A DNA stretch of 64,000 nt. Source: an uncultured bacterium. Its GTDB lineage: Bacteria > Krumholzibacteriota > Krumholzibacteriia > LZORAL124-64-63. The position numbers and the translations under genes are program-made. A model generated the notes under the pieces. It made no database searches and was not told the DNA's origin. It saw nothing but the letters and a program-made list of their open reading frames with translations. Location of the stretch: positions 94,987 through 158,986 of the forward strand of contig CAIOLW010000036.1 in NCBI GenBank assembly GCA_903859215.1, given 5' to 3'. Below are positions 1 through 64,000 of this stretch, in pieces (position 1 is the stretch's first letter; each line of letters starts with the position of its first letter).

Positions 1-153
1 GGCGTCTTCGTCGCCCGCGGGTCACGCGTGGCCCAGGGCCAGGTGATCGCCGAGGTCGGCGGTCCCGGCGGCGGCGAGCCGCCTCAGCTCTACTTCGAGG
101 TCCGGCACGGTCGCACGCCCCTGGACCCCGCCGACTGGCTGCGTTCCCGCTGA
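1..153 (+). CDS. C-terminal end of M23-family peptidase / murein hydrolase activator (5' truncated by window)
   Basis: Open frame from base 1: GVFVARGSRVAQGQVIAEVGGPGGGEPPQLYFEVRHGRTPLDPADWLRSR*; typical LytM/M23 C-terminus (LYFEVR..G.P.DP..WL). Confidence 0.8.
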   Translation, partial: GVFVARGSRVAQGQVIAEVGGPGGGEPPQLYFEVRHGRTPLDPADWLRSR

Positions 154-205
154 GCGGTGCGCGGTGCGGCCGTCGCGGGCGGCGGTCGCCCCGGGGGGAG
201 CCAGC

Positions 206-1393
206 GTGGCCGCATCATCCTTCATTGCCCGCACTGCGATCCTGGACCGCCTGCTGCGCCTGCGCGATCGCGACCGGCTTGCCCAGCCGCTGCTGCTGGT
301 GGGCCCCGAGGGTTCGGGCAAGGAAGGCACCGCCCTGGAATTCGCCCGCCTGCTGAACTGCGCGGGACCGGGCGCCTGCAGCGATGACCAGCCCTGCGAG
401 AGCTGCGTCAAGACCGCCAGCTTCCAGCACCCGGACATCCGCTGGATCGGGCCGGCCCCGGCCGCCATCGACGAAGCCGATGTGCGCGCACTCCTGGACC
501 GCAAGCTGGCCGACCCGTTCGCGCGCTCCGCCGAGTCGGCCACCGCCCAGGTCAACATCGGCGATCCCGAGCACCCGGGCCCCCTGACGGTCCGCTCGCT
601 CATCCGCTTCCTGCGCGTGCGCGCGTTCCAGGGCCCCTGGAAGGTGGCCGTGGTCGCCGATGCGCAGCGCATGAACACGGCGGCCGCCAACGCCTTCCTC
701 AAGACCCTCGAGGAACCGCCGGCCGACACCGTCATCATGCTGACGACCACCGGCACCGAGGGCATGCTGCCGACCATCCTGTCGCGCTGCCAGAAGGTGC
801 GCTTCGAGCCGTGGCCCGCGGACGAGCTGGCCGGGCACCTGGCCCGCCTGGGCGGGGTCGACCCGGGGCAGGCCGGCTGGGCGGCGCGCCTGGCCCAGGG
901 CAACGCGCGGCTCGCGCACGACCTGCTGCAACCGGAATCACGGGCGCTGGCCGAGTGGGCGGGCCTGATGTTCACCTGGATCGCCGAGGGCCGCCGCGGG
1001 CAGGCGGCGATCGCTGCCGACGAGCTGCACCGGGGCGCCTATTCGCACGCGGTGGAGGCGCCGCCGGCCCGGCGGGGGGCGGGCGCGGCCGGTGAACAGG
1101 GCGCGGCCGACCGACGCGCGCGCGCCATCCGCTTGTGCGAACTGCTGAACCTCCACTACAGTGACGCCCTGGTGTGCCGCGAGGCGGGAGGCACCTGGCA
1201 GCCGCGGTTCCCGCAGGCCGCCGGTGTCGTGAGGCAGGTCGCGGCCGCGCGGCCCACCGGGGATCTCCTGGCCGACATGGCGCGCATCGACGCCGCCTGC
1301 GGCGAGATCGACCGCAACCTGAACATCGGCCTGGTGATGGCCGTTCTCTTCGAAGGGCTGTTGGCGCATGGCCGACCCGGAACGGCATCCTGA
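206..1393 (+). CDS. holB: DNA polymerase III delta' subunit
   Basis: LLLVGPEGSGKEGTALEFARLLNC (P-loop), Cys cluster, FLKTLEEPPADTVIMLTTTGTEGMLPTILSRCQKVRF; GTG at 206 preceded by GGGGGGAG; the ORF track extends to 164. Confidence 0.88.
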   Translation: MAASSFIARTAILDRLLRLRDRDRLAQPLLLVGPEGSGKEGTALEFARLLNCAGPGACSDDQPCESCVKTASFQHPDIRWIGPAPAAIDEADVRALLDRKLADPFARSAESATAQVNIGDPEHPGPLTVRSLIRFLRVRAFQGPWKVAVVADAQRMNTAAANAFLKTLEEPPADTVIMLTTTGTEGMLPTILSRCQKVRFEPWPADELAGHLARLGGVDPGQAGWAARLAQGNARLAHDLLQPESRALAEWAGLMFTWIAEGRRGQAAIAADELHRGAYSHAVEAPPARRGAGAAGEQGAADRRARAIRLCELLNLHYSDALVCREAGGTWQPRFPQAAGVVRQVAAARPTGDLLADMARIDAACGEIDRNLNIGLVMAVLFEGLLAHGRPGTAS

Positions 1394-2390
1394 ACCCGGC
1401 CCACCCGCGCGGCAAGGCCCGCGTCGGCGACCGCCCGTGAGCGCGGACGAAGCCCCGACACCGGCGGTCGATGCCACGCCTGTTGATGAGGCCACGCCTG
1501 TTGATGAGGCCACGCCTGCTGGTGGCGACGAGACCATTGTCGTGCTGCAGTTCAAGGGGCGCCGCAGGGCCTACTACCACAACCGGCGCGGCGTCGAGAT
1601 CAGGGTCGGCGATCACTGCCTGGTCGACGCGGACCGGGGCCGGGACCTCGGGCGCGTCACCTACATCGGGCCGGGCCGGGCCGAGTGGTGGGCCGTCGCC
1701 GAGCACCAGGGTGTGATCGGGCTCGCCGGCCAGAAGGACCTCGAGCGCCTGGCCGCCACCCGCGAGGAGGAGTCCTCGCTGTGGGACGTGTGCCGCGAGC
1801 GCATCGGGCGCCGCGGGCTGGACATGAACCTGGTGACCGTCGAGCGCCAGCACGACGGCCGCAAGATCACGTTCTACTTCACCGCCGAAGGGCGCGTCGA
1901 CTTCCGCGACCTGGTCCGCGACCTTGCGGCGGCGTTCCGCACCCGCATCGAACTGCGGCAGATCGGGGTGCGCGACGAGACCCGCCTGCAGGGCGGCCTC
2001 GCGGTGTGTGGCCGCGAATTCTGCTGTTCCGGATTCCTCCACGAATTCGCGCCGGTCACTCTGAAGATGGCCAAGACGCAGCAGCTGCCGCTCAACCCGG
2101 CCAAGCTCTCCGGCCCCTGCGGCCGCCTGCGCTGCTGCCTGGCGTTCGAGGACGACCACTACCGCGAGGCCCGTCGTCGCCTGCCGCGCGTCGGCCACCT
2201 CGTGACGACGCCCGACGGGCCGGCCACGGTGCGCCAGGTCGACCTCCTGTGCGAGACGGTCACCGTCGATGGTCGCGAGCCCGGCAGCCTGCTCAAGTGG
2301 CCGGTCGATCGCGTGCACTGGGACGAGCAGCTTCCCCCGGGCGAGCGGGGCGGCTGCGGGGGCGGCAATTGCCGCCGGGGTCCCGCGTGA
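1368..2390 (+). CDS. PSP1 C-terminal domain protein (YaaT/RicT-like)
   Basis: Cys motifs CGREFCCSGFLHEFAPVTLKMAK and CGRLRCCLAFE; follows holB as in many genomes. Confidence 0.88.
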   Translation: MADPERHPEPGPPARQGPRRRPPVSADEAPTPAVDATPVDEATPVDEATPAGGDETIVVLQFKGRRRAYYHNRRGVEIRVGDHCLVDADRGRDLGRVTYIGPGRAEWWAVAEHQGVIGLAGQKDLERLAATREEESSLWDVCRERIGRRGLDMNLVTVERQHDGRKITFYFTAEGRVDFRDLVRDLAAAFRTRIELRQIGVRDETRLQGGLAVCGREFCCSGFLHEFAPVTLKMAKTQQLPLNPAKLSGPCGRLRCCLAFEDDHYREARRRLPRVGHLVTTPDGPATVRQVDLLCETVTVDGREPGSLLKWPVDRVHWDEQLPPGERGGCGGGNCRRGPA

Positions 2391-3193
2391 TCGACAGCCA
2401 TGTCCACCTGAACCGCCACGAATTCGGGGACGAGGCCGGGGAGGTCGTCGCGCGCGCGCGCGCCGCGGGCGTGACCGCGTTCCTGAACGTGGGCTACGAC
2501 CTCCAGACGAGCCGCGCCTCGCTGGCGCTCGCCGAACAGTACGCCGACGTCTGGGCCACGGTGGGCATCCACCCGCACGACGCCCTCCTGTTGGCTGATG
2601 AGGAAGGCCGCCTGACCGACGATGGCCGCCGCCGCCTCGAGGAACTGGAGGCGCTGAGCCGCCACCCGAAGGTGGTGGCCATCGGCGAGATCGGCCTCGA
2701 CTTCTTCCGCGACCTGTCGCCGCGGCCGGCGCAGCACGCGGCGCTGGCGGCCCAGCTGGAACTCGCCGCGCGGCGCGACCTGCCGGTGGTCTTCCACGTC
2801 CGCGACGCCTGGGAGCCGATGCTCGCCTTCGTCGACCAGGTGGGCCTGCCGCCCCGGCGCGGCGTGCTGCACGCCTTCAGCGGTGACAACCGGGCGGTGG
2901 ACTGGGCCCTCGAGCGCGGTTTCAGGCTGGGCATCGGGGGCGTGGTCACCTATCGTCAGTCCACGCTGCCGGGGATGGTGGCCCGCGCGGGCTGTGACCC
3001 GCTCCTGCTGGAAACCGATGCGCCCTGGCTGCCGCCGGTGCCGCACAGGGGGCAGCGGAACGAGCCGGCCTGGCTGGGGCTCGTGCTTGACACCGTGGCC
3101 GGGATCTTGCAAATGGAACCCGGCGAGGTCGAGCGGCGCACCGACGCGTCGTTCACCGCGCTGTTCCGTCCCGGGAAGGCCATCACGCCGTGA
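2387..3193 (+). CDS. tatD: TatD family hydrolase
   Basis: MIDSHVHLNRHEFGDE...GEIGLDFFRD...VFHVRDAWE...LLETDAPWL; GTG start overlaps the previous stop. Confidence 0.9.
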   Translation: MIDSHVHLNRHEFGDEAGEVVARARAAGVTAFLNVGYDLQTSRASLALAEQYADVWATVGIHPHDALLLADEEGRLTDDGRRRLEELEALSRHPKVVAIGEIGLDFFRDLSPRPAQHAALAAQLELAARRDLPVVFHVRDAWEPMLAFVDQVGLPPRRGVLHAFSGDNRAVDWALERGFRLGIGGVVTYRQSTLPGMVARAGCDPLLLETDAPWLPPVPHRGQRNEPAWLGLVLDTVAGILQMEPGEVERRTDASFTALFRPGKAITP

Positions 3194-4026
3194 GTCGCAG
3201 CCAGCAGGAAGTGCTCCGGCAGTACGGCATCCGCCCGGTCAAGCGCCGCGGGCAGAACTTCCTGCTCGACGGCAACCTGGCCCGGGCGATCGCCGGCGAT
3301 GCGCTCGCCCTGGGCGACGAGATCCTGGAACTGGGCGCCGGCGGCGGGGCGCTGACCGTGCACCTGCTGGCGGGCGCGCGCACCGTGGCCTGTGTCGAGG
3401 TGGACCGCGAGCTCTGCGCGTTGCTGCAGAACGAATTCGGCGACCGGCCCGGGTTCCGGGTCGTCGCCGGCGACCTGACGAAGCTGGACTGGGATGCGGC
3501 CCTGGCCGCGGCGGGGCAGCGGCCGGTGATCGCCGGCAACCTGCCCTACGTGCTGACGAGCCTGGTCCTGTTCCGGGCCGCGGAACTGCGGGCCCGCATC
3601 GCCGGCGCGGTCTTCATGATCCAGAAGGAAGTCGCCGAGCGGCTGACTTCCACGCCCGGCGGGCGCGACTACGGGGTATTGTCGATCCTGCTCGGCTCGG
3701 TGTTCGACATCCGCCTGGTGCGCACGGTGCCGGCCAGCGTGTTCTGGCCGCGGCCGCAGGTGCAGTCGGCGGTGGTCAGCCTGACCCCCGCGGGGGACAT
3801 GGGCGACGACGAGTTCGCGTATTTCCGCGAGGTCGTGAAGAAGATTTTCGGGCAGCGCCGCAAGAAGCTGGTGTCCCAGCTGCGGACGCAGTTCACGCTG
3901 GAGCCGGCCGTGGCCGAGGCGCTGGCGCGCGAGGCGGGCCTCGATCCCGAGGCGCGCCCCGAACAGATCACCCCGGAAGGGTACCGGTCCCTGGCCCGGT
4001 TGCTGCGACGGAAGGACGTGGGTTGA
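3190..4026 (+). CDS. rsmA: 16S rRNA (adenine1518-N6/adenine1519-N6)-dimethyltransferase
   Basis: KRRGQNFLLDGNLARAI...ILELGAGGGALTVHLL...AGNLPYVLTS...FMIQKEVAERL. Confidence 0.93.
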   Translation: MSRSQQEVLRQYGIRPVKRRGQNFLLDGNLARAIAGDALALGDEILELGAGGGALTVHLLAGARTVACVEVDRELCALLQNEFGDRPGFRVVAGDLTKLDWDAALAAAGQRPVIAGNLPYVLTSLVLFRAAELRARIAGAVFMIQKEVAERLTSTPGGRDYGVLSILLGSVFDIRLVRTVPASVFWPRPQVQSAVVSLTPAGDMGDDEFAYFREVVKKIFGQRRKKLVSQLRTQFTLEPAVAEALAREAGLDPEARPEQITPEGYRSLARLLRRKDVG

Positions 4027-6101
4027 TGCGCGTGGCTGCGTCGAAGCGAAACAACCACTTCCTGTGCGGCCTGTGCCGCGTCAGCCCTTGGCGGCCGCTG
4101 GCAACGGGCTTGTTCCTGCTGCTGGCCCTGGCGCCGGTGGCGACGCGCGCGCAGGACGACTCGGAATCCGCGCCGGTCGACTCGACGGCGACGGGCCTCG
4201 GTGCGGCCCTCAGCCAGGCGGCTGCGAGCGGTTTTGCCGCCGACAACGGCGCATTCTTCCTCGGCATGACGCAGGAACCCAAGGCCGGCATCAAGGCCAA
4301 TGTGCAGAAATACACCTGGTTCGGCGAGTGGAACACGGTCGCCCAGCTTCATGCCGGCGCGCAGGCGCAGTCGCACCTCGAATGGTACTGGGACCAGTTC
4401 CGCAAGCAGGAGAAGAACGTCGAAAGCCGGAAGGGGACCCTCTCGTACGGCTTCGGCAAGCAACTGCCCCTGGTGACGACCATCGACGGCAACTGGAACT
4501 GGAGCGAGGACCGCACGACCAACACGGCCGGTTATGCCAACCTGTACAAGATGGACAACAAGCTGGTGAACCTGTCGTCGTCACAGCAGAAGTTCCAGGG
4601 GCTCGGGCTGATGAACTCGGTGAGGCTGGGCGCGAACTTCAACGACCAGGCGGGACTGAACCAGAACCAGCGCAGCGAATTCCGCGAGGGCACGGCGCAG
4701 GGCGGCGTGCAGAGCGGCTGGGCCCTGGCGCCGGGCCTTATCCTGGCCGGGCGCCTGGCGGGCACGGCAACCGGGGGCACGCGCCTGCTGGCCGCGTTGT
4801 CCAGCCCGTCTTCGGCGCACGGGGACAGCATCGGCGTGGGGGTCTACTTCAACCGCGGCATCGGTACGGGCCACGTGGCGATGACGCGCAGCAGTTTCGC
4901 GAAGAAGTACCTCGAGTTCCGGCGCAACGCGAACGGCCTTGTCGATACCGTGGGCATCGACGAGCCCGACAAGGTCCTCACCGAGCTCGAGACGCACGAT
5001 GCGTTGACCTTTGACGTTGCCCACAAGTTCAAGCTCGGGCGCTTCGGCGGCGAGATCAAGGGCGGCCACACCACGGACGACCTGGCCTATGCGACGGGAC
5101 TTGCCGGCCTGAAGCAGCGCGCCCAGGACAGCGCCGACATGACGCTGACCTACAACGCCGGGCGCGATTCGCTCGTGGCGTTCGGCACCGTCGGCGAGAG
5201 CTGGGACGACCAGCGCATCAAGGCCGCGACCAGCAGTCGTGGCCGCCAGCTCGTCCGCAGGCGCGAGTTCCAGTTCAACTGGTACCGTCGGCTGTTCAAG
5301 GCGACCCGCCTGAACCTGCAGTACCACGAGGACCTGACGCAGGACGTGGCCGAGAACCGCTTCAACGAGAACGACAAGGATCGCCTGCAGGCCGATTTCG
5401 CGGGCAAGCTCGAACGCGCGTGGGCCGGACGGTTCCGCACGAGCATGGTCTTCAGCTACCGCCAGACGCGGGACATCTCGATCCGCGGCAGCAGTTCGTC
5501 CAACAACAACATCAAGGAATCCTACGAACTCGTGCCGGGGTTCAGCTGGAACCTGGCGCCGTGGATCACGATCGACCAGAACTACCGCGTCTACATCCAG
5601 TACACCGACTACCTGTACTCGTACTTGCCGTCGGTCACGCGCAAGGACGACTACAACAAGCGCGGCGACCTCGTGACGAAGGTCATGCTGGTGCCCAACG
5701 AGCGCCTGCGGGTCACCGTCCGCCACGATTCAAACCGGCGCTTCAACGCCACGAAGTCGGTCGAGGACGCCGCCGGGAGCGCTTTCTACAACCGCGACCT
5801 CGAGCAGGACATCTCGAAGATCCGCCTCGACCTGGCCTACACCGTGACGCCGGGCGTCTCGCTCGAGTGCGGCACGTACCGGACGCGGGATGACAAGACC
5901 TCGCTCGGTCGCACCACGACCAAGACGCGCACCGATTCGGGCGAGATCGTCGTGGGCACGCGCGTCGACAGGACCTGGGGCGCCCAGCGGGACTTCGAGG
6001 TCTCGGCCATGGTCAAGAAGATCAGCGCCTACGGACCGAGCGTCACCGCCAGCAGCGCGGACTTCTGGGAGGCCGATGTATGGCTCAAGTGGCTGTTCTG
6101 A
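4026..6101 (+). CDS. Putative outer-membrane beta-barrel protein
   Basis: Signal-like N-terminus then alternating aromatic/polar strands to a C-terminal ...VWLKWLF; ATG overlaps the rsmA stop (TGATG). Confidence 0.7.
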   Translation: MRVAASKRNNHFLCGLCRVSPWRPLATGLFLLLALAPVATRAQDDSESAPVDSTATGLGAALSQAAASGFAADNGAFFLGMTQEPKAGIKANVQKYTWFGEWNTVAQLHAGAQAQSHLEWYWDQFRKQEKNVESRKGTLSYGFGKQLPLVTTIDGNWNWSEDRTTNTAGYANLYKMDNKLVNLSSSQQKFQGLGLMNSVRLGANFNDQAGLNQNQRSEFREGTAQGGVQSGWALAPGLILAGRLAGTATGGTRLLAALSSPSSAHGDSIGVGVYFNRGIGTGHVAMTRSSFAKKYLEFRRNANGLVDTVGIDEPDKVLTELETHDALTFDVAHKFKLGRFGGEIKGGHTTDDLAYATGLAGLKQRAQDSADMTLTYNAGRDSLVAFGTVGESWDDQRIKAATSSRGRQLVRRREFQFNWYRRLFKATRLNLQYHEDLTQDVAENRFNENDKDRLQADFAGKLERAWAGRFRTSMVFSYRQTRDISIRGSSSSNNNIKESYELVPGFSWNLAPWITIDQNYRVYIQYTDYLYSYLPSVTRKDDYNKRGDLVTKVMLVPNERLRVTVRHDSNRRFNATKSVEDAAGSAFYNRDLEQDISKIRLDLAYTVTPGVSLECGTYRTRDDKTSLGRTTTKTRTDSGEIVVGTRVDRTWGAQRDFEVSAMVKKISAYGPSVTASSADFWEADVWLKWLF

Positions 6102-6706
6102 GCCGGGTGCGCCTTGCGGCGCAGGTGGCGGCGGCGCTACTGGCGTGCGCTGTGGTGGGCGGCTGCCTGCTGACTCCGCGCGAGGCCGAGCCCCCCGAGA
6201 CCGGGAACATCGTGCGCTATCTCGAGCAGATCGCGCCGGTCAACACATGGGACAACCTCGAGACGTCCGCCAACGCGACGCACGCGCCGGGGTGGGAGGC
6301 TGCCATCAGTTCCATGTCGTTCCTCTACGAACCGGATTCGGCGGCGGACAACCAGTTTCCCGGCGTCTTCGCCACGTGGAACCGCGACAAGGAACTGGCG
6401 TTCATCAATGCTCTCTACAACTCGAAGGTCACCATCGTGGCCCAGATGCGGAACCCGGAGTTCGTCGTGCCGCCGTCCTCGGGCAGCGAGTCGCTTTGGG
6501 AAAACGTCATTTATGACGTGATCGTCACCAGCAAGGTCGATGCGTCGCGTGTGCGCTACCGGGGCCTGGCCGATATCAAGTTTACTCTGGAAGGAAACTT
6601 TTGGTATATTAGTGAGTGGCGTGACCGGCAGGGGGAAAGCGATCCTGACTCGGGCCAGTTGCTGTCAACGTTGGGGGTGCTGCGGGGAAGTTTTGCTAGC
6701 AAATAA
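6080..6706 (+). CDS. Putative lipoprotein of unknown function
   Basis: Lipobox-like LACAVVGGC near the N-terminus. Confidence 0.7.
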   Translation: MAQVAVLSRVRLAAQVAAALLACAVVGGCLLTPREAEPPETGNIVRYLEQIAPVNTWDNLETSANATHAPGWEAAISSMSFLYEPDSAADNQFPGVFATWNRDKELAFINALYNSKVTIVAQMRNPEFVVPPSSGSESLWENVIYDVIVTSKVDASRVRYRGLADIKFTLEGNFWYISEWRDRQGESDPDSGQLLSTLGVLRGSFASK

Positions 6707-6812
6707 TCGTTCTATATGGTAAAATCGGGGGATGGACCCCGTAGGTGAACGACGGCTTCCTTATCCATCGATCCCTGTCACCCCGGGGAGCCCTGGCCAC
6801 GCGGAGGACAAC

Positions 6813-7439
6813 ATGTTGAGAGTAAATAGGTTGGGCCTTGTGGCGCTGGTTCTGTTGCTCGCGGCGGCGGGTGGCTGCATCTTTTCGCCCCCCGACGTCC
6901 CGCCGTGCACGGACTGCAATCCGACCCAGAAACTGCAGTTCCCTGATTCCGAAGACAAGCTGATGGCGAATTTCCAGTACATCTACGAGACGATGGACTA
7001 TCAGGAATTTCGCAAGATGCTGGGCCATAACTACATCACGGTCCTGCAGCAGAGCACGCGCAATACGTTTCCTGACGTTGGCGAGACCTTCGACCTCGAG
7101 GAAGAACTGCGCATCCACGAGCGCATGTTCTCCAAGCAGGATGTGTACGACCCGAACAACGTGGCGGTACCCGGCGTGCAGACGATCCAGTTCAACACCT
7201 TCCAGCGCGTGGGTGTGTGGTTGACTTCGCCGGCGAACGACAGGATCCCGAATGCGCGCAGTGCGCTGTATTCGGTGCAGTTCCTGTTCGATCGCGGGGC
7301 GACCTATTCGATTCTGAAGGTCACCGGCAACATCCAATTCTATGTGACGTCGCGGGACTCGACGGTCGGCGGCGTGACCAAGCCGTACTTCCAGATGGTC
7401 GGTCAGATCGACCTGACGGATGATCCCCCGGCGAAGTAG
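6813..7439 (+). CDS. Putative lipoprotein of unknown function
   Basis: MLRVNRLGLVALVLLLAAAGGC lipobox; downstream hairpin terminator. Confidence 0.7.
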   Translation: MLRVNRLGLVALVLLLAAAGGCIFSPPDVPPCTDCNPTQKLQFPDSEDKLMANFQYIYETMDYQEFRKMLGHNYITVLQQSTRNTFPDVGETFDLEEELRIHERMFSKQDVYDPNNVAVPGVQTIQFNTFQRVGVWLTSPANDRIPNARSALYSVQFLFDRGATYSILKVTGNIQFYVTSRDSTVGGVTKPYFQMVGQIDLTDDPPAK

Positions 7440-7486
7440 CGCCCCCCGGGCGCCGGTCCGGACCGGTCATCGGTGAGCTTTCCCGG

Positions 7487-7520
7487 GCCCGGCGGTCACC
7501 ACCGCCGGGCTCTTCGTTCG
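7487..7520 (+). terminator. Rho-independent-like terminator
   Basis: GCCCGGCGGT-CACC-ACCGCCGGGC followed by TCTTCGTT. Confidence 0.65.
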
Positions 7521-7666
7521 AGTCGGGGCCGGCGGGCCTTGTCCTGGCCACGACGGGGCGCGAAGGCCCAGTCTGTTGCCCCGGGATGGCGCGTGCTGGC
7601 CACCTGGGCTCCCGTGGCTTAGAATGCCGCGTACCACCGCCGTGACCGTCCCGCCCGGAGAGCGCC

Positions 7667-8704
7667 GTGAATCCCAGTGCCCGCCACCGACCCGCCCGCT
7701 GCGCCCGCTTCGTGCGCCGTGTGGCGGCTGTGTGCCTGGTCCTGGGGTGGGTCGTCAACCTGGCGGGCTGCGGCGGTGACGACCGCGGCCCGAAGGGAAC
7801 CCCAGATGGTCGCGCGCGCAACGCATCCGGCGGCGCGGCGTCGACTGCGGCCGGCGGCGACTCGGGCCCCGGAGGCGATCGTGTGCCGCCGCCGGCATTC
7901 GATGCCGCAGCGGGTCCGTTGGTCGCGATCATCGTCGACGACTGGGGCCAGGCGCTGAACGGCCCGCAGGTCGTGATCCTGGCGCTGCCGCAACCGCTGA
8001 CGTTTGCCGTGCTGCCCTGCCTGCCGCGGTCGGGCGAGATCGCGGCGCTGGCGACGGCGCTCGACCTGCCGGCGGGAACGGGCCCCGGCGAAGATATTGC
8101 GACGACCTCGCTCGTCCCGCCGTACCCGGCCACGGCGCGGCGGGAGATCTTCCTGCACCTTCCCATGCAGCCGCTGGACTACCCCGAGAGCGATCCGGGT
8201 CAGCCGGTGCTTGTGCCCGGCATGGAGGCCGCCGAGGTCGAGCGACGCCTGGCCCTGGCCCTGGCGTCCGTGCCCGGCGCCCGCGGCGTGAACAACCACA
8301 TGGGGAGCGCCGCCACGGCCGACTCGACGCTGATGTCAGTCCTCATGCGCGGCCTGGCCCGTCGTCACCTGCGGTTCGTGGACAGCCTGACGTCGCCGGC
8401 CTCCGTCGCCTTTTTCGAGGCGTGCCGCGCCGGCGTGCCGGCCCTCCGCAATCGCATCTTCCTGGACGCCGACCGCTGGAGCGAAGAAGCGATCACGGCG
8501 AACCTGGCCACACTGGTGGCCGCCGCCCGGGCCCAGGGCGGCGCCGTCGGCATTGCGCATCCGTACGTCGCGACGGCCGAGGTGCTGGCCCGCGAGCTGC
8601 CGCGCTACGAGGCGGAAGGCGTCCGTTTCGTCACGGTGTCGGAGCTGATGGCGCACCAGAAAGCCACCGCCGCCGGGGCGAAGGAGGTGGCGAATGGCCG
8701 CTGA
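7667..8704 (+). CDS. Divergent polysaccharide deacetylase family protein
   Basis: VAIIVDDWGQ..., LHLPMQPLDYPE, GARGVNNHMGSAATAD. Confidence 0.85.
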   Translation: MNPSARHRPARCARFVRRVAAVCLVLGWVVNLAGCGGDDRGPKGTPDGRARNASGGAASTAAGGDSGPGGDRVPPPAFDAAAGPLVAIIVDDWGQALNGPQVVILALPQPLTFAVLPCLPRSGEIAALATALDLPAGTGPGEDIATTSLVPPYPATARREIFLHLPMQPLDYPESDPGQPVLVPGMEAAEVERRLALALASVPGARGVNNHMGSAATADSTLMSVLMRGLARRHLRFVDSLTSPASVAFFEACRAGVPALRNRIFLDADRWSEEAITANLATLVAAARAQGGAVGIAHPYVATAEVLARELPRYEAEGVRFVTVSELMAHQKATAAGAKEVANGR

Positions 8705-9794
8705 GGTCTTCCTGTGGCGCCTGCCGTCGCAAGGCGGCGCGGACCTTGCGCCGGCCGACCCGCGTCCCGGCTTGCGGCGCCTGCTCCAGGCCACCGGTCC
8801 GCATCCGCGCGGCGCGGGCGGCGGGCCGTGGGTGGTCAAGGTGCACGTGGGGCCGCCCGGCCGCCCGGCGGGCATTGCCCCGGCCTGGGCGCTGGAGGCT
8901 GCCACGTCGCTCGTGGGCGCGCGCGGCGGCGCTGTGACCACCGACACGCTTTCGGTCAGCACGCGCGGGCTCGAGACCACCCAGGCCCTCGAGGCCACGG
9001 CCCGGGCCAAGGGTTTCGGCGCCCTGCCGGACCTGCCGTTCGTCGTTGCGGACGACCCGGGCGGGCCGCCCGCGCTGCCGGTCCCGGGCCAGCCCGGCCG
9101 GCGCCTGGCCGGCCACGCGCTGGCCGGTATCCTGCGCGGGGCGGGGGGGCTGTGCGTGCTGAACCCGGTGCGGGCGCACCCGCACCTGGGCGCTGTCGGT
9201 GCGGTGGCGACGCTGGGCCTGGACCTGGCCGACCGGCTGGCGAAGCTGTCCCTGCACCAGGGGATCCGCCCGCAGGTGGACACACCCCTGTGCGCGGGCT
9301 GCGGCAGCTGCCTGGACGTGTGCCTGTACGACGCGATCGTGATCCGGGCCGGCCGTGCCACCATCGACCACAACCTGTGCACGGGCTGCGGGGAGTGCAT
9401 GGGGGTGTGTTTCATGGCGGGGATCGCTCCCGAGGAAGCCGGCGGCCTGCAGGCGTTCCAGGAGGCGGTCGCTGAGGCCGCTGCCGGTTCCGCGCCCGCC
9501 TTGCCTGTCGGCGCTGCGGGCCAATCTGGCGCCATCTATGTGAATTTCCTTGTTCAATTGAGCGGGCCGGTCACCGCCTCGAAGACCCGCCGGCGTCTGC
9601 CGATCGCCGGCATCGGTTTGGTCGCCTCGCGGGACCCCGTGGCCCTCGACGCCGCGACATTCGAACTGCTGGGAAACCGCCTGTCGGCGCCCCTGGCGGA
9701 GTGGACGGGGTACGCGCAGGATCCGGGGCCCCTTCTGGCCCGGGCCGAGGCCCTGGGATTGGGGTCCCGGGCCCATCGATTACGGGAAGTCTGA
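8694..9794 (+). CDS. DUF362-type ferredoxin-containing protein
   Basis: Two 4Fe-4S motifs CAGCGSCLDVCLYDAI...CTGCGECMGVCF; VKVHVG N-terminal motif. Confidence 0.8.
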   Translation: MAAEVFLWRLPSQGGADLAPADPRPGLRRLLQATGPHPRGAGGGPWVVKVHVGPPGRPAGIAPAWALEAATSLVGARGGAVTTDTLSVSTRGLETTQALEATARAKGFGALPDLPFVVADDPGGPPALPVPGQPGRRLAGHALAGILRGAGGLCVLNPVRAHPHLGAVGAVATLGLDLADRLAKLSLHQGIRPQVDTPLCAGCGSCLDVCLYDAIVIRAGRATIDHNLCTGCGECMGVCFMAGIAPEEAGGLQAFQEAVAEAAAGSAPALPVGAAGQSGAIYVNFLVQLSGPVTASKTRRRLPIAGIGLVASRDPVALDAATFELLGNRLSAPLAEWTGYAQDPGPLLARAEALGLGSRAHRLREV

Positions 9795-9909
9795 GCCAGA
9801 CCTGAATTTCTGGATTACGCCCGGCCGTTGTGCTATCATGTTCACCGCCATTTAAGGCGCGAGGCCGGGTTCCGCGACCCCACCGGGAGCGCGGGCGACA
9901 CGCCGGCAG

Positions 9910-9947
9910 GCATGCCGATGCGTGCGATCAACGGCGTGCTTTTTTTT
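9910..9947 (+). terminator. Possible intrinsic terminator/attenuator upstream of secD
   Basis: GCATGCCG / CGGCGTGC stem (one G-U), 14-nt loop, immediately followed by eight T. Confidence 0.45.
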
Positions 9948-10001
9948 GTCGTGCTTCTCTTTGTTCTTGCTTCTCTTTGTCGTGACCACGGTTGGGCTTG
10001 A
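9912..10001 (+). CDS. Putative 29-aa hydrophobic leader peptide / small membrane protein upstream of secD
   Basis: ATG..TGA encodes MPMRAINGVLFFVVLLFVLASLCRDHGWA; ends 18 nt before the secD ATG. Confidence 0.35.
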   Translation: MPMRAINGVLFFVVLLFVLASLCRDHGWA

Positions 10002-10019
10002 TGTCCGGGGAGTGCCAAG

Positions 10020-11624
10020 ATGAACCGTTCCCTGCAGATGAAAGCAGGGCTGTGTGCCGTCATTATCCTTCTGGCGACTTACGGCATGCTGCCGACTTTC
10101 AAGGCCCTTTCGATCTCGCACGCCGAGCGGGAGGCCGCCAAGGCCAACCCGACGCGCCTGGCGCAGATCGAGGAGATCGATTCCAAGGCCATCCGCCGCG
10201 GACTCGACCTCAAGGGCGGTATGTACCTGGTCCTTGAAGTGGACCAGGCCGGCATGGATCCGAACCAGGCCGCCGATTCGCTGAAGCGGGTGAAGGAGAT
10301 CCTTTACAACCGCATCGACAAATTCGGCGTCTCGGAGCCCGAGATCACCACCTTCGGTACGAACCGCATCGTGGTGAAGCTGCCCGGCCTGCAGGACCCC
10401 GAGCGCGCCAAGGCGCTTCTGGGCAAGACCGCCAAGCTGGAGTTCCGCCTGGTGCGGCAGCCCGAGGAACTGACCGACGCGCTGGCGCGCCTCGACCAGG
10501 CGTTCCTGGGCGACAAGCCCGCGCCCGTCGCTGCGGACACTTCGCTTGCGGCTACCGATCCCACCGAGTTGGCCCAGCGCCCGTTCTCGGGCCTGCTCGT
10601 CACGCAGCCGGGCATTTCCAGCACGCCCATGTTCGTGCCGGAAGAGGACGTCGAGCGCATCGCCGCCATGCTGGAGGACCCCCGCGCGCTGTCCCGCCTG
10701 CGCGGCGTCGAGTTCCAGCTCGGCATGGAGCCGGTGACGTCCGGCGCGCGCAAGCTGCGCCCGCTCTACCTGGTGGACGGCAAGGCTTCCGTCGCGGGTG
10801 ACCAGCTCACCGACGCCCAGGCCGGGGCCGACCACGAACACCCCGGTATGTGGATGGTCAACTTCAGCCTGAACAATCGCGGCGCACGCGAATTCGCGCG
10901 CCTGACGGGCGAGAACATCGGCCGCAGCCTGGCGATCTCGCTGGACGGACGCATCTCGTCGGCCCCGACCATCCAGTCCCGCATCGCGGGCAGCGGGCAA
11001 ATCTCGGGTCGCTTCAGCAACGCCGAGGCGACTGACCTGGCCCTGCTGCTGCGCGCCGGCGCCCTGCCCACGGACATCTCGATCGCCGAAGAGCGCACGG
11101 TCGGCCCGAGCCTCGGCTCGGACTCGATCCGCATGGGCGTCAACGCGTCGCTCGTCGGCTCGCTGCTGGTCGTCCTGTTCATGGTCGTCTACTACCGCGT
11201 CAGCGGCCTGATCGCCGTCGCCGCGCTGACGGCCAATATCCTGATCCTGCTGGCGGTGCTGGCCCAGTTCAACCTGGTGCTGACGCTGCCGGGCCTGGCC
11301 GGCGTGGCCTTGACGGTCGGCATGGCGGTGGACGCCAACGTGCTGATCAACGAGCGCATCCGCGAGGAGCTGCGGAAGGACAAGTCGGTGCGTGCCGCGG
11401 TGCAGGCCGGCTACCACAACGCCCAGCGGACGATCATCGACTCGAACCTGACAACGCTGATCTCGGGCATCGTGCTGCTGTGGTTCGGCACCGGTCCGAT
11501 CAAGGGCTTCGCGGTCACGATGTCCATCGGCATCCTGACGAGCATGTTCACCGCGCTGGTCATGACGCAGGTCATCACCGAAATCATGCTTCTGAACCCG
11601 AAGAAGCAGTCGCTCAGCATCTGA
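10020..11624 (+). CDS. secD: Protein translocase subunit SecD
   Basis: RRGLDLKGGMYLVLEVD...SLGSDSIRMGVNASLVGSLLVVLFMVVYYR...GLAGVALTVGMAVDANVLINERIREEL. Confidence 0.95.
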   Translation: MNRSLQMKAGLCAVIILLATYGMLPTFKALSISHAEREAAKANPTRLAQIEEIDSKAIRRGLDLKGGMYLVLEVDQAGMDPNQAADSLKRVKEILYNRIDKFGVSEPEITTFGTNRIVVKLPGLQDPERAKALLGKTAKLEFRLVRQPEELTDALARLDQAFLGDKPAPVAADTSLAATDPTELAQRPFSGLLVTQPGISSTPMFVPEEDVERIAAMLEDPRALSRLRGVEFQLGMEPVTSGARKLRPLYLVDGKASVAGDQLTDAQAGADHEHPGMWMVNFSLNNRGAREFARLTGENIGRSLAISLDGRISSAPTIQSRIAGSGQISGRFSNAEATDLALLLRAGALPTDISIAEERTVGPSLGSDSIRMGVNASLVGSLLVVLFMVVYYRVSGLIAVAALTANILILLAVLAQFNLVLTLPGLAGVALTVGMAVDANVLINERIREELRKDKSVRAAVQAGYHNAQRTIIDSNLTTLISGIVLLWFGTGPIKGFAVTMSIGILTSMFTALVMTQVITEIMLLNPKKQSLSI

Positions 11625-11698
11625 CCAACGCGCAGTGCGGCCGGGCGCCCTGGCGGGCGCCGCCGCCGCCGGGCCGGAACCCGGGAAAGGCCAACAGC

Positions 11699-12634
11699 AT
11701 GATGGAATTCTTCACGAAGACAAACTTCAAGTTCACCGGAGCAATGAAGTTCAACTTCACGCTATCGGGGATCGCCTTTGTCGCGAGCATTGTCCTGCTC
11801 ATCGCGCACGGCGGGCCGCGCTACAGCATCGACTTCACCGGCGGTTCCGTGCTGCAGGTGAAGTTTGCGCCGTCGCCGGGTATCAGCCAGGTGCGCGGCG
11901 TGCTCGAGAAGGGCGGCGAGGCGGGCGTCCAGGTGACGGAATTCGGCGCTTCCGACGAGTTCCTCGTCACCCTGCCGGCCAGGAAGGGCGCCGAGAGCAC
12001 CGACGCCACGCGCGTGGCGAAGGTGGCGCTGGATCAGTTGCACCAGGCCTTCCCGAACTCGCAGATCGATGTGCGGCGCACCGAGTCGGTGGGCCCCAAG
12101 GTCGGTGGCGAATTGCGTACCGCCGCCGTCAATTCGGTCATCGTCGGCGTGTTCCTGATCGCCGTCTATGTCTGGTTCCGGTTCGTCTTCCGGTACGGCA
12201 TCGCCGCCATCATCGCGCTGTTGCACGACGTGATGCTGACGCTGGGTATCTTCTCGCTGCTGAACCTCGAGGTCAGCCTGCAGATCGTTGCCGCGCTGTT
12301 GACCATCGTCGGTTACTCGATCAACGATACGATCGTGGTCTTCGACCGCATCCGCGAGAACATGGGGCTGCGCCGCAAGGAGAGCTACCGTGAGGTGATC
12401 AACCGGTCGATCAACGAGACGCTCAGCCGCACGATCCTGACCTCGCTGACCACCTTCACGGTGGCGGTGGTGCTGTGGGCCATGGGCGGTCCGGTGATCC
12501 GGGACTTTGCGTTTGCGATGAGCTTCGGCGTGTTCGTTGGTACGTACAGTTCGATCTTTATTGCCAGTCCGTTGTTGGTGTGGTGGTCGGACAAGCAGAT
12601 CAACGACAAGAAGCGCGCCTCCCCGGCGATGTAG
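11699..12634 (+). CDS. secF: Protein translocase subunit SecF
   Basis: YSIDFTGGSVLQVKF...VGYSINDTIVVFDRIREN... Confidence 0.95.
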   Translation: MMEFFTKTNFKFTGAMKFNFTLSGIAFVASIVLLIAHGGPRYSIDFTGGSVLQVKFAPSPGISQVRGVLEKGGEAGVQVTEFGASDEFLVTLPARKGAESTDATRVAKVALDQLHQAFPNSQIDVRRTESVGPKVGGELRTAAVNSVIVGVFLIAVYVWFRFVFRYGIAAIIALLHDVMLTLGIFSLLNLEVSLQIVAALLTIVGYSINDTIVVFDRIRENMGLRRKESYREVINRSINETLSRTILTSLTTFTVAVVLWAMGGPVIRDFAFAMSFGVFVGTYSSIFIASPLLVWWSDKQINDKKRASPAM

Positions 12635-12636
12635 TG

Positions 12637-12663
12637 GTTGTGCCGCCGAGATTGTGTCTGGCC
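12637..12663 (+). repeat. Left terminal inverted repeat of IS
   Basis: 24/27 match to the reverse complement of 13823-13849. Confidence 0.85.
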
Positions 12664-12692
12664 GCGCCGTTGATCGGCGCGGCCTTTTCTTT
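12660..12692 (+). terminator. Intrinsic terminator downstream of secF, located inside the IS left end
   Basis: GGCCGCGCCG-TTGAT-CGGCGCGGCC-TTTTCTTT. Confidence 0.75.
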
Positions 12693-12700
12693 CTGCCGGA

Positions 12701-13801
12701 TCACACGGCGAATTTCAGTTCATGCCGCCTCTGCAACGCCAGTACTCGGGTGTCGATTGTTTTCCTGTAGTATTCGCCCCATCGCTGCGGCAGGTCGATC
12801 CGGCTGACGAACAGGCGTCGGCTGAGCACCTCATCAACTTCCAGTCGGTGGTCCAGCATCCCTCGTTCCTGCGCCGGCGTGGGGCTCCACCGCACCTTTT
12901 CACGTCGTCCCTTCATGTAGTTGCGCCACACCAGGAACACCGCCAGCCGTTCCGCGCTTGCCTGCCGACGCTTCGACCAGGCGATCGTCTCCCGTTTGTG
13001 GTTCGCGCTGCTGTGTCGCAACAGGAGATCGGCGAGATTCACCGGGAACAACGGGTTCCGGCCATCACGGCGTTCCCGGCTCGACGTCACGATGTGCGTC
13101 ACCTGGCAGTCCAGTGTCGCGATCGCCCGGGGGTACGTCCGGTGGTCGTCGCTCAGCACGGTCAGGCGCGGTTGGCTCCCTGCCACGACCTGCAGCAGGT
13201 GGGTGACGTCCTTGAGCACCGCTTGGGGGTCCGGTCGCCCGTGCTGCGCTTCGAGGCGCTCCCGCTTGAGCTTCTGGGCGGGAGTCATGGAGCCGGAACG
13301 GCGAACTTCACTGTCGGTGAAATAGACGATGAAGTCGGACCCGGGTTCGATCGCCAAATGGTGGTGGAAGGGCCAGTACTGGGAGTGCTCGAAGGTGACG
13401 AAGCCGTCGATCGCCACGGTTGATACCGGAGGGGCTTTGCGCATCAGTTGAGTGTGCAACAGCAGGCAGTGGCGCCCAAGGCGTCCGAGCTGACGATCGA
13501 CGGTCGATGGCGCCACGCGCAGGTCGCGCGCAATCTGCCGGTTGGCCATTCCGCCGGTGGTCTTGGTCATCAGCAGGGGTAAGACGTCCGGCCGCTTCAG
13601 CCAATAGGTCGCGCTGAAGGTCTGGGAGCTGAAAGAGCGCCGGCAGTGCTTGCAGATCCACCTGGGGATACGGTGTGGGGCCAGGCGTCGCCCGTAGTAG
13701 CCAATGCGTTTGTAGCGGGAAACGGAATCGAACTGCTTGTGATACATGCAGTTCGGGTTGGGGCAGTGCGGCGGGATGTAGTGTGCGGTGTTGTTGTCCA
13801 T
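12701..13801 (-). CDS. Putative DDE-type transposase with N-terminal zinc-finger and HTH (IS1/IS1595-like layout)
   Basis: CPNPNC...WICKHCRRSFSSQTFSATYW, HTH NRQIARDLRVAPSTVDRQLGRLG, candidate acidic residues AIDGF / LSDDHRTY / SAERLAVFLVWRNYMK; bracketed by TIRs. Confidence 0.75.
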   Translation of the reverse strand: MDNNTAHYIPPHCPNPNCMYHKQFDSVSRYKRIGYYGRRLAPHRIPRWICKHCRRSFSSQTFSATYWLKRPDVLPLLMTKTTGGMANRQIARDLRVAPSTVDRQLGRLGRHCLLLHTQLMRKAPPVSTVAIDGFVTFEHSQYWPFHHHLAIEPGSDFIVYFTDSEVRRSGSMTPAQKLKRERLEAQHGRPDPQAVLKDVTHLLQVVAGSQPRLTVLSDDHRTYPRAIATLDCQVTHIVTSSRERRDGRNPLFPVNLADLLLRHSSANHKRETIAWSKRRQASAERLAVFLVWRNYMKGRREKVRWSPTPAQERGMLDHRLEVDEVLSRRLFVSRIDLPQRWGEYYRKTIDTRVLALQRRHELKFAV

Positions 13802-13822
13802 CCCTGATAGGGGCAGCTATCG

Positions 13823-13849
13823 GGCCAGGCACATTTTCGGCGGCACAAC
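13823..13849 (-). repeat. Right terminal inverted repeat of IS
   Basis: 24/27 match to the reverse complement of 12637-12663. Confidence 0.85.
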
Positions 13850-13855
13850 ATAGGG

Positions 13856-15016
13856 CTAGCGGATCATCGGGAAGGGCGATTCGCCCGTTGCCCCATGGCA
13901 ACTCAAACACGCCCTCCCCTCGTCATGCCCCTCATCATGGCACTTCTTGCACAACTGCCCCTGCCCGTTCCCCGGATAAGGGCTCGGCAACGGGTACGAC
14001 CCCGACGCCACGCCGTCATCCACCAGTCGCACCAGCCGGAAATCCCAGCGACCCGCCGCCGGCGCCGACGAGGCGTGCGCGCGGTGGCAGGTCAGGCACA
14101 TGATGCGGTCGGTCGCCACCGGCCCGTCCGTCCCGGTGGTGGATGTCGCCGGGCCCTCGAAGGGCACCTGGGGGATGTATGCGGTCGCCGTCATCCCGCC
14201 CCTGGGATTCGCGTCGCCTTCGTAGCGGTTGTACCGGTTGCGGACGTCGTCCTCGAGGTTGTCGTCGACCGGATGCCGGAAAGCCGAGCCGCTGCCCTCG
14301 CTGTGGTATTGCCCGTGGCAGTTCGCGCACCACAGGGACATGCCGGCGTGGTAGGCCGTGTGCCGGTTCGGCGATTCGCCGGCGCCGGGGTTCGTGATAT
14401 CGAGCCCCTCGGCGACGGGCGCCGGGTAGACGAAGACGGCCAGGCCGCCCTGAACCGGCCCCGGGCCGTGCAGCATGCGGTAGCCGCCGCCGCCGTGGGG
14501 GTCGTGGCAACTGGTGCAGCCGAGGCTGGCCGATGGGAAGGTCCCGCCGGGGGCGCGATCCCAGCGGGAGTCCGCGCCGGTGCCGCGATCCGGCGAGTTG
14601 ATGCAGTGGCCCGCGGCGTCGCCCGCGATGGCGCTGCCGGCGCCGTCGTTGAGGTTGTCCTCGAGCAGCCACGTGAAGTTTCCGGCCCCGTATTCGGTCG
14701 GGGGCGCCATCGGCGTCGCGCCGAAGACGCCGTTGCCGCGGCCGTGGCAGGTCAGGCAGAGGTCGGTGGACGATTCGGCGGCCAGCAGCGGGCGCGAGCC
14801 GTCGAGGGCGATCTGGCCGGTCGCGGCATCGTGCATCAGGTGGCAGATGGCGCAGGAACCGACGCTGCCGCCGTGCACGACGGCGGCGGCGGGTGCGGGC
14901 ATCGCCGCCAGCCCGAAGAACGCCGTACCCGCTGCGGCAAGCACGGCGCGAACCCGGGGGCCGCGGCGGAAGTGATGGGCCATGTGGGACAGTGACATCG
15001 GTTCGGCCGTCTCCAA
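13856..15016 (-). CDS. Secreted multiheme c-type cytochrome (7 CXXCH)
   Basis: CAICH, CLTCH, CTSCH, CANCH, CLTCH, CKKCH, CLSCH; signal-peptide-like N-terminus. Confidence 0.9.
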   Translation of the reverse strand: METAEPMSLSHMAHHFRRGPRVRAVLAAAGTAFFGLAAMPAPAAAVVHGGSVGSCAICHLMHDAATGQIALDGSRPLLAAESSTDLCLTCHGRGNGVFGATPMAPPTEYGAGNFTWLLEDNLNDGAGSAIAGDAAGHCINSPDRGTGADSRWDRAPGGTFPSASLGCTSCHDPHGGGGYRMLHGPGPVQGGLAVFVYPAPVAEGLDITNPGAGESPNRHTAYHAGMSLWCANCHGQYHSEGSGSAFRHPVDDNLEDDVRNRYNRYEGDANPRGGMTATAYIPQVPFEGPATSTTGTDGPVATDRIMCLTCHRAHASSAPAAGRWDFRLVRLVDDGVASGSYPLPSPYPGNGQGQLCKKCHDEGHDEGRACLSCHGATGESPFPMIR

Positions 15017-15077
15017 CCAGGGTGGGTGTTGCCCGTTGATTCTAACACGGAGATCGAGCCCCGGCTACTTTCCAAAA

Positions 15078-15118
15078 CGCCGATGGGCCCGGCGGGAATC
15101 TCCCGCCGGGCCCATCGG
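15078..15118 (-). terminator. Intrinsic terminator of the 15148-16239 cytochrome gene (minus strand)
   Basis: Perfect 18-bp stem CCGATGGGCCCGGCGGGA-ATC-TCCCGCCGGGCCCATCGG; minus-strand continuation CGTTTTGG. Confidence 0.7.
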
Positions 15119-15147
15119 TTCAGCCTTTGGTCAAGGCCCTACCTCGA

Positions 15148-16239
15148 CTACAGCTTGTCGAAGGCGTCCTTCGCATGGCACTTGTTGCACAGCGACTTCT
15201 GCTCAGCCACGAACGTGTAGCCGTAGTACTTCCGGTCCACGTCGGTCTGGATGAAGCCGGTGTCCGTCGCCAGCGGGTGCGACTCGGACATGATGCGGGC
15301 CGTCATGTCCCAGCGCGCGCTGTCCTGGAACGGCGAGGCATGGGCGCGGTGGCAGGTCAGGCACATGACTTCGTCGGTGCCCGTGGGGCCCTGCGTGTAG
15401 TTCGTCGAGTTGACGGTGGCCACGTCGACGGTGACGGCCTCGAAGGGCACCAGGCCCCAGTACGAGGTGGCAGCGTTGCCGCTGACCAGGTCGTCCGTGC
15501 TCACGTAGGCGTTGTAGGCGCCGGCGATCGACGAGCCCATCGCGCGGGTCGGGTGCACGAAGTTGGTCGTGTTGTCGTCATGGAAGTTGGCGTGGCAGTT
15601 CGCGCACCACTTGCTCATGCCGCTCTTGTACACGGTGTGGGCGACGTTGGACTCGATGCCCGTGCCCGACGTGGTCGTGCGGCTGTTGCCCTTGGCCAGG
15701 GGAGCCGGGTTGGCGAACGAGTAGCGGCCGCCGGCGTAGTAGGGGCCCATCTCGGTGCCGTACAGCAGGCGGAAGTTGTCGTTGCCGTGGGGGTCGTGGC
15801 AGCTGGTGCAGCCCATCTGGCCGCTGACGAACGTGCCGCCCGGCGCGCTGGCCAGCGTGGCGTCGGCAGCGAGGCCCTTGGTCGGCGCCACGATGTTGTG
15901 GCCGTGGCTGTCGCCCTTGCTCATGACCGTCGAGCCGCGGCTCACCCAGCTGAACGTGCGGCTGACCCAGTAGAAGTCGCCGCCGGCGCCGAAGCCGGTG
16001 CCGCTGGCAAACTGACCGTAGGCGGCGTGGCAGCGCAGGCAGGTGTCGCTGGCGGTGCCGGTGTTCAGCAGGAACTCGTTGCCACTGGGATGAGCGGCAT
16101 CCACGAGGGCGCCATTCTGGCTGTTGTGCATGGTGTGACAGCCGGCGCAGTAGGCAACGCCACCGTCATGGAATGCGAGCACCGAGCTGGCCGACAGGCC
16201 GAGCGCCAGCACCAGGGCGATCTTGATGAGAGTCTTCAC
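15148..16239 (-). CDS. Secreted multiheme c-type cytochrome (6 CXXCH)
   Basis: CAGCH, CLRCH, CTSCH, CANCH, CLTCH, CNKCH; MKTLIKIALVLALGLSASSVLA signal peptide. Confidence 0.9.
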   Translation of the reverse strand: MKTLIKIALVLALGLSASSVLAFHDGGVAYCAGCHTMHNSQNGALVDAAHPSGNEFLLNTGTASDTCLRCHAAYGQFASGTGFGAGGDFYWVSRTFSWVSRGSTVMSKGDSHGHNIVAPTKGLAADATLASAPGGTFVSGQMGCTSCHDPHGNDNFRLLYGTEMGPYYAGGRYSFANPAPLAKGNSRTTTSGTGIESNVAHTVYKSGMSKWCANCHANFHDDNTTNFVHPTRAMGSSIAGAYNAYVSTDDLVSGNAATSYWGLVPFEAVTVDVATVNSTNYTQGPTGTDEVMCLTCHRAHASPFQDSARWDMTARIMSESHPLATDTGFIQTDVDRKYYGYTFVAEQKSLCNKCHAKDAFDKL

Positions 16240-16352
16240 GAGTGAGCCTCCAAGTGCAAGTTTCGTTTGTCCCGCCGTTGGCGCGGAACGCTTCTGTGAA
16301 CGTCTACCTCGAACCGAGGACCGGCGCCGGACATTCGGCAGCGCCGACCTTT

Positions 16353-17321
16353 CTATTCAACTGCCCCGTCGGCCAGGACGCTGAATACCTGCACACGGCC
16401 TTTGAAACCCTGCGCCACGTAGAGGTGGCCGGTCCCATCCGCCGCCATCGACACCGGGTGATAGAAGGCGCCCGGGGCGTCCCCGATCGACCCGTATTCG
16501 TACTTGAACTCGTGTCCGGCATTGAAGGCCAGGATCTTGTGCCGCAACTGGTCCAGGACGAACAGGCCGCCGTCGGGCCCGGCAGCGGCCGCTACGGGGA
16601 AGAACATCCGGCCCGGCGACGAGCCGACCCGACCGAACGACTCCAGCTGCTTGCCTTCCGCACTCAGGACCAGCACCACGTGCAGGTTGCCGCCCGGCAC
16701 GCAGATCGTGCCATCGCCCAGTTCCGCGGGACGGCCGAGGTCCATTTCCAGCGACTTGTCGTCGGACTGCCCGTCGCCGATGGTCGCCGACCACAGGAGG
16801 GCGCCGGTGTTCGCATCGTGCTTGGCCAGGACGCCGCTGGTCGTGTCGAGCGTCAGGTAGTTCCCGTCGTGCATGACGACCAGGTGGCCCGGCTTCCAGC
16901 CGTTCGCCGGCGCTTCCGGCCGGTAGCCGTCGGGCTCGCCGTAGATGTCGAGCCGGGAGATCGTGCCGCGCTGGCCATCGACCAGCGTCGTCGCCACCAG
17001 CCGTCCTTCGTGGTCGACCGTGCCGTCATTCGGGCTCAGGAGGTTCGCGAAGCCGCCCGAGCGGAAAGTCTCGACGCCGGCGGCATTGAACACGTGCAGG
17101 GCGCTGTAGGCGGATTCGGTGACGCAGACTTCGCCGTGGTTCGCGTCACAGGAAACCGCCACCGGCCGCGCCTGGCCGTTGTGGTCCTGGGAGAGTTCCA
17201 GCGTGCGCTCGTACCGGATCGACATGGCACCCGCGACAGACGCGAACCCCGACAGCGCTGTTAGCGCGGCAACACCTGCAACGGTCATCTTCAGGTGGTG
17301 ATGGGGGCGATGGGGGTTCAC
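16353..17321 (-). CDS. NHL-repeat/6-bladed beta-propeller secreted protein
   Basis: Repeated blade-like segments (PVAVSCDANHGEVCVTE; PVSMAADGTGHLYVAQGFKGRVQVF); signal peptide. Confidence 0.75.
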   Translation of the reverse strand: MNPHRPHHHLKMTVAGVAALTALSGFASVAGAMSIRYERTLELSQDHNGQARPVAVSCDANHGEVCVTESAYSALHVFNAAGVETFRSGGFANLLSPNDGTVDHEGRLVATTLVDGQRGTISRLDIYGEPDGYRPEAPANGWKPGHLVVMHDGNYLTLDTTSGVLAKHDANTGALLWSATIGDGQSDDKSLEMDLGRPAELGDGTICVPGGNLHVVLVLSAEGKQLESFGRVGSSPGRMFFPVAAAAGPDGGLFVLDQLRHKILAFNAGHEFKYEYGSIGDAPGAFYHPVSMAADGTGHLYVAQGFKGRVQVFSVLADGAVE

Positions 17322-17359
17322 TCGTCACGCTCTTGTCATGGGTTGCCCGAAACTCCGCC

Positions 17360-17373
17360 GTGACCGTGGTCAC
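17360..17373. promoter_or_regulatory. CRP/FNR-like palindromic operator candidate
   Basis: GTGACCGTGGTCAC, i.e. GTGA-N6-TCAC, just downstream of the predicted -10. Confidence 0.35.
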
Positions 17374-17386
17374 TTGTCACGGATAT

Positions 17387-17414
17387 ATCATACCACACGG
17401 GCAGACGAAGTCAA
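17387..17414 (-). promoter_or_regulatory. Sigma70-like promoter for 17321-16353 and possibly downstream cytochrome genes
   Basis: Minus strand TTGACT - 16 nt - TATGAT in an AT-rich intergenic stretch. Confidence 0.6.
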
Positions 17415-17513
17415 CTGAAACGCCAAAAAATAAACGTGGTTTCGCGCATAGGACATGACATTCGTCCTCAAAATCTAACTTGCGGTATATCCTACAATTA
17501 GGTTGGTGGTTCG

Positions 17514-17552
17514 CCGAAAAAAGTGCGGCAGGCCGGTGACCCGACCTGCCGC
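17514..17552 (-). terminator. Intrinsic terminator of the giant cytochrome operon (minus strand)
   Basis: Minus strand GCGGCAGG...CCTGCCGC followed by ACTTTTTTCGG. Confidence 0.75.
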
Positions 17553-17612
17553 GCCGTCTTGCCGGACCCTGCGGCGGCGGTGTGGAACCCCGCCGCAGGG
17601 CTTGTTTCCAGG

Positions 17613-20600
17613 CTAGGAACCATCCCGCTTGGCGCGCAGCTTGTCGGTGTGGCAGCCGATGCAGAGCGCGCCTTCGGGGTTGTCCCGGAGGAACCGCACG
17701 AACGCGGTGCCGTGCGGCTCATGGCAGCTGACGCAGGTCATCTTGCCCCCGGTGCGCGGGTCCTTGAAGTTGTCGCCCATCGGGTGGTCGGTGTGGTCCC
17801 GGTAGGCATGGCAGTTCAGGCACACCTCCCGGATCTTCGTGCCGTCGGCCGCCTTTTCCGCCACCAGGTGCGGATTGTGGCAGACCGTGCATTCCTTGCC
17901 GTCAACCAGCGGGTGCTTGTGCGCCGCGGTCCGGTTCGTTTCCACCTTGGCCTGGTGGCACTTCCCGCAGACGGCCGACTGCTGCCGCGGCAACAGCGGC
18001 GCGTACGGTGCCGTGTGTGGTGAATGGCAGATGGTGCAGGCTTTCTCGCCCTTCAGCGGCGCATGCATCTCTCCGGTCTTGAGGTCCTCCTTCACGCCGT
18101 CGTGGCACCCGAAGCACAGCTCCGGCTGGCGCGCCTTCGTGGCGGTGGTGGTGCCGACATGGCACGCCGCGCAATTGCCCGCGGCGAACGGCTTGTGCAC
18201 GTTCTCATGCGGCAGGTTGGCCAGCTTGGACGCATGGGGCGTGTGGCAGCCGGCGCAATCTGCGGTCGCCACCGGGAAGCCCTTGTGCTTGGCAGCCAGG
18301 GACGCCGGTTCATGGCATTTCACGCACAGCACCTTCGTCTCGGCGATCAGGCTCATGGCCACGGGGCCCCCGTGCGGGCTGTGGCAGCGTGTGCAGGCGC
18401 CCGTCTTGAAAGGCGCATGCACAACCGGCAGCTTCTTCAGTTCGTCGATCTTCTGGTGGCAACTTGTGCAGAGCACGGCGGCCGGCTGCGTCAGCAGTTT
18501 CGGTTCGGACGAAGCGTGGGGGTTGTGGCACGCTTCACAACGACCCTCACGGAACGGGGTGTGCGCCAGCTCGGGCTTCGGCGCCAGCCCGGCCAGGTCG
18601 TGGCAGGCGGCGCAGGTGTCGGCCGTCCGCTTGCTGTTGAGCTGGTGATCGCCCCGGGCCACGTGCGGGTTGTGGCAGGCGGTGCATTCCCCTTCACCGA
18701 ACGGGGGATGCACGGTCTTGCCCTTGGCCGTCGCATCGGGCAGGCCGTCGTGGCACTGCGTGCACGTGGCGGTCTGGTTGACGATCGGCTGGGCGTCCAC
18801 ATGACACGTGGCACAGTCTCGGTCCGCGAAGGGCGGGTGCTCCTTGGCCACCAGCAGGCCCTTCACGGTCGAGTTGTGCGGCTCGTGGCAACCGAGGCAG
18901 TTCAGCCCGGCCGCCTCGCGCCCGAGGTGCTTGTCGGCGAAACCCTTGCTCTTCTCGTCGTGGCACTGGAAGCACAGCGCCGGGACCTTTGCCCGCAGGA
19001 AGGCGTGCCCCTGGCCACCGTGAGGCAGGTGGCAGGACAGGCATTCGCCCTGGCTCGGCGGGTGGATCGACACGGCGTTCTTGGGCGCGGCGATGGACTC
19101 GTGGCACAGGCCGCACAGCTTCGTGGCGTCCGTCGACAGCAGCGCCTTGCGGGGGGCGTTGTGTGGGTCGTGGCAGGCCGTGCAGTTGCCCTTGGCCACG
19201 GGTTCGTGGCCCTGCCAGTTGTCGCCGGTCGGCTGGCCGACATCGTGGCATCCGGCACAGGTGGCGGCCACGGGCTGCCGCAGCAGTGCGCGCTCCGCGC
19301 CGCCGTGCGGCAGGTGGCAGTCCACGCAGGCGCCGTCGGCCGCGGGCGGGTGCACCGTACCGCCGGCCGGCTGCTTGGAGAGATCACCGTGGCAGTCCGC
19401 GCACAAGGCGGCCGCGGGCTTCTTCAGAAGCGCCGGCTGGTCTGAAGTGTGCGGCAGGTGGCAGGCCAGGCACTCGCCCCGCGCGGCGATGTCGTGCGTG
19501 TGCGGTGCCGCGAGTTCCATCGCGACCTTCGTGTGGCAGCCCAGGCACAGGTTCCCGGGTCCCTTGACCAGGAGCTTCTGCTCCTCGGAACTGTGCGGGT
19601 CGTGGCACACCGTGCAGGCCTGCTTGGCGACGGGAGCATGCACCAGTCGGCCTTCCACGGGCGGCACCGGCACGATGTCGCCGTGGCAGCCCACGCACAG
19701 CTTGTTCGTCTCTTCCTTGAGCAGCTTCGGCCTCTCGCCGCCGTGGGGGGCGTGGCACGTGGTGCAGTTGCCCTCGGCGGCCGGCGCGTGCCGGTTCGTG
19801 TGGTCGAACGCGGTCTTGTCGTGGCACTCGAGGCACAGCTTGCGCTGGCCGGAAACCAGCATCCCGGGCCGTGCGCTCCCGTGCGCGGCATGGCACTTCG
19901 TGCACTCATGCTCGGCGGCAGGCGGATGGGCGACCTTGGTCGTGGTCGCCGGGTCGTCGTGGCACTGCACGCAGAGGTCGGCGAGCGGTACGGTGAGGGC
20001 GCCGGGCGCGGCTCCCGGTGTCGCGTCGTGGCACGAGGAGCATTCTCCGCCGGCCACGGGTGCGTGCAGCACCGCGTAGTCGAGGTGCTCGCCGTCGGAG
20101 CCGTGCGGGTCGTGGCAGGACACGCAGCCGGCGACGCCGCCCTTGTCGCCGTGCACCTTGGCGAGCTTCGCCTGGTCCTTGTGACAGGACAGGCACAGCT
20201 GGTCGCTCGGCTGCTTCAGCAGGCCGGCGTTGGCCGAAGCGTGGGGGTCATGGCACGCGATGCAGCCGCCCTGCGCCAGCGCCTTGTGCGGGTGCTTGCG
20301 GTTGAACGGGACGCGGTCGTGGCAGGCGAAGCAGCTCTCGTCGCCGGCCGCCTTCAGCAGGTTCGGCTGGCCCGTGCCGTGCGGGTTGTGGCAGCCCGTG
20401 CAGTCGCCCTGGCGCAGCGGGGCGTGCACGGGACCGCTCTTGAGGATCTCGCCGAATTCCTTGTGGCACTCCAGGCACAGTTCGCGCCCGGTGGCCTTGA
20501 GGACGAGCTTGCCGATGACGCCGTGCCGCCGGTGGCAACCCTCGCATTCGCGCGCGGCGAAGGGCGCGTGCGCATTGCGCGTGCTGACCTTCTTGATCGC

Positions 20601-20747
20601 TTCCTGGTGGCAGTCCGCGCAGGCCTTGCTCTTGAAGCCGCCGGCAGCTCGGGCCGGCCCGGCGTGGAACGCGACCGAGGCCACCAGCGCCAGCGCCAGT
20701 GCGGCCGCGCGAAGGCGGCGGGGGTGTACATCGATGCAGCGAATCAC
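17613..20747 (-). CDS. Giant multiheme cytochrome / doubled-CXXCH-motif protein (42 CXXCH)
   Basis: 42 CXXCH motifs counted by eye in 1044 aa, alternating C..CHxPHG and LC..CH units; N-terminal hydrophobic signal. Confidence 0.93.
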   Translation of the reverse strand: MIRCIDVHPRRLRAAALALALVASVAFHAGPARAAGGFKSKACADCHQEAIKKVSTRNAHAPFAARECEGCHRRHGVIGKLVLKATGRELCLECHKEFGEILKSGPVHAPLRQGDCTGCHNPHGTGQPNLLKAAGDESCFACHDRVPFNRKHPHKALAQGGCIACHDPHASANAGLLKQPSDQLCLSCHKDQAKLAKVHGDKGGVAGCVSCHDPHGSDGEHLDYAVLHAPVAGGECSSCHDATPGAAPGALTVPLADLCVQCHDDPATTTKVAHPPAAEHECTKCHAAHGSARPGMLVSGQRKLCLECHDKTAFDHTNRHAPAAEGNCTTCHAPHGGERPKLLKEETNKLCVGCHGDIVPVPPVEGRLVHAPVAKQACTVCHDPHSSEEQKLLVKGPGNLCLGCHTKVAMELAAPHTHDIAARGECLACHLPHTSDQPALLKKPAAALCADCHGDLSKQPAGGTVHPPAADGACVDCHLPHGGAERALLRQPVAATCAGCHDVGQPTGDNWQGHEPVAKGNCTACHDPHNAPRKALLSTDATKLCGLCHESIAAPKNAVSIHPPSQGECLSCHLPHGGQGHAFLRAKVPALCFQCHDEKSKGFADKHLGREAAGLNCLGCHEPHNSTVKGLLVAKEHPPFADRDCATCHVDAQPIVNQTATCTQCHDGLPDATAKGKTVHPPFGEGECTACHNPHVARGDHQLNSKRTADTCAACHDLAGLAPKPELAHTPFREGRCEACHNPHASSEPKLLTQPAAVLCTSCHQKIDELKKLPVVHAPFKTGACTRCHSPHGGPVAMSLIAETKVLCVKCHEPASLAAKHKGFPVATADCAGCHTPHASKLANLPHENVHKPFAAGNCAACHVGTTTATKARQPELCFGCHDGVKEDLKTGEMHAPLKGEKACTICHSPHTAPYAPLLPRQQSAVCGKCHQAKVETNRTAAHKHPLVDGKECTVCHNPHLVAEKAADGTKIREVCLNCHAYRDHTDHPMGDNFKDPRTGGKMTCVSCHEPHGTAFVRFLRDNPEGALCIGCHTDKLRAKRDGS

Positions 20748-20767
20748 GGTCGAGCCTCCTGCTTAAC

Positions 20768-22117
20768 TCAGTGGGCCGCGGGGGCGGCGGGCTGCGCGGT
20801 GGCCTTCTTGAATTCCTCGATCGCCTTCAGGACTTCCGCCTCGGCGCCGGGCAGCACGACAACGGGGGAAGCGGCCTTGAGCCGGGCCAGGATTTCGACG
20901 AGGTGGTCGCGCGTCGCGTCCCGTTTCATCATCGCCAGGACCTGGTCCCGGCACGACTCCAGCGGCTGGGGCTGCCCGCCCTCGAGGCCGCTGATCTGCG
21001 CCACGACCCAGCCGTCGGGGACCTCGTACGGTTCCGGCACCGCGTTCAGCTTGAGGTCGGCCGGTTTGAGGCCCATCTCCACGGGCTGCAGCCAGACATC
21101 GGGGAACGGGGGCGGGCCCTGGATGACGCGCTTGTCGTTCTCGGCCAGCCATTTGAGGGCCGTGCCCGACTCGAGCCGCGCGCGCAGGTCGCCCGCGATC
21201 TCCTTCGTCTTGACCTTGAGGCTGCCGACCTTCACGCGTGACGGCATCAGGAGATCGCCCGTGTGCCCCCGGTAGTAGTGCGAGACTTCGGCGTCGGCCG
21301 GCTTGAAGTCGAATTCCAACAGGACGCGCAGCGCCTCTTCCTGGATCGAACTGCGCTCCATGCGCTGGCGGAGAAGCACCATCCCGGGCTGGCGATCCAT
21401 CTTCTGCGCCCTCATCTGGGCGTTCGCCAGCACTTCCTCGACGTACGAGCGCAGGCACAGGTCGCGTTTTTCGGCGGCATCGGGCTTGCCGACCAGGCCG
21501 TGGTATTGCTGGAACCGGAGTTCACGCGAGAAATCGGCAACCGTCAGCTTGCGTCCGTTCACCAGGTTGGCGAGCACCTCAGTGCTTTCGCGCAGCCGCT
21601 TCTGCACGGCGGGGTCGGCCGACCCGTAGTCCAGCGACTTCAGCAACATGGAATCGACCGTGACGTTGAAGGTGCGGGCCAGCCCGGCGAGATAGCCCTT
21701 CACCGCGTCCCGACGCTTGTCGTGCACGGCGGGAGCATCCGCGGGGATCGACAGCGCGACCGAGTCGAGCAGCGCCTTCATGCATTCGTGGCGCACGGCC
21801 TCGTTGCCCTCGTTGCGGACGGCGAACTCCTGGTCCAGGCCCATGCGGTAGCCTTCCTGGATGATGAGTTCGTTCTGCGTCAGCCGCTCGAGGATCGCTT
21901 TCGGATCCGCGAATTTCGCGGCCACGTTGTCCGCGTTCCTGGCCTGCATGAGGCCCAGTTCGAGGTCCAGTTCGGCCGTCGTCACCGTGTCGGTCCCGAC
22001 GGTGGCGAGCGGCACGGGCCGCTGGTCGGCCGCGCGGGCCGCGGCTGCGCTCACGAGCGCGAACACGGCGATGAGCGCCAGGTTGGACCGCAACGGGCGA
22101 AGTGGGCGGGTGGTCAT
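20768..22117 (-). CDS. PpiC/SurA-like peptidyl-prolyl isomerase
   Basis: VATVGTDTVTTAELDLELG..., C-terminal VKTKEIAGDLRARLESGTALKWLAE...WVVAQISGLEGGQPQPLESCRDQVLAMM; signal peptide. Confidence 0.75.
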   Translation of the reverse strand: MTTRPLRPLRSNLALIAVFALVSAAAARAADQRPVPLATVGTDTVTTAELDLELGLMQARNADNVAAKFADPKAILERLTQNELIIQEGYRMGLDQEFAVRNEGNEAVRHECMKALLDSVALSIPADAPAVHDKRRDAVKGYLAGLARTFNVTVDSMLLKSLDYGSADPAVQKRLRESTEVLANLVNGRKLTVADFSRELRFQQYHGLVGKPDAAEKRDLCLRSYVEEVLANAQMRAQKMDRQPGMVLLRQRMERSSIQEEALRVLLEFDFKPADAEVSHYYRGHTGDLLMPSRVKVGSLKVKTKEIAGDLRARLESGTALKWLAENDKRVIQGPPPFPDVWLQPVEMGLKPADLKLNAVPEPYEVPDGWVVAQISGLEGGQPQPLESCRDQVLAMMKRDATRDHLVEILARLKAASPVVVLPGAEAEVLKAIEEFKKATAQPAAPAAH

Positions 22118-23166
22118 GAGGTAGGATCCTCCAGCAGGTGTTTGAAACGCGGCCACAGGTTCTCGGCGCCTTCGCGCATCTGGTCCAGTTCGGTCATCGG
22201 GTGGATGACGCCGAACCAGCCGGTCGGCGTTCCTCCCGGCATCATGATGCTCGACGCCGCCCGGATCCGGCCGGTGCGCAGGTCGAGCAGGCGCAGCGTG
22301 ATGGTCATGTCGGTCACCTGGCGGGGACCGGCAGCCGGGCCGTCGGCCAGGTAGTCGGGCGCGGCGTTGGCGTTGCCGTCGACCTGCCCGAAGGACACAA
22401 CCTCGGGCAATACGACCCACGTGATGCCGAAGCGTTCCGCCAGCTGGGCCCTGCCTTCCTTGTCCAGGCGCGCGGGGTCTCTTCCCGTGTCCAGGGCCGA
22501 GCCCGCCGCCAGCGCGGGGTCGATGACGGACCAGTTCGTATCGGCCACGGCCGCCGCCAGGAGGCAGGCGGTCGCCGTGCGCACGGCCTGCGCATCCAGC
22601 CCGATGCCCCGGCTGGACAGGATCAGGAGCGGCGCGCCGCCTCGATGGCCGGGCGCGTCGGGCGGCATGGCCCGCCGCAGGGCGTCGGCCAGCGACCGCT
22701 GCCAGGTGCCCTCCGAAACAGTCGCCGCGGCGATGCCGAGCGCCTCGACGCGTCCCTGGCCCGTGCCGATGGCCCGTACCGTCGCGGTGAGCGATCCGTT
22801 GTCCGCCAACACGGTCACCGCCAGCAGTGTTTCCGCTCCGAGCTCGCTGCGCAGGTCGGCCAGGAAGGCGGCAGGCAATGCGGCGCAGCTGCGCACGCGG
22901 TGGCGCCGCACCAGGTCCTCGGTCCCCGCGCGGTCGGCCGCCGGACGATGGGAAGCTCCCGTCAAGGCTGTCAGGATCTCGAGGGCTGCCTGGCGGATCA
23001 CGGCGGCATCAGGCGGCAGGCCGGGCATCGGCGCGCCTTCGAGGTTGAACACGATGGCGACGGACTCGGGTTCGTCGGCACGGGCCGCGCTGGGCACGGA
23101 CAGGAGCGCCGTCAGGAGCAACCCGGCAGCCAGGCCCAGGTGAGTTCCGTGCCTGAGGGTCTTCAT
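22114..23166 (-). CDS. Secreted protein of unknown function
   Basis: MKTLRHGTHLGLAAGLLLTALLSVPSAARA signal peptide; C-terminal RQVTDMTITLRLLDLRTGRIRAASS resembles CsgG/GNA1162-like strands. Confidence 0.6.
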   Translation of the reverse strand: MKTLRHGTHLGLAAGLLLTALLSVPSAARADEPESVAIVFNLEGAPMPGLPPDAAVIRQAALEILTALTGASHRPAADRAGTEDLVRRHRVRSCAALPAAFLADLRSELGAETLLAVTVLADNGSLTATVRAIGTGQGRVEALGIAAATVSEGTWQRSLADALRRAMPPDAPGHRGGAPLLILSSRGIGLDAQAVRTATACLLAAAVADTNWSVIDPALAAGSALDTGRDPARLDKEGRAQLAERFGITWVVLPEVVSFGQVDGNANAAPDYLADGPAAGPRQVTDMTITLRLLDLRTGRIRAASSIMMPGGTPTGWFGVIHPMTELDQMREGAENLWPRFKHLLEDPTS

Positions 23167-23747
23167 CAGAACAACGTCTCCAGCGCGGCGCGGACATTGG
23201 CGCGCGCCACGTCGTAGATGCCGGCCGTGCCGCCGCCGAAGAACTTCCGCAGGAGCGACGAGCCGTCGGTCCGGGTCTGCGACGACCAGATCGTGCCGCC
23301 GGTCTGCGTCTCGCACAGCTGGTAGACGCTGGTCACGACCTCGGACGGGTCATGGCTGGTGCGGTCCAGGCCGTATTCCTCGATGGTGCCGAAGAAGATG
23401 CCCTCGGCGCCGAGGCGCTTGCCGAGGTCCTTGATCTGCTCAGGGCTCAGGATGCGGTCGAGCGGGAGCTTCATTTCCGCCACGGCCGCTAGGGTCGCGC
23501 CGCGATCGATCACTTCGAGGTCCTTGTTGGCCAGCACTTCGGTCACGAAGATCGACTGCACGCGCTGTGCAGCGTAGACGTCCTGCGTGAGGTTGTAGAA
23601 CGGGTAGACGGCGACGCGCCGGATGAAGCTGAAGTCGACGTCCTCGCGCACGTACTGGCTGGCCCTGGGCGCACAGCCGATCGCGGCGAGGCATACGGCG
23701 AGCAACAGGATGGTCGTGCCTCTGACAAGGCGTCGCGTGCTCTTCAT
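23166..23747 (-). CDS. Putative lipoprotein, CsgG/GNA1162-like
   Basis: LLLAVCLAAIGC lipobox; VAVYPFYNLTQD..AAQRVQSIFVTEVLANKDLEVIDRG. Confidence 0.65.
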   Translation of the reverse strand: MKSTRRLVRGTTILLLAVCLAAIGCAPRASQYVREDVDFSFIRRVAVYPFYNLTQDVYAAQRVQSIFVTEVLANKDLEVIDRGATLAAVAEMKLPLDRILSPEQIKDLGKRLGAEGIFFGTIEEYGLDRTSHDPSEVVTSVYQLCETQTGGTIWSSQTRTDGSSLLRKFFGGGTAGIYDVARANVRAALETLF

Positions 23748-23804
23748 GGTTCGTTCTTTCCTCCCGTCAGCAGCCGTACCCGGGACAAAATTGGGATAAA
23801 GTGG

Positions 23805-26012
23805 TCAAAATGTCCAATAACCCCGCAACTGGAATCCGAACGGCCAGCTTTCGCGGCCGAGGAGGCGCTCGTAGCTCTTTTCGGCGCTTCCCGAGAGGGT
23901 CAGGCGGGGACGTGCCTGCCAGTCGACCCCGACGCTGCCGCCGCGGCGCAGGTCGTCGGCCCGCGAGTCCTGGTAGTCGTTCGCCGAGAAGGAGAGCAGC
24001 ACGCTGCCGCCCCGCAGGGGGATCCAGGACAGGGAATTGCGGTAGATCCAGTCTTCCCTCTCGCGCCGCTGGCCGACAGCCTGCCCGGACCACGACAGCA
24101 GGGGCGTGATCTCCCACGAGGCGTCGATCTCCGTCTCGGCGAACGAGGTGAACCCGGCGCCTGCTTCCTGGCCGACCCAGCGCGTGGTGCGCACGAAGTC
24201 CAGCCGCATGCTCGGTCGCGGGGAACTGCGGACCTCGGACGACACGACCCACGAATCGGAATTGCCGTCCAGGGCCGCACTGGTCCGCCAGCCGCGGGTC
24301 ACCTTCTGGTTGAACGTCAGCGCCGGCGCTGCGCGCCAGGTGCCGTCAGCCATGACCGATTCGGTCACCTGGCGGACGCTGTAGGTGTTGTCGTTGGTGC
24401 GCACCCAGGCCATGTGCGCGCCGAAGCGGTCGGTGTTCCGCCGCTGCAGCGAGACCTGGCGGGAGTTGGAGTCGGTCCTGAGCCTCTTCGGGCTGTGCTC
24501 GGCGCTCTCCTGGTACTGGCCGGTCAGGGACCAGCCCCCCAGCAGCCAGGAAGCGAGCACGCCGCCGTTCGTCCGCTCCTGGCGTCCATCGCCGGCGCGG
24601 TCGCGACGGTCGAGGGCGATGTCGCCGTGGACTCGCAGCCGGGACGAGAGCCTGACTTCGACGCCGCCCGTCGCGGTCGTCCGCTCCTGGCGCGAACGCA
24701 ACTCCGGCTGGGCTGTCGTCGCATTCTCCAGAATCTCGAACTCGGTGACGAAGAGGTCCCCGATCGTGGGGCCGATCTTCCGGTCCACAAGCTTGAGGCG
24801 CCGGTGCGTTGCGCCGCCGACGAAGGTGATTTCCCAGCCTTGCCGACCCGTCTCGGACTCCACGTAGCGGGCGCTCCAACTGCCGGCCGGGACCGGGGAG
24901 CCCCAGTCCCTGCCTTCTGCCTCGTCGCAGAAATACAGGTCCCACTGCAGCATTTCCGGCAGGAACGTGACCTTGCGGTCGACATACAGGAACGCGGACA
25001 CCATCGCGACCGGTTCCCCGAAGTCGAGGTAGATGTTGCGGAAGTCGCCGCCGTAGTCGCGACCGGGCGTCGCGTTGTCGCCGAGGTTGATCACCGTGGG
25101 CGTCGAGCGGTCGTTGTCGAAGAGCGCCGGCACGGGCTGAGGCTGGTTCTCCAGGGGGTCGAGGAAACCCGGCGTGTCGTCCAGCCAGAAGCCTCCGGCG
25201 AGCGGCGGCAGGTACTGCTGGCCCGCATCGGCGCTGAAAGTGTTGCGCTGGTTGAATCGACGGTGGTTGATCGACCAGGTCGCGTGGACTGCCTTGTCGC
25301 GAACGAGGTCCCGGTCACCACGAATCTGCAGTTGCTGCGTGTCGTAAACCGTTCGCTGCGAGAGCGTGATCGAATTCAGGTCGACGCGGGAATAGGTGAA
25401 CTCCACGTCTTCGTGGCGGGTCAGGTCCAGGCGCAGCCGGCCGGTGCCGTTGCGCTCGCGGTTCTCGCGATCCTCCGCGTTGCCGCGCCGCCAGCTCGAG
25501 TCGTCCTGATAGTTGGCATCGCCGGACAGGTGCCCGAAACGACCGCTGGTCCAGAGGCCGAATTCGAGGTTGTCGTCGCGCAGCGTCGGCAAACCGGTGT
25601 TGTCCTGGTCGACGCGATTGCCACGGGCGAACAGGCTGGCGCGCAACGGCGTGGACTGCCAGGACAACGTGGCCGACGGCGTCAGCGTGACGGTCGTGTT
25701 GTCGACGCTGGTGCCGGCGGCCGTGCCCTTCAGCAGTTCGCGGCGGGCCAGGTACTGCAGCCTGAAGGAAGCGTTGGGAGACAAGCGGATGGCCTGCTCG
25801 AGGCCGAAGATCTCCCATAGGTTGTCACTGCTGTAGGCCTGGTCGCCGGAACGCCCTTCCTGGTGAAGGGTGCGCACATCCACGCGGCCGTCCAGCGCCA
25901 CAGCCGGCGACCCCACGACGGTGACCAAGGCCAGGCCGACCAGCGCGGAACCGATCGCCAGCGAGGCGCGCCCGCGGCGACTGCGACGCGAATGTTCGTT
26001 CCGTGGCAGCAT
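23805..26012 (-). CDS. Putative outer-membrane beta-barrel, porin candidate of the cytochrome cluster
   Basis: Signal-like N-terminus (MLPRNEHSRRSRRGRASLAIGSALVGLALVTVV), many amphipathic aromatic strands, C-terminal GFQLRGYWTF. Confidence 0.7.
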   Translation of the reverse strand: MLPRNEHSRRSRRGRASLAIGSALVGLALVTVVGSPAVALDGRVDVRTLHQEGRSGDQAYSSDNLWEIFGLEQAIRLSPNASFRLQYLARRELLKGTAAGTSVDNTTVTLTPSATLSWQSTPLRASLFARGNRVDQDNTGLPTLRDDNLEFGLWTSGRFGHLSGDANYQDDSSWRRGNAEDRENRERNGTGRLRLDLTRHEDVEFTYSRVDLNSITLSQRTVYDTQQLQIRGDRDLVRDKAVHATWSINHRRFNQRNTFSADAGQQYLPPLAGGFWLDDTPGFLDPLENQPQPVPALFDNDRSTPTVINLGDNATPGRDYGGDFRNIYLDFGEPVAMVSAFLYVDRKVTFLPEMLQWDLYFCDEAEGRDWGSPVPAGSWSARYVESETGRQGWEITFVGGATHRRLKLVDRKIGPTIGDLFVTEFEILENATTAQPELRSRQERTTATGGVEVRLSSRLRVHGDIALDRRDRAGDGRQERTNGGVLASWLLGGWSLTGQYQESAEHSPKRLRTDSNSRQVSLQRRNTDRFGAHMAWVRTNDNTYSVRQVTESVMADGTWRAAPALTFNQKVTRGWRTSAALDGNSDSWVVSSEVRSSPRPSMRLDFVRTTRWVGQEAGAGFTSFAETEIDASWEITPLLSWSGQAVGQRREREDWIYRNSLSWIPLRGGSVLLSFSANDYQDSRADDLRRGGSVGVDWQARPRLTLSGSAEKSYERLLGRESWPFGFQLRGYWTF

Positions 26013-26217
26013 GGGTTGGACTGCAGCCTCGGCTGGGGATGCTTCGGCGACAGGCCTCGGCCGCGGGCGCTCCCGGGTGCCGGGGCGCGACGGCGCTTCT
26101 AAGTCCTTGTCAGCCGCAGGATTTCGACCGTTACGAGTTAAAAAAATAACAAATCGGACGAAAATAAGCAATCATGAACTTGAGGAATCGCGGCGGGTTA
26201 GGAAATGCCCGGATCGC

Positions 26218-27063
26218 CTAGGGGACATTCGCCATCACGGCCATGAGGCGCGTGTCGGCGGACTGGCCGGAGTTCCTCAACTGGTGGCAGCCGAGGCAAA
26301 GTTCGGGCTGCGACGGGAAGGCGACCAGGAGGTCGCGCTGACCGCCGGTCAGCGAGTGGCAGGTCTGGCATTCGACCTTGCCGTCGAACAGGCGCAGGCG
26401 CGGGTCGATGGGTGAACGCAGCCGGCGCTCGTCCCGGCCGGCGCCGGCGACGGCCATGACCCCGAGGGGATGCGTGGCGTGCTGGTCGAACGTCAGCGAC
26501 TGCCCGCCGGTCTCCGCCTGCCAGGTCGAGCCGCCGCCACTGCCGTGGCAGTTCAGGCAACCCTGGCTCGGCGACTGGCCGGCCAGCAGCGCGGCATCGC
26601 GATGGTACAGAGCGGCTGCGGCGCGGTGTGCGGTCGAGAGCTTGCCGAGATCGGCCCCGGGCTCGTGGCAGCCCGCGCAATGGGCGGGCACGCCTTCACC
26701 GAGGCCCTGGACCGACATCTTCAACTCGCCGAGCGATGTCTTGAGGCGACCCAGTTCGTGGAACGTATGGCAACCCGCGCAGTCGGCCGTGGGGTTGTCG
26801 TGGAAGCCGAGCTGGACCATGGCTGGCGAGTCCTTCGCCGCGAGGTCGCGGTGGCAGCTGCGGCAGGTCCGCGAGCGGGGGTCGGGGTCGTTCGGACCGG
26901 CAGCCGCCACGGCCCTCGCGGTGGCGCCCTGGTGGCACCGCGAGCACGCGATGCCTTCATGCGGGTCCGTACCCGACGCCGAAAGCCCGTTCGCAACCAG
27001 GGGGGTCGCGGACAGGATCAGTGCCGATACGACGGCGGGGAGCGTGCGCAAGGTGTCCTTCAT
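26218..27063 (-). CDS. Secreted multiheme c-type cytochrome (7 CXXCH)
   Basis: CSRCH, CRSCH, CAGCH, CAGCH, CLNCH, CQTCH, CLGCH; signal peptide MKDTLRTLPAVVSALILSATPLVANG. Confidence 0.9.
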   Translation of the reverse strand: MKDTLRTLPAVVSALILSATPLVANGLSASGTDPHEGIACSRCHQGATARAVAAAGPNDPDPRSRTCRSCHRDLAAKDSPAMVQLGFHDNPTADCAGCHTFHELGRLKTSLGELKMSVQGLGEGVPAHCAGCHEPGADLGKLSTAHRAAAALYHRDAALLAGQSPSQGCLNCHGSGGGSTWQAETGGQSLTFDQHATHPLGVMAVAGAGRDERRLRSPIDPRLRLFDGKVECQTCHSLTGGQRDLLVAFPSQPELCLGCHQLRNSGQSADTRLMAVMANVP

Positions 27064-27337
27064 GCCGCAAGGTTTCGGATCATTTCTCAAATGCTTTAGT
27101 ATTTTGTTGTTTTGTAATATGGGCCGACAACGCCATGACGGGTCACTTGCAGGACACAATCTGTATTCTGCGGGATACGCGCCGGTGTGTGCGTGTTAAC
27201 ATGGTGCGGAGCGAAACACCGTGCGGACAGGGGCTTGGCGCTCCGCGGGTTGCCATCACCACCCGGCGACTTGCGGCACAGGGATTGCAACCCTTCCCTG
27301 CCCGTGGTCCATCACCGGTACCAACGAAGGTTTCCCG

Positions 27338-27847
27338 ATGCGTGTCCGGCGACACCGCCTTGCCCTGCCGCGCTGCCGCGCCGGGGCCGCCAGCCTGCTG
27401 GTGGTCCTGGCCGCCGGCTGTGCCCTTCTGGGCCCGGTGGCGGGTGGCGCCCTCGCCGCGAAGGATGAGGGCGCGCGTCCGGCTGCCGACTCGCCGGGAG
27501 CCGTGTTCGGCAAGCTCGCCTCGGCGTTCGAGGCCGGTGACGCCGCATCGCTGGCGACGCTCGTCCACCGCGAGGGGCTCACGGTCACCGACCAGGGCCA
27601 GCGTTCCAGCGAATACAGCCCCAGCCAGGCCGTCTACTTCTTCAAGAACCTGTTCCAGGGCCAGCGCACGCTGCTGTTCGCCTACAAGATGACGCAGGAC
27701 GATGTCGACGGCGGCCGCGCGCGCGCGATGGCCGAGTGGAAGCGCCGACGGGTCGATTCCGAGCGCGTCGTCGAACTGCAGATTGTCCTGGTGCTCGCCC
27801 TCGACGAGGGCCGCTGGCGGCTCGCCGAAATCAACATGATCCGCTAG
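27338..27847 (+). CDS. Secreted protein of unknown function (NTF2-like candidate)
   Basis: Signal/lipobox-like LLVVLAAGC; FGKLASAFEAGDAASLATLVHREG... and C-terminal WRLAEINMIR. Confidence 0.5.
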   Translation: MRVRRHRLALPRCRAGAASLLVVLAAGCALLGPVAGGALAAKDEGARPAADSPGAVFGKLASAFEAGDAASLATLVHREGLTVTDQGQRSSEYSPSQAVYFFKNLFQGQRTLLFAYKMTQDDVDGGRARAMAEWKRRRVDSERVVELQIVLVLALDEGRWRLAEINMIR

Positions 27848-27857
27848 GAGGCGTCGC

Positions 27858-30800
27858 ATGAGCTGGTCCCGGGCCCGCGCGACGGCCGTGGCTGGAATCG
27901 CCTGCGTGGCGGCCCAGGGCGTCGTCCTGACGCTGGCCAGCCGCAGCGCGGAAGCGGCGTCGCTTCCGTGGCGCGGCGTTTTCGCGTTGCTGGCGGTCGG
28001 GCCGTTGCTGACGGGCGTGCGTGCGGCGCGGCGGCCCGGACATCGGGCCTGGGGTCTGGCGACCGTCGTCCTGGCTGTCGGTCTGGCCGCGGGTGCGCTC
28101 TTCCTGCCGAAACCAGGTGCGCACCAGGCCCGGAACGCCGTCGCGCAGGCGCCGACCGAAGCGGTCGGAAAGATCGCCGCAGACCTCGAGCGCGATGTAG
28201 CCCGGCTCGCCGCCCTGGCTGCGCGGGAGGCTTCCGGCCTGACCGGGGCGGTGACCGGCGCCGGGGGCGAAGCCTTCCGCGCGCTCGCTCCGATCCCCGC
28301 GACGTGGGCGGCGGGCGACGCGGAACTGCGCCTGCCGGTCGCCGCCGCGCTCTGGCGCGACGGCCAACTCGCCGCCTGGACGGCCGGCGCCCTGCCCCTG
28401 TCGTCCCCGGCTGATGGGTCTGTCGCTGCGGTTTCGCGGCTCGAGCCGTACCGCGACGGCTGGGTGCTGCGTCGCCTGCAGCCGTGCCCGGGCGGAGCGT
28501 TGCTCGAACTGCAGTGGATGCTGCCGCGCGCGGACGACGTGCGCGGCGTGTACGGCCTGGAAGTCACTGTCGGCGAGGGGAGATCCGGCGCCGCGTTCCG
28601 CGACGTGGACCTCGACGGCAACACCACGCCGATGGTCGTGCGGGTGCGCGCAGCGGTCGGGGCTCCGGCGACGGCGGCAGCCTCCGCCGGCGCGCGCCTT
28701 TTGGCGCTGATGCTGGTGTCGTGGGCCGTGCTCCTGGTGGCGCAGGCGGCGCTGACCGGCCGGGGCCAGGTCGTGTTGGCAGCGGCGCTGCTTGCGCGCG
28801 CCTTCCTGGCCGCCGTCGATCTCCGCCAGTGGCTCGTGGCGTCATTTCCCGCGGTCGAGATGCCGACCCCTCCGGGTTCCTGGTCCAGCCTGATCGACCC
28901 GTCCTACTTCGCGACACCCGCGTTCGGCGGCTGGTTCGCGACCACCGCCGACGCGCTGCTGACGGCGATCCTGCTCGCGGTGGGTGTGCGCCATGTCCAC
29001 GCGCGGCTGGCGCGGCGGCTGGAGTCCGGCCCACGGCGTCTCGACAGACGCGGATCATGGTGGCTGGCCGCCGCCTTCGGCGTTGTTGCCGCCGTGTTGC
29101 TGCCGTCCCTGCGCGCGTTCGTGATCCTGCTGGCCGACAACGCTAACCCCCGCCTGATCGGTCCCGGCGTCTCCCTGTCGCTGCTCACGTTCTGGGGGCT
29201 GCACGTCGTCCTGCTGCTGCTGTCGGTCTCGGCGCTCGGTCTTCTCGGGCTCCTTGCGGTGGGTGCGCGCTCGACGGCCCGCGGCGCGACGCCGGCACGG
29301 GTCGGCGGCATCGCGGTGTTCGTGTTGGCTGTGGCCGGGGCGTGGCTGGCCCGCGCAGGAACGATGACCGGCGTGCTTGCCGGCGCGCTCGCTGCAGCGG
29401 TGTGGTGGTTCCAGGCCTGGGTGCGGGCGTCCGACGGACGCGGGGCGCGCTTGGCGTGGCCGGCGCTCGTGCTGGTGGCCGCCCTGTGGAACTACGCATC
29501 CTTGCACCACGTCCACGACGCGGCGGAAAGGGCGTGGCTCCAGCGTCGCGCCGGCGAGATCACGGATGACCAGTCGGGCTGGTCCCGCAGCCTCATCCAG
29601 ACCGTGCTCATGGAGATGCAGCAGGTGGACGATGTCGCCCCCGCCGAGACGGTGGATGAACCCTGGCGTGACGAGGCGGCCTGGCGCCTGTACCGGAGTT
29701 CGCTGCTCAATGGCCTGCACTTTGCGGGCCTCGTGGAGATCCTCGATCGCGAGGAGCGCAGCGAGAGCCTGTTCGCTGCGGGTTTCCTGCGCGATTTCCA
29801 CTACGAGACCATGTCACGCTCCGGCTGGGTGACATCCACCGGTGCGGCCGCGGGTCCCGGCGATGATATCGTGTTCCGGTCGGAACGGCGGCTCTACAGC
29901 GGCGGTCAGGAAGACATCCTGGTTGCCGAGGCCCCGCGGCGTTCGGGTCGCGGCTGGCTGCGCGTGGAGGCGCCGCTGCGGTCATGGCGAGTGTCGACGC
30001 TCACCGCGCCCCAGGACAACCCGGATGCCGCCGGCGGCGGCCGTTACCAGCCACGCCAGGAAGTGGATCGCCCGGTCCTTCTCCTGCTGGCCGATGACGG
30101 CGGGTGGCGGGGCTCGGGCGCCGAGGGATTCCCCGGCCCCGATGGCGACGAGCCCGTGGCGCAGTTGCGCGCGGGCCGGCGCGAGTGGGCCGTGATCCCG
30201 GTCGGCGGGCACGACTGGCTCTGCCGCTGGACGTTCGTGCCGGCGGCGGCGGCCCGCGCGCCGGGCGAGGGGTTCCTCATCGGCATCGAGCGGCCGACGT
30301 TCGGCGACACAATGCTCGACGCGTCGCGCATGATCCTCATCGACGTGCTCGTGTTCGTCATGCTCGGGGCGCTGGTCCGGTTCCGGCGGGTCGTCTCGCC
30401 GAGGGGCTGGCAGCCCGGCTTCCAGGAGAAGTTCCTGGCCGGGTACCTGCTGCTGGGGCTGGTCCTGCTGCTCATGGTCGGCCTTTCGGTCGACCGCGTC
30501 GGTTACGAACGGGTACGCGCCGAGGCGCGGCAGCAGGCGCGCGACGGACTGACGATGGCCCTCCAGCAACTGGGCGGCCTGCTGTCCGACCAGGCGCGCG
30601 AACTGGCCGACAGTGGCCGGTTGGACGATGCGTTGCGCGGGTCGGCTGCGGACGCGCCCGTCGATGCCGACCTGCGCCGCGCCGTGCTGTTCGCAGGCGA
30701 TGGCAGCGTGCTCTTCGACGGCTCGTCCATTCCCCTGGCGCCGGCGGAAGCCGCGGCGCTGCTCGAGGCGGCCCGTTCGTCGCCGGCGCTGCTCGTTCGC

Positions 30801-32531
30801 GAGGGCGGGGATGTCTATGCGGGTGTCATGGTTCCGGTGGCCCTCGGTCGCGGCGGCGGCGACCGCTCTTCGGCAGCGGGGGTCGATGCGGGCCACGGCG
30901 GCGTCATGAACAACGGCCTGCTGCTCTACCGGCAGCGGATCGACGGGACACTCGTGGCGGGGCTGTCGGACCTGCTGCAGGGCGAAGTCACGCTGAGCCT
31001 CGACGGCAGGCCGCGCCTGACGAGCCATCCCGAGGAACTGTTCGAGGGAACGCGGCCCCCGCTCGTGGACGCCGGGCTGATGGCCACGCTGTTCGACCAT
31101 CCGCAGGGCCCCGGCCTGTCGTCACCGGCCGGGCGGCCTTTCGCCTGTGACGCGGGGCAGCCCCTGCCGGCGTTCGCCCGGGGCGGGGACGGCGGTCTCG
31201 TGCGGCTCGTGGCGCCGGCGGTCCTCGGTGTGTCTTTCCCGGGCCGCGAACGCGAATTCGCGGCGCAGCGCCGGGCGAACCTCCTGTTCCTGGCCGGCCT
31301 GGCCAACCTGATCCTGCTGACCGCGCTGCTGCTCGCCGCGCTGATGTCGTGGAACCTCTCGCGGCCCCTGCGGGTGCTCATGGGCGCCACGCACTCGTTG
31401 GCGCAGGGCGACTACGCGGCGCCGCTGCCGGCGGCGGGCCACGACGAGGTGGGGCGTCTGGCCTCCGCCTTCGGCGACATGCGCGCGCAGTTGCAGCACG
31501 CGCGTGACGACCTCGCGGCGCGCGAGCGCTTCCTGGCGACGGTGCTCGAGCGCGTGCCGGTGGGCGTGGCCGTGCTGTCGGGCGGCGGGGAGCCGCTCGT
31601 GATCAACCCCGCCGGCCTGGCGATCCTCGGCAAGTCATGGCCGGGCGAGCCGGTCGCCGTCGCGGCCCGGCGCCTGCGCGACGGGCTCGGGCCGCGCGGC
31701 CGGGGCCTGGCTCCGGCGGCCGGGGAACTCGCCGGCGGCGACGGCCGTTCGACGCTGCGCGGCGCGGTGGCGCCGCTGGACGAGGCCGCGACGGCGGGCG
31801 ACCTGATGATCGTCTTCGAGGACATCAGCGAGTTCCTGGCCACGAAGAAGCTGGCGCTCAATGCCGAACTTGCGCGGCAGGTGGCGCATGAAATCAAGAA
31901 TCCGCTGACGCCGATCCAACTCTCGGTCCAGTTGCTGGGACAGGCGTGGCGCGACCGCCATCCGCAACTGGAGCGTATCGTGCCGGAGACCGTCGACCGC
32001 GTGCTCGACCAGGTGAACCTGCTGCGGCGGATCGCCTCGGAATTCAGCCTGCTCGGGCGGCCTGACGAGTTGGCGCTCCGGCCGCTCGACCTGCCGACGG
32101 TCGTTGCGCGCGTCGTCGATGGCTATGCGGGATCGGGCGTGGTCGTGCAGGGCGCCGCGCCCGGAGACCTGCCCCTGGTGCTCGCGCACGAGGAATCGTT
32201 GCAGAAGATCCTGGGCAACCTGATGCAGAACTCGCTCGACGCGGCGCGGCCCGGGGTGCCGCCGCTCATCGAGCTCCTGTGGAGCCGCGCCGGGGACCGC
32301 GTGCAACTGAGGTGGCGCGACAACGGCGTGGGCCTGGGGGCGGACGTGGCTGCGCGGCTGTTCGAGCCGTATTTTTCCACCAAGAGCAAGGGCACGGGGC
32401 TGGGGCTGGCGATCTGCCGCAGCCTGGCCGAACGCATGGGCGGCAACATCAGCCTGGCCGGCCGCGAGGACGGGCCCGGCGCCGAAGCGGCGCTGGACCT
32501 GGCCGTGGCGGTCGGCGGGGAGACTTCGTGA
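27858..32531 (+). CDS. Large membrane sensor histidine kinase (NtrY-like C-terminus: HAMP-PAS-HisKA-HATPase)
   Basis: HAMP-like SRPLRVLMGATHSLAQGDYAAPL; ELARQVAHEIKNPLTPIQLSVQLLG; HATPase ILGNLMQNSLDAA...GTGLGLAICRSLAERMGG; N-terminal multi-TM region. Confidence 0.9.
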   Translation: MSWSRARATAVAGIACVAAQGVVLTLASRSAEAASLPWRGVFALLAVGPLLTGVRAARRPGHRAWGLATVVLAVGLAAGALFLPKPGAHQARNAVAQAPTEAVGKIAADLERDVARLAALAAREASGLTGAVTGAGGEAFRALAPIPATWAAGDAELRLPVAAALWRDGQLAAWTAGALPLSSPADGSVAAVSRLEPYRDGWVLRRLQPCPGGALLELQWMLPRADDVRGVYGLEVTVGEGRSGAAFRDVDLDGNTTPMVVRVRAAVGAPATAAASAGARLLALMLVSWAVLLVAQAALTGRGQVVLAAALLARAFLAAVDLRQWLVASFPAVEMPTPPGSWSSLIDPSYFATPAFGGWFATTADALLTAILLAVGVRHVHARLARRLESGPRRLDRRGSWWLAAAFGVVAAVLLPSLRAFVILLADNANPRLIGPGVSLSLLTFWGLHVVLLLLSVSALGLLGLLAVGARSTARGATPARVGGIAVFVLAVAGAWLARAGTMTGVLAGALAAAVWWFQAWVRASDGRGARLAWPALVLVAALWNYASLHHVHDAAERAWLQRRAGEITDDQSGWSRSLIQTVLMEMQQVDDVAPAETVDEPWRDEAAWRLYRSSLLNGLHFAGLVEILDREERSESLFAAGFLRDFHYETMSRSGWVTSTGAAAGPGDDIVFRSERRLYSGGQEDILVAEAPRRSGRGWLRVEAPLRSWRVSTLTAPQDNPDAAGGGRYQPRQEVDRPVLLLLADDGGWRGSGAEGFPGPDGDEPVAQLRAGRREWAVIPVGGHDWLCRWTFVPAAAARAPGEGFLIGIERPTFGDTMLDASRMILIDVLVFVMLGALVRFRRVVSPRGWQPGFQEKFLAGYLLLGLVLLLMVGLSVDRVGYERVRAEARQQARDGLTMALQQLGGLLSDQARELADSGRLDDALRGSAADAPVDADLRRAVLFAGDGSVLFDGSSIPLAPAEAAALLEAARSSPALLVREGGDVYAGVMVPVALGRGGGDRSSAAGVDAGHGGVMNNGLLLYRQRIDGTLVAGLSDLLQGEVTLSLDGRPRLTSHPEELFEGTRPPLVDAGLMATLFDHPQGPGLSSPAGRPFACDAGQPLPAFARGGDGGLVRLVAPAVLGVSFPGREREFAAQRRANLLFLAGLANLILLTALLLAALMSWNLSRPLRVLMGATHSLAQGDYAAPLPAAGHDEVGRLASAFGDMRAQLQHARDDLAARERFLATVLERVPVGVAVLSGGGEPLVINPAGLAILGKSWPGEPVAVAARRLRDGLGPRGRGLAPAAGELAGGDGRSTLRGAVAPLDEAATAGDLMIVFEDISEFLATKKLALNAELARQVAHEIKNPLTPIQLSVQLLGQAWRDRHPQLERIVPETVDRVLDQVNLLRRIASEFSLLGRPDELALRPLDLPTVVARVVDGYAGSGVVVQGAAPGDLPLVLAHEESLQKILGNLMQNSLDAARPGVPPLIELLWSRAGDRVQLRWRDNGVGLGADVAARLFEPYFSTKSKGTGLGLAICRSLAERMGGNISLAGREDGPGAEAALDLAVAVGGETS

Positions 32532-33226
32532 CGATCCTGGGGCAGAACTGGCGCCGCCTCGCGTGCGCGGCGGCGTGGTCGCTGGCCCTCCTCGCCGGCA
32601 ACGGGCCCGCGCGCGCCGCGACCGGCGACGACGGGCTGGTGAACGTGGCGCGGCTGCAGTACGGGGGCGGCGGCGACTGGTACTGCAACCCGACCAGCCT
32701 GCCGAACTGGCTGGCCCTGTTCACGCAGCGCACCGGTATCCCGACCGCAGCGCGCGAAGCCGTCGTCACGCTCGACAGCGAGGACCTGCACAGGCACCCG
32801 CTGCTCTACATGTCGGGGCACGGGCGCGTGGCGCTGACCGCGGCCGAGCTCGACGCGCTGCGCCGATACCTCGATGCGGGCGGTTTCCTGTGGGCCGACG
32901 ACAACTACGGGCTGAACGCCTCGTTCCGGGAGATGGTGTCACAGCTGTATCCCGACGGGAAGCTGGTGCCGCTGGGCAGCGACCACCCGCTGTACCACTG
33001 CTACTACGACCTGCCCGGCCTGCCGAAGATTCACGAGCACGACGGTGACCCCGCGCAGGGGTTCGGCGTCGTGCGGAACGGCCGGCTGGTGATCTTCTAC
33101 AGCTGGTCGTCCGATATCGGCGACGGGCTCGAGGACGCCGATGTGCACGGCGATCCTCCCGATGTGCGCGAGGCTGCATCGCGCATGGCCGTCAACGTCC
33201 TGACCTACGCGCTGACGCGACCCTGA
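32528..33226 (+). CDS. DUF4159 domain protein
   Basis: VARLQYGGGGDWYCNPTSLPNWLALF...YMSGHGRVALTAAELDALRRYLDAGGFLWADDNYG. Confidence 0.8.
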   Translation: MTILGQNWRRLACAAAWSLALLAGNGPARAATGDDGLVNVARLQYGGGGDWYCNPTSLPNWLALFTQRTGIPTAAREAVVTLDSEDLHRHPLLYMSGHGRVALTAAELDALRRYLDAGGFLWADDNYGLNASFREMVSQLYPDGKLVPLGSDHPLYHCYYDLPGLPKIHEHDGDPAQGFGVVRNGRLVIFYSWSSDIGDGLEDADVHGDPPDVREAASRMAVNVLTYALTRP

Positions 33227-33239
33227 ACAGGCGAAGATC

Positions 33240-36200
33240 ATGGAACGATTGCCGCACACCGCCGTGCACGAACTGAAGCGCCTGCAGCGGCGCGTGCGCC
33301 GGCGCGCGCTCGCGTTCGGCCTGTTCGGGTGGTGCGCAGCGGCTGTGCCGCTGGTGACGGCGACGGTCTGGTTGGCCGGCGGCCAGGCCGCGCGCGGCGG
33401 GTTCATCGCGGCCGGGTTGAGCGTCTCCCTGCTGGCGGCGCTCGGCGGCGCGGCCTTCCACTTCCTGTGGCGGCCGTGGCGTCGCTATGCCGGGCTGCCC
33501 GCCTTTGCGCGGCACGTCGAGGCGCGCGGCGGTTTCGACAACCTGCTCGTCGCCGCCGAAGAGGCGACGCGGCTGCCCGGGCGCTGGCCCGCGACGGATG
33601 CCGTCGCGCGGGAATTGTCGCATCGCCTGGATGTGCGCGCGGCGCAGATGCTGGAAGGGGTCACGCCCGCACAGGTGCATCCGGCCGGGCGCACGCGCCT
33701 GCAGGCGCTGGCCCTGGGCGTCGGCATCGCCGCGGCCGTCGCGATGTTCGCCGGCTGGCCGGCCGCGGCGGGCCGGGGCTTCGCGCTGCTGCTCGATCCG
33801 TTGGGCGACGGGGGTGCGCGCGCCGACGGTGGACTGTTCGCGGAACCCGCGCCGCCATGGGTGATGTTCGGGGGCGGCGTCACGTTGGCTGCCAGCGACC
33901 GCGCGGCCGAATTGCAGGCCGTGCGTTGCGAGGTGCGGTACGGCGAGGCCGCCTGGACGACATTCGACGCGAGCCCGGCTGCGGCGGCGACGCCGGCTGC
34001 CGGGTCCGCTCCGCTGGCTGTGGCCGGCCGGCGCTGGACGGCCTCGGTCTCGGACGTGCGAGAGGATTTCAGCTGGCGTTTCCGGCGCGGCGACGTGACC
34101 ACGGCGATCGGCCATGTCGTCGTGCGGCGCCCGCCGCTGCTGGCGCAACTTTCGGCGCGTGTCGAGCCTCCGGCCTACACGGGCCTGCCCGCGACGCAGG
34201 TCGAACGCCTGCCCGCGCTGAGCGAGGTGCCAGCGGGAAGCCACGTCACGTTGTCGGGTCGCGCCGGCCACGATGTGGCGGCGGCGTGGCTGGCCCTGGC
34301 CGGCGGGGACAGCGTGGCGATGAAGGTCGACGGCGCGGGTGTCTCGACGACCCTGGCCGTGACGTCGGATGTCGCGTTCTCGGTCGGCCTGCGCGACGGG
34401 TTCGGCCTCGAGACGCACGACCCGCTCGAATACCGCCTCAGCGCGCTGGCAGACCAGCCTCCCGGCGTGATGCTCACGCGGCCGGGGGATGACGGTCGCC
34501 TGCCTCTGGACGGCAAGCTCAACCTCCTGGTCGAGGCCAGCGACGACTTCGGCCTGCGGCGGTTGGACCTGCTCGCCGGTCGGGGCGGCGGCGCCGAAGG
34601 TCGCCGCGATCCAGGCGCGGCGCTCGCCTTCGGGCCCCGCGCCTCGGGGCAGTGGCAGGCGCTGCACACGGCGGCGGGCGACCTGCGCGTGCGCGCCCAG
34701 GCGGCGGACGCCTCGGGATTGCCCCTGCGCGCAGCGCTGGCGCTCGAGGTCGACGCGGGCGCGCTCGAACTCGTGCCGGGCGACATCCTGGAGATCGCGG
34801 TCGAAGCCAGGGACAACCTTTCGCCGGGCGATGGACAGGTGGGGCGGTCGGTGGTGCTGCGCCTCCTGCTGCCCTCGGCCTCGAGCGTGCTGACGGCCCA
34901 GGCCGATTCGGCGCGCGCAAGCCGGGCCCAGCTCGCGGACGCGCAGGGCCGCAGCCGGCAACTGGACGCGGACCTCGAACGGCTGGCCCGCGAGCTGCTC
35001 AAGAACCCGGTCACCGACTGGGCCCGCCAGCAGGAGATCCAGGCGGCGCTGGAGCGCCAGCAGCAGATGCAGAAGGAACTCGCCAGGGTGGCGGCGGAGC
35101 TGCAGCGCCAGATGGATGAACTGGCGCGCGGCGGGTTGACTTCCGAGGAGCAGATGAACCGGTCCGAACAGTTGTCGGACCTGCTGACGCCGCCCACCTC
35201 CGAGCCCCTCGAGGAACTGCTCAAGCGCCTCGAGGCGGCGGACGGGAAGGTGGCTCCCGAGGATGTCGCGCGCGCGATGGAACAGGTCTCTCAGGCGCAG
35301 AAGGACCTGGCGCGGCGGCTCGACGCCGCGCTCGCGGTGATGAAGCGCATGGCGGACGAACAGCGCCTCGAGGGAATGACGTCCCTGCTCGAGGACCTGA
35401 TGCGGAAGCAGCAGGAGCTTGCGGACCTCAGTCGCGAACTGGACGCAAGCCCTCCGTCCGAACACGGCGACCAGGGCAAGCAGCAGGGCGACCGCGACGC
35501 GAAGAGCGCCGAACTGGCCCGCCGGCAGGAGGCGCTTGCCCGCCAACTCGACGAATTGCGCCAGAAGCTCGAGCAGGCGCTGGCCGAGCGGAGCGAATCG
35601 AAGCCAGGCGACAGCAAATCCGGCGACAGCAAGCCCGGGGAGAGCAAGTCCGGGGAGAGCAAGCCCGGCGACAGCAAGTCCGGCGAGAGCAAGCCCGGCG
35701 ACAGCAAGTCCGGCCAGTCGTCCTCGCAGCAGGAACAGGCCATGCGCGACGCGCTGGACAAGCTGAAGAAGCAGCAGTCCGACGGGCGCATGGACAAGGC
35801 CTCGAAGGCGCTCCAGCAGCTGGACCCGGAACAGGCGGCGCGCATGCAACAGCAGGCCCTGCGCGACCTCGGCTCGCTGTACAGCGTCCTTGTGGCTTCG
35901 CAGCAGGCCATGCAGTCCGCCCTCAAGATGGAGCAGGTTTCGTCATTGCGCGGGCTGGCCGCGGACCTGCTTGCGCTGTCCGAGCGGCAGGAGGACCTGG
36001 GGTCGCGCATCCCTGTCCAGCTGCAGGACGTGCGCAACGTCGAACTGACGCGGCAGCAGCATCGCCTCCAGAAGGCCGCGATCGGCACGCGCGAAAGGCT
36101 GGCCGTGCTCATGCGCGAGGCGCCGAACCGGATCATGAAGCTGCTCGAGAAGCTGGACGGCCTCATCGAGGAGATGGGCGGCGGCGTGCGCGCGCTCGAC

Positions 36201-36920
36201 GAGGGACGCGCGGCCGCGGCCCGCGAATCGGCTGGGCGCAGCCTTGCCGAGTGCAACCGCATCGTCATCGGCCTGCTCACCGAGGCGCAGATGTCCAGCA
36301 GCGGCGGCAGCGGCGGTGGCGGGCAGCAGTCGGCGAGCGAGCAGTTGCAGGAACTGGCGAGGAAGCAGGCGGAGGTCAACGGCGTCACCGAGGAGCTTCG
36401 GCAGATGCTCGCCGACCGGGGCATCAGCCAGTCCGCCCGCGCGCAGATGCAGCGCCTCGGGCAGCAGCAGGCCCAACTGGGCCAGGAACTGGGCCGCATC
36501 GCCGAGGCCGAGCGCCAGCGCCCGAGCGGCGACGGGGCGCGTCTGCTGGGGGATCTCGGCGAACTGGGCCGGCAGATGGAGCGGGTCGGCGGCGACCTCG
36601 GTGACGGCCAGGTGGACCAGGCAACGCTGCAGAGGCAGGATCGCATCCTGGGCCGGCTGCTCGACGCCCGCAATTCGGCGCGCGAGCGCGACTACAGTTC
36701 GCGGCGCGAGAGCCGCTCGGCGTCGCGGATGTACGCGCCGCAGACCGGCGAGGCCGGGCGGGGCGAAAGCGATGGCGGGCCGGACGCGCGCCAGCGCTAC
36801 CGGCGGCTGGAGGACGCGCCCCTGGAGTACCGCGAGCTGGTGCGGCGCTATTTCGCCGCCATCGATTCGCTGCGTCGCAGTGACGCCGTCCGTCCCGGCG
36901 AGCCGGGGGTGCTGCCGTGA
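33240..36920 (+). CDS. DUF4175-like large membrane/coiled-coil protein
   Basis: N-terminal TM segments, long Gln/Glu/Lys-rich helical region, low-complexity GDSKS/GDSKP repeats. Confidence 0.7.
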   Translation: MERLPHTAVHELKRLQRRVRRRALAFGLFGWCAAAVPLVTATVWLAGGQAARGGFIAAGLSVSLLAALGGAAFHFLWRPWRRYAGLPAFARHVEARGGFDNLLVAAEEATRLPGRWPATDAVARELSHRLDVRAAQMLEGVTPAQVHPAGRTRLQALALGVGIAAAVAMFAGWPAAAGRGFALLLDPLGDGGARADGGLFAEPAPPWVMFGGGVTLAASDRAAELQAVRCEVRYGEAAWTTFDASPAAAATPAAGSAPLAVAGRRWTASVSDVREDFSWRFRRGDVTTAIGHVVVRRPPLLAQLSARVEPPAYTGLPATQVERLPALSEVPAGSHVTLSGRAGHDVAAAWLALAGGDSVAMKVDGAGVSTTLAVTSDVAFSVGLRDGFGLETHDPLEYRLSALADQPPGVMLTRPGDDGRLPLDGKLNLLVEASDDFGLRRLDLLAGRGGGAEGRRDPGAALAFGPRASGQWQALHTAAGDLRVRAQAADASGLPLRAALALEVDAGALELVPGDILEIAVEARDNLSPGDGQVGRSVVLRLLLPSASSVLTAQADSARASRAQLADAQGRSRQLDADLERLARELLKNPVTDWARQQEIQAALERQQQMQKELARVAAELQRQMDELARGGLTSEEQMNRSEQLSDLLTPPTSEPLEELLKRLEAADGKVAPEDVARAMEQVSQAQKDLARRLDAALAVMKRMADEQRLEGMTSLLEDLMRKQQELADLSRELDASPPSEHGDQGKQQGDRDAKSAELARRQEALARQLDELRQKLEQALAERSESKPGDSKSGDSKPGESKSGESKPGDSKSGESKPGDSKSGQSSSQQEQAMRDALDKLKKQQSDGRMDKASKALQQLDPEQAARMQQQALRDLGSLYSVLVASQQAMQSALKMEQVSSLRGLAADLLALSERQEDLGSRIPVQLQDVRNVELTRQQHRLQKAAIGTRERLAVLMREAPNRIMKLLEKLDGLIEEMGGGVRALDEGRAAAARESAGRSLAECNRIVIGLLTEAQMSSSGGSGGGGQQSASEQLQELARKQAEVNGVTEELRQMLADRGISQSARAQMQRLGQQQAQLGQELGRIAEAERQRPSGDGARLLGDLGELGRQMERVGGDLGDGQVDQATLQRQDRILGRLLDARNSARERDYSSRRESRSASRMYAPQTGEAGRGESDGGPDARQRYRRLEDAPLEYRELVRRYFAAIDSLRRSDAVRPGEPGVLP
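35607..35711 (+). repeat. Seven tandem 15-bp in-frame repeats encoding G(D/E)SK(S/P)
   Basis: GGCGACAGCAAATCC GGCGACAGCAAGCCC GGGGAGAGCAAGTCC ... read directly. Confidence 0.95.
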
Positions 36921-38929
36921 AGCGGCGCGCCACCCTGGTCCGGCGCGTCTGCGCCGCGCTCCTGCTCGCCCTCGTCGCGGCGGCGCCGCTCGCCGTCCGG
37001 GCCCAGGCGGGGGGCGGTGCGCCCGCCGAGCCCGGGTTGCCGCCGCTGCCGACGCGCCCGCCGCTGTCCGAGCGCCTCCCGAAGGGGGCGGCGATGGGGA
37101 GCGTGGACATCATGGAACTGCGTCGTCGCCTGGGCGAGCTCGACCGCCTGCTGCTGCTGGGCAGCGCGGCGCGTGCGCAGGCGATGCTGGACGACCTCGC
37201 GCAGCACTCGGCGCTGGAACGGGAACTCGTGCCCCGGCGCATCACGCTGGACCAGCTTCGCGGCGACCATGCCGCGGCCGTAGAGTTGTGCCGCAAGGCG
37301 GTCACCGACGAACCGCGCAACGCCGGCCTGTGGCGCGAACTGGCCGTGTCGCTGCTCGCGCTCGACAAACCCGACTCGGCGCGGCTGGCCCTGGACAGGT
37401 TCCTGGCCAACAGCCCCAACGCGCGCAGCGCGGGCATCGTCGCGGTCGACATGCTACGCGGCGCCGCGCGGCCGCGCGCGGCGCTGGCGGTGATCGACTC
37501 GCTGCGCGGCGTCCTCAGCGAACCGCACTTCCTCGGCATCGAGCGCGCCTCCGTGCTGCTGGCGGTCGATCGCCAGGAAGACGCGGCGGACGAGGCCCAC
37601 GCCGAACTCGTGGCGGGACCCTACAACCTGGCGTTGCTGCGCACGGGACTCCTGGAGGGGCCCTACAAGGCGGGGCACGCCGCGCGATTCCTGGCGCGGT
37701 TGCAGGTCCTGGCCGGGCAGCCGGGCGGGTCGACGGCGGCGCTCGTGCTGGCGGCAGACCTCGAGATCGTCGAGGGGAGGGCCGCCGCCGCGTTCGCGAT
37801 CGCCGAGCCGATGCTGGCCCGGCCGGACGGGGCGATGCAACTGCTCCAGAACGCGGTCGTGCTGCTTCGCGAGCGGAACCAGGACGCGGCCGGGGCGGCG
37901 AAGACGCCCGAGGCCCAGGCGACGATCGATTACCTGCTCCCGCTGCTGGACCGCCTTGTCGTCGCCGGCGGCGCGGCCAGCCTGCGCGCGAGCGCCGCCG
38001 ACCTGCTGGCCGAGACCTGCGAACTGGCGCTCGGGCGAGGCCTGTTGGGCAATGATCCGCGCGCTGCCGTGGTGCGGTTCGACGACATGCTCGGCCGGGT
38101 GCGCGCGGCGAATCCCGGCAGCGAGTACCTTTACTCGTCTCGCATCAAGCTGGCGGCCTACCGGCGCGACGTGCTGCACGAGGCGGCCGCTGCCGCCCGT
38201 GGCCTCGAGCGGCTCGCCACCGACATGAACCTGCCGACCGAGGGCCTGGCCATGGTGCGCCTGACGCTCGGCGAGTGCTACCTGGCGGCGGGAGACACCG
38301 CGCGCGGCCGACAGGTGCTGACGGCGCTCGGCCGCGACCCGCAGTTCCGGCTGGCCGGCGGCGACGCGCACTTCAACCTGGCCCGGCTCGACCTGGCCGA
38401 GGGCAACTACGCGACCGCGCGCGATCGTTTCGCCGTCATCGCCATGGACAATCCCGCGGCGCCCTATGCCAATGACGCACTGGACCTCGGCCTGGCGCTG
38501 GCCGAGGAGCTGGAAAATCCCGGGGGCGGCCCGACGATCCTGCAGTGGTACGCGCAGGCCGTATACGCGGACCTGACCGCGCAGCCGGTGGCGCACCTGC
38601 AGGCGCTCGAACGGTTCGTGCAGGAGGCCTCGACGCGCCTGGACCCGACCGAGCCGCAGCACCTGCTTGAACGCGGCCGCTGGGAACTGGCCCACGCGCT
38701 GGTCGTCGCCGGCAGGCGCGCGGACGGCCTCGCGCAACTGGACGAGATCGTCGCGCGCCACCCCGACGGCCGCTACCCGGCGGCGGCCCTGCAACTGAAG
38801 GGACAGCTGCTGGTCGAGGACGGGCAGGCCGACCTGGCCCGCGACGCCTGGCAACGGCTGCTGTCGCAGTACCCCGGTTTCCTGTTCAGTGACGATGTTC
38901 GAGACGACCTGCGGAGGCTGCCGCATTGA
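36917..38929 (+). CDS. TPR-repeat secreted protein
   Basis: Signal peptide; helical repeats (LGECYLAAGDTARGRQVLTALG; FNLARLDLAEGNYATARDRFAVIA). Confidence 0.75.
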   Translation: MKRRATLVRRVCAALLLALVAAAPLAVRAQAGGGAPAEPGLPPLPTRPPLSERLPKGAAMGSVDIMELRRRLGELDRLLLLGSAARAQAMLDDLAQHSALERELVPRRITLDQLRGDHAAAVELCRKAVTDEPRNAGLWRELAVSLLALDKPDSARLALDRFLANSPNARSAGIVAVDMLRGAARPRAALAVIDSLRGVLSEPHFLGIERASVLLAVDRQEDAADEAHAELVAGPYNLALLRTGLLEGPYKAGHAARFLARLQVLAGQPGGSTAALVLAADLEIVEGRAAAAFAIAEPMLARPDGAMQLLQNAVVLLRERNQDAAGAAKTPEAQATIDYLLPLLDRLVVAGGAASLRASAADLLAETCELALGRGLLGNDPRAAVVRFDDMLGRVRAANPGSEYLYSSRIKLAAYRRDVLHEAAAAARGLERLATDMNLPTEGLAMVRLTLGECYLAAGDTARGRQVLTALGRDPQFRLAGGDAHFNLARLDLAEGNYATARDRFAVIAMDNPAAPYANDALDLGLALAEELENPGGGPTILQWYAQAVYADLTAQPVAHLQALERFVQEASTRLDPTEPQHLLERGRWELAHALVVAGRRADGLAQLDEIVARHPDGRYPAAALQLKGQLLVEDGQADLARDAWQRLLSQYPGFLFSDDVRDDLRRLPH

Positions 38930-40236
38930 CCACGACGCCAGGCAACTTGACAACGCGCCGCCGCCCGGGCCCCTGCCTGCGCGTCGCGCTGTTCCTCGCC
39001 CTGCTGTTCACCACGGCGGCAGGGCCCGCCCGCGCCGCGAACTGGCTGCTGCTGCCGATGGACTTGACGCAGCACAACCACCTGCGCGCCTACGGCGTGG
39101 CGTTCCACACGCTGCAGGCCGGCGACAAGGTCAACTGGCTGCTCAACTACCGCGGAGGCAGCTTTCTTCTGAAGGATACCGAACGCGTGCGCCTGGACGC
39201 GCGGCTGCTGGGTGTGGACTTCGAGGAGAAGACCGATGCCGACGTGGCGTCGATCAGGGCGGTCGTGGCGCAGGAGAACATGGACGACGTGCTGCTCGAA
39301 ACGCCGCCGCGCATTGCCGTCTACAGCCCGCCGTACATGCAGCCGTGGGATGACGCCGTCACGCTGGCGCTGACCTATGCCGAAGTGCCCTATGACATCG
39401 TGTACGACACCGACGTGCTGTCGGGGAAGCTGCACGACTACGACTGGCTGCACCTGCACCACGAGGATTTCACGGGGCAGTACGGCAAGTTCTACGCGAG
39501 CTTCGGGCTCGAGCCGTGGTACCTGGAGCAGAAGCACTTCCAGGAGGAGCTGGCGGCGAAGCTCGGCTACGCCACGGTCTGGCAGGAGAAGCACGCCGTG
39601 GCCCTGACCATCCACAACTACGTCGAGGGCGGCGGCTTCCTGTTCGCGATGTGCTCGGCGACCGATTCGATCGACATCGCCCTGGCGTGGCTCGGGGTGG
39701 ACATCGTCGGCGAACCGTACGACGGCACCCCGATCGATCCGGATTACCGGCGAAAGGCCGACTTCTCGCGCACGTTCGCCTTCGAGAACATCAAGCTGAC
39801 GACCAACCCGATGGTGTACGAGTATTCGGATCTCGACACGAGCAACTACTCGCAGATGCGCGGGGCCGAGGCCGACTACTTCACGCTCTTCGCCTTCGCC
39901 GCCAAGTACGACCCCGTGCCGGCGATGCTGACCCAGGACCACGCCAACGTCATCAACGGGTTCCTGGGCCAGACCACCGGTTACCACAGCCGGTACATCA
40001 AGCGCTCGGTGATCCCGCTGGCGCAGGTCGACGGCACCGACGAGGTGAAGTACCTGCACGGCAAATGCGGCCAGGGCACGTTCACGTTCCTGGGCGGGCA
40101 CGACCCGGAGGACTACCAGCACCGCGTCGGTGACCCGCCCACGGACCTGGACCTGTATCCCACTTCGCCGGGTTACCGCCTGATCCTCAACAACGTCCTG
40201 TTCCCGGCGGCCCGCCAAAAGCCCCAGAAGACGTAG
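38926..40236 (+). CDS. Conserved secreted protein, GATase1-like fold candidate; family often labelled asparagine synthetase B in databases
   Basis: LLLPMDLTQHNHLRAYGVAFHTLQAGDKVNWLLNYRGGSFLL...YVEGGGFLFAMCSATDS; non-ATG start (TTG 38926). Confidence 0.6.
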   Translation: MTTTPGNLTTRRRPGPCLRVALFLALLFTTAAGPARAANWLLLPMDLTQHNHLRAYGVAFHTLQAGDKVNWLLNYRGGSFLLKDTERVRLDARLLGVDFEEKTDADVASIRAVVAQENMDDVLLETPPRIAVYSPPYMQPWDDAVTLALTYAEVPYDIVYDTDVLSGKLHDYDWLHLHHEDFTGQYGKFYASFGLEPWYLEQKHFQEELAAKLGYATVWQEKHAVALTIHNYVEGGGFLFAMCSATDSIDIALAWLGVDIVGEPYDGTPIDPDYRRKADFSRTFAFENIKLTTNPMVYEYSDLDTSNYSQMRGAEADYFTLFAFAAKYDPVPAMLTQDHANVINGFLGQTTGYHSRYIKRSVIPLAQVDGTDEVKYLHGKCGQGTFTFLGGHDPEDYQHRVGDPPTDLDLYPTSPGYRLILNNVLFPAARQKPQKT

Positions 40237-40345
40237 CACCGGGGAGGCGCGTTTTGGGGGGCGCGATACCTGAGTATTTTGCTATGTTATTGACCGGCCT
40301 GCGGGGCTTTCACCTTATCCGAAGGGCCGAGGGAGGGCATGGGGG

Positions 40346-40531
40346 ATGGAATATCCGGAATGCAGGAAATGCGGCGAAGGCGTACTGCTGCCGTTGTCCG
40401 ATTACGGCCGTGACGGTGCGGCGATCCACTTCAAGGCGTGGGTCTGCCACAATCCCGGGTGCGGGTTCAGCATCCGCATCGACAACGGGGAGATCAGCTT
40501 CGGCAAGGGGCTGCGCGAGTCCGTGAAGTAG
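40346..40531 (+). CDS. Small zinc-ribbon protein (61 aa)
   Basis: MEYPECRKCGEGVLLPL...WVCHNPGCGFSIRI. Confidence 0.65.
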   Translation: MEYPECRKCGEGVLLPLSDYGRDGAAIHFKAWVCHNPGCGFSIRIDNGEISFGKGLRESVK

Positions 40532-40545
40532 GGGCGACGTTCCGC

Positions 40546-41355
40546 TCAGTGCCGCGTCGCCCGCCGGAGCCACCGGCCGACCAGGACCAGCATGACCAGC
40601 GAGGCGGCCGACAGGGCCACATCCGCGGGAGCGATCTTCTGCGGAACGGCGCCGGCCGGGCCCTGCGCCAGCATCACGCCCAGCGAAATCCCGTTGTGGA
40701 CGGCGTGGGCCACCCAGCACGCGGTCAGGGACCGGGTCGCCTCCCAGACGAACGCCAGCATCAATCCCACCGCGACGAGCCCGAACAGGTACCACGGTTC
40801 GCCGTGGATCAGCCCGAACACCAGCGCCGACGCTACAATCGCCGGCCACGGCCCCCACGTACGACTGAAGACGCGGTGCACCAGGCCGCGGAACACCAGT
40901 TCCTCGGCCAACGGGCCCACCAGGACCACGGCTGCGAAGGCGACGGCGATCTGGGCCGGCGTGTGCGGCAGGTTCTGTGCATAGTGGGCCAGCCACTCCG
41001 GGTCGGCGGGGTGCAGGCGCAGGGACAGTTCGGCGAGCAGGGAGCCCGGCGCCAGGGCGGCCAGGGCCATCATCACGGCGCCGACCAGCACGACGGGTTT
41101 GGGGCGATCGAGGCCGAAGTCGTGCACCGCCCGCCAGTGCCAGCGCCGGCCCAGGGCCAGCAGGGGCAGGAAGACGCCGCCGACGCTGCCGATGAGCACC
41201 GGCCCGAAGAGGCCGCGGTCGACCTGGTACCACAGCAGCTGGCAGGTGAAATTGCCCAGCATCAGGATCGCCGCCAGGGCCAGGAGGCGACCGTGGCTCC
41301 AGGTCTCCCAAAGGCCCGGTGGGGCGCCGGGCGACGCGGGCTGCTGGTTCTGCAT
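40546..41355 (-). CDS. CPBP family intramembrane metalloprotease
   Basis: LAEELVFRGLVHRVF, ALVFGLIHG, AHAVHNG; the ORF track allows an upstream start to 41451. Confidence 0.85.
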   Translation of the reverse strand: MQNQQPASPGAPPGLWETWSHGRLLALAAILMLGNFTCQLLWYQVDRGLFGPVLIGSVGGVFLPLLALGRRWHWRAVHDFGLDRPKPVVLVGAVMMALAALAPGSLLAELSLRLHPADPEWLAHYAQNLPHTPAQIAVAFAAVVLVGPLAEELVFRGLVHRVFSRTWGPWPAIVASALVFGLIHGEPWYLFGLVAVGLMLAFVWEATRSLTACWVAHAVHNGISLGVMLAQGPAGAVPQKIAPADVALSAASLVMLVLVGRWLRRATRH

Positions 41356-41450
41356 GGGACGGGGCCCTTCGTGGCGGCGCGGCAGGGGCCGGAAGCCGGG
41401 TATGTGCATTCGATGCGGGAAAAGGTTAGTATGGCCCGCGGGATTCGCCA

Positions 41451-42203
41451 ATGAAAGGTGCCGATGTGGCCGTGCGCGCGATCGATGCAGTGATCTTCGA
41501 CCTCGACAATACGCTGACCGACTTCATGAAGGCGAAGGAGGACTCCATCGCCGCCGCAGTCGACGCCATGATCGATGCGGGCCTCGTGATGGGCCGGCGC
41601 GAGGCGATCGACGCCATCTTCGCGATCTACAAGGAGAAGGGCATCGAGCACCAGCGGGTGTTCAACTTCTTCCTCGAACAGACCGTCGGCCGCTCGGACG
41701 ACCGGATGCTGGCCGCCGCGGTCATCGCCTACCGGCGCGCGCGCGACGCCTCGCTGGTTCTCTACCCGCACGCGAAGCTCGTGCTCAACCGCCTGCTGAA
41801 GGACGGCTACAAGCTGGCCGTGGTCAGCGATGCGCCGCGGTTCGAAGCGTGGCTGCGCCTGACGGCGCTCGGCCTGCAGCACGCGTTCGACGTGGTCCTG
41901 ACGTTTGACGACACCGGCCATCGCAAGCCGGACCCCGAGGGGTTCCGGATGGCGTTGCAGAAGCTCGGCGTTTCCGCGGATCGCGCCATCGTCATCGGCG
42001 ACTGGAAGGAGCGCGACATCCTGGGCGGCCGCAATGCGGGCATCCACACCGTCTATGCGCGCTACGGCGACCTCTACTCGCAGTACGCCGACAAGGTGGC
42101 CGGGCAGGGGCCCGAGCCGGATGACGTGGTCGACGACCTCCTGCAACTGCTGGACGTGCTGGCGCGCCTGAACGGCACCGCCGTCGACGGAAAGGCCCAA
42201 TGA
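41451..42203 (+). CDS. HAD family hydrolase
   Basis: VIFDLDNTLTDFMKAKE...VVSDAPR...HRKPDPEGF...VIGDWKERDILGGRNAG. Confidence 0.9.
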   Translation: MKGADVAVRAIDAVIFDLDNTLTDFMKAKEDSIAAAVDAMIDAGLVMGRREAIDAIFAIYKEKGIEHQRVFNFFLEQTVGRSDDRMLAAAVIAYRRARDASLVLYPHAKLVLNRLLKDGYKLAVVSDAPRFEAWLRLTALGLQHAFDVVLTFDDTGHRKPDPEGFRMALQKLGVSADRAIVIGDWKERDILGGRNAGIHTVYARYGDLYSQYADKVAGQGPEPDDVVDDLLQLLDVLARLNGTAVDGKAQ

Positions 42204-43918
42204 TGAGGGTGTGCACCGCTCTGCAGATGGCGGCCATCGACCGCGCGACGATCGACGGGGGCGTGTCCTCGCTGGAACTGATGGAGCGCGCCGGGCGCGT
42301 CGTGGCCGACCATGCGCTGGAATTCCTCGCCGAACACGCGGGTGGCGGCCACGGTCACGATCATGGCCACGAGCATCCGTGCGGTGGCGGTCCCGAGGGC
42401 TGCGGCGATGCCGATTGCGGCGATGATTGCGGCCACGGCGAATCGGCCGACGCCGTGCTGGTCGTCTGCGGACGCGGCAACAACGGCGGCGACGGCCTGG
42501 TGGTTGCGCGCCTGCTGGCCGAGGAGGGCGCGCCGGTCGTCGTGATGCTGCTGGCCGCGCCGAAGGAACTGACCGCCGACGCGCGCGCGAACCTCGAGCG
42601 CCTGCCCGAGGGCGTCGAGGTCGTGGCGCCGCGCCCGTCCGATTGGCCCGACGTCTACCGCGAGCTTGCTTCGGGGTGCGCCGTCACGATCGATGCCGTG
42701 CTCGGCACCGGCGCGCGCCTCCCGCTTCCGGACGACCTGGCCGACCTTCTGCGCGCGATGAACGACACGGCCGTGCCCACGCTGGCGATCGACATCCCGT
42801 CGGGCGTGTCCGGGGATGACGGCCTCGTCGCCCCCGTGGCCGTGGCGGCCGACCTGACGGTGACCATCGGCCTGCCCAAGCTGGGCCTGCTGCTGCCGCC
42901 CGGGCGCGACTACGCGGGACAGGTCGAGGTGGCCGACATCGGTTTCGATCCCGGCCTCTGCGATCGCCTGGCCGGGCCGTGGCACTGGCTGGAGCGCGGT
43001 GAATACCTGTGCCTGCTGCCGCCGCGCCCGACCTCCGTGCACAAGGGGCAGTGCGGGCGGCTGCTGGTGGTGGCCGGCTCGCGCGCCTACGGCGGCGCCG
43101 CGCACCTGGCGGGCCTTGGCGGGCTGCGCTCGGGGATCGGGCTGCTGACGCTGGCGGCGCCGGCGGGCCTCGAGGTGCCGCTGCGCATTGCGCTCCCGGA
43201 AGCGCTGGTCCGCGCCCTGCCCGAGACCGTTGCCGGCACGCTGGCGCCCCTGTCGGTCGAGGCCGCCGCGGCGCTCGTGGCGGGCGCCGATGCGGTCGTG
43301 CTCGGGCCCGGCCTGGGCGACGACCCGGCGACCGACGCCTGGGTGCGCGACCTGCTGCCGACGCTGGCGGGGCCGCTCGTCCTGGACGCCGACGGCCTCA
43401 ACGCGCTGGCGCGTATCGGCCAGGCGCCTGCCTTCGCCTCGCGCGCGGTCGTGCTGACGCCGCACCCGGGCGAGTTCGCGAGGCTGCTGGGCTTGTCGAC
43501 GGCCGATGTCGCGGCGCGCCGGCTGGAACTGGCCGCCGAGGCGGCCGACCGCTGGGGCTGCGTCGTCGTGCTGAAGGGCTCGCCGGCGGTCATCGGCGTG
43601 CCGGGTGAAGGCGTGTACGTGAACGCGAGCGGCGACGACGCCCTGGCCCGCGGCGGCTCGGGCGACGTGCTGGCCGGGCTCATCGGCGGCCTGTTGGCGC
43701 AGGGCCTGGCCGCGCGCGATGCGGCGCTGCTCGGCTGCTACGTGCACGGCCTGGCCGGCACGGCGGCCGCGCGCGAGATGTCCAGCCGCGGCGTGCTCGT
43801 GCGCGAGGTCGCGGCCGCCATCGGCCCGCAGTGGCTGGCGATGGAGCGCGAGGCCAGCAGCGACGCGGCGTTGCGCGAGCGCCTGTGGCCGTCGCTGCCT
43901 CCGGAGGCCGCGCGGTGA
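42200..43918 (+). CDS. nnr: Bifunctional NAD(P)H-hydrate epimerase / ADP-dependent NAD(P)H-hydrate dehydratase
   Basis: VVCGRGNNGGDGLVVARLL, IDIPSGVSGDDG, HKGQCGRLLVVAGSRAYGGAAHLA, LTPHPGEFARLLG, GSGDVLAGLIGGLLAQG. Confidence 0.92.
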   Translation: MMRVCTALQMAAIDRATIDGGVSSLELMERAGRVVADHALEFLAEHAGGGHGHDHGHEHPCGGGPEGCGDADCGDDCGHGESADAVLVVCGRGNNGGDGLVVARLLAEEGAPVVVMLLAAPKELTADARANLERLPEGVEVVAPRPSDWPDVYRELASGCAVTIDAVLGTGARLPLPDDLADLLRAMNDTAVPTLAIDIPSGVSGDDGLVAPVAVAADLTVTIGLPKLGLLLPPGRDYAGQVEVADIGFDPGLCDRLAGPWHWLERGEYLCLLPPRPTSVHKGQCGRLLVVAGSRAYGGAAHLAGLGGLRSGIGLLTLAAPAGLEVPLRIALPEALVRALPETVAGTLAPLSVEAAAALVAGADAVVLGPGLGDDPATDAWVRDLLPTLAGPLVLDADGLNALARIGQAPAFASRAVVLTPHPGEFARLLGLSTADVAARRLELAAEAADRWGCVVVLKGSPAVIGVPGEGVYVNASGDDALARGGSGDVLAGLIGGLLAQGLAARDAALLGCYVHGLAGTAAAREMSSRGVLVREVAAAIGPQWLAMEREASSDAALRERLWPSLPPEAAR

Positions 43919-44940
43919 GGGTCCTCGGCATCGAGACGTCCTGTGACGACACGTCGGTGGCGCTCTACGACACCGACGGCGGCGTGGCGGCGAACCTGCT
44001 CAGCTCGCAGGTCGACCTGCACGGCGTGTTCGGCGGCGTCGTGCCCGAACTGGCCAGCCGCGCGCACCTGGTGAACCTGCTGCCGATGGTCGACCTGCTG
44101 CTCAAGCGCGAACAGATCGGGCTGGGCGACCTGGGCGGCGTGGCGGTCACGGCCGGCCCGGGCCTGCTCGGGGCGCTGCTGGTGGGGCTGTCCACGGCCA
44201 AGGCCATCTGCTTCGCCGCCGACCTGCCGCTGGTGGGCGTGCACCACCTCGAAGGGCACATCCTGGCCAACGCGCTGACGGCCGACCTCGTCCTGCCGGC
44301 CACGGTGCTGATCGTCTCGGGCGGGCACACCGAGGTCGTGCACATGCCGGAGATCGGCGTGTACGAGCGCCTCGGCGGCACGCTCGACGACGCCGCGGGC
44401 GAGGCCTTCGACAAGACCGCCAAGCTGCTGGGCCTGCCCTACCCGGGCGGGCCGCACATCGACGCGGCGGCGAAGGGCGGCGTGCCCGGCCGCTTCCGGT
44501 TCCCGCGACCGCTCGCGGCGGACCAGCGCATCGTGTTCAGCTTCAGCGGCCTGAAGACCGCCGTGCGCACGGTCGTGGAGGAACTGCCGCGCCCGCTGGA
44601 CGACCAGACGATCGCCGATGTCTGCTTCGAGGCCCAGGAGGCCATCGTCGATGTGCTCTGCCAGCGTCTTTTCCAGGCCGCCCGCCTCAAGCGCGCGCGC
44701 GCGGTGTACCTGGCCGGTGGCGTGGCCGCCAATGGGCGCCTGCGGGAGCGCGTTGCCGCCGAAGCCGCGAAGCGCGGATTGCACTTCGTGGCTCCCGAGC
44801 GCGTCTATTGCACCGACAATGCCGCGATGATCGCATACGCCGGGTCGTGCCACCTGGCCGCCGGGCGCCGCGATGCCCTCTCGCTCGACAGCTTTGCCCG
44901 CGCCCCGCTGGCGTCCTGGCGCCCGTCGCCCGCCTCCTGA
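43915..44940 (+). CDS. tsaD: tRNA N6-adenosine threonylcarbamoyltransferase
   Basis: VLGIETSCDDTSVALYD...PELASRAHL...HHLEGHILAN...VSGGHTEVV; GTG start overlaps the nnr stop. Confidence 0.94.
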   Translation: MRVLGIETSCDDTSVALYDTDGGVAANLLSSQVDLHGVFGGVVPELASRAHLVNLLPMVDLLLKREQIGLGDLGGVAVTAGPGLLGALLVGLSTAKAICFAADLPLVGVHHLEGHILANALTADLVLPATVLIVSGGHTEVVHMPEIGVYERLGGTLDDAAGEAFDKTAKLLGLPYPGGPHIDAAAKGGVPGRFRFPRPLAADQRIVFSFSGLKTAVRTVVEELPRPLDDQTIADVCFEAQEAIVDVLCQRLFQAARLKRARAVYLAGGVAANGRLRERVAAEAAKRGLHFVAPERVYCTDNAAMIAYAGSCHLAAGRRDALSLDSFARAPLASWRPSPAS

Positions 44941-45071
44941 CCCGCCGGACCCCCGCCGGACCCCGCCGGCCCCCATTTGACCTGCTGGCATGAGCTTTGC
45001 GTTCCGTCCTCCGGAAGACGGTTCCCGCCCAGGGACCGCTCGCGCCGTGCCTGTCAGTTGGGGGATCGAGA

Positions 45072-46103
45072 ATGGTCGCCAAAGCCCGGATTCTGGTTGC
45101 GGATGACGAACCGCACATCCGCCGGATCCTGCAGTTCCTGCTCGAACAGGACGGATACGAGGTCGGCCTGGCCGAGGATGGGGAGGAAGCCTGGCAGGCC
45201 GTGGCCAGCTTCCGGCCGGACCTCGTGCTGCTCGACGTCATGATGCCCCGCAGGGACGGGTTTTCCGTGTTGGAGATCATTCGTGCCGGGTTCGAGACCG
45301 CGCGCCTGCCCGTCATCATGCTGACGGCCAAGAGCGACACGGTCGACAAGGTCACGGGCCTGAAGGGCGGCGCTAACGACTACATCGTTAAGCCATTTAA
45401 CCATGAGGAGTTGCTGCTGCGGGTGACCAACCTGCTTGAAGCAACGCGGCGCGAGCGCGAGGCCAATCCACTGACGGGCCTGCCGGGTAACCTGGCCATT
45501 GAGCGTGAAGTCCAGTCGCGGCTGACGGCCGGGGAGGACTTCGCGCTGATGTACATCGATATCGATCGTTTCAAGAGCTTCAACGACCACTACGGCTACG
45601 CGCGCGGCGACCGGGCGATCTCGTTCCTGGCGGGTGTGCTCGTCTCGTGCGCCCACAAATACGGCGCCGGCGGCGACTTCGTCGGGCATGTCGGCGGCGA
45701 CGACTTCGTGCTGGCGACCGGCACCGGGGTCTGTGACCAGCTGTCGCGGCGCATCATCGAGGATTTCGACGCGGGTGTGCTCGCCCTGCACGACGCCGAG
45801 GACGCGCAGCGGGGTTGGCTGGAATTGGAAAACCGGGCCGGCGCGCGCGAGCGCTTCCCGTTGATCTCGCTGACGGTCGCGCTCATTCCCGGCGTTCACG
45901 GCCGCTTCACGCATCCTGCCGAGCTGAGCGATACGCTGGCCGAGCTGAAGCGCTTCGGGAAGGCGAATCCGCGCAGCGTGGTGGTGCGCGAGCGGCGCCA
46001 GCGCGCGGGGGAACCCGAATTGATCATGTCCGGCGCAGCCGTGGCGGGGCCCGCAGCCCCGTCGGCGACCGGTGACGGCAACGACCCGCACACGGGCGAC
46101 TGA
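45072..46103 (+). CDS. Response regulator with C-terminal GGDEF-like domain (GGDDF variant)
   Basis: Receiver: ILVADDEPHIRRIL...DLVLLDVMMPRRDG...MLTAKSD...IVKPF; GGDEF region DRFKSFNDHYGYARGDRAI...HVGGDDFVLA. Confidence 0.9.
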   Translation: MVAKARILVADDEPHIRRILQFLLEQDGYEVGLAEDGEEAWQAVASFRPDLVLLDVMMPRRDGFSVLEIIRAGFETARLPVIMLTAKSDTVDKVTGLKGGANDYIVKPFNHEELLLRVTNLLEATRREREANPLTGLPGNLAIEREVQSRLTAGEDFALMYIDIDRFKSFNDHYGYARGDRAISFLAGVLVSCAHKYGAGGDFVGHVGGDDFVLATGTGVCDQLSRRIIEDFDAGVLALHDAEDAQRGWLELENRAGARERFPLISLTVALIPGVHGRFTHPAELSDTLAELKRFGKANPRSVVVRERRQRAGEPELIMSGAAVAGPAAPSATGDGNDPHTGD

Positions 46104-46116
46104 GGCGGGAGTACGC

Positions 46117-48408
46117 ATGCACACAGTCATTCATCGCTCCATTGCGCGCGCGCGGGACGTCGATCCGGTCGGCGCCTTCTGGTCGTGCGTGTCGCTGGCC
46201 GGCGAGACCTCGCCCGTGATCGGGACGATGGAAGCGGCCCTGGCCGCACTGCGCCTGGTACCCGGCGTTGCCGGCGTCGCCGTTGCGGTGGACGCGAGCC
46301 AGGCCTCCGTGCTGGATGCGGGCTGGGAAGGAGGCGCCCCATGGTGCCTGGTTACCGGCCCTGCCGACGGCGACCCGCGCTGGTGCAGCCCCGCGGGCGG
46401 TTGGGCACTGCTGCAGCCGGCGCTCGCCGGGCGCGGCGGCTGGGCCCAGGCGCCGCTGGACGGTGCCGTGACCATCGTGCCGGTGGGCGGGCCTTCCGGT
46501 CAGGTGACGCTGGCGCTGGCCATTGCCGGCGCGGACGGGATCGAAGCCGATGCCGCGCGTCGCGCTGCGTTGCTGCCGGTGGCAGCCTCGGCTTCCGCGG
46601 CGCTCAACGCGCTGGCGGCGTTGACGGCGTTGCAGTCGGAAGTCGTGCGACTGGCCGGCGAGAACCACGCGATCGGGCGCCTCAACCGGCTGCAGGGCAG
46701 GTTCGTGGCGATGGCGAGCCACGACTTCAAGGCGCCGCTGACGGCCATCACCGCCTACACCGAAGTCCTGCTGGGGCAGCCGGGCAACGAGGCGTTCCCG
46801 CAGTCGGCGGAGTTCCTGGGCGTGATCCGGTCGGAAGCGGCGCGACTGCTGCGCATGGTCGACCGCATCCTCGATTTCACGCGGGTCGAGTTCGGGCCGC
46901 AGCTCATGACGCTGGCGCCGGCCATGCTGACCGACCTGGTGCAGGAAGCCGTGCGCGCGCTGGCGCCCGTCGCGGCGGCGCGGCGGCTGCAGGTCGTCGT
47001 CGAGGCGCCGCCCGGGCTGCCGCGGGCCGAGGTGGATGCCGACCTCATTCGCCAGGTCATCGTGAACCTGCTCGGCAACGCCGTGAAGTACACGCCGGCG
47101 GGCGGGCACGTCCGCATCGTGCTGTCCGAGGAGGAATCCTCGGTGGCCGTCAGCGTGCGGGACGACGGCCCCGGCATCCCCAGCGAGGACATCCGGCGCA
47201 TCTTCCGCGAGTTCTACCGGGCGGAGGGCGCGGCGGAGCAGGCCGAGGGCACCGGCCTGGGCCTGAGCATCGCGCGGCACATCGTGCAGCTGCACGGCGG
47301 GCACATCGAGGCGCGCCGCCTGCCCGAGGGCGGCAGCGAGTTCCGCTTCCTGGTGCCGAAGGAACTGGGCGAGTTGACGGCGCTGCCGCAGGCGACCGGC
47401 CTGGACGTGGCGCCGGAGAAGGCCTCGCAGGTCATCTCGGTGGTGCTGCGCGCGATCGGCGAGTTGACCGGCTCGATGTCGGTGGCGCTGCTGCTGGTGG
47501 ACGGTCGTGGCGCCCTGATTCCCGTCGGGTCGATGGGCCTGCCGCGGAATGCCAAACGCATGCAGCCGGTAATCCTGACCGAGGGCTGGCGCCGCTTCCT
47601 GATGGACGGCCACGCGCAGGCCGAGCCGGCGGTCGTCGCCGGCGATGCGCACGGCGGCCCGTGGGCAGGGGAAGGCGACCGCCTCTATTGCCCGCTCGTC
47701 GACGGGGACGAGCCGCTGGGCCTGATCATCGCCGGCCGTCGCGCGGGCGAGGCCGGGTACGGCGAGCCCGAGCGCCACCAGCTTGATGTGCTGACACGCA
47801 TCGTGGCGACGGCGCTGCGCCATCTCGAAGGCCAGGAGGCGCGTGTGCTCGAGGCCCTGCAGGTGCTCCTGCAGGCGCGGCGCAGCGGCATTCCCACCTC
47901 GACGCCCGAGGCCCTGCACCTGACGGCGCGGCTCGCGCGCGCGCTCGGGCTCAGCCCGGCCGACACGCGCCGCCTGCTCTACGCGGCGACGCTGCACGAC
48001 GCCGGGATGGCGCGGGTCGAGGACGAGATCGTGCTGGGCGCGGCGCCGCTCAGCTGGGACGAGCGCGACGAGGTCGACCGCCACGTCGAACAGGGCTGCG
48101 AACTGGTTGCGCCGCTGGTCCAGGACCCGGTCGTCCGCGGCTTCATCCGCCACCACCACGAGCGCATGGACGGCACCGGCCACCCGGACGGGCTGGCGGG
48201 CGACCGGATCCCGCTGGGCGCGCGCGTGCTGGCGGTCATCGACGCCTGGTTCTCGCTCACGAAGGACCGGCCTTACCGGCGCGGACTGGACCCGGCGGCG
48301 GCGCTGGCGGAGATCCGCCAGCACGCCGGCACGCAGTTCGATGCCGCTGTGGTGGCGACGTTCGCCGCCCTGGTGGATCCCGACGGCGCCGTGGCGCCGC
48401 GAACCTGA
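46117..48408 (+). CDS. Hybrid sensor protein: HisKA-HATPase-GAF-HD-GYP-like
   Basis: MASHDFKAPLTAITAYTEVLLG; VNLLGNAVKYTPAGGHV...GTGLGLSIARHIVQLHGG; HD-GYP-like LHDAGM...HHHERMDGTGHPDGLAGDRIPLGARVLAVIDAWFSL. Confidence 0.9.
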   Translation: MHTVIHRSIARARDVDPVGAFWSCVSLAGETSPVIGTMEAALAALRLVPGVAGVAVAVDASQASVLDAGWEGGAPWCLVTGPADGDPRWCSPAGGWALLQPALAGRGGWAQAPLDGAVTIVPVGGPSGQVTLALAIAGADGIEADAARRAALLPVAASASAALNALAALTALQSEVVRLAGENHAIGRLNRLQGRFVAMASHDFKAPLTAITAYTEVLLGQPGNEAFPQSAEFLGVIRSEAARLLRMVDRILDFTRVEFGPQLMTLAPAMLTDLVQEAVRALAPVAAARRLQVVVEAPPGLPRAEVDADLIRQVIVNLLGNAVKYTPAGGHVRIVLSEEESSVAVSVRDDGPGIPSEDIRRIFREFYRAEGAAEQAEGTGLGLSIARHIVQLHGGHIEARRLPEGGSEFRFLVPKELGELTALPQATGLDVAPEKASQVISVVLRAIGELTGSMSVALLLVDGRGALIPVGSMGLPRNAKRMQPVILTEGWRRFLMDGHAQAEPAVVAGDAHGGPWAGEGDRLYCPLVDGDEPLGLIIAGRRAGEAGYGEPERHQLDVLTRIVATALRHLEGQEARVLEALQVLLQARRSGIPTSTPEALHLTARLARALGLSPADTRRLLYAATLHDAGMARVEDEIVLGAAPLSWDERDEVDRHVEQGCELVAPLVQDPVVRGFIRHHHERMDGTGHPDGLAGDRIPLGARVLAVIDAWFSLTKDRPYRRGLDPAAALAEIRQHAGTQFDAAVVATFAALVDPDGAVAPRT

Positions 48409-48428
48409 ACCGAAGCCTGGAGGATCCC

Positions 48429-48830
48429 ATGGCCCCCCGTCCGCGCATCCTGATCGTCGACGACGAGAAGCCGATCGCGACCCTGCTGGCGCAGACCTTT
48501 ACCAGCGAGGGCTACGAAGTGGCCAACGCCCACGACGGCATCGACTGCATGAACAAGATCGCGTCCTTCCAGCCCGACGTCGTGATCATGGACATCATGA
48601 TGCCGCGCCTCGACGGCGTGGACGCCACGCGACTGATCCGGCGCAACCGGATGCAGAACGGCACGCTCATCGTGGCCCTGTCCGCGCGCGCGGACGAGGA
48701 GACGCGGGGGCGCATGAAGGAGGCGGGCGCCGACCTGTTCATGCGCAAGCCGTTCGTGATCGCCAAGCTTGTCGACCGCGTGGGACGCATGCTCGCCGCC
48801 CGGGCGGGACAGGTGCAGGAAGGGCGTTAG
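48429..48830 (+). CDS. Single-domain response regulator
   Basis: ILIVDDEKPIATLLAQTFTSEGYEV...DVVIMDIMMPRLDG...ALSARAD...MRKPF. Confidence 0.93.
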   Translation: MAPRPRILIVDDEKPIATLLAQTFTSEGYEVANAHDGIDCMNKIASFQPDVVIMDIMMPRLDGVDATRLIRRNRMQNGTLIVALSARADEETRGRMKEAGADLFMRKPFVIAKLVDRVGRMLAARAGQVQEGR

Positions 48831-51533
48831 ATGACTCCCGTGCGCGCCGTTCAGCGTCTCGTTGCCCCGCTGGCCATGCTGGCGGTGGCATCCGTGTTGC
48901 TGGGCGTCGCGCTGCGGTGGATGTGGCTGGGGTTCACGGGCGGGCTGGTGCTGGTGGCGACCACGTGGATGCACCGTCGCCTGCTCAAGACCCTGGAGGA
49001 AGCGCAGCGGGCAGGCGAAGCTGTCGACGATCCGCTTCCGGACATCGACATGTTCGACGTCGCCGAACCGGTCGCGGCCGTCGACCCGCTGCGCGCGCGT
49101 GTGCGCACGCTCGAGCGCATGCTGGCTTCGGCCAACCGCCTGAGCGCCACGCGCGGGCGCGGCGAACTGGCCGAGGGCATTGTGGCGGCGGCCTCGGAAC
49201 TGGGCGGGTTCCGGCGGGTGCGCCTGAGCCTGTGGGACGACGCGGTGAACGCCTTCGTGACACGCGCGTTCGCCGGCCACGCGCCGCACGAGGTGGCGGC
49301 GCTGACGGCGGTCCCGCAGTCGACGGAGGCCTTCGCCGACCTGGCCGCGCCGGCCTGCCGCTACTCAGACTGCTTCCTCGTGCGCCCGGGCCGCGGCGTT
49401 GGCGAGGACCTGCCTTCTTCTTCTTCTTCTTCTTCTTCTTCTTCTTCGCTCGCCGCCGGGCCGTGGCGCGCCGGCCTGCAGTTGATCGCGCCGCTGGTCG
49501 CATCGTCGGGCGACCGGTTGGGGTTCCTCAGCCTGGAAGACCCGGTCGATGGCCGGGTGCCCGACCCCGAAGGCATGCGCCTGCTCGAGTTCCTCGTGCG
49601 CCAGGCGGCAACGGCCCTGGAGTCGGCGGGAATCTACGATCGCCTCGCCGAGCGGAACGCGGAACTGTCGATCGCTTCGCGTCGCCTCGACAGCCTGGCC
49701 AAGATGAAGCGCAACTTCGTGGCGAACGTAAGCCACGAACTGCGGACGCCGTTGACCTCGATCTCGGCCTACAGCGAACTGCTGCAGTCCAACCTGGGCA
49801 ACCTCTCGGGTGATGCCCTCACCGAGTTCCTGGGCGTCATCCACAGCGAGAGCCAGCGCCTGAGCGGCGTGATCAGCGACATTCTCGAGATCAACAGCAT
49901 GGAACAGGGGCGGCCGGCGTTGAACACCGCCGAGGTCGACCTTGCGCAGCTCATCCGGCGGCAGGCCGAGGGCTGGGCGCCGCGCGCCCGGGCCGAGGAC
50001 CTGCACCTGGTCGTCGAGTCCGACGACCGTCCGGTGCACCTCTCGGCCGACCATGTCCTGCTGCGCCAGCTGTTCGACCACCTGCTCGACAACGCGATCA
50101 AGTTCACGCCGGCCGGCGGCACGGTCCGGGTGACGGTCGGCGAGTCGGGCACGGCCGCGCGCGTCGTCATCGAGGACACCGGGATCGGGATCCCGGACGA
50201 CAAGCTGGGCGAGATCTTCCAGTCGTTCTTCCAGGTCGACGGTTCGACGACGCGCATGCACAGCGGACAGGGCGTTGGCCTGACGATCTGCCATGACATC
50301 GTGCAGCACCACGACGGGCGCATCTGGGCCGAGAACGTCGAACCGCGCGGCACCCGGTTCACGGTGCTGCTGCCGCGCCGGTCGCCGGTGGTCCTGAACC
50401 GCGAACTCGAGAACGTGGGGGCCGGCGGGCTCGAGCCCGGCGAGTTCCTGCAGCGCCTGATGCACTGGGTGGTTGAGACCCTGGGCGTGCATGCCGCCGC
50501 CCTGATGCTGCCGGACAATGAGGACCAGGCGCTCGTGATCCGGGCGGCCGTCGGCCTGCCCGGGTCCGTCGTGCAGGGAACGCGGCTGCGTCGCGGCGCG
50601 GGCTTCGCCGGCCGCGTCTGGGGAAGCGGCCGCACGCTGCTGGTGGCGGACGTGACGGCGGACGGGACCGCCCTGCGCGAGGTGAACGAGCCCCGGTACA
50701 CGACGCCGTCGCTGCTGTGCGTGCCCTTGCGCGACGGCGAACGCTGCGTGGGCGTCCTGACGGTGAACAACAAGGTCGACGGCAGCGCGCTGGACGACGA
50801 CGACCGCCTGCTGCTCGAGGGCATGGCCCCGCGCCTGGTTGCGTTGATGACCCGCTACGGGGCGTGGCACGACGAAGGCCTCGCGCTGCAGCAGGTGCGG
50901 CTGGCCCTGCGCGCGACGACGGCTGTCGGGCAGCCGCGGCGCGAGAGCCTGCACGGCCTGTGCCGCGAGATCTGCCTGGCTGCCGCCCGACGCTCGTCGT
51001 TCGACCAGCAGGAACTGGCGGCGCTGGCGTTCGCGCTCGTCAATTACGACGTCGGCCTCAGCCGCGTGCCGCCCCAGTTGCTGGCGCGCGCCGGCCGGCT
51101 GGACCGCGAGGAGGAGCGCCTCGTGCAGGGCCACGTGACGGCCGGGCTGGAGATCCTGGCCCCGCTCGCCGTCGATCCGCAGGTGCGGCGCCTGATCGGG
51201 CACCACCACGAGAACATGGACGGCACGGGCTACCCCGCCGGGCTGGCCGGCGAGGCGATCCCCGCCGGCGCCCGCCTGCTGCGGCTGACCGACACGCTGG
51301 CCGCCCTGCTCAGCCGCCGCCCGTGGCGCGGGGCCTGGACCCTGGACAAGGCGGTCGCCGAGCTGGCGGGCCAGGCGGGGCGTTGCTATTGCCCGCGCCT
51401 GCTGCCGGTGTTCCTGGCCGAGGTCGAGGCGCGCCGGGACCGGATCCTGGCGCTGCAGAGCGACGGCTGTGACGGCTGGGACCTGCGCCGCCCCCTGCTG
51501 GACCGCGAGGGCATGGTGTCGCTCAGGGACTGA
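48831..51533 (+). CDS. Membrane sensor histidine kinase: TM-GAF-HisKA-HATPase-GAF-degenerate HD-GYP
   Basis: VANVSHELRTPLTSISAYSELL; HATPase; HHHENMDGTGYPAGLAGEAIPAGARLL but NYD instead of HD. Confidence 0.9.
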   Translation: MTPVRAVQRLVAPLAMLAVASVLLGVALRWMWLGFTGGLVLVATTWMHRRLLKTLEEAQRAGEAVDDPLPDIDMFDVAEPVAAVDPLRARVRTLERMLASANRLSATRGRGELAEGIVAAASELGGFRRVRLSLWDDAVNAFVTRAFAGHAPHEVAALTAVPQSTEAFADLAAPACRYSDCFLVRPGRGVGEDLPSSSSSSSSSSSLAAGPWRAGLQLIAPLVASSGDRLGFLSLEDPVDGRVPDPEGMRLLEFLVRQAATALESAGIYDRLAERNAELSIASRRLDSLAKMKRNFVANVSHELRTPLTSISAYSELLQSNLGNLSGDALTEFLGVIHSESQRLSGVISDILEINSMEQGRPALNTAEVDLAQLIRRQAEGWAPRARAEDLHLVVESDDRPVHLSADHVLLRQLFDHLLDNAIKFTPAGGTVRVTVGESGTAARVVIEDTGIGIPDDKLGEIFQSFFQVDGSTTRMHSGQGVGLTICHDIVQHHDGRIWAENVEPRGTRFTVLLPRRSPVVLNRELENVGAGGLEPGEFLQRLMHWVVETLGVHAAALMLPDNEDQALVIRAAVGLPGSVVQGTRLRRGAGFAGRVWGSGRTLLVADVTADGTALREVNEPRYTTPSLLCVPLRDGERCVGVLTVNNKVDGSALDDDDRLLLEGMAPRLVALMTRYGAWHDEGLALQQVRLALRATTAVGQPRRESLHGLCREICLAAARRSSFDQQELAALAFALVNYDVGLSRVPPQLLARAGRLDREEERLVQGHVTAGLEILAPLAVDPQVRRLIGHHHENMDGTGYPAGLAGEAIPAGARLLRLTDTLAALLSRRPWRGAWTLDKAVAELAGQAGRCYCPRLLPVFLAEVEARRDRILALQSDGCDGWDLRRPLLDREGMVSLRD
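49414..49447 (+). repeat. (CTT)n trinucleotide microsatellite, 11 units, encoding poly-Ser
   Basis: CTTCTTCTT... read directly; within CDS 48831-51533 (DLPSSSSSSSSSSSLAAG). Confidence 0.97.
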
Positions 51534-51622
51534 ACGGACGGGGGCGTTCTCGGGACTCAATACGCCGCCGCGCCTGCCGATATGGGGACGAACACCGGAA
51601 CATTGGCGAGGAGGCCGCAGAC

Positions 51623-51997
51623 GTGCGCAGGATCCTGATTGCCGACGACGAGCACAACATCCGCCATATTCTCGATTTCAGCCTGCATGCCGAGGGTTTC
51701 GACGTCCTCGTGGCGCAGGACGGCGAGGAAGCCGTGGCGATGGCGGCCAGCGAGTCGCCCGACCTGGTGATCATGGACGTCATGATGCCCGGCTGCGGCG
51801 GCATCGAGGCCTGCCGGCAGTTGAAGCAGAACCAGCGCACGCGCCACATCCCGGTGATCCTGCTGAGCGCGCGCTCCAGTCGCGAGGATCGCGAGGCCGG
51901 CGAGGCCGCAGGGGCCGCCGAATACGTGACCAAGCCGTTCAGCCCGCAGAAGGTCATCGACCTGGTGCAGTCCATCCTCGGCGTGGCCCACGAGTAG
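51623..51997 (+). CDS. Single-domain response regulator
   Basis: RRILIADDEHNIRHILDFSLHAEGF...DLVIMDVMMPGCGG...LLSARSS...TKPFSPQKV. Confidence 0.93.
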   Translation: MRRILIADDEHNIRHILDFSLHAEGFDVLVAQDGEEAVAMAASESPDLVIMDVMMPGCGGIEACRQLKQNQRTRHIPVILLSARSSREDREAGEAAGAAEYVTKPFSPQKVIDLVQSILGVAHE

Positions 51998-52020
51998 GGC
52001 CGCTGCCGTCGCCTCCCGCT

Positions 52021-52050
52021 GGCCCGGCGGTCGCTGATCGCCGGGCCTTT
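52021..52050 (+). terminator. Intrinsic terminator-like hairpin
   Basis: GGCCCGGCG-GTCGCTGAT-CGCCGGGCC-TTT. Confidence 0.55.
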
Positions 52051-52135
52051 GCGCGCCCGGGTCCGGTCGTGGACGCCCGCGCCCCGACGCGCTACCATGG
52101 CGGACCCGGCGACTTGACGACTTCAGGGAGCGGCG

Positions 52136-54211
52136 ATGGCAGCGGTCAGGGACTCAGACAAGGCCGGCGGGCCGCGACCTGTGCAACGCCTGGAGGTGGC
52201 GCTGCCGGTGCCGTTGCCGCAGACCTTCACGTACCTGCACCTGCCGGGTGAGGCCGACGCCTCGCGCATCGTCACCCCCGGCGACCTCGTCGAAGTCGTG
52301 TTCGGCCGGCGGCGCAGCGTGACCGGGCTGGTCGTCGCCGCCACGGAGCCGGCCCCGCCGCACGACGCGGCCGCTGACGCGCCCGGCGACGGCGAACCCC
52401 GGCGCCTGCGGGACATCACGCGCGTGCTTCCCCCCGAATACCGTGTCGATGCCGATCGCCGCCGGCTGGCCGACTGGATGGCCGGGTACTACGCGCTGCC
52501 CCTGGGCGAAGTCCTGCCGCTGTTCCACCCGCCGAACCCGGGCACGGCGGTGGGCAAGGGGGGACGCGCCGCCCCGGTGCGCTATCCGACGGTTGATGGA
52601 GAGATCACGTCGCTCACGTCCGCCCAGGCCGTGGCGGTGACCGACGGTCGTCGCCGGTTGTCCGAGCGCACGTTCTCGGCCATGCTCCTGCACGGCGTGA
52701 CCGGCAGCGGCAAGACCGAGGTCTACCTGACGCTGATCGCCGCGGCGCTCGAGGCGGGGCGCAGCGCGCTCTTCCTGCTGCCCGAGATCGCCCTGACGCC
52801 GCAGACGCTCTCGCGGATCGCGGCGCGCTTCGGCGACCGCGTCGAGGCGATCCACAGCGGGCTGTCGGCGGGCCAGCGTTGCCGCGTCCACGAGCACGCG
52901 GCGAAGGGAGTGACGCGGGTGGTGGTCGGGCCGCGCTCGGCCCTGTTCGCGCCGGTCAGGGACCTCGGCCTGATCGTCGTCGACGAGGAACACGAGACGT
53001 CCTACAAGCAGGACGAGAAGCCGCGCTACCATGCCCGCCACGCGGCGCTCGTGCGCGGTCGCGAATGCGGCGCGCTGGTCGTGCTGGGGTCGGCGACGCC
53101 CGACCTCGAGTCGCTGGCCAACGCCCGCGCCGGCCGCTACGGGCTGTGGGAACTGCCCGAGCGCCTCGGCGCGCCCATGCCCACGATCGACATCGTGGAC
53201 GTGCGCGGCGGCGCATCGCCCGACGGCCTGTCGCCGGCGCTCGACCAGGCGCTGGAGGAGACCCTGGCGCGCGGCGAGCAGGCGATCCTGTTCTACAACC
53301 GCCGTGGCTTCGCGCGGTCGCTGCAGTGCTCGGGCTGCGGCGCCGCGGCGGCCTGCCCCGACTGCGACATCGCCGTCACCTACCACGTTCGGCCGCGCCG
53401 CCTCCTGTGCCACTACTGCGGCCACGCGCGGCCCGTGCCGACGGCATGCGAGGCGTGCGGCCACACGACGTTCCTGCCGTCGGGCGCCGGCACCGAGCGC
53501 ATCGAACTGCACCTGCAGGGGCGCTTCCCGCAGGCGCGCCTGTTGCGCCTCGACCGCGACACCACCAGCGGCCGCGACAGCCACCACCGCATCCTCGGCG
53601 CGTTCGCGCGCGGCGAGGCCGACATCCTGCTCGGCACGCAGATGGTGGCCAAGGGGCACCACTTCCCGGGCGTGTCGCTGGTCGGCGTGCTGGCGGCCGA
53701 CGACGGGCTGGGCATCCCCGACTTCCGCGCCGCCGAACGCTCCTTCCAACTGCTGTCCCAGGTGGCCGGCCGGGCCGGGCGCACCGGGGCCGGCCGCGTG
53801 CTGCTGCAGACGTGGCAGCCGGAACACCCGGTGATCGTCGCGGCCGCCGCGCACGACTTCGCCGCGTTCGCCGCGACGGAGCTCGAACTGCGGCGGCAAC
53901 TGGGCTACCCGCCGCACCGCCGGCTGGCGCGCATCGGGATCGCCGCCCGGCGCCAGGTCGATGCCGCCGCCGCCGCGGGGGCCCTGGCGGCGGCGCTTCG
54001 CGAAGGCTTCGCCGGCACGCCGGTGACGCTGCTTGGGCCGGCGCCGGCCGTGTTCGAGCGGCTGATGGACCGTTACCGCTTCCAGATCCTCCTGAAGGGC
54101 GACCTTTCCCTGAGCCGCAAGGCGTGGGTGGCCGGTTGCCTGCGGTCGCTGGCGGCGTCGTTCCCGGGGGTGGACGCGATGCTCGATATCGACCCGGTAT
54201 CGTCGTATTGA
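52136..54211 (+). CDS. priA: Primosomal protein N' (replication restart helicase)
   Basis: LLHGVTGSGKTEVYLTLI, VVDEEHETSYKQDEKPRYHARHAAL, Zn-binding CSGCGAAAACPDC...CHYCGHARPVPTACEACG. Confidence 0.95.
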   Translation: MAAVRDSDKAGGPRPVQRLEVALPVPLPQTFTYLHLPGEADASRIVTPGDLVEVVFGRRRSVTGLVVAATEPAPPHDAAADAPGDGEPRRLRDITRVLPPEYRVDADRRRLADWMAGYYALPLGEVLPLFHPPNPGTAVGKGGRAAPVRYPTVDGEITSLTSAQAVAVTDGRRRLSERTFSAMLLHGVTGSGKTEVYLTLIAAALEAGRSALFLLPEIALTPQTLSRIAARFGDRVEAIHSGLSAGQRCRVHEHAAKGVTRVVVGPRSALFAPVRDLGLIVVDEEHETSYKQDEKPRYHARHAALVRGRECGALVVLGSATPDLESLANARAGRYGLWELPERLGAPMPTIDIVDVRGGASPDGLSPALDQALEETLARGEQAILFYNRRGFARSLQCSGCGAAAACPDCDIAVTYHVRPRRLLCHYCGHARPVPTACEACGHTTFLPSGAGTERIELHLQGRFPQARLLRLDRDTTSGRDSHHRILGAFARGEADILLGTQMVAKGHHFPGVSLVGVLAADDGLGIPDFRAAERSFQLLSQVAGRAGRTGAGRVLLQTWQPEHPVIVAAAAHDFAAFAATELELRRQLGYPPHRRLARIGIAARRQVDAAAAAGALAAALREGFAGTPVTLLGPAPAVFERLMDRYRFQILLKGDLSLSRKAWVAGCLRSLAASFPGVDAMLDIDPVSSY

Positions 54212-54249
54212 CAATGACTTGCGGCGACTGAAGCTTTGCGGATGACGCT

Positions 54250-54270
54250 CTCCACAGTGGTATGGTATGA
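54250..54270 (+). promoter_or_regulatory. Possible extended -10 promoter (TGGTATGAT) upstream of the papain-like protease gene
   Basis: AT-rich intergenic; ...CAGTGGTATGGTATGATCAAACG. Confidence 0.35.
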
Positions 54271-54371
54271 TCAAACGTCAATCAGTGTGATCTTGCGGCG
54301 GCCTGTTCATCCCCACGGGGCGGGTCGTTGCGCCCGCGCGCGCCGCCAGGCCGGCGCGAAAGGATGCCCCG

Positions 54372-57300
54372 ATGCCGAATGCCCGTCGCCCATTGGCGCT
54401 CACCGTGTCCGCCGCGCTGCTCCTTCTGGCCCTCGGCGCCGCCACGCCGGCCCTGGCCGCCGGTCCGGTGGACATCGAATCGCTGCGCGCCCGGATCCGG
54501 GACAACGGCTGGTCGTTCACGGTCGATGACCACTTCACGTCGACGTTGACCGAGGAACAGCACGCATCGCTGACCGGCTTCGTGCCGCCGCCGGGCTACC
54601 AGCAGGAACTGGACAAGCACCTGGTGATCCTGCCGGTCGACAAGACGCTTCCGAGCAGCTTCAGCTGGGTCGAGAAGGGCGGCGTGACCCCGGTGGCGGA
54701 CCAGAGTACGTGCGGGAGCTGCTGGGCCTTCGCGGCGACGGCCGAGCTCGAGGCGCACATGCTCATCAAGTACGGCGTGTCGCTGAACCTCTCGGAGCAG
54801 CAGGTCGTGTCCTGCAACCCCTACGGCGCCGGCTGCGGCGGCGGCTGGGCGTCGGCCGCGTACAACGTCTTCCAGACGACCGGCGCCGTCCTGGAGGACT
54901 GCCATCCGTACCTGGCGGCCGATCCCCCGACCGCTCCCTGCCAGCAGACGCAGTTCCTGAAGTTCGGGTGGATCTCCGGCTGGCGCTACATCTCGAACGA
55001 TGTCACGCAGATCAAGACCGCCCTGATGGACGGGCCCGTTTGCACCGGCATCGACGGCGGCGACGCCCTGCAGGCGTACACGAACGGTTGTTTCGACGCG
55101 CCCGGAAACACGATCAACCACCTGGTCCTGATCGTCGGCTACGATGACCGCAGCTGCGGCGGCAACGGCGCCTGGCTGATCAAGAACAGCTGGGGTCCGG
55201 GCTTCGGCCAGAACGGCTATGTCTGGGTGCAGTACGGCGCCGCGCTGACCGGCAACAGCGTCACCCAGCTGACCTGCGCGTCGCCGACGACGGCCTTCGA
55301 CTTCTCGCCGCAGCTCGGGACGACGCCGCTGATGGCCGGCACGGTCGTGCCCGTGACCTGGACCACCAGCGGCATCGGCACGTCCTCGGTCGACCTGCGC
55401 CTGGGCTGGGACGGGGAATGCAGCGACACGGTGATCGCCTCGGGCGTCCCCAACACCGGTACGTACAACTGGCTGGTGCCCAACCATTCGGCGACCGCCG
55501 CCCGGCTGCTGATCAGTTCGACGAACGGAACGCGCTACGGATTCGCCTTCGCGCGGCATCCGCTGGAGATTGTCGGTCACGCGACCCGCTATGTCAGCGC
55601 CGCGGGCAGCAACACGGCGCCCTACGCCACGCCGGCCACGGCCGCGCATACCATCGCCGACGCGGTGGCCGCCTGTTCGGGGCAGGACACCGTCCTGGTT
55701 GCCGGTGGCGACTACAACTCGCGCGTCAGCGTCAGTTCGAACGTCCGGCTGCGCGGCAGCTGGAATGTTTCGTTCACCGTGCAGGACCGGCAGGCCACGC
55801 CGACCCGCCTGCAATGCGGCAATTCCGCAATGCGCTTCAACGCCGGCGCAGGCAGCTTCTCGTCGGTCGACAATTTCGTCTTCGAGAATTGCTACGGCGG
55901 CAACGGTTCGGCGCCGGTGCTGGGCCAGCACGGCGGCGCCATCTTCGTGCAGGACGCGTCTCCCACCATCCGCAACTGCGAGTTCCGCAACAACCGCGCC
56001 GGGCTCGGCTCGACCATCGGCTACGGCGGCGCGGTGTGCGTCGTCGGCGGCCAGCCCCGCGTCGAATCCTGTGTCTTTTCCGGCAACAAGGCGACGCGCG
56101 GCGGCGCGATCAGCGCCGTGGGCGCCACGGTCACCGTTGTCGGTTGCACGTTCACGGGCAATGCCTGCGCCGACAGCGCCGACGGCTGCTTCGGGGCCGC
56201 CGTCTACGGCCAGTCGTCCCAGTTGGACATCAGCGGCGGGTCGCTGACGGGCAACGGCTCGTGCTATCGCGGCGGCGCCCTGTACCTGGGCGGCGGGTCG
56301 GCCACGCTCTCGGACGTGATCCTGCAGGGCAACCGGGCGCGCAGCGGCGGCGGCGCGATCAGCGCCTCGGGCGGCGTGCTCACCCTGGCTCGGGCCCTCG
56401 TCGAGCGCAACACCACCGGGATGGGCAACGGCGGCGGCTGCGAACTGGACGGCACGACGCTGCAGGTGCACAACACGATCCTGCGCGCGAACCGGGCGCC
56501 GGTCCTGGGCGGCGGCCTGGTGGGCTTCGGCCTGAGCGGCGAGATCGCGAACTGCCTGGTGGACGGCAATTCGGGCGGCTCGGCGGGCGGCGTGCTGGCG
56601 ATGGCCACGAGCCCGATGAAGTTCCGCAACAACATCGTCGTGCGGAACACCGGCGGCGGCCTGGCGGCCGTCGGCGGCGGCATGGTCGCCGACTGGAACA
56701 ATGTCTGGAGCAACACGGGCGGCGACTACGCCGCCGGCGCCGTGGCCGGGGCGCACGACCTGAGCCGCGATCCCCTGCTGGCGGCGGCGCCGGGCGACTG
56801 CGCCCTGGGACAGCACTCGCCCTGCCTGGACCGGGGCGATCCGGACGCAGCCTGCGTGGACCCCGACGGGTCGCGGGCCGACATCGGCGCGCACGGCGGC
56901 CCGGGCGCGATCCAGGTGGCGCCGTCGGCCGTGACCGGCGCCGCGGTCACCGCCCAGGGCGGCGGCCAGGTGCGCCTGCACTGGGACGCCTCGCAGGCCG
57001 GCGACATCCACCATTACGTGGTCTACCGCGACACGGCAGCGACCTTCATGCCGTCCGCCGACAAGATGATGTCGCTTGTGAACCACCCGGTGACGCAGTG
57101 GTTCGAGACACCGCCGTCCGGTCCCTGGTACTACGTCGTGTCCGCGGTGGACACGGGCGGCCATGCCGGCGGCTTCAGCGAACGCGTCCTGGCGACGCCG
57201 GTGGCCTCGCCGGTGCCGGGCCAGCAGCTGCCCTCGGTGCTGGCCGTGACCGGCGTCAGGCCGAACCCGTTCAACCCGCGCACGGTCGTCTCGTTCGACG

Positions 57301-57512
57301 TGCCGCGCGACGGTCGCGCCCGCGTCGCGATCTACGACCTGGCCGGCCGGCTCGTGCGCCGGCTCGTGGACGGGAACCTGACCGCCGGACGCCACACGGT
57401 GACATGGGACGGCGCCGATGACGCGGGCCGTTCCGCCGCGGCGGGCGTCTACCTGTTGCGGCTGGCCGATGGTTCGGCTGCCGTGTCGGTGAAGCTGGTC
57501 CTGGCGAAATAG
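54372..57512 (+). CDS. Secreted C1A (papain-like) cysteine peptidase fused to right-handed beta-helix and FlgD-like C-terminal domain
   Basis: QSTCGSCWAFAATAELEAH, INHLVLIVGYD, LIKNSWGPGFGQNGYVWV; Gly-rich beta-helix; PNPFNPRTVVSFDVP...GVYLLRL. Confidence 0.88.
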   Translation: MPNARRPLALTVSAALLLLALGAATPALAAGPVDIESLRARIRDNGWSFTVDDHFTSTLTEEQHASLTGFVPPPGYQQELDKHLVILPVDKTLPSSFSWVEKGGVTPVADQSTCGSCWAFAATAELEAHMLIKYGVSLNLSEQQVVSCNPYGAGCGGGWASAAYNVFQTTGAVLEDCHPYLAADPPTAPCQQTQFLKFGWISGWRYISNDVTQIKTALMDGPVCTGIDGGDALQAYTNGCFDAPGNTINHLVLIVGYDDRSCGGNGAWLIKNSWGPGFGQNGYVWVQYGAALTGNSVTQLTCASPTTAFDFSPQLGTTPLMAGTVVPVTWTTSGIGTSSVDLRLGWDGECSDTVIASGVPNTGTYNWLVPNHSATAARLLISSTNGTRYGFAFARHPLEIVGHATRYVSAAGSNTAPYATPATAAHTIADAVAACSGQDTVLVAGGDYNSRVSVSSNVRLRGSWNVSFTVQDRQATPTRLQCGNSAMRFNAGAGSFSSVDNFVFENCYGGNGSAPVLGQHGGAIFVQDASPTIRNCEFRNNRAGLGSTIGYGGAVCVVGGQPRVESCVFSGNKATRGGAISAVGATVTVVGCTFTGNACADSADGCFGAAVYGQSSQLDISGGSLTGNGSCYRGGALYLGGGSATLSDVILQGNRARSGGGAISASGGVLTLARALVERNTTGMGNGGGCELDGTTLQVHNTILRANRAPVLGGGLVGFGLSGEIANCLVDGNSGGSAGGVLAMATSPMKFRNNIVVRNTGGGLAAVGGGMVADWNNVWSNTGGDYAAGAVAGAHDLSRDPLLAAAPGDCALGQHSPCLDRGDPDAACVDPDGSRADIGAHGGPGAIQVAPSAVTGAAVTAQGGGQVRLHWDASQAGDIHHYVVYRDTAATFMPSADKMMSLVNHPVTQWFETPPSGPWYYVVSAVDTGGHAGGFSERVLATPVASPVPGQQLPSVLAVTGVRPNPFNPRTVVSFDVPRDGRARVAIYDLAGRLVRRLVDGNLTAGRHTVTWDGADDAGRSAAAGVYLLRLADGSAAVSVKLVLAK

Positions 57513-57535
57513 CGCCGCGCGCAATGCGGCATGCG

Positions 57536-57577
57536 AACGGCCCGCGCCTTCCCTGTCGGGGAGGGCGCGGGCCGTTT
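57536..57577. terminator. Bidirectional intrinsic terminator between convergent genes
   Basis: AACGGCCCGCGCC...GGCGCGGGCCGTTT. Confidence 0.7.
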
Positions 57578-57596
57578 CCGTTCCGGGCGTGACCGG

Positions 57597-58727
57597 TCAG
57601 TCGAGCCAGCGCAGGAGGTCGGCGATGGCGACATCGCCGTCGAGGTCGACCTGGCCCAGGCCGCGCGGAAGCACCCAGCGCACGCGGCCGTCGCGGCGCT
57701 TCTTGTCGGCCGACAGCAGGCGCTCGAGTTCGGGGACGGGCGGGGCGGCACAGCGTGTCGGGAGGCCGCAGGCGTCGAGCAGCTCGTTGACGCGCACGGC
57801 GACGAGCAACGGGCACTGCCCGCGCTCGACCGCGATGCGGAACACGACTGCCATCCCGATGGCGACGGCCTGTCCGTGCGAGAGCGGCTCGGGCGTGCCG
57901 GCGCGCCAGGATTCCAGGGCGTGGCCAAGGGTGTGCCCGAGGTTCAGCGCGCGCCGCGGTCCCTGCTCGAGGAAGTCCCGCCTGACGACGTCGGCTTTCA
58001 CGGTCACCGCGCGCGCCACCCAGTCGCGCCACGGCAGGGCGCCCAGCACGCCGGGTACCGCGTCACCGGCGTCGCCCGAGCCGGCGCCGAACAGGGCGCG
58101 CAGCTGGGGCCCCGCGGCCTCGAGGTCGTCGAACAGCAGTGTGTCGCCGATGACGGCCGCCTTGATCATCTCGGCCAGCCCGTCGCGCCAGCCCGTTCGC
58201 GGCAGCGAGACGAGGAACCCGCAATCGACCATGACGCCGGACGCGGGGTGGAAGGCGCCGACCTGGTTCTTCAGCCCGGCAGCGTTGATCCCCGTCTTGC
58301 CGCCGATCGCCGCATCGATCATCGCCAGCAGCGTGGTCGGCACACTGACCCAGCCCACGCCGCGCTGCCACGTCGCCGCGGCGAAGCCGGCCACGTCGAG
58401 CAGGGCGCCGCCGCCGATGCCCACCACCGTGCCGTCGCGCGGCAGGCCGCGCTCCGCGAGCCAGCCGTAGATGTGCGCCAGGCGTTCGAGTTGCTTCCCC
58501 GATTCCCCGCCGGCCAGCACGAGCGTCCCGGAGCGATCGGGATCGCACCCCGATTGCAGGGCCGCCAGCCAGGCCGGCTGCAGGCGCGCGACGGCCTCGT
58601 CGACCAGGTACACCGGAGGTGGCTGGGGGATGAACCGCGACAGTTCGAGGGCCGCGAGGGGCCCCAGCACGATGCGGCTCGGCTGCCCGCCGAGCATGAT
58701 CTCGATGACGCGTGACGTATCGTTCAT
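57597..58727 (-). CDS. aroB: 3-dehydroquinate synthase
   Basis: GIGGGALLDVAGFAAATWQRGVGWVSVPTTLLAMIDAAIGGKTGIN...LNLGHTLGHALE...LSHGQAVAIGM. Confidence 0.93.
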   Translation of the reverse strand: MNDTSRVIEIMLGGQPSRIVLGPLAALELSRFIPQPPPVYLVDEAVARLQPAWLAALQSGCDPDRSGTLVLAGGESGKQLERLAHIYGWLAERGLPRDGTVVGIGGGALLDVAGFAAATWQRGVGWVSVPTTLLAMIDAAIGGKTGINAAGLKNQVGAFHPASGVMVDCGFLVSLPRTGWRDGLAEMIKAAVIGDTLLFDDLEAAGPQLRALFGAGSGDAGDAVPGVLGALPWRDWVARAVTVKADVVRRDFLEQGPRRALNLGHTLGHALESWRAGTPEPLSHGQAVAIGMAVVFRIAVERGQCPLLVAVRVNELLDACGLPTRCAAPPVPELERLLSADKKRRDGRVRWVLPRGLGQVDLDGDVAIADLLRWLD

Positions 58728-58944
58728 CGTCTGCCTGTCGTCGCGGTAAGTCGCTGTGTTGATGTTAATTCTCAAATTCGGAACAAGCGGTTTCAACGGC
58801 GTTTTGGTTTGTCTCGCGCTGCCGCCGACACTACCTTTCGCCCGTCCGATGGCCGAATCTATCACGGCGGCGCATGGAATGCCATCGCAGCCCCCCAACA
58901 CAGCCATCAAGCGACAGGGATGCACACCACAAGGAGACAGGCGC

Positions 58945-59526
58945 ATGTCAGGTAAGATGGTCGAGATCCGCTGGCACGCCCGCGGCGGCCAGGGTGCCAA
59001 GACCGCCGCCATGTTCCTGGCCGAGGCTGTCCTGACCAAGGGCAAGTACGGACAGGGATTCCCCGAGTACGGACCGGAACGACGCGGCGCGCCCATGCGG
59101 GGATTCACCCGCATCTCCGACGTACCCATCCGCCGGCACTGCATGATCGAGAACCCCGGCATCGTCATCGTGCTGGATTCCAGCCTGCTGGACAGCCCGG
59201 CGGCGGGCGTGACGGCCGGCACCTCGGAAACCACGGTGTTCCTGGTCAACACCACCGATGCGCCGGCTACGGTGAGCAAGAAGCTCGGCGTCAAAGGCGC
59301 CAAGGTGCATACGGTCGACGCCACCGGCATTGCGCTGGAGACCATCGGCCGCCCGATCCCGAACATGCCGATGGTCGGCGCGTTGCTCGCCGTCAACGAC
59401 ATGCTCTCCCTGGACGAACTCAAGGGCGCGCTGGTCGAGCAGTTGAGCAGCAAGTTCTCGCAGGTGGTCATCGACGGCAACCTGGCCGCGATCGACCGCG
59501 CCAACAAGGAACTGGTGTCGGCATGA
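58945..59526 (+). CDS. 2-oxoacid:ferredoxin oxidoreductase, gamma subunit
   Basis: EIRWHARGGQGAKTAAMFLAEAVLTKGKYGQGFPEYGPERRGAPMRGFTRIS. Confidence 0.92.
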   Translation: MSGKMVEIRWHARGGQGAKTAAMFLAEAVLTKGKYGQGFPEYGPERRGAPMRGFTRISDVPIRRHCMIENPGIVIVLDSSLLDSPAAGVTAGTSETTVFLVNTTDAPATVSKKLGVKGAKVHTVDATGIALETIGRPIPNMPMVGALLAVNDMLSLDELKGALVEQLSSKFSQVVIDGNLAAIDRANKELVSA

Positions 59527-59831
59527 GCATGATCAGCACGAAAGACCTGCACGAGGGCGGCATCATCCGCGAAGCGGGCAACTCCGCCACGTACAAGACC
59601 GGCGACTGGCGCACGTTCGTGCCGAGGTTCGTCGAGGAGAACTGCATCCACTGCATGTTCTGCTGGATCTACTGTCCGGACACCGCCATCGAGATCGACG
59701 CGTCCGGTCCCAAGCCCGTCATGAAGGGCATCGTCCTGGACCACTGCAAGGGCTGCGGCATCTGCGCCCACGAGTGCCCGCCCGCGAAGAAGGGCAAGGC
59801 TGCCCTCGTCATGGTCCGGGAAGAGAAATAA
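59523..59831 (+). CDS. 2-oxoacid:ferredoxin oxidoreductase, delta (ferredoxin) subunit
   Basis: CIHCMFCWIYCPDTAI...CKGCGICAHECP. Confidence 0.92.
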   Translation: MSMISTKDLHEGGIIREAGNSATYKTGDWRTFVPRFVEENCIHCMFCWIYCPDTAIEIDASGPKPVMKGIVLDHCKGCGICAHECPPAKKGKAALVMVREEK

Positions 59832-59857
59832 GGCGAAGGCCGGAAAGGAACCGAGGC

Positions 59858-61033
59858 ATGGAACAGAAACTCGTCGCGCTGTCCGGCAATGAAGCGGTGG
59901 CCTACGCCTTCAAGCAGGCCCGCCCTCATGTCGCCGCAGCGTTCCCCATCACTCCGCAGACGGAGATGATGCACAAGTACGCGGAATTCGTCGCCAACGG
60001 CGAATCGACCACCGAGATGATCCTGGTCGAGAGCGAGCACTCGGCGATGAGCGCGGCCATCGGGTCCGCTGCCGCCGGCGCCCGCACGTTCACGGCCACC
60101 AGCAGCGCGGGCTTCGCGCTGATGTGGGAAGTCGTGTACATCGCTGCGTCGCTGCGGCTGCCGATCTGCATGGCGATGGTCAATCGCGCGCTGAGCGGCA
60201 ACATCAACATCCACTGCGACCACTCCGACTCGATGGGCGGCCGGGATGCCGGCTGGCTCCACCTGTTCAGCGAGAACGCGCAGGAGTCGTACGACAACAG
60301 CATCATGGCCTGGCGCATCGCCGAGCACATGGATGTCCGCCTGCCGGTCATGGTGAACTACGACGGCTTCATCATCAGCCATACGGCCGACGCGCTGTAC
60401 ATGCTGCCGGATGACGCTGCCTGGAAGTTCATCGGCAAGTACAATGCCGCGTACACGCTGCTGAATCCCGAGAAGCCCATCACGGTGGGTCCGCTGGACC
60501 TGACCGACTACTACTTCGAGCACAAGACCAGCCAGATGGCCGCGTACGAGAAGGCGCCGGCGATCATCCAGCAGGTGAGCGACGAGTTCGCCGACCTGAC
60601 CGGGCGCCGCTACGGCTTCGCCGAGGAGTACAAGCTCGACGACGCCGAGATGGTGATGGTGCTGCTGGGTTCGAGTGCGGGCACCTGCAAGGACGTCATC
60701 GACGAGTACCGCGAGAAGGGCGTCAAGGTCGGCCTGCTGAAGCTGCGCACGTTCCGCCCGTTCCCCGCCGCCTACCTGGCGAAGGTGCTGGGCGGCCGCA
60801 AGGCCGTCTGCGTGCTCGATCGCTCGGCCAGTTTCGGCGGCCAGGGCGGCCCGCTGTTCACCGAGACCCGCTCGGCCATGTACGGCCAGCAGGTGCCGGT
60901 GCACGGTTACATCTACGGCCTCGGCGGCCGTGACTTCGACCTGCGGCAGGCCGCGACGGTCATCGAGAACCTGAAGAAGGTCGCCGCCGGCGGCGAAATC
61001 GCGGACATCAACCTGCTGGGCGTCAGGCTCTAG
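59858..61033 (+). CDS. 2-oxoacid:ferredoxin oxidoreductase, alpha subunit
   Basis: LSGNEAVAYAFKQARPHVAAAFPITPQTEMMHKYAEFV...SEHSAMSAAIGSAAAGARTFTATSSAGF. Confidence 0.93.
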   Translation: MEQKLVALSGNEAVAYAFKQARPHVAAAFPITPQTEMMHKYAEFVANGESTTEMILVESEHSAMSAAIGSAAAGARTFTATSSAGFALMWEVVYIAASLRLPICMAMVNRALSGNINIHCDHSDSMGGRDAGWLHLFSENAQESYDNSIMAWRIAEHMDVRLPVMVNYDGFIISHTADALYMLPDDAAWKFIGKYNAAYTLLNPEKPITVGPLDLTDYYFEHKTSQMAAYEKAPAIIQQVSDEFADLTGRRYGFAEEYKLDDAEMVMVLLGSSAGTCKDVIDEYREKGVKVGLLKLRTFRPFPAAYLAKVLGGRKAVCVLDRSASFGGQGGPLFTETRSAMYGQQVPVHGYIYGLGGRDFDLRQAATVIENLKKVAAGGEIADINLLGVRL

Positions 61034-61048
61034 GAAAGGAGGCACGAC

Positions 61049-61990
61049 ATGGCTGTCAATCTCAAGCAGTTGACCCAGAACGAAGACCTCCTGGCCGGGG
61101 GCCACCGGGCCTGCGCGGGCTGCACGGGCGCGAACATCCTGCGCCAGATCATGCTGACCGCCGGCAAGGACACCGTCATGGGCGGCGCCACCGGGTGCAT
61201 GGAAGTCATCACGACGATCTTCCCGTACACCGCGTGGAAGACCTCGTTCATCCACAGCGCGTTCGAGAACTGCGCCGCGACCATCAGCGGCGTCGAGACC
61301 GCGTTCCGTTCGCTGAAGAAGCACGGCGAGCTGCCCGTGCAGCGCGAGAAGATGAACTTCATCGCGTTCGGCGGCGACGGCGGCACCTACGACATCGGCC
61401 TGCAGTCGCTGTCGGGCGCCATGGAGCGCGGCCACAACATGCTGTACGTCTGCTACGACAACGAGGCGTACATGAACACCGGCATCCAGCGGTCGAGCGC
61501 GACGCCCCTGGGCGCGCACACCTCGACGGCGCCCGCCGGCTCGGTCAAGCAGGGCAAGGAGCAGAACCGCAAGGACCTGACCAAGATCCTCGTGGCTCAC
61601 AACATCCCCTACGTGGCCCAGACCACGCCGTACCACTGGAAGGACCTCGCCACCAAGGTGGAGAAGGCCCTCGCCGCGGACGGCCCGGCGTTCCTGAACA
61701 TCCTCATGCCGTGCACCGTGGGTTGGCACTTCGACCCGGCCATCGGCATGGAGCTGGCGAAGGAGGCGGCCGACAACAACTTCTGGCCGCTGTTCGAGGT
61801 CGAGAACGGCGTCTACACCATCAACCACAAGCCGAAGGACCCCGGTCCGGTGGCCGAGTGGATGAAGAAGCAGGGCCGCTTCAAGCACCTGTTCAAGCCG
61901 GGCAACGAGCACCTGCTCGAGGCCAGCCAGGCTTATGTGGACAGCGAGTGGAAGAAGCTGCTGAAGCTCGAGGCGATGACCGCGGAGTAG
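61049..61990 (+). CDS. 2-oxoacid:ferredoxin oxidoreductase, beta (TPP-binding) subunit
   Basis: HRACAGCTGANILRQI...FGGDGGTYDIGLQSLSGAMERGHNMLYVCYDNEAYMNTGIQRSSATP. Confidence 0.93.
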   Translation: MAVNLKQLTQNEDLLAGGHRACAGCTGANILRQIMLTAGKDTVMGGATGCMEVITTIFPYTAWKTSFIHSAFENCAATISGVETAFRSLKKHGELPVQREKMNFIAFGGDGGTYDIGLQSLSGAMERGHNMLYVCYDNEAYMNTGIQRSSATPLGAHTSTAPAGSVKQGKEQNRKDLTKILVAHNIPYVAQTTPYHWKDLATKVEKALAADGPAFLNILMPCTVGWHFDPAIGMELAKEAADNNFWPLFEVENGVYTINHKPKDPGPVAEWMKKQGRFKHLFKPGNEHLLEASQAYVDSEWKKLLKLEAMTAE

Positions 61991-62015
61991 CGGCGCCCCG
62001 ACAGCTGCGATCGAA

Positions 62016-62048
62016 GGGCCCGGGCCGCAAGCCCGGGTCCTTTCCTTT
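62016..62048 (+). terminator. Intrinsic terminator of the oxidoreductase operon
   Basis: GGGCCCGGGC-CGCAA-GCCCGGGTCC-TTTCCTTT. Confidence 0.65.
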
Positions 62049-62131
62049 GGCACACGGATCGGGTTGCCGGATGCGGGAGGCCACGGTACCGTGGCCGTGA
62101 TCCCGCGCGAAAACCCGCAAGGAGTGGTGTG

Positions 62132-63277
62132 ATGGCCGACCTGCGCGAACTGTTCCTGTTGCGGCCGGATGTCGTGTTCCTCAACCACGGCTCGTTCGGG
62201 GCCTGCCCGCGGCCGGTATTCGACGAATACCAGCGCCTGCAGCGCGAACTGGAGGCCGAGCCGGTCGATTTCCTGCACACGGGCCGCACACTGCCGGCGC
62301 GCATGGCCGCCGCGCGTGCCGAACTGGCGGTCTTCCTGGGCGCGCAGCGGGACGACCTGGCCTTCGTGCCGAACGCGACCTGGGGCGGCAACGTCATCGC
62401 CCGCTCGCTGCAGCTGCAGGCGGGCGACGAGGTGCTGACCACCGACCAGGAATACGGGGCGATGGAGCGCACCTGGACGTTCGCGTGCGAGAAGGCGGGG
62501 GCGAGCCTGGTGCGTCGCGCGCTGCCGCTGCCGCTGGAGGACCCGCAGGACGTCGTCGAGGCGGTCTGGGGGGGCGTCACGGCGCGTACGCGGGTGCTGA
62601 TGCTCAGCCACATCACGTCGTCGACGGGCGTTGTCCTGCCCGTGGCCGAACTGGTGCGGCGCGCGCGCGAGCGCGACATCCTCACCTTCATCGACGGCGC
62701 GCATGCGCCCGGCCAGGTGCCGCTCGACCTCGACGCGCTGGGAGCCGACTTCTACACGGGCAACTGCCACAAGTGGCTGCTCTCGCCCAAGGGAGCCGCC
62801 TTCCTGCACGTCAGGCGCGACCGGCAGGAACTGGTGGAGCCGCTGGTGGTCAGCTGGGGCTGGCGCGCCGAGAAGCCGGGCCCCAGCCGCTTCGTCGACG
62901 AGCACGACTGGACGGGCACGCGCGACCCGTCCGCGTGCCTGGCCGTGCCGGCGGCGCTGGCCTTCCGGCGCGACCACGACTGGGAGCGCGTGTCGGCCGG
63001 TTGCCGCGCGCTGGCCCGCGAGGCGCGCGGGATGCTGCTGGCCGAGACCGGCCTTTCCGCGCTGTGCCGGCCGGACCCGTGGCTGGCCCAGATGGTGGCC
63101 GTGCCCCTGCCGCCGGTGGACCCGGAGGGCCTGAACGCCGCGCTCCGCCATCGGCACGGCATCGAGGCGCCGGTCACCAGCCATGCCGGACGGGCCTGGC
63201 TGCGGGTCTCGCTCCAGGCCTACAACTCGTTGCAGGACATCGAAAAACTGGTCGTGGCCCTCCGCGCCGAGCTCTAG
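62132..63277 (+). CDS. PLP-dependent aminotransferase class V (isopenicillin-N epimerase-like)
   Basis: VVFLNHGSFGACPRPVFDEYQRLQRELEAEPVDFL...FIDGAHAPGQVPLDL...DFYTGNCHKWLLSPKGAAFLHV. Confidence 0.88.
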   Translation: MADLRELFLLRPDVVFLNHGSFGACPRPVFDEYQRLQRELEAEPVDFLHTGRTLPARMAAARAELAVFLGAQRDDLAFVPNATWGGNVIARSLQLQAGDEVLTTDQEYGAMERTWTFACEKAGASLVRRALPLPLEDPQDVVEAVWGGVTARTRVLMLSHITSSTGVVLPVAELVRRARERDILTFIDGAHAPGQVPLDLDALGADFYTGNCHKWLLSPKGAAFLHVRRDRQELVEPLVVSWGWRAEKPGPSRFVDEHDWTGTRDPSACLAVPAALAFRRDHDWERVSAGCRALAREARGMLLAETGLSALCRPDPWLAQMVAVPLPPVDPEGLNAALRHRHGIEAPVTSHAGRAWLRVSLQAYNSLQDIEKLVVALRAEL

Positions 63278-63377
63278 GCCGGCGGGCTGCGCGTGCGGGT
63301 CCGCCGAATCCGCAAATACTTGTGGCAACAAATAACGCACAAACGTATATTGTCAAAACACTGGAACGGGGGAGGCG

Positions 63378-63863
63378 ATGGTGACGCTCAAACAGGAACT
63401 CCGCATGACGCGGCAGTTCAGTTCCCCGGAAGAGGAACTGAACCTCAACCTGCAGCGCACGGTCGGGCTGCTCAGCCGCCCGATGCTGCAGTTCCTCAAG
63501 AAGCACGGCCTGAGCCCGGCCCAGTACAACATCCTGCGGATCCTGCGCGGGCAGCCTGACGGCGGTCTTCCCTGCCGGCAGATCGGCCTGCGCATGGTGA
63601 CGCGGGAACCGGACGTCACGCGACTGCTGGACCGCCTCGAGAAGGACGGCCTGGTGTCACGCGAGCGCTCGGACACCGATCGCCGCGTGGTGACGATCTC
63701 GATCACGAAAGCCGGCCGGTCCCTGCTGGCCGGACTCGACGAACCGATGCGGGTTGTCCACAAGGAATCGTTGGGGCACCTGACCCGCGTGGAGATAAGG
63801 GAACTCAACAGGCTGCTGGTCAAGGCCAGGCAGCCTTTCCTGGAGGGAGATAACGATGACTAG
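63378..63863 (+). CDS. MarR family transcriptional regulator
   Basis: LSPAQYNILRILRGQ...REPDVTRLLDRLEKDGLVSRERSDTDRRVVTISITKAGRSLL. Confidence 0.9.
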   Translation: MVTLKQELRMTRQFSSPEEELNLNLQRTVGLLSRPMLQFLKKHGLSPAQYNILRILRGQPDGGLPCRQIGLRMVTREPDVTRLLDRLEKDGLVSRERSDTDRRVVTISITKAGRSLLAGLDEPMRVVHKESLGHLTRVEIRELNRLLVKARQPFLEGDNDD

Positions 63864-64000
63864 GCAACTGAAGACGATGCCGGTCCTGCTGGCGGTCGTG
63901 CTCGCGACGGCGCTGCCCGCGTTCGGCGCGGAGTACAACATCGACGCGGCGCACAGCGCCGTCAGTTTCAAGGTCAAGCACCTGACCATCAGCAACGTGA
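63856..64000 (+). CDS. YceI family protein (3' truncated by window)
   Basis: MTRQLKTMPVLLAVVLATALPAFGAEYNIDAAHSAVSFKVKHLTISNV. Confidence 0.8.
   Translation, partial: MTRQLKTMPVLLAVVLATALPAFGAEYNIDAAHSAVSFKVKHLTISNV

Follow-up and report, generated by a model that had tools for sequence, protein, structure and literature searches.

A cluster of nine genes on the minus strand (positions 13856 to 27063) of a 64,000-nucleotide stretch of DNA from an uncultured member of the Krumholzibacteriota (hereinafter the window) is best read as an osc-type locus that would mature, export and electrically feed a filament of OmcS-like cytochromes, a reading to which we assign a probability of roughly 0.7. 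The evidence consists of homology, gene order, co-occurrence across genomes, conservation of heme ligands and a gene fusion. New here are the fusion of OscI with OscJ, the absence of OscD, the seventh heme of one of the OmcS homologs and the conserved promoter that the propeller-OmcS pair has to itself. The sequence-only reading had found the gene content impossible to map to a named system; the genes in fact correspond to the osc/omcS (omcS-companion) nanowire locus, and its proposal of extracellular electron transfer is supported. A whole nanowire-assembly locus is thereby placed in the Krumholzibacteriota, from which homologs of the iron oxidase Cyc2 have been reported (PMC9769843). Our literature search found no paper joining Krumholzibacteri with OmcS.

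The gene block and its counterparts in other phyla

All nine ORFs are intact and co-oriented across the span that the sequence-only reading gave them, and its motif counts are exact on recount, with 7 CXXCH in g1, 42 in g6, 6 in g8 and 7 in g9. No CXXCH occurs in random proteins modeled on the amino-acid content of its non-cytochrome genes. The overlaps of 1-4 nt that it described are those of g3/g4 (1 nt) and g4/g5 (4 nt), and the remaining spacings are 205, 57, 20, 291, 113 and 149 nt.

A scan of genome contigs for synteny recovered 78 loci, in which the usual order is an NHL propeller, one or two OmcS-like genes, a propeller lipoprotein of ~470 aa, a barrel of ~740 aa, a lipoprotein of ~200 aa, a second lipoprotein of ~375 aa, a PpiC foldase, a 26-heme and a 16-heme cytochrome and often another NHL propeller. 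This order is seen in Geobacterales, Nitrospirota, Acidobacteriota, Myxococcota, Zixibacteria and others, and the synteny search that the earlier reading had called for thus finds the barrel-cytochrome set conserved across the first four of these groups and beyond. Being kept across species, the cluster is not a chance arrangement. Within the host phylum, the OmcS-like proteins and the barrel family occur in the identical 25 of 80 genomes; the chance of identical sets is 3e-21 if the genomes are taken as independent and, since they are related, 7e-11 when computed by genus. One of the surveyed loci, L054, belongs to the same genus as the window genome (G000).

A Geobacter osc operon lying around GSU2505-GSU2493 and associated with OmcS nanowires is said to have been described by Shen et al. 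in 2025. One source (PMC13194489) reports the osc genes as required for folding and secretion of OmcS-type subunits in Geobacter, assigns OscH to folding, OscE, OscF and OscG to secretion and OscD to morphology, and treats oscI (GSU2495) and oscJ (GSU2494) as coding for periplasmic cytochromes; another (PMC12977616) links the GSU2500-2493 block with OmcS maturation and secretion in Geobacter. Our survey loci include those of Citrifermentans bremense as well as Geobacter sp. H2geo, two organisms that PMC12977616 names. The match to the G. sulfurreducens genes rests not on PCA sequences but on relatives in which the block is said to be shared, and the letters OscE to OscH were given to the window genes by gene order. 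The window shares with the Geobacter block the OmcS-like cytochromes, the NHL propeller, proteins of the OscE, OscF and OscG types, the PpiC foldase and the set of 26+16 hemes, and the internal order of these parts is unchanged. It differs in that OscI and OscJ, separate in Geobacter, are a single 42-heme protein, that OscD is absent, that the NHL-OmcS unit is found downstream of the other genes instead of upstream, and that it adds two 7-heme proteins (g1 and g9) and sits in the Krumholzibacteriota. As OscD is absent and OscI and OscJ are fused, we file the locus as an osc variant; its predicted membership is well supported by gene order, homology and co-occurrence.

The putative secretion genes can be matched individually to their counterparts through profile-profile comparison with hhalign. 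The OscE-type outer-membrane β-barrel g2 (23805..26012; 735 aa, its start refined to the ATG at 26012) matches the Geobacterales barrel at E 1.6e-24. The OscF-type lipoprotein g3 (23166..23747; 193 aa) has a lipobox and a GNA1162/LpoB/CsgG-core fold, with a GNA1162-like Pfam match (E 1.2e-4, below the Pfam cut-off) and a match to its Geobacterales homolog at E 1e-40. The OscG-type secreted protein g4 (22114..23166; 350 aa), in which no lipobox was found, is predicted to comprise tandem CsgG/PelC/LpoB-type folds: its AF2 model (pLDDT 85) retrieves GNA1162, LpoB, PelC and CsgG with Foldseek. Its match to the set of second lipoproteins from other osc loci has E 2e-11, and this intermediate set in turn matches the Geobacterales OscG position at E 1.8e-80. 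The CsgG/GNA1162-like lipoprotein recognized from the sequence, g3, is confirmed as such, and the same call extends to g4. The PpiC-like foldase is likewise borne out by a Rotamase_2 Pfam match (E 1.7e-7) in g5 (20768..22117; 449 aa), an OscH-type periplasmic protein that matches the PpiC of the Geobacterales osc block at E 1.8e-26. Cross-controls between different genes are flat except for g3 against g4, which have a fold in common. PelC and CsgG assemble into rings at secretion channels of the outer membrane. As in the PelBC/CsgG secretion collars, a protein with two CsgG/PelC/LpoB-type domains (g4) and a related lipoprotein (g3) stand beside a barrel, with the difference that the cargo there is Pel polysaccharide or curlin and the presumed cargo here is a cytochrome. 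The fold that g4 shares with these ring-forming proteins suggests a periplasmic collar beneath the barrel.

The OmcS homologs and their transcription

The six-heme protein g8 (15148..16239; 363 aa), the predicted filament subunit, matches OmcS (PDB 6ef8/6nef) along the entire mature protein (phmmer E 5.3e-55) with about 43% identity. Its paralog g9 (13856..14998; 380 aa, its start refined from the listed TTG at 15016 to the ATG at 14998) matches 6ef8 at E 5.3e-23 and carries a seventh, C-terminal heme, a 7-heme form found in the window genus. The six CXXCH motifs of OmcS align in the same order with those of g8 and g9 over the whole protein. The axial ligands of the OmcS hemes are 12 histidines, 11 from the own subunit and one from the neighboring subunit (PMC6584659). 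All 12 are present in both g8 and g9, namely the six CXXCH histidines and the six others, H2, H16, H110, H147, H257 and H335. Across the surveyed OmcS family (n=114-115), five of these non-CXXCH ligands are invariant and H16 occurs in 92%. H16 is the histidine that we take to cross the subunit interface, and its retention is as expected were the head-to-tail contact under selection. It thus counts against the alternative that the machinery exports soluble or surface-bound, non-polymerizing OmcS-like cytochromes, akin to the uncharacterized Geobacter OscC/GSU2501, for short-range electron exit, an alternative that we consider unlikely. This alternative draws on PMC12977616, according to which wire formation in Geobacter is known for some, not every, OmcS-like protein and some Geobacter genomes pair the block with GSU2501-type cytochromes alone; the extra C-terminal heme of g9 could also alter a polymer interface.

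For the preferred reading, we infer filament formation by g8 from its homology to OmcS and the conservation of the ligands. Compared with the OmcS filament structures, g8 is shorter (about 341 mature residues against 407). In the gene tree, g8 and g9 fall within a well-supported clade that unites Krumholzibacteriota with related phyla and is sister to the clade containing OmcS. The window genome has another OmcS-like gene (L053; G000:C352:7062-8141), which shares 59% identity with g8 and lies on a contig of 9 kb without other genes of the cluster. Its grouping with L058 and L059 in a supported clade indicates that several OmcS paralogs per genome are usual here.

The NHL propeller noted in the sequence-only reading, g7 (16353..17321; 322 aa), has an NHL Pfam match and groups in the propeller tree with those that precede OmcS-like genes, implying that it is the NHL-OmcS unit that has moved downstream here. 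Between g6 and this unit lies a terminator-like hairpin with a 12-bp stem and a T6 tail (17525..17552, minus strand), real as a pattern, where a terminator had been placed at 17514-17552. It is followed by a sigma-70-like promoter, TTGACT-16-TATGAT (17387..17414, minus strand), upstream of g7-g8. Shuffled sequence yields a mean of 0.8 such promoters, so that a single one is about what is expected; the real support is its conservation among species of the genus, as it is kept upstream of NHL-OmcS in three further species, making four with the window. With a hairpin ending g6 and a conserved promoter next to it, g7-g8 are probably transcribed apart from the machinery, and the gene for the predicted filament subunit would then be expressed separately from the assembly genes. 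The second proposed terminator, 3' of g8 at 15078-15118, holds as a very strong hairpin (15080..15118, minus strand; 18-bp stem, -43.6 kcal/mol over 44 nt) and is less certain as a terminator: only four T follow, which accounts for its being missing from the consensus terminator scan.

The 42-heme fusion and the missing OscD

In the 42-heme cytochrome g6 (17613..20747), the 26-heme OscI (hemes 1-26) and the 16-heme OscJ (hemes 27-42) are fused in collinear order. Relatives outside the clade of the window have two genes instead, one with 26 hemes and after it one with 16. In 13 of 13 such split loci, the 26 hemes align one-to-one with hemes 1-26 of g6. In 11 of them the 16-heme protein likewise lines up with hemes 27-42, and in the remaining two it falls in another repeat register. 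At the junction, g6 has neither a stop codon nor the signal peptide that the separate 16-heme protein carries, and the short motif preceding the first heme of the OscJ part is retained (PIVNQTATCTQCH in g6 and AAVDQPKVCLECH in a split relative). An assembly or frameshift artifact was rejected, as a single ORF with 41-42 hemes is found in nine more related genomes, and in the gene tree the fused form makes up one clade of 10 rows with 100/100 support. A single origin for all 42-heme forms was also rejected, since the fused gene of L052 (G054:C657) falls among split genes; hence, the fusion probably happened twice, L052 being the second instance. That the fusion joins exactly 26 and 16 hemes suggests that OscI and OscJ act side by side, probably forming a single electron path.

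The second difference from the Geobacter block concerns OscD. No OscD propeller lipoprotein occurs between an OmcS-like gene and the barrel or elsewhere in the cluster, and a profile of the OscD position finds in the window genome a sole match to a generic propeller (E 3e-4). The same profile has strong matches in 9 of the 25 OmcS-bearing genomes of the phylum and in 0 genomes of the main fused clade. The L052 genome, with the second 42-heme gene, retains an OscD homolog.

An additional component is g1 (26218..27063; 281 aa), a secreted 7-heme cytochrome with class III/c7 and paired-CXXCH Pfam matches. Its homologs adjoin the cluster in L034, L035, L041, L042, L044, L046, L049, L051 and L052, making it a conserved neighbor within the phylum, on either strand; no counterpart was found in the Geobacterales osc loci.

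We tentatively raise the possibility, itself rather doubtful, that this is a pared-down nanowire system, in which a continuous 42-heme wire feeds an OmcS-like filament assembled without the OscD morphology factor. If so, the filaments may bundle or take their shape from g7, g9 or g1. With OscD naturally lost, assembly and morphology would be uncoupled; this loss and the OscI/OscJ fusion both allow the building and charging of cytochrome nanowires to be tested directly.

The barrel and a proposed path of assembly

By analogy with Geobacter and from the folds of the proteins, the locus could work as follows. The filament subunit g8, probably along with g9, would be expressed from its own strong promoter, enter the periplasm via its signal peptide and be loaded with heme. 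The PpiC foldase g5 would hold g8 in an export- or polymerization-competent state, and g8 would cross the outer membrane through the wide barrel g2, at which g3 and g4 would form a periplasmic collar like those of PelC and CsgG. Outside the cell, subunits would join head to tail, one histidine of each ligating a heme of the next, and g6, whose OscI and OscJ parts are given as periplasmic in Geobacter, would deliver electrons to the filament base. Against this reading stand the modest identity of g8 to OmcS (~43%), the missing OscD and the fact that, among the matches listed, the barrel has its best TM-score with MtrB.

This last point concerns the conduit of the MtrCAB or OmbB-OmaB-OmcB type that the sequence-only reading had suggested. 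The AF2 model of g2 (pLDDT 85) has about 26 long strands and one inserted domain, at about residues 265-430, of the F5/8 type C (jelly-roll) kind; in family members the insert matches F5/8 type C and CBM32, and OMP_b-brl matches are also seen. MtrB has 26 strands. Of the solved structures among the matches listed, MtrB (6r2q_B) has the highest TM-score (0.41/0.45), and the overall shape of g2 is MtrB-like; the superposition is poor, with an rmsd of 13.7 over 860 columns. MtrCAB, PioAB and OmbB-OmaB-OmcB likewise set a large outer-membrane barrel beside multiheme cytochromes, but theirs is an MtrA/MtrC pair, whereas the window has a foldase, CsgG-fold proteins and OmcS-like subunits. The HMM search for MtrB/PioB that had been called for gave no Pfam family match for g2 and none to MtrB_PioB (PF11854) in the window genome, and an MtrB_PioB conduit was rejected on these grounds. 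The resemblance to MtrB is the one point that speaks for such a conduit. The constant companions of the barrel are OmcS-like cytochromes, the foldase and CsgG-fold proteins, and the latter two fit secretion. The porin-cytochrome reading is weak: that g2 forms a sheath around g1 or around a portion of g6, in the way MtrB surrounds MtrA, with the OmcS-like proteins as outer-surface reductases, is highly improbable despite the conservation of g1 in the phylum, as g1 lacks a detected counterpart in Geobacterales osc loci.

Adjoining g9 is a 366-aa transposase-like ORF (12701-13801, minus strand) with zinc-finger-like CPNP/CKHC motifs and no Pfam match at 1e-4. Nearby on the plus strand are the overlapping ORFs of secD and secF (10020-12634) and a gene for a DUF362 protein with 4Fe-4S ferredoxin motifs (8694-9794). 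On the opposite side, the cluster adjoins a gene for a 1557-aa membrane histidine kinase with HAMP, HisKA and HATPase domains (27858-32531, plus strand), a candidate regulator.
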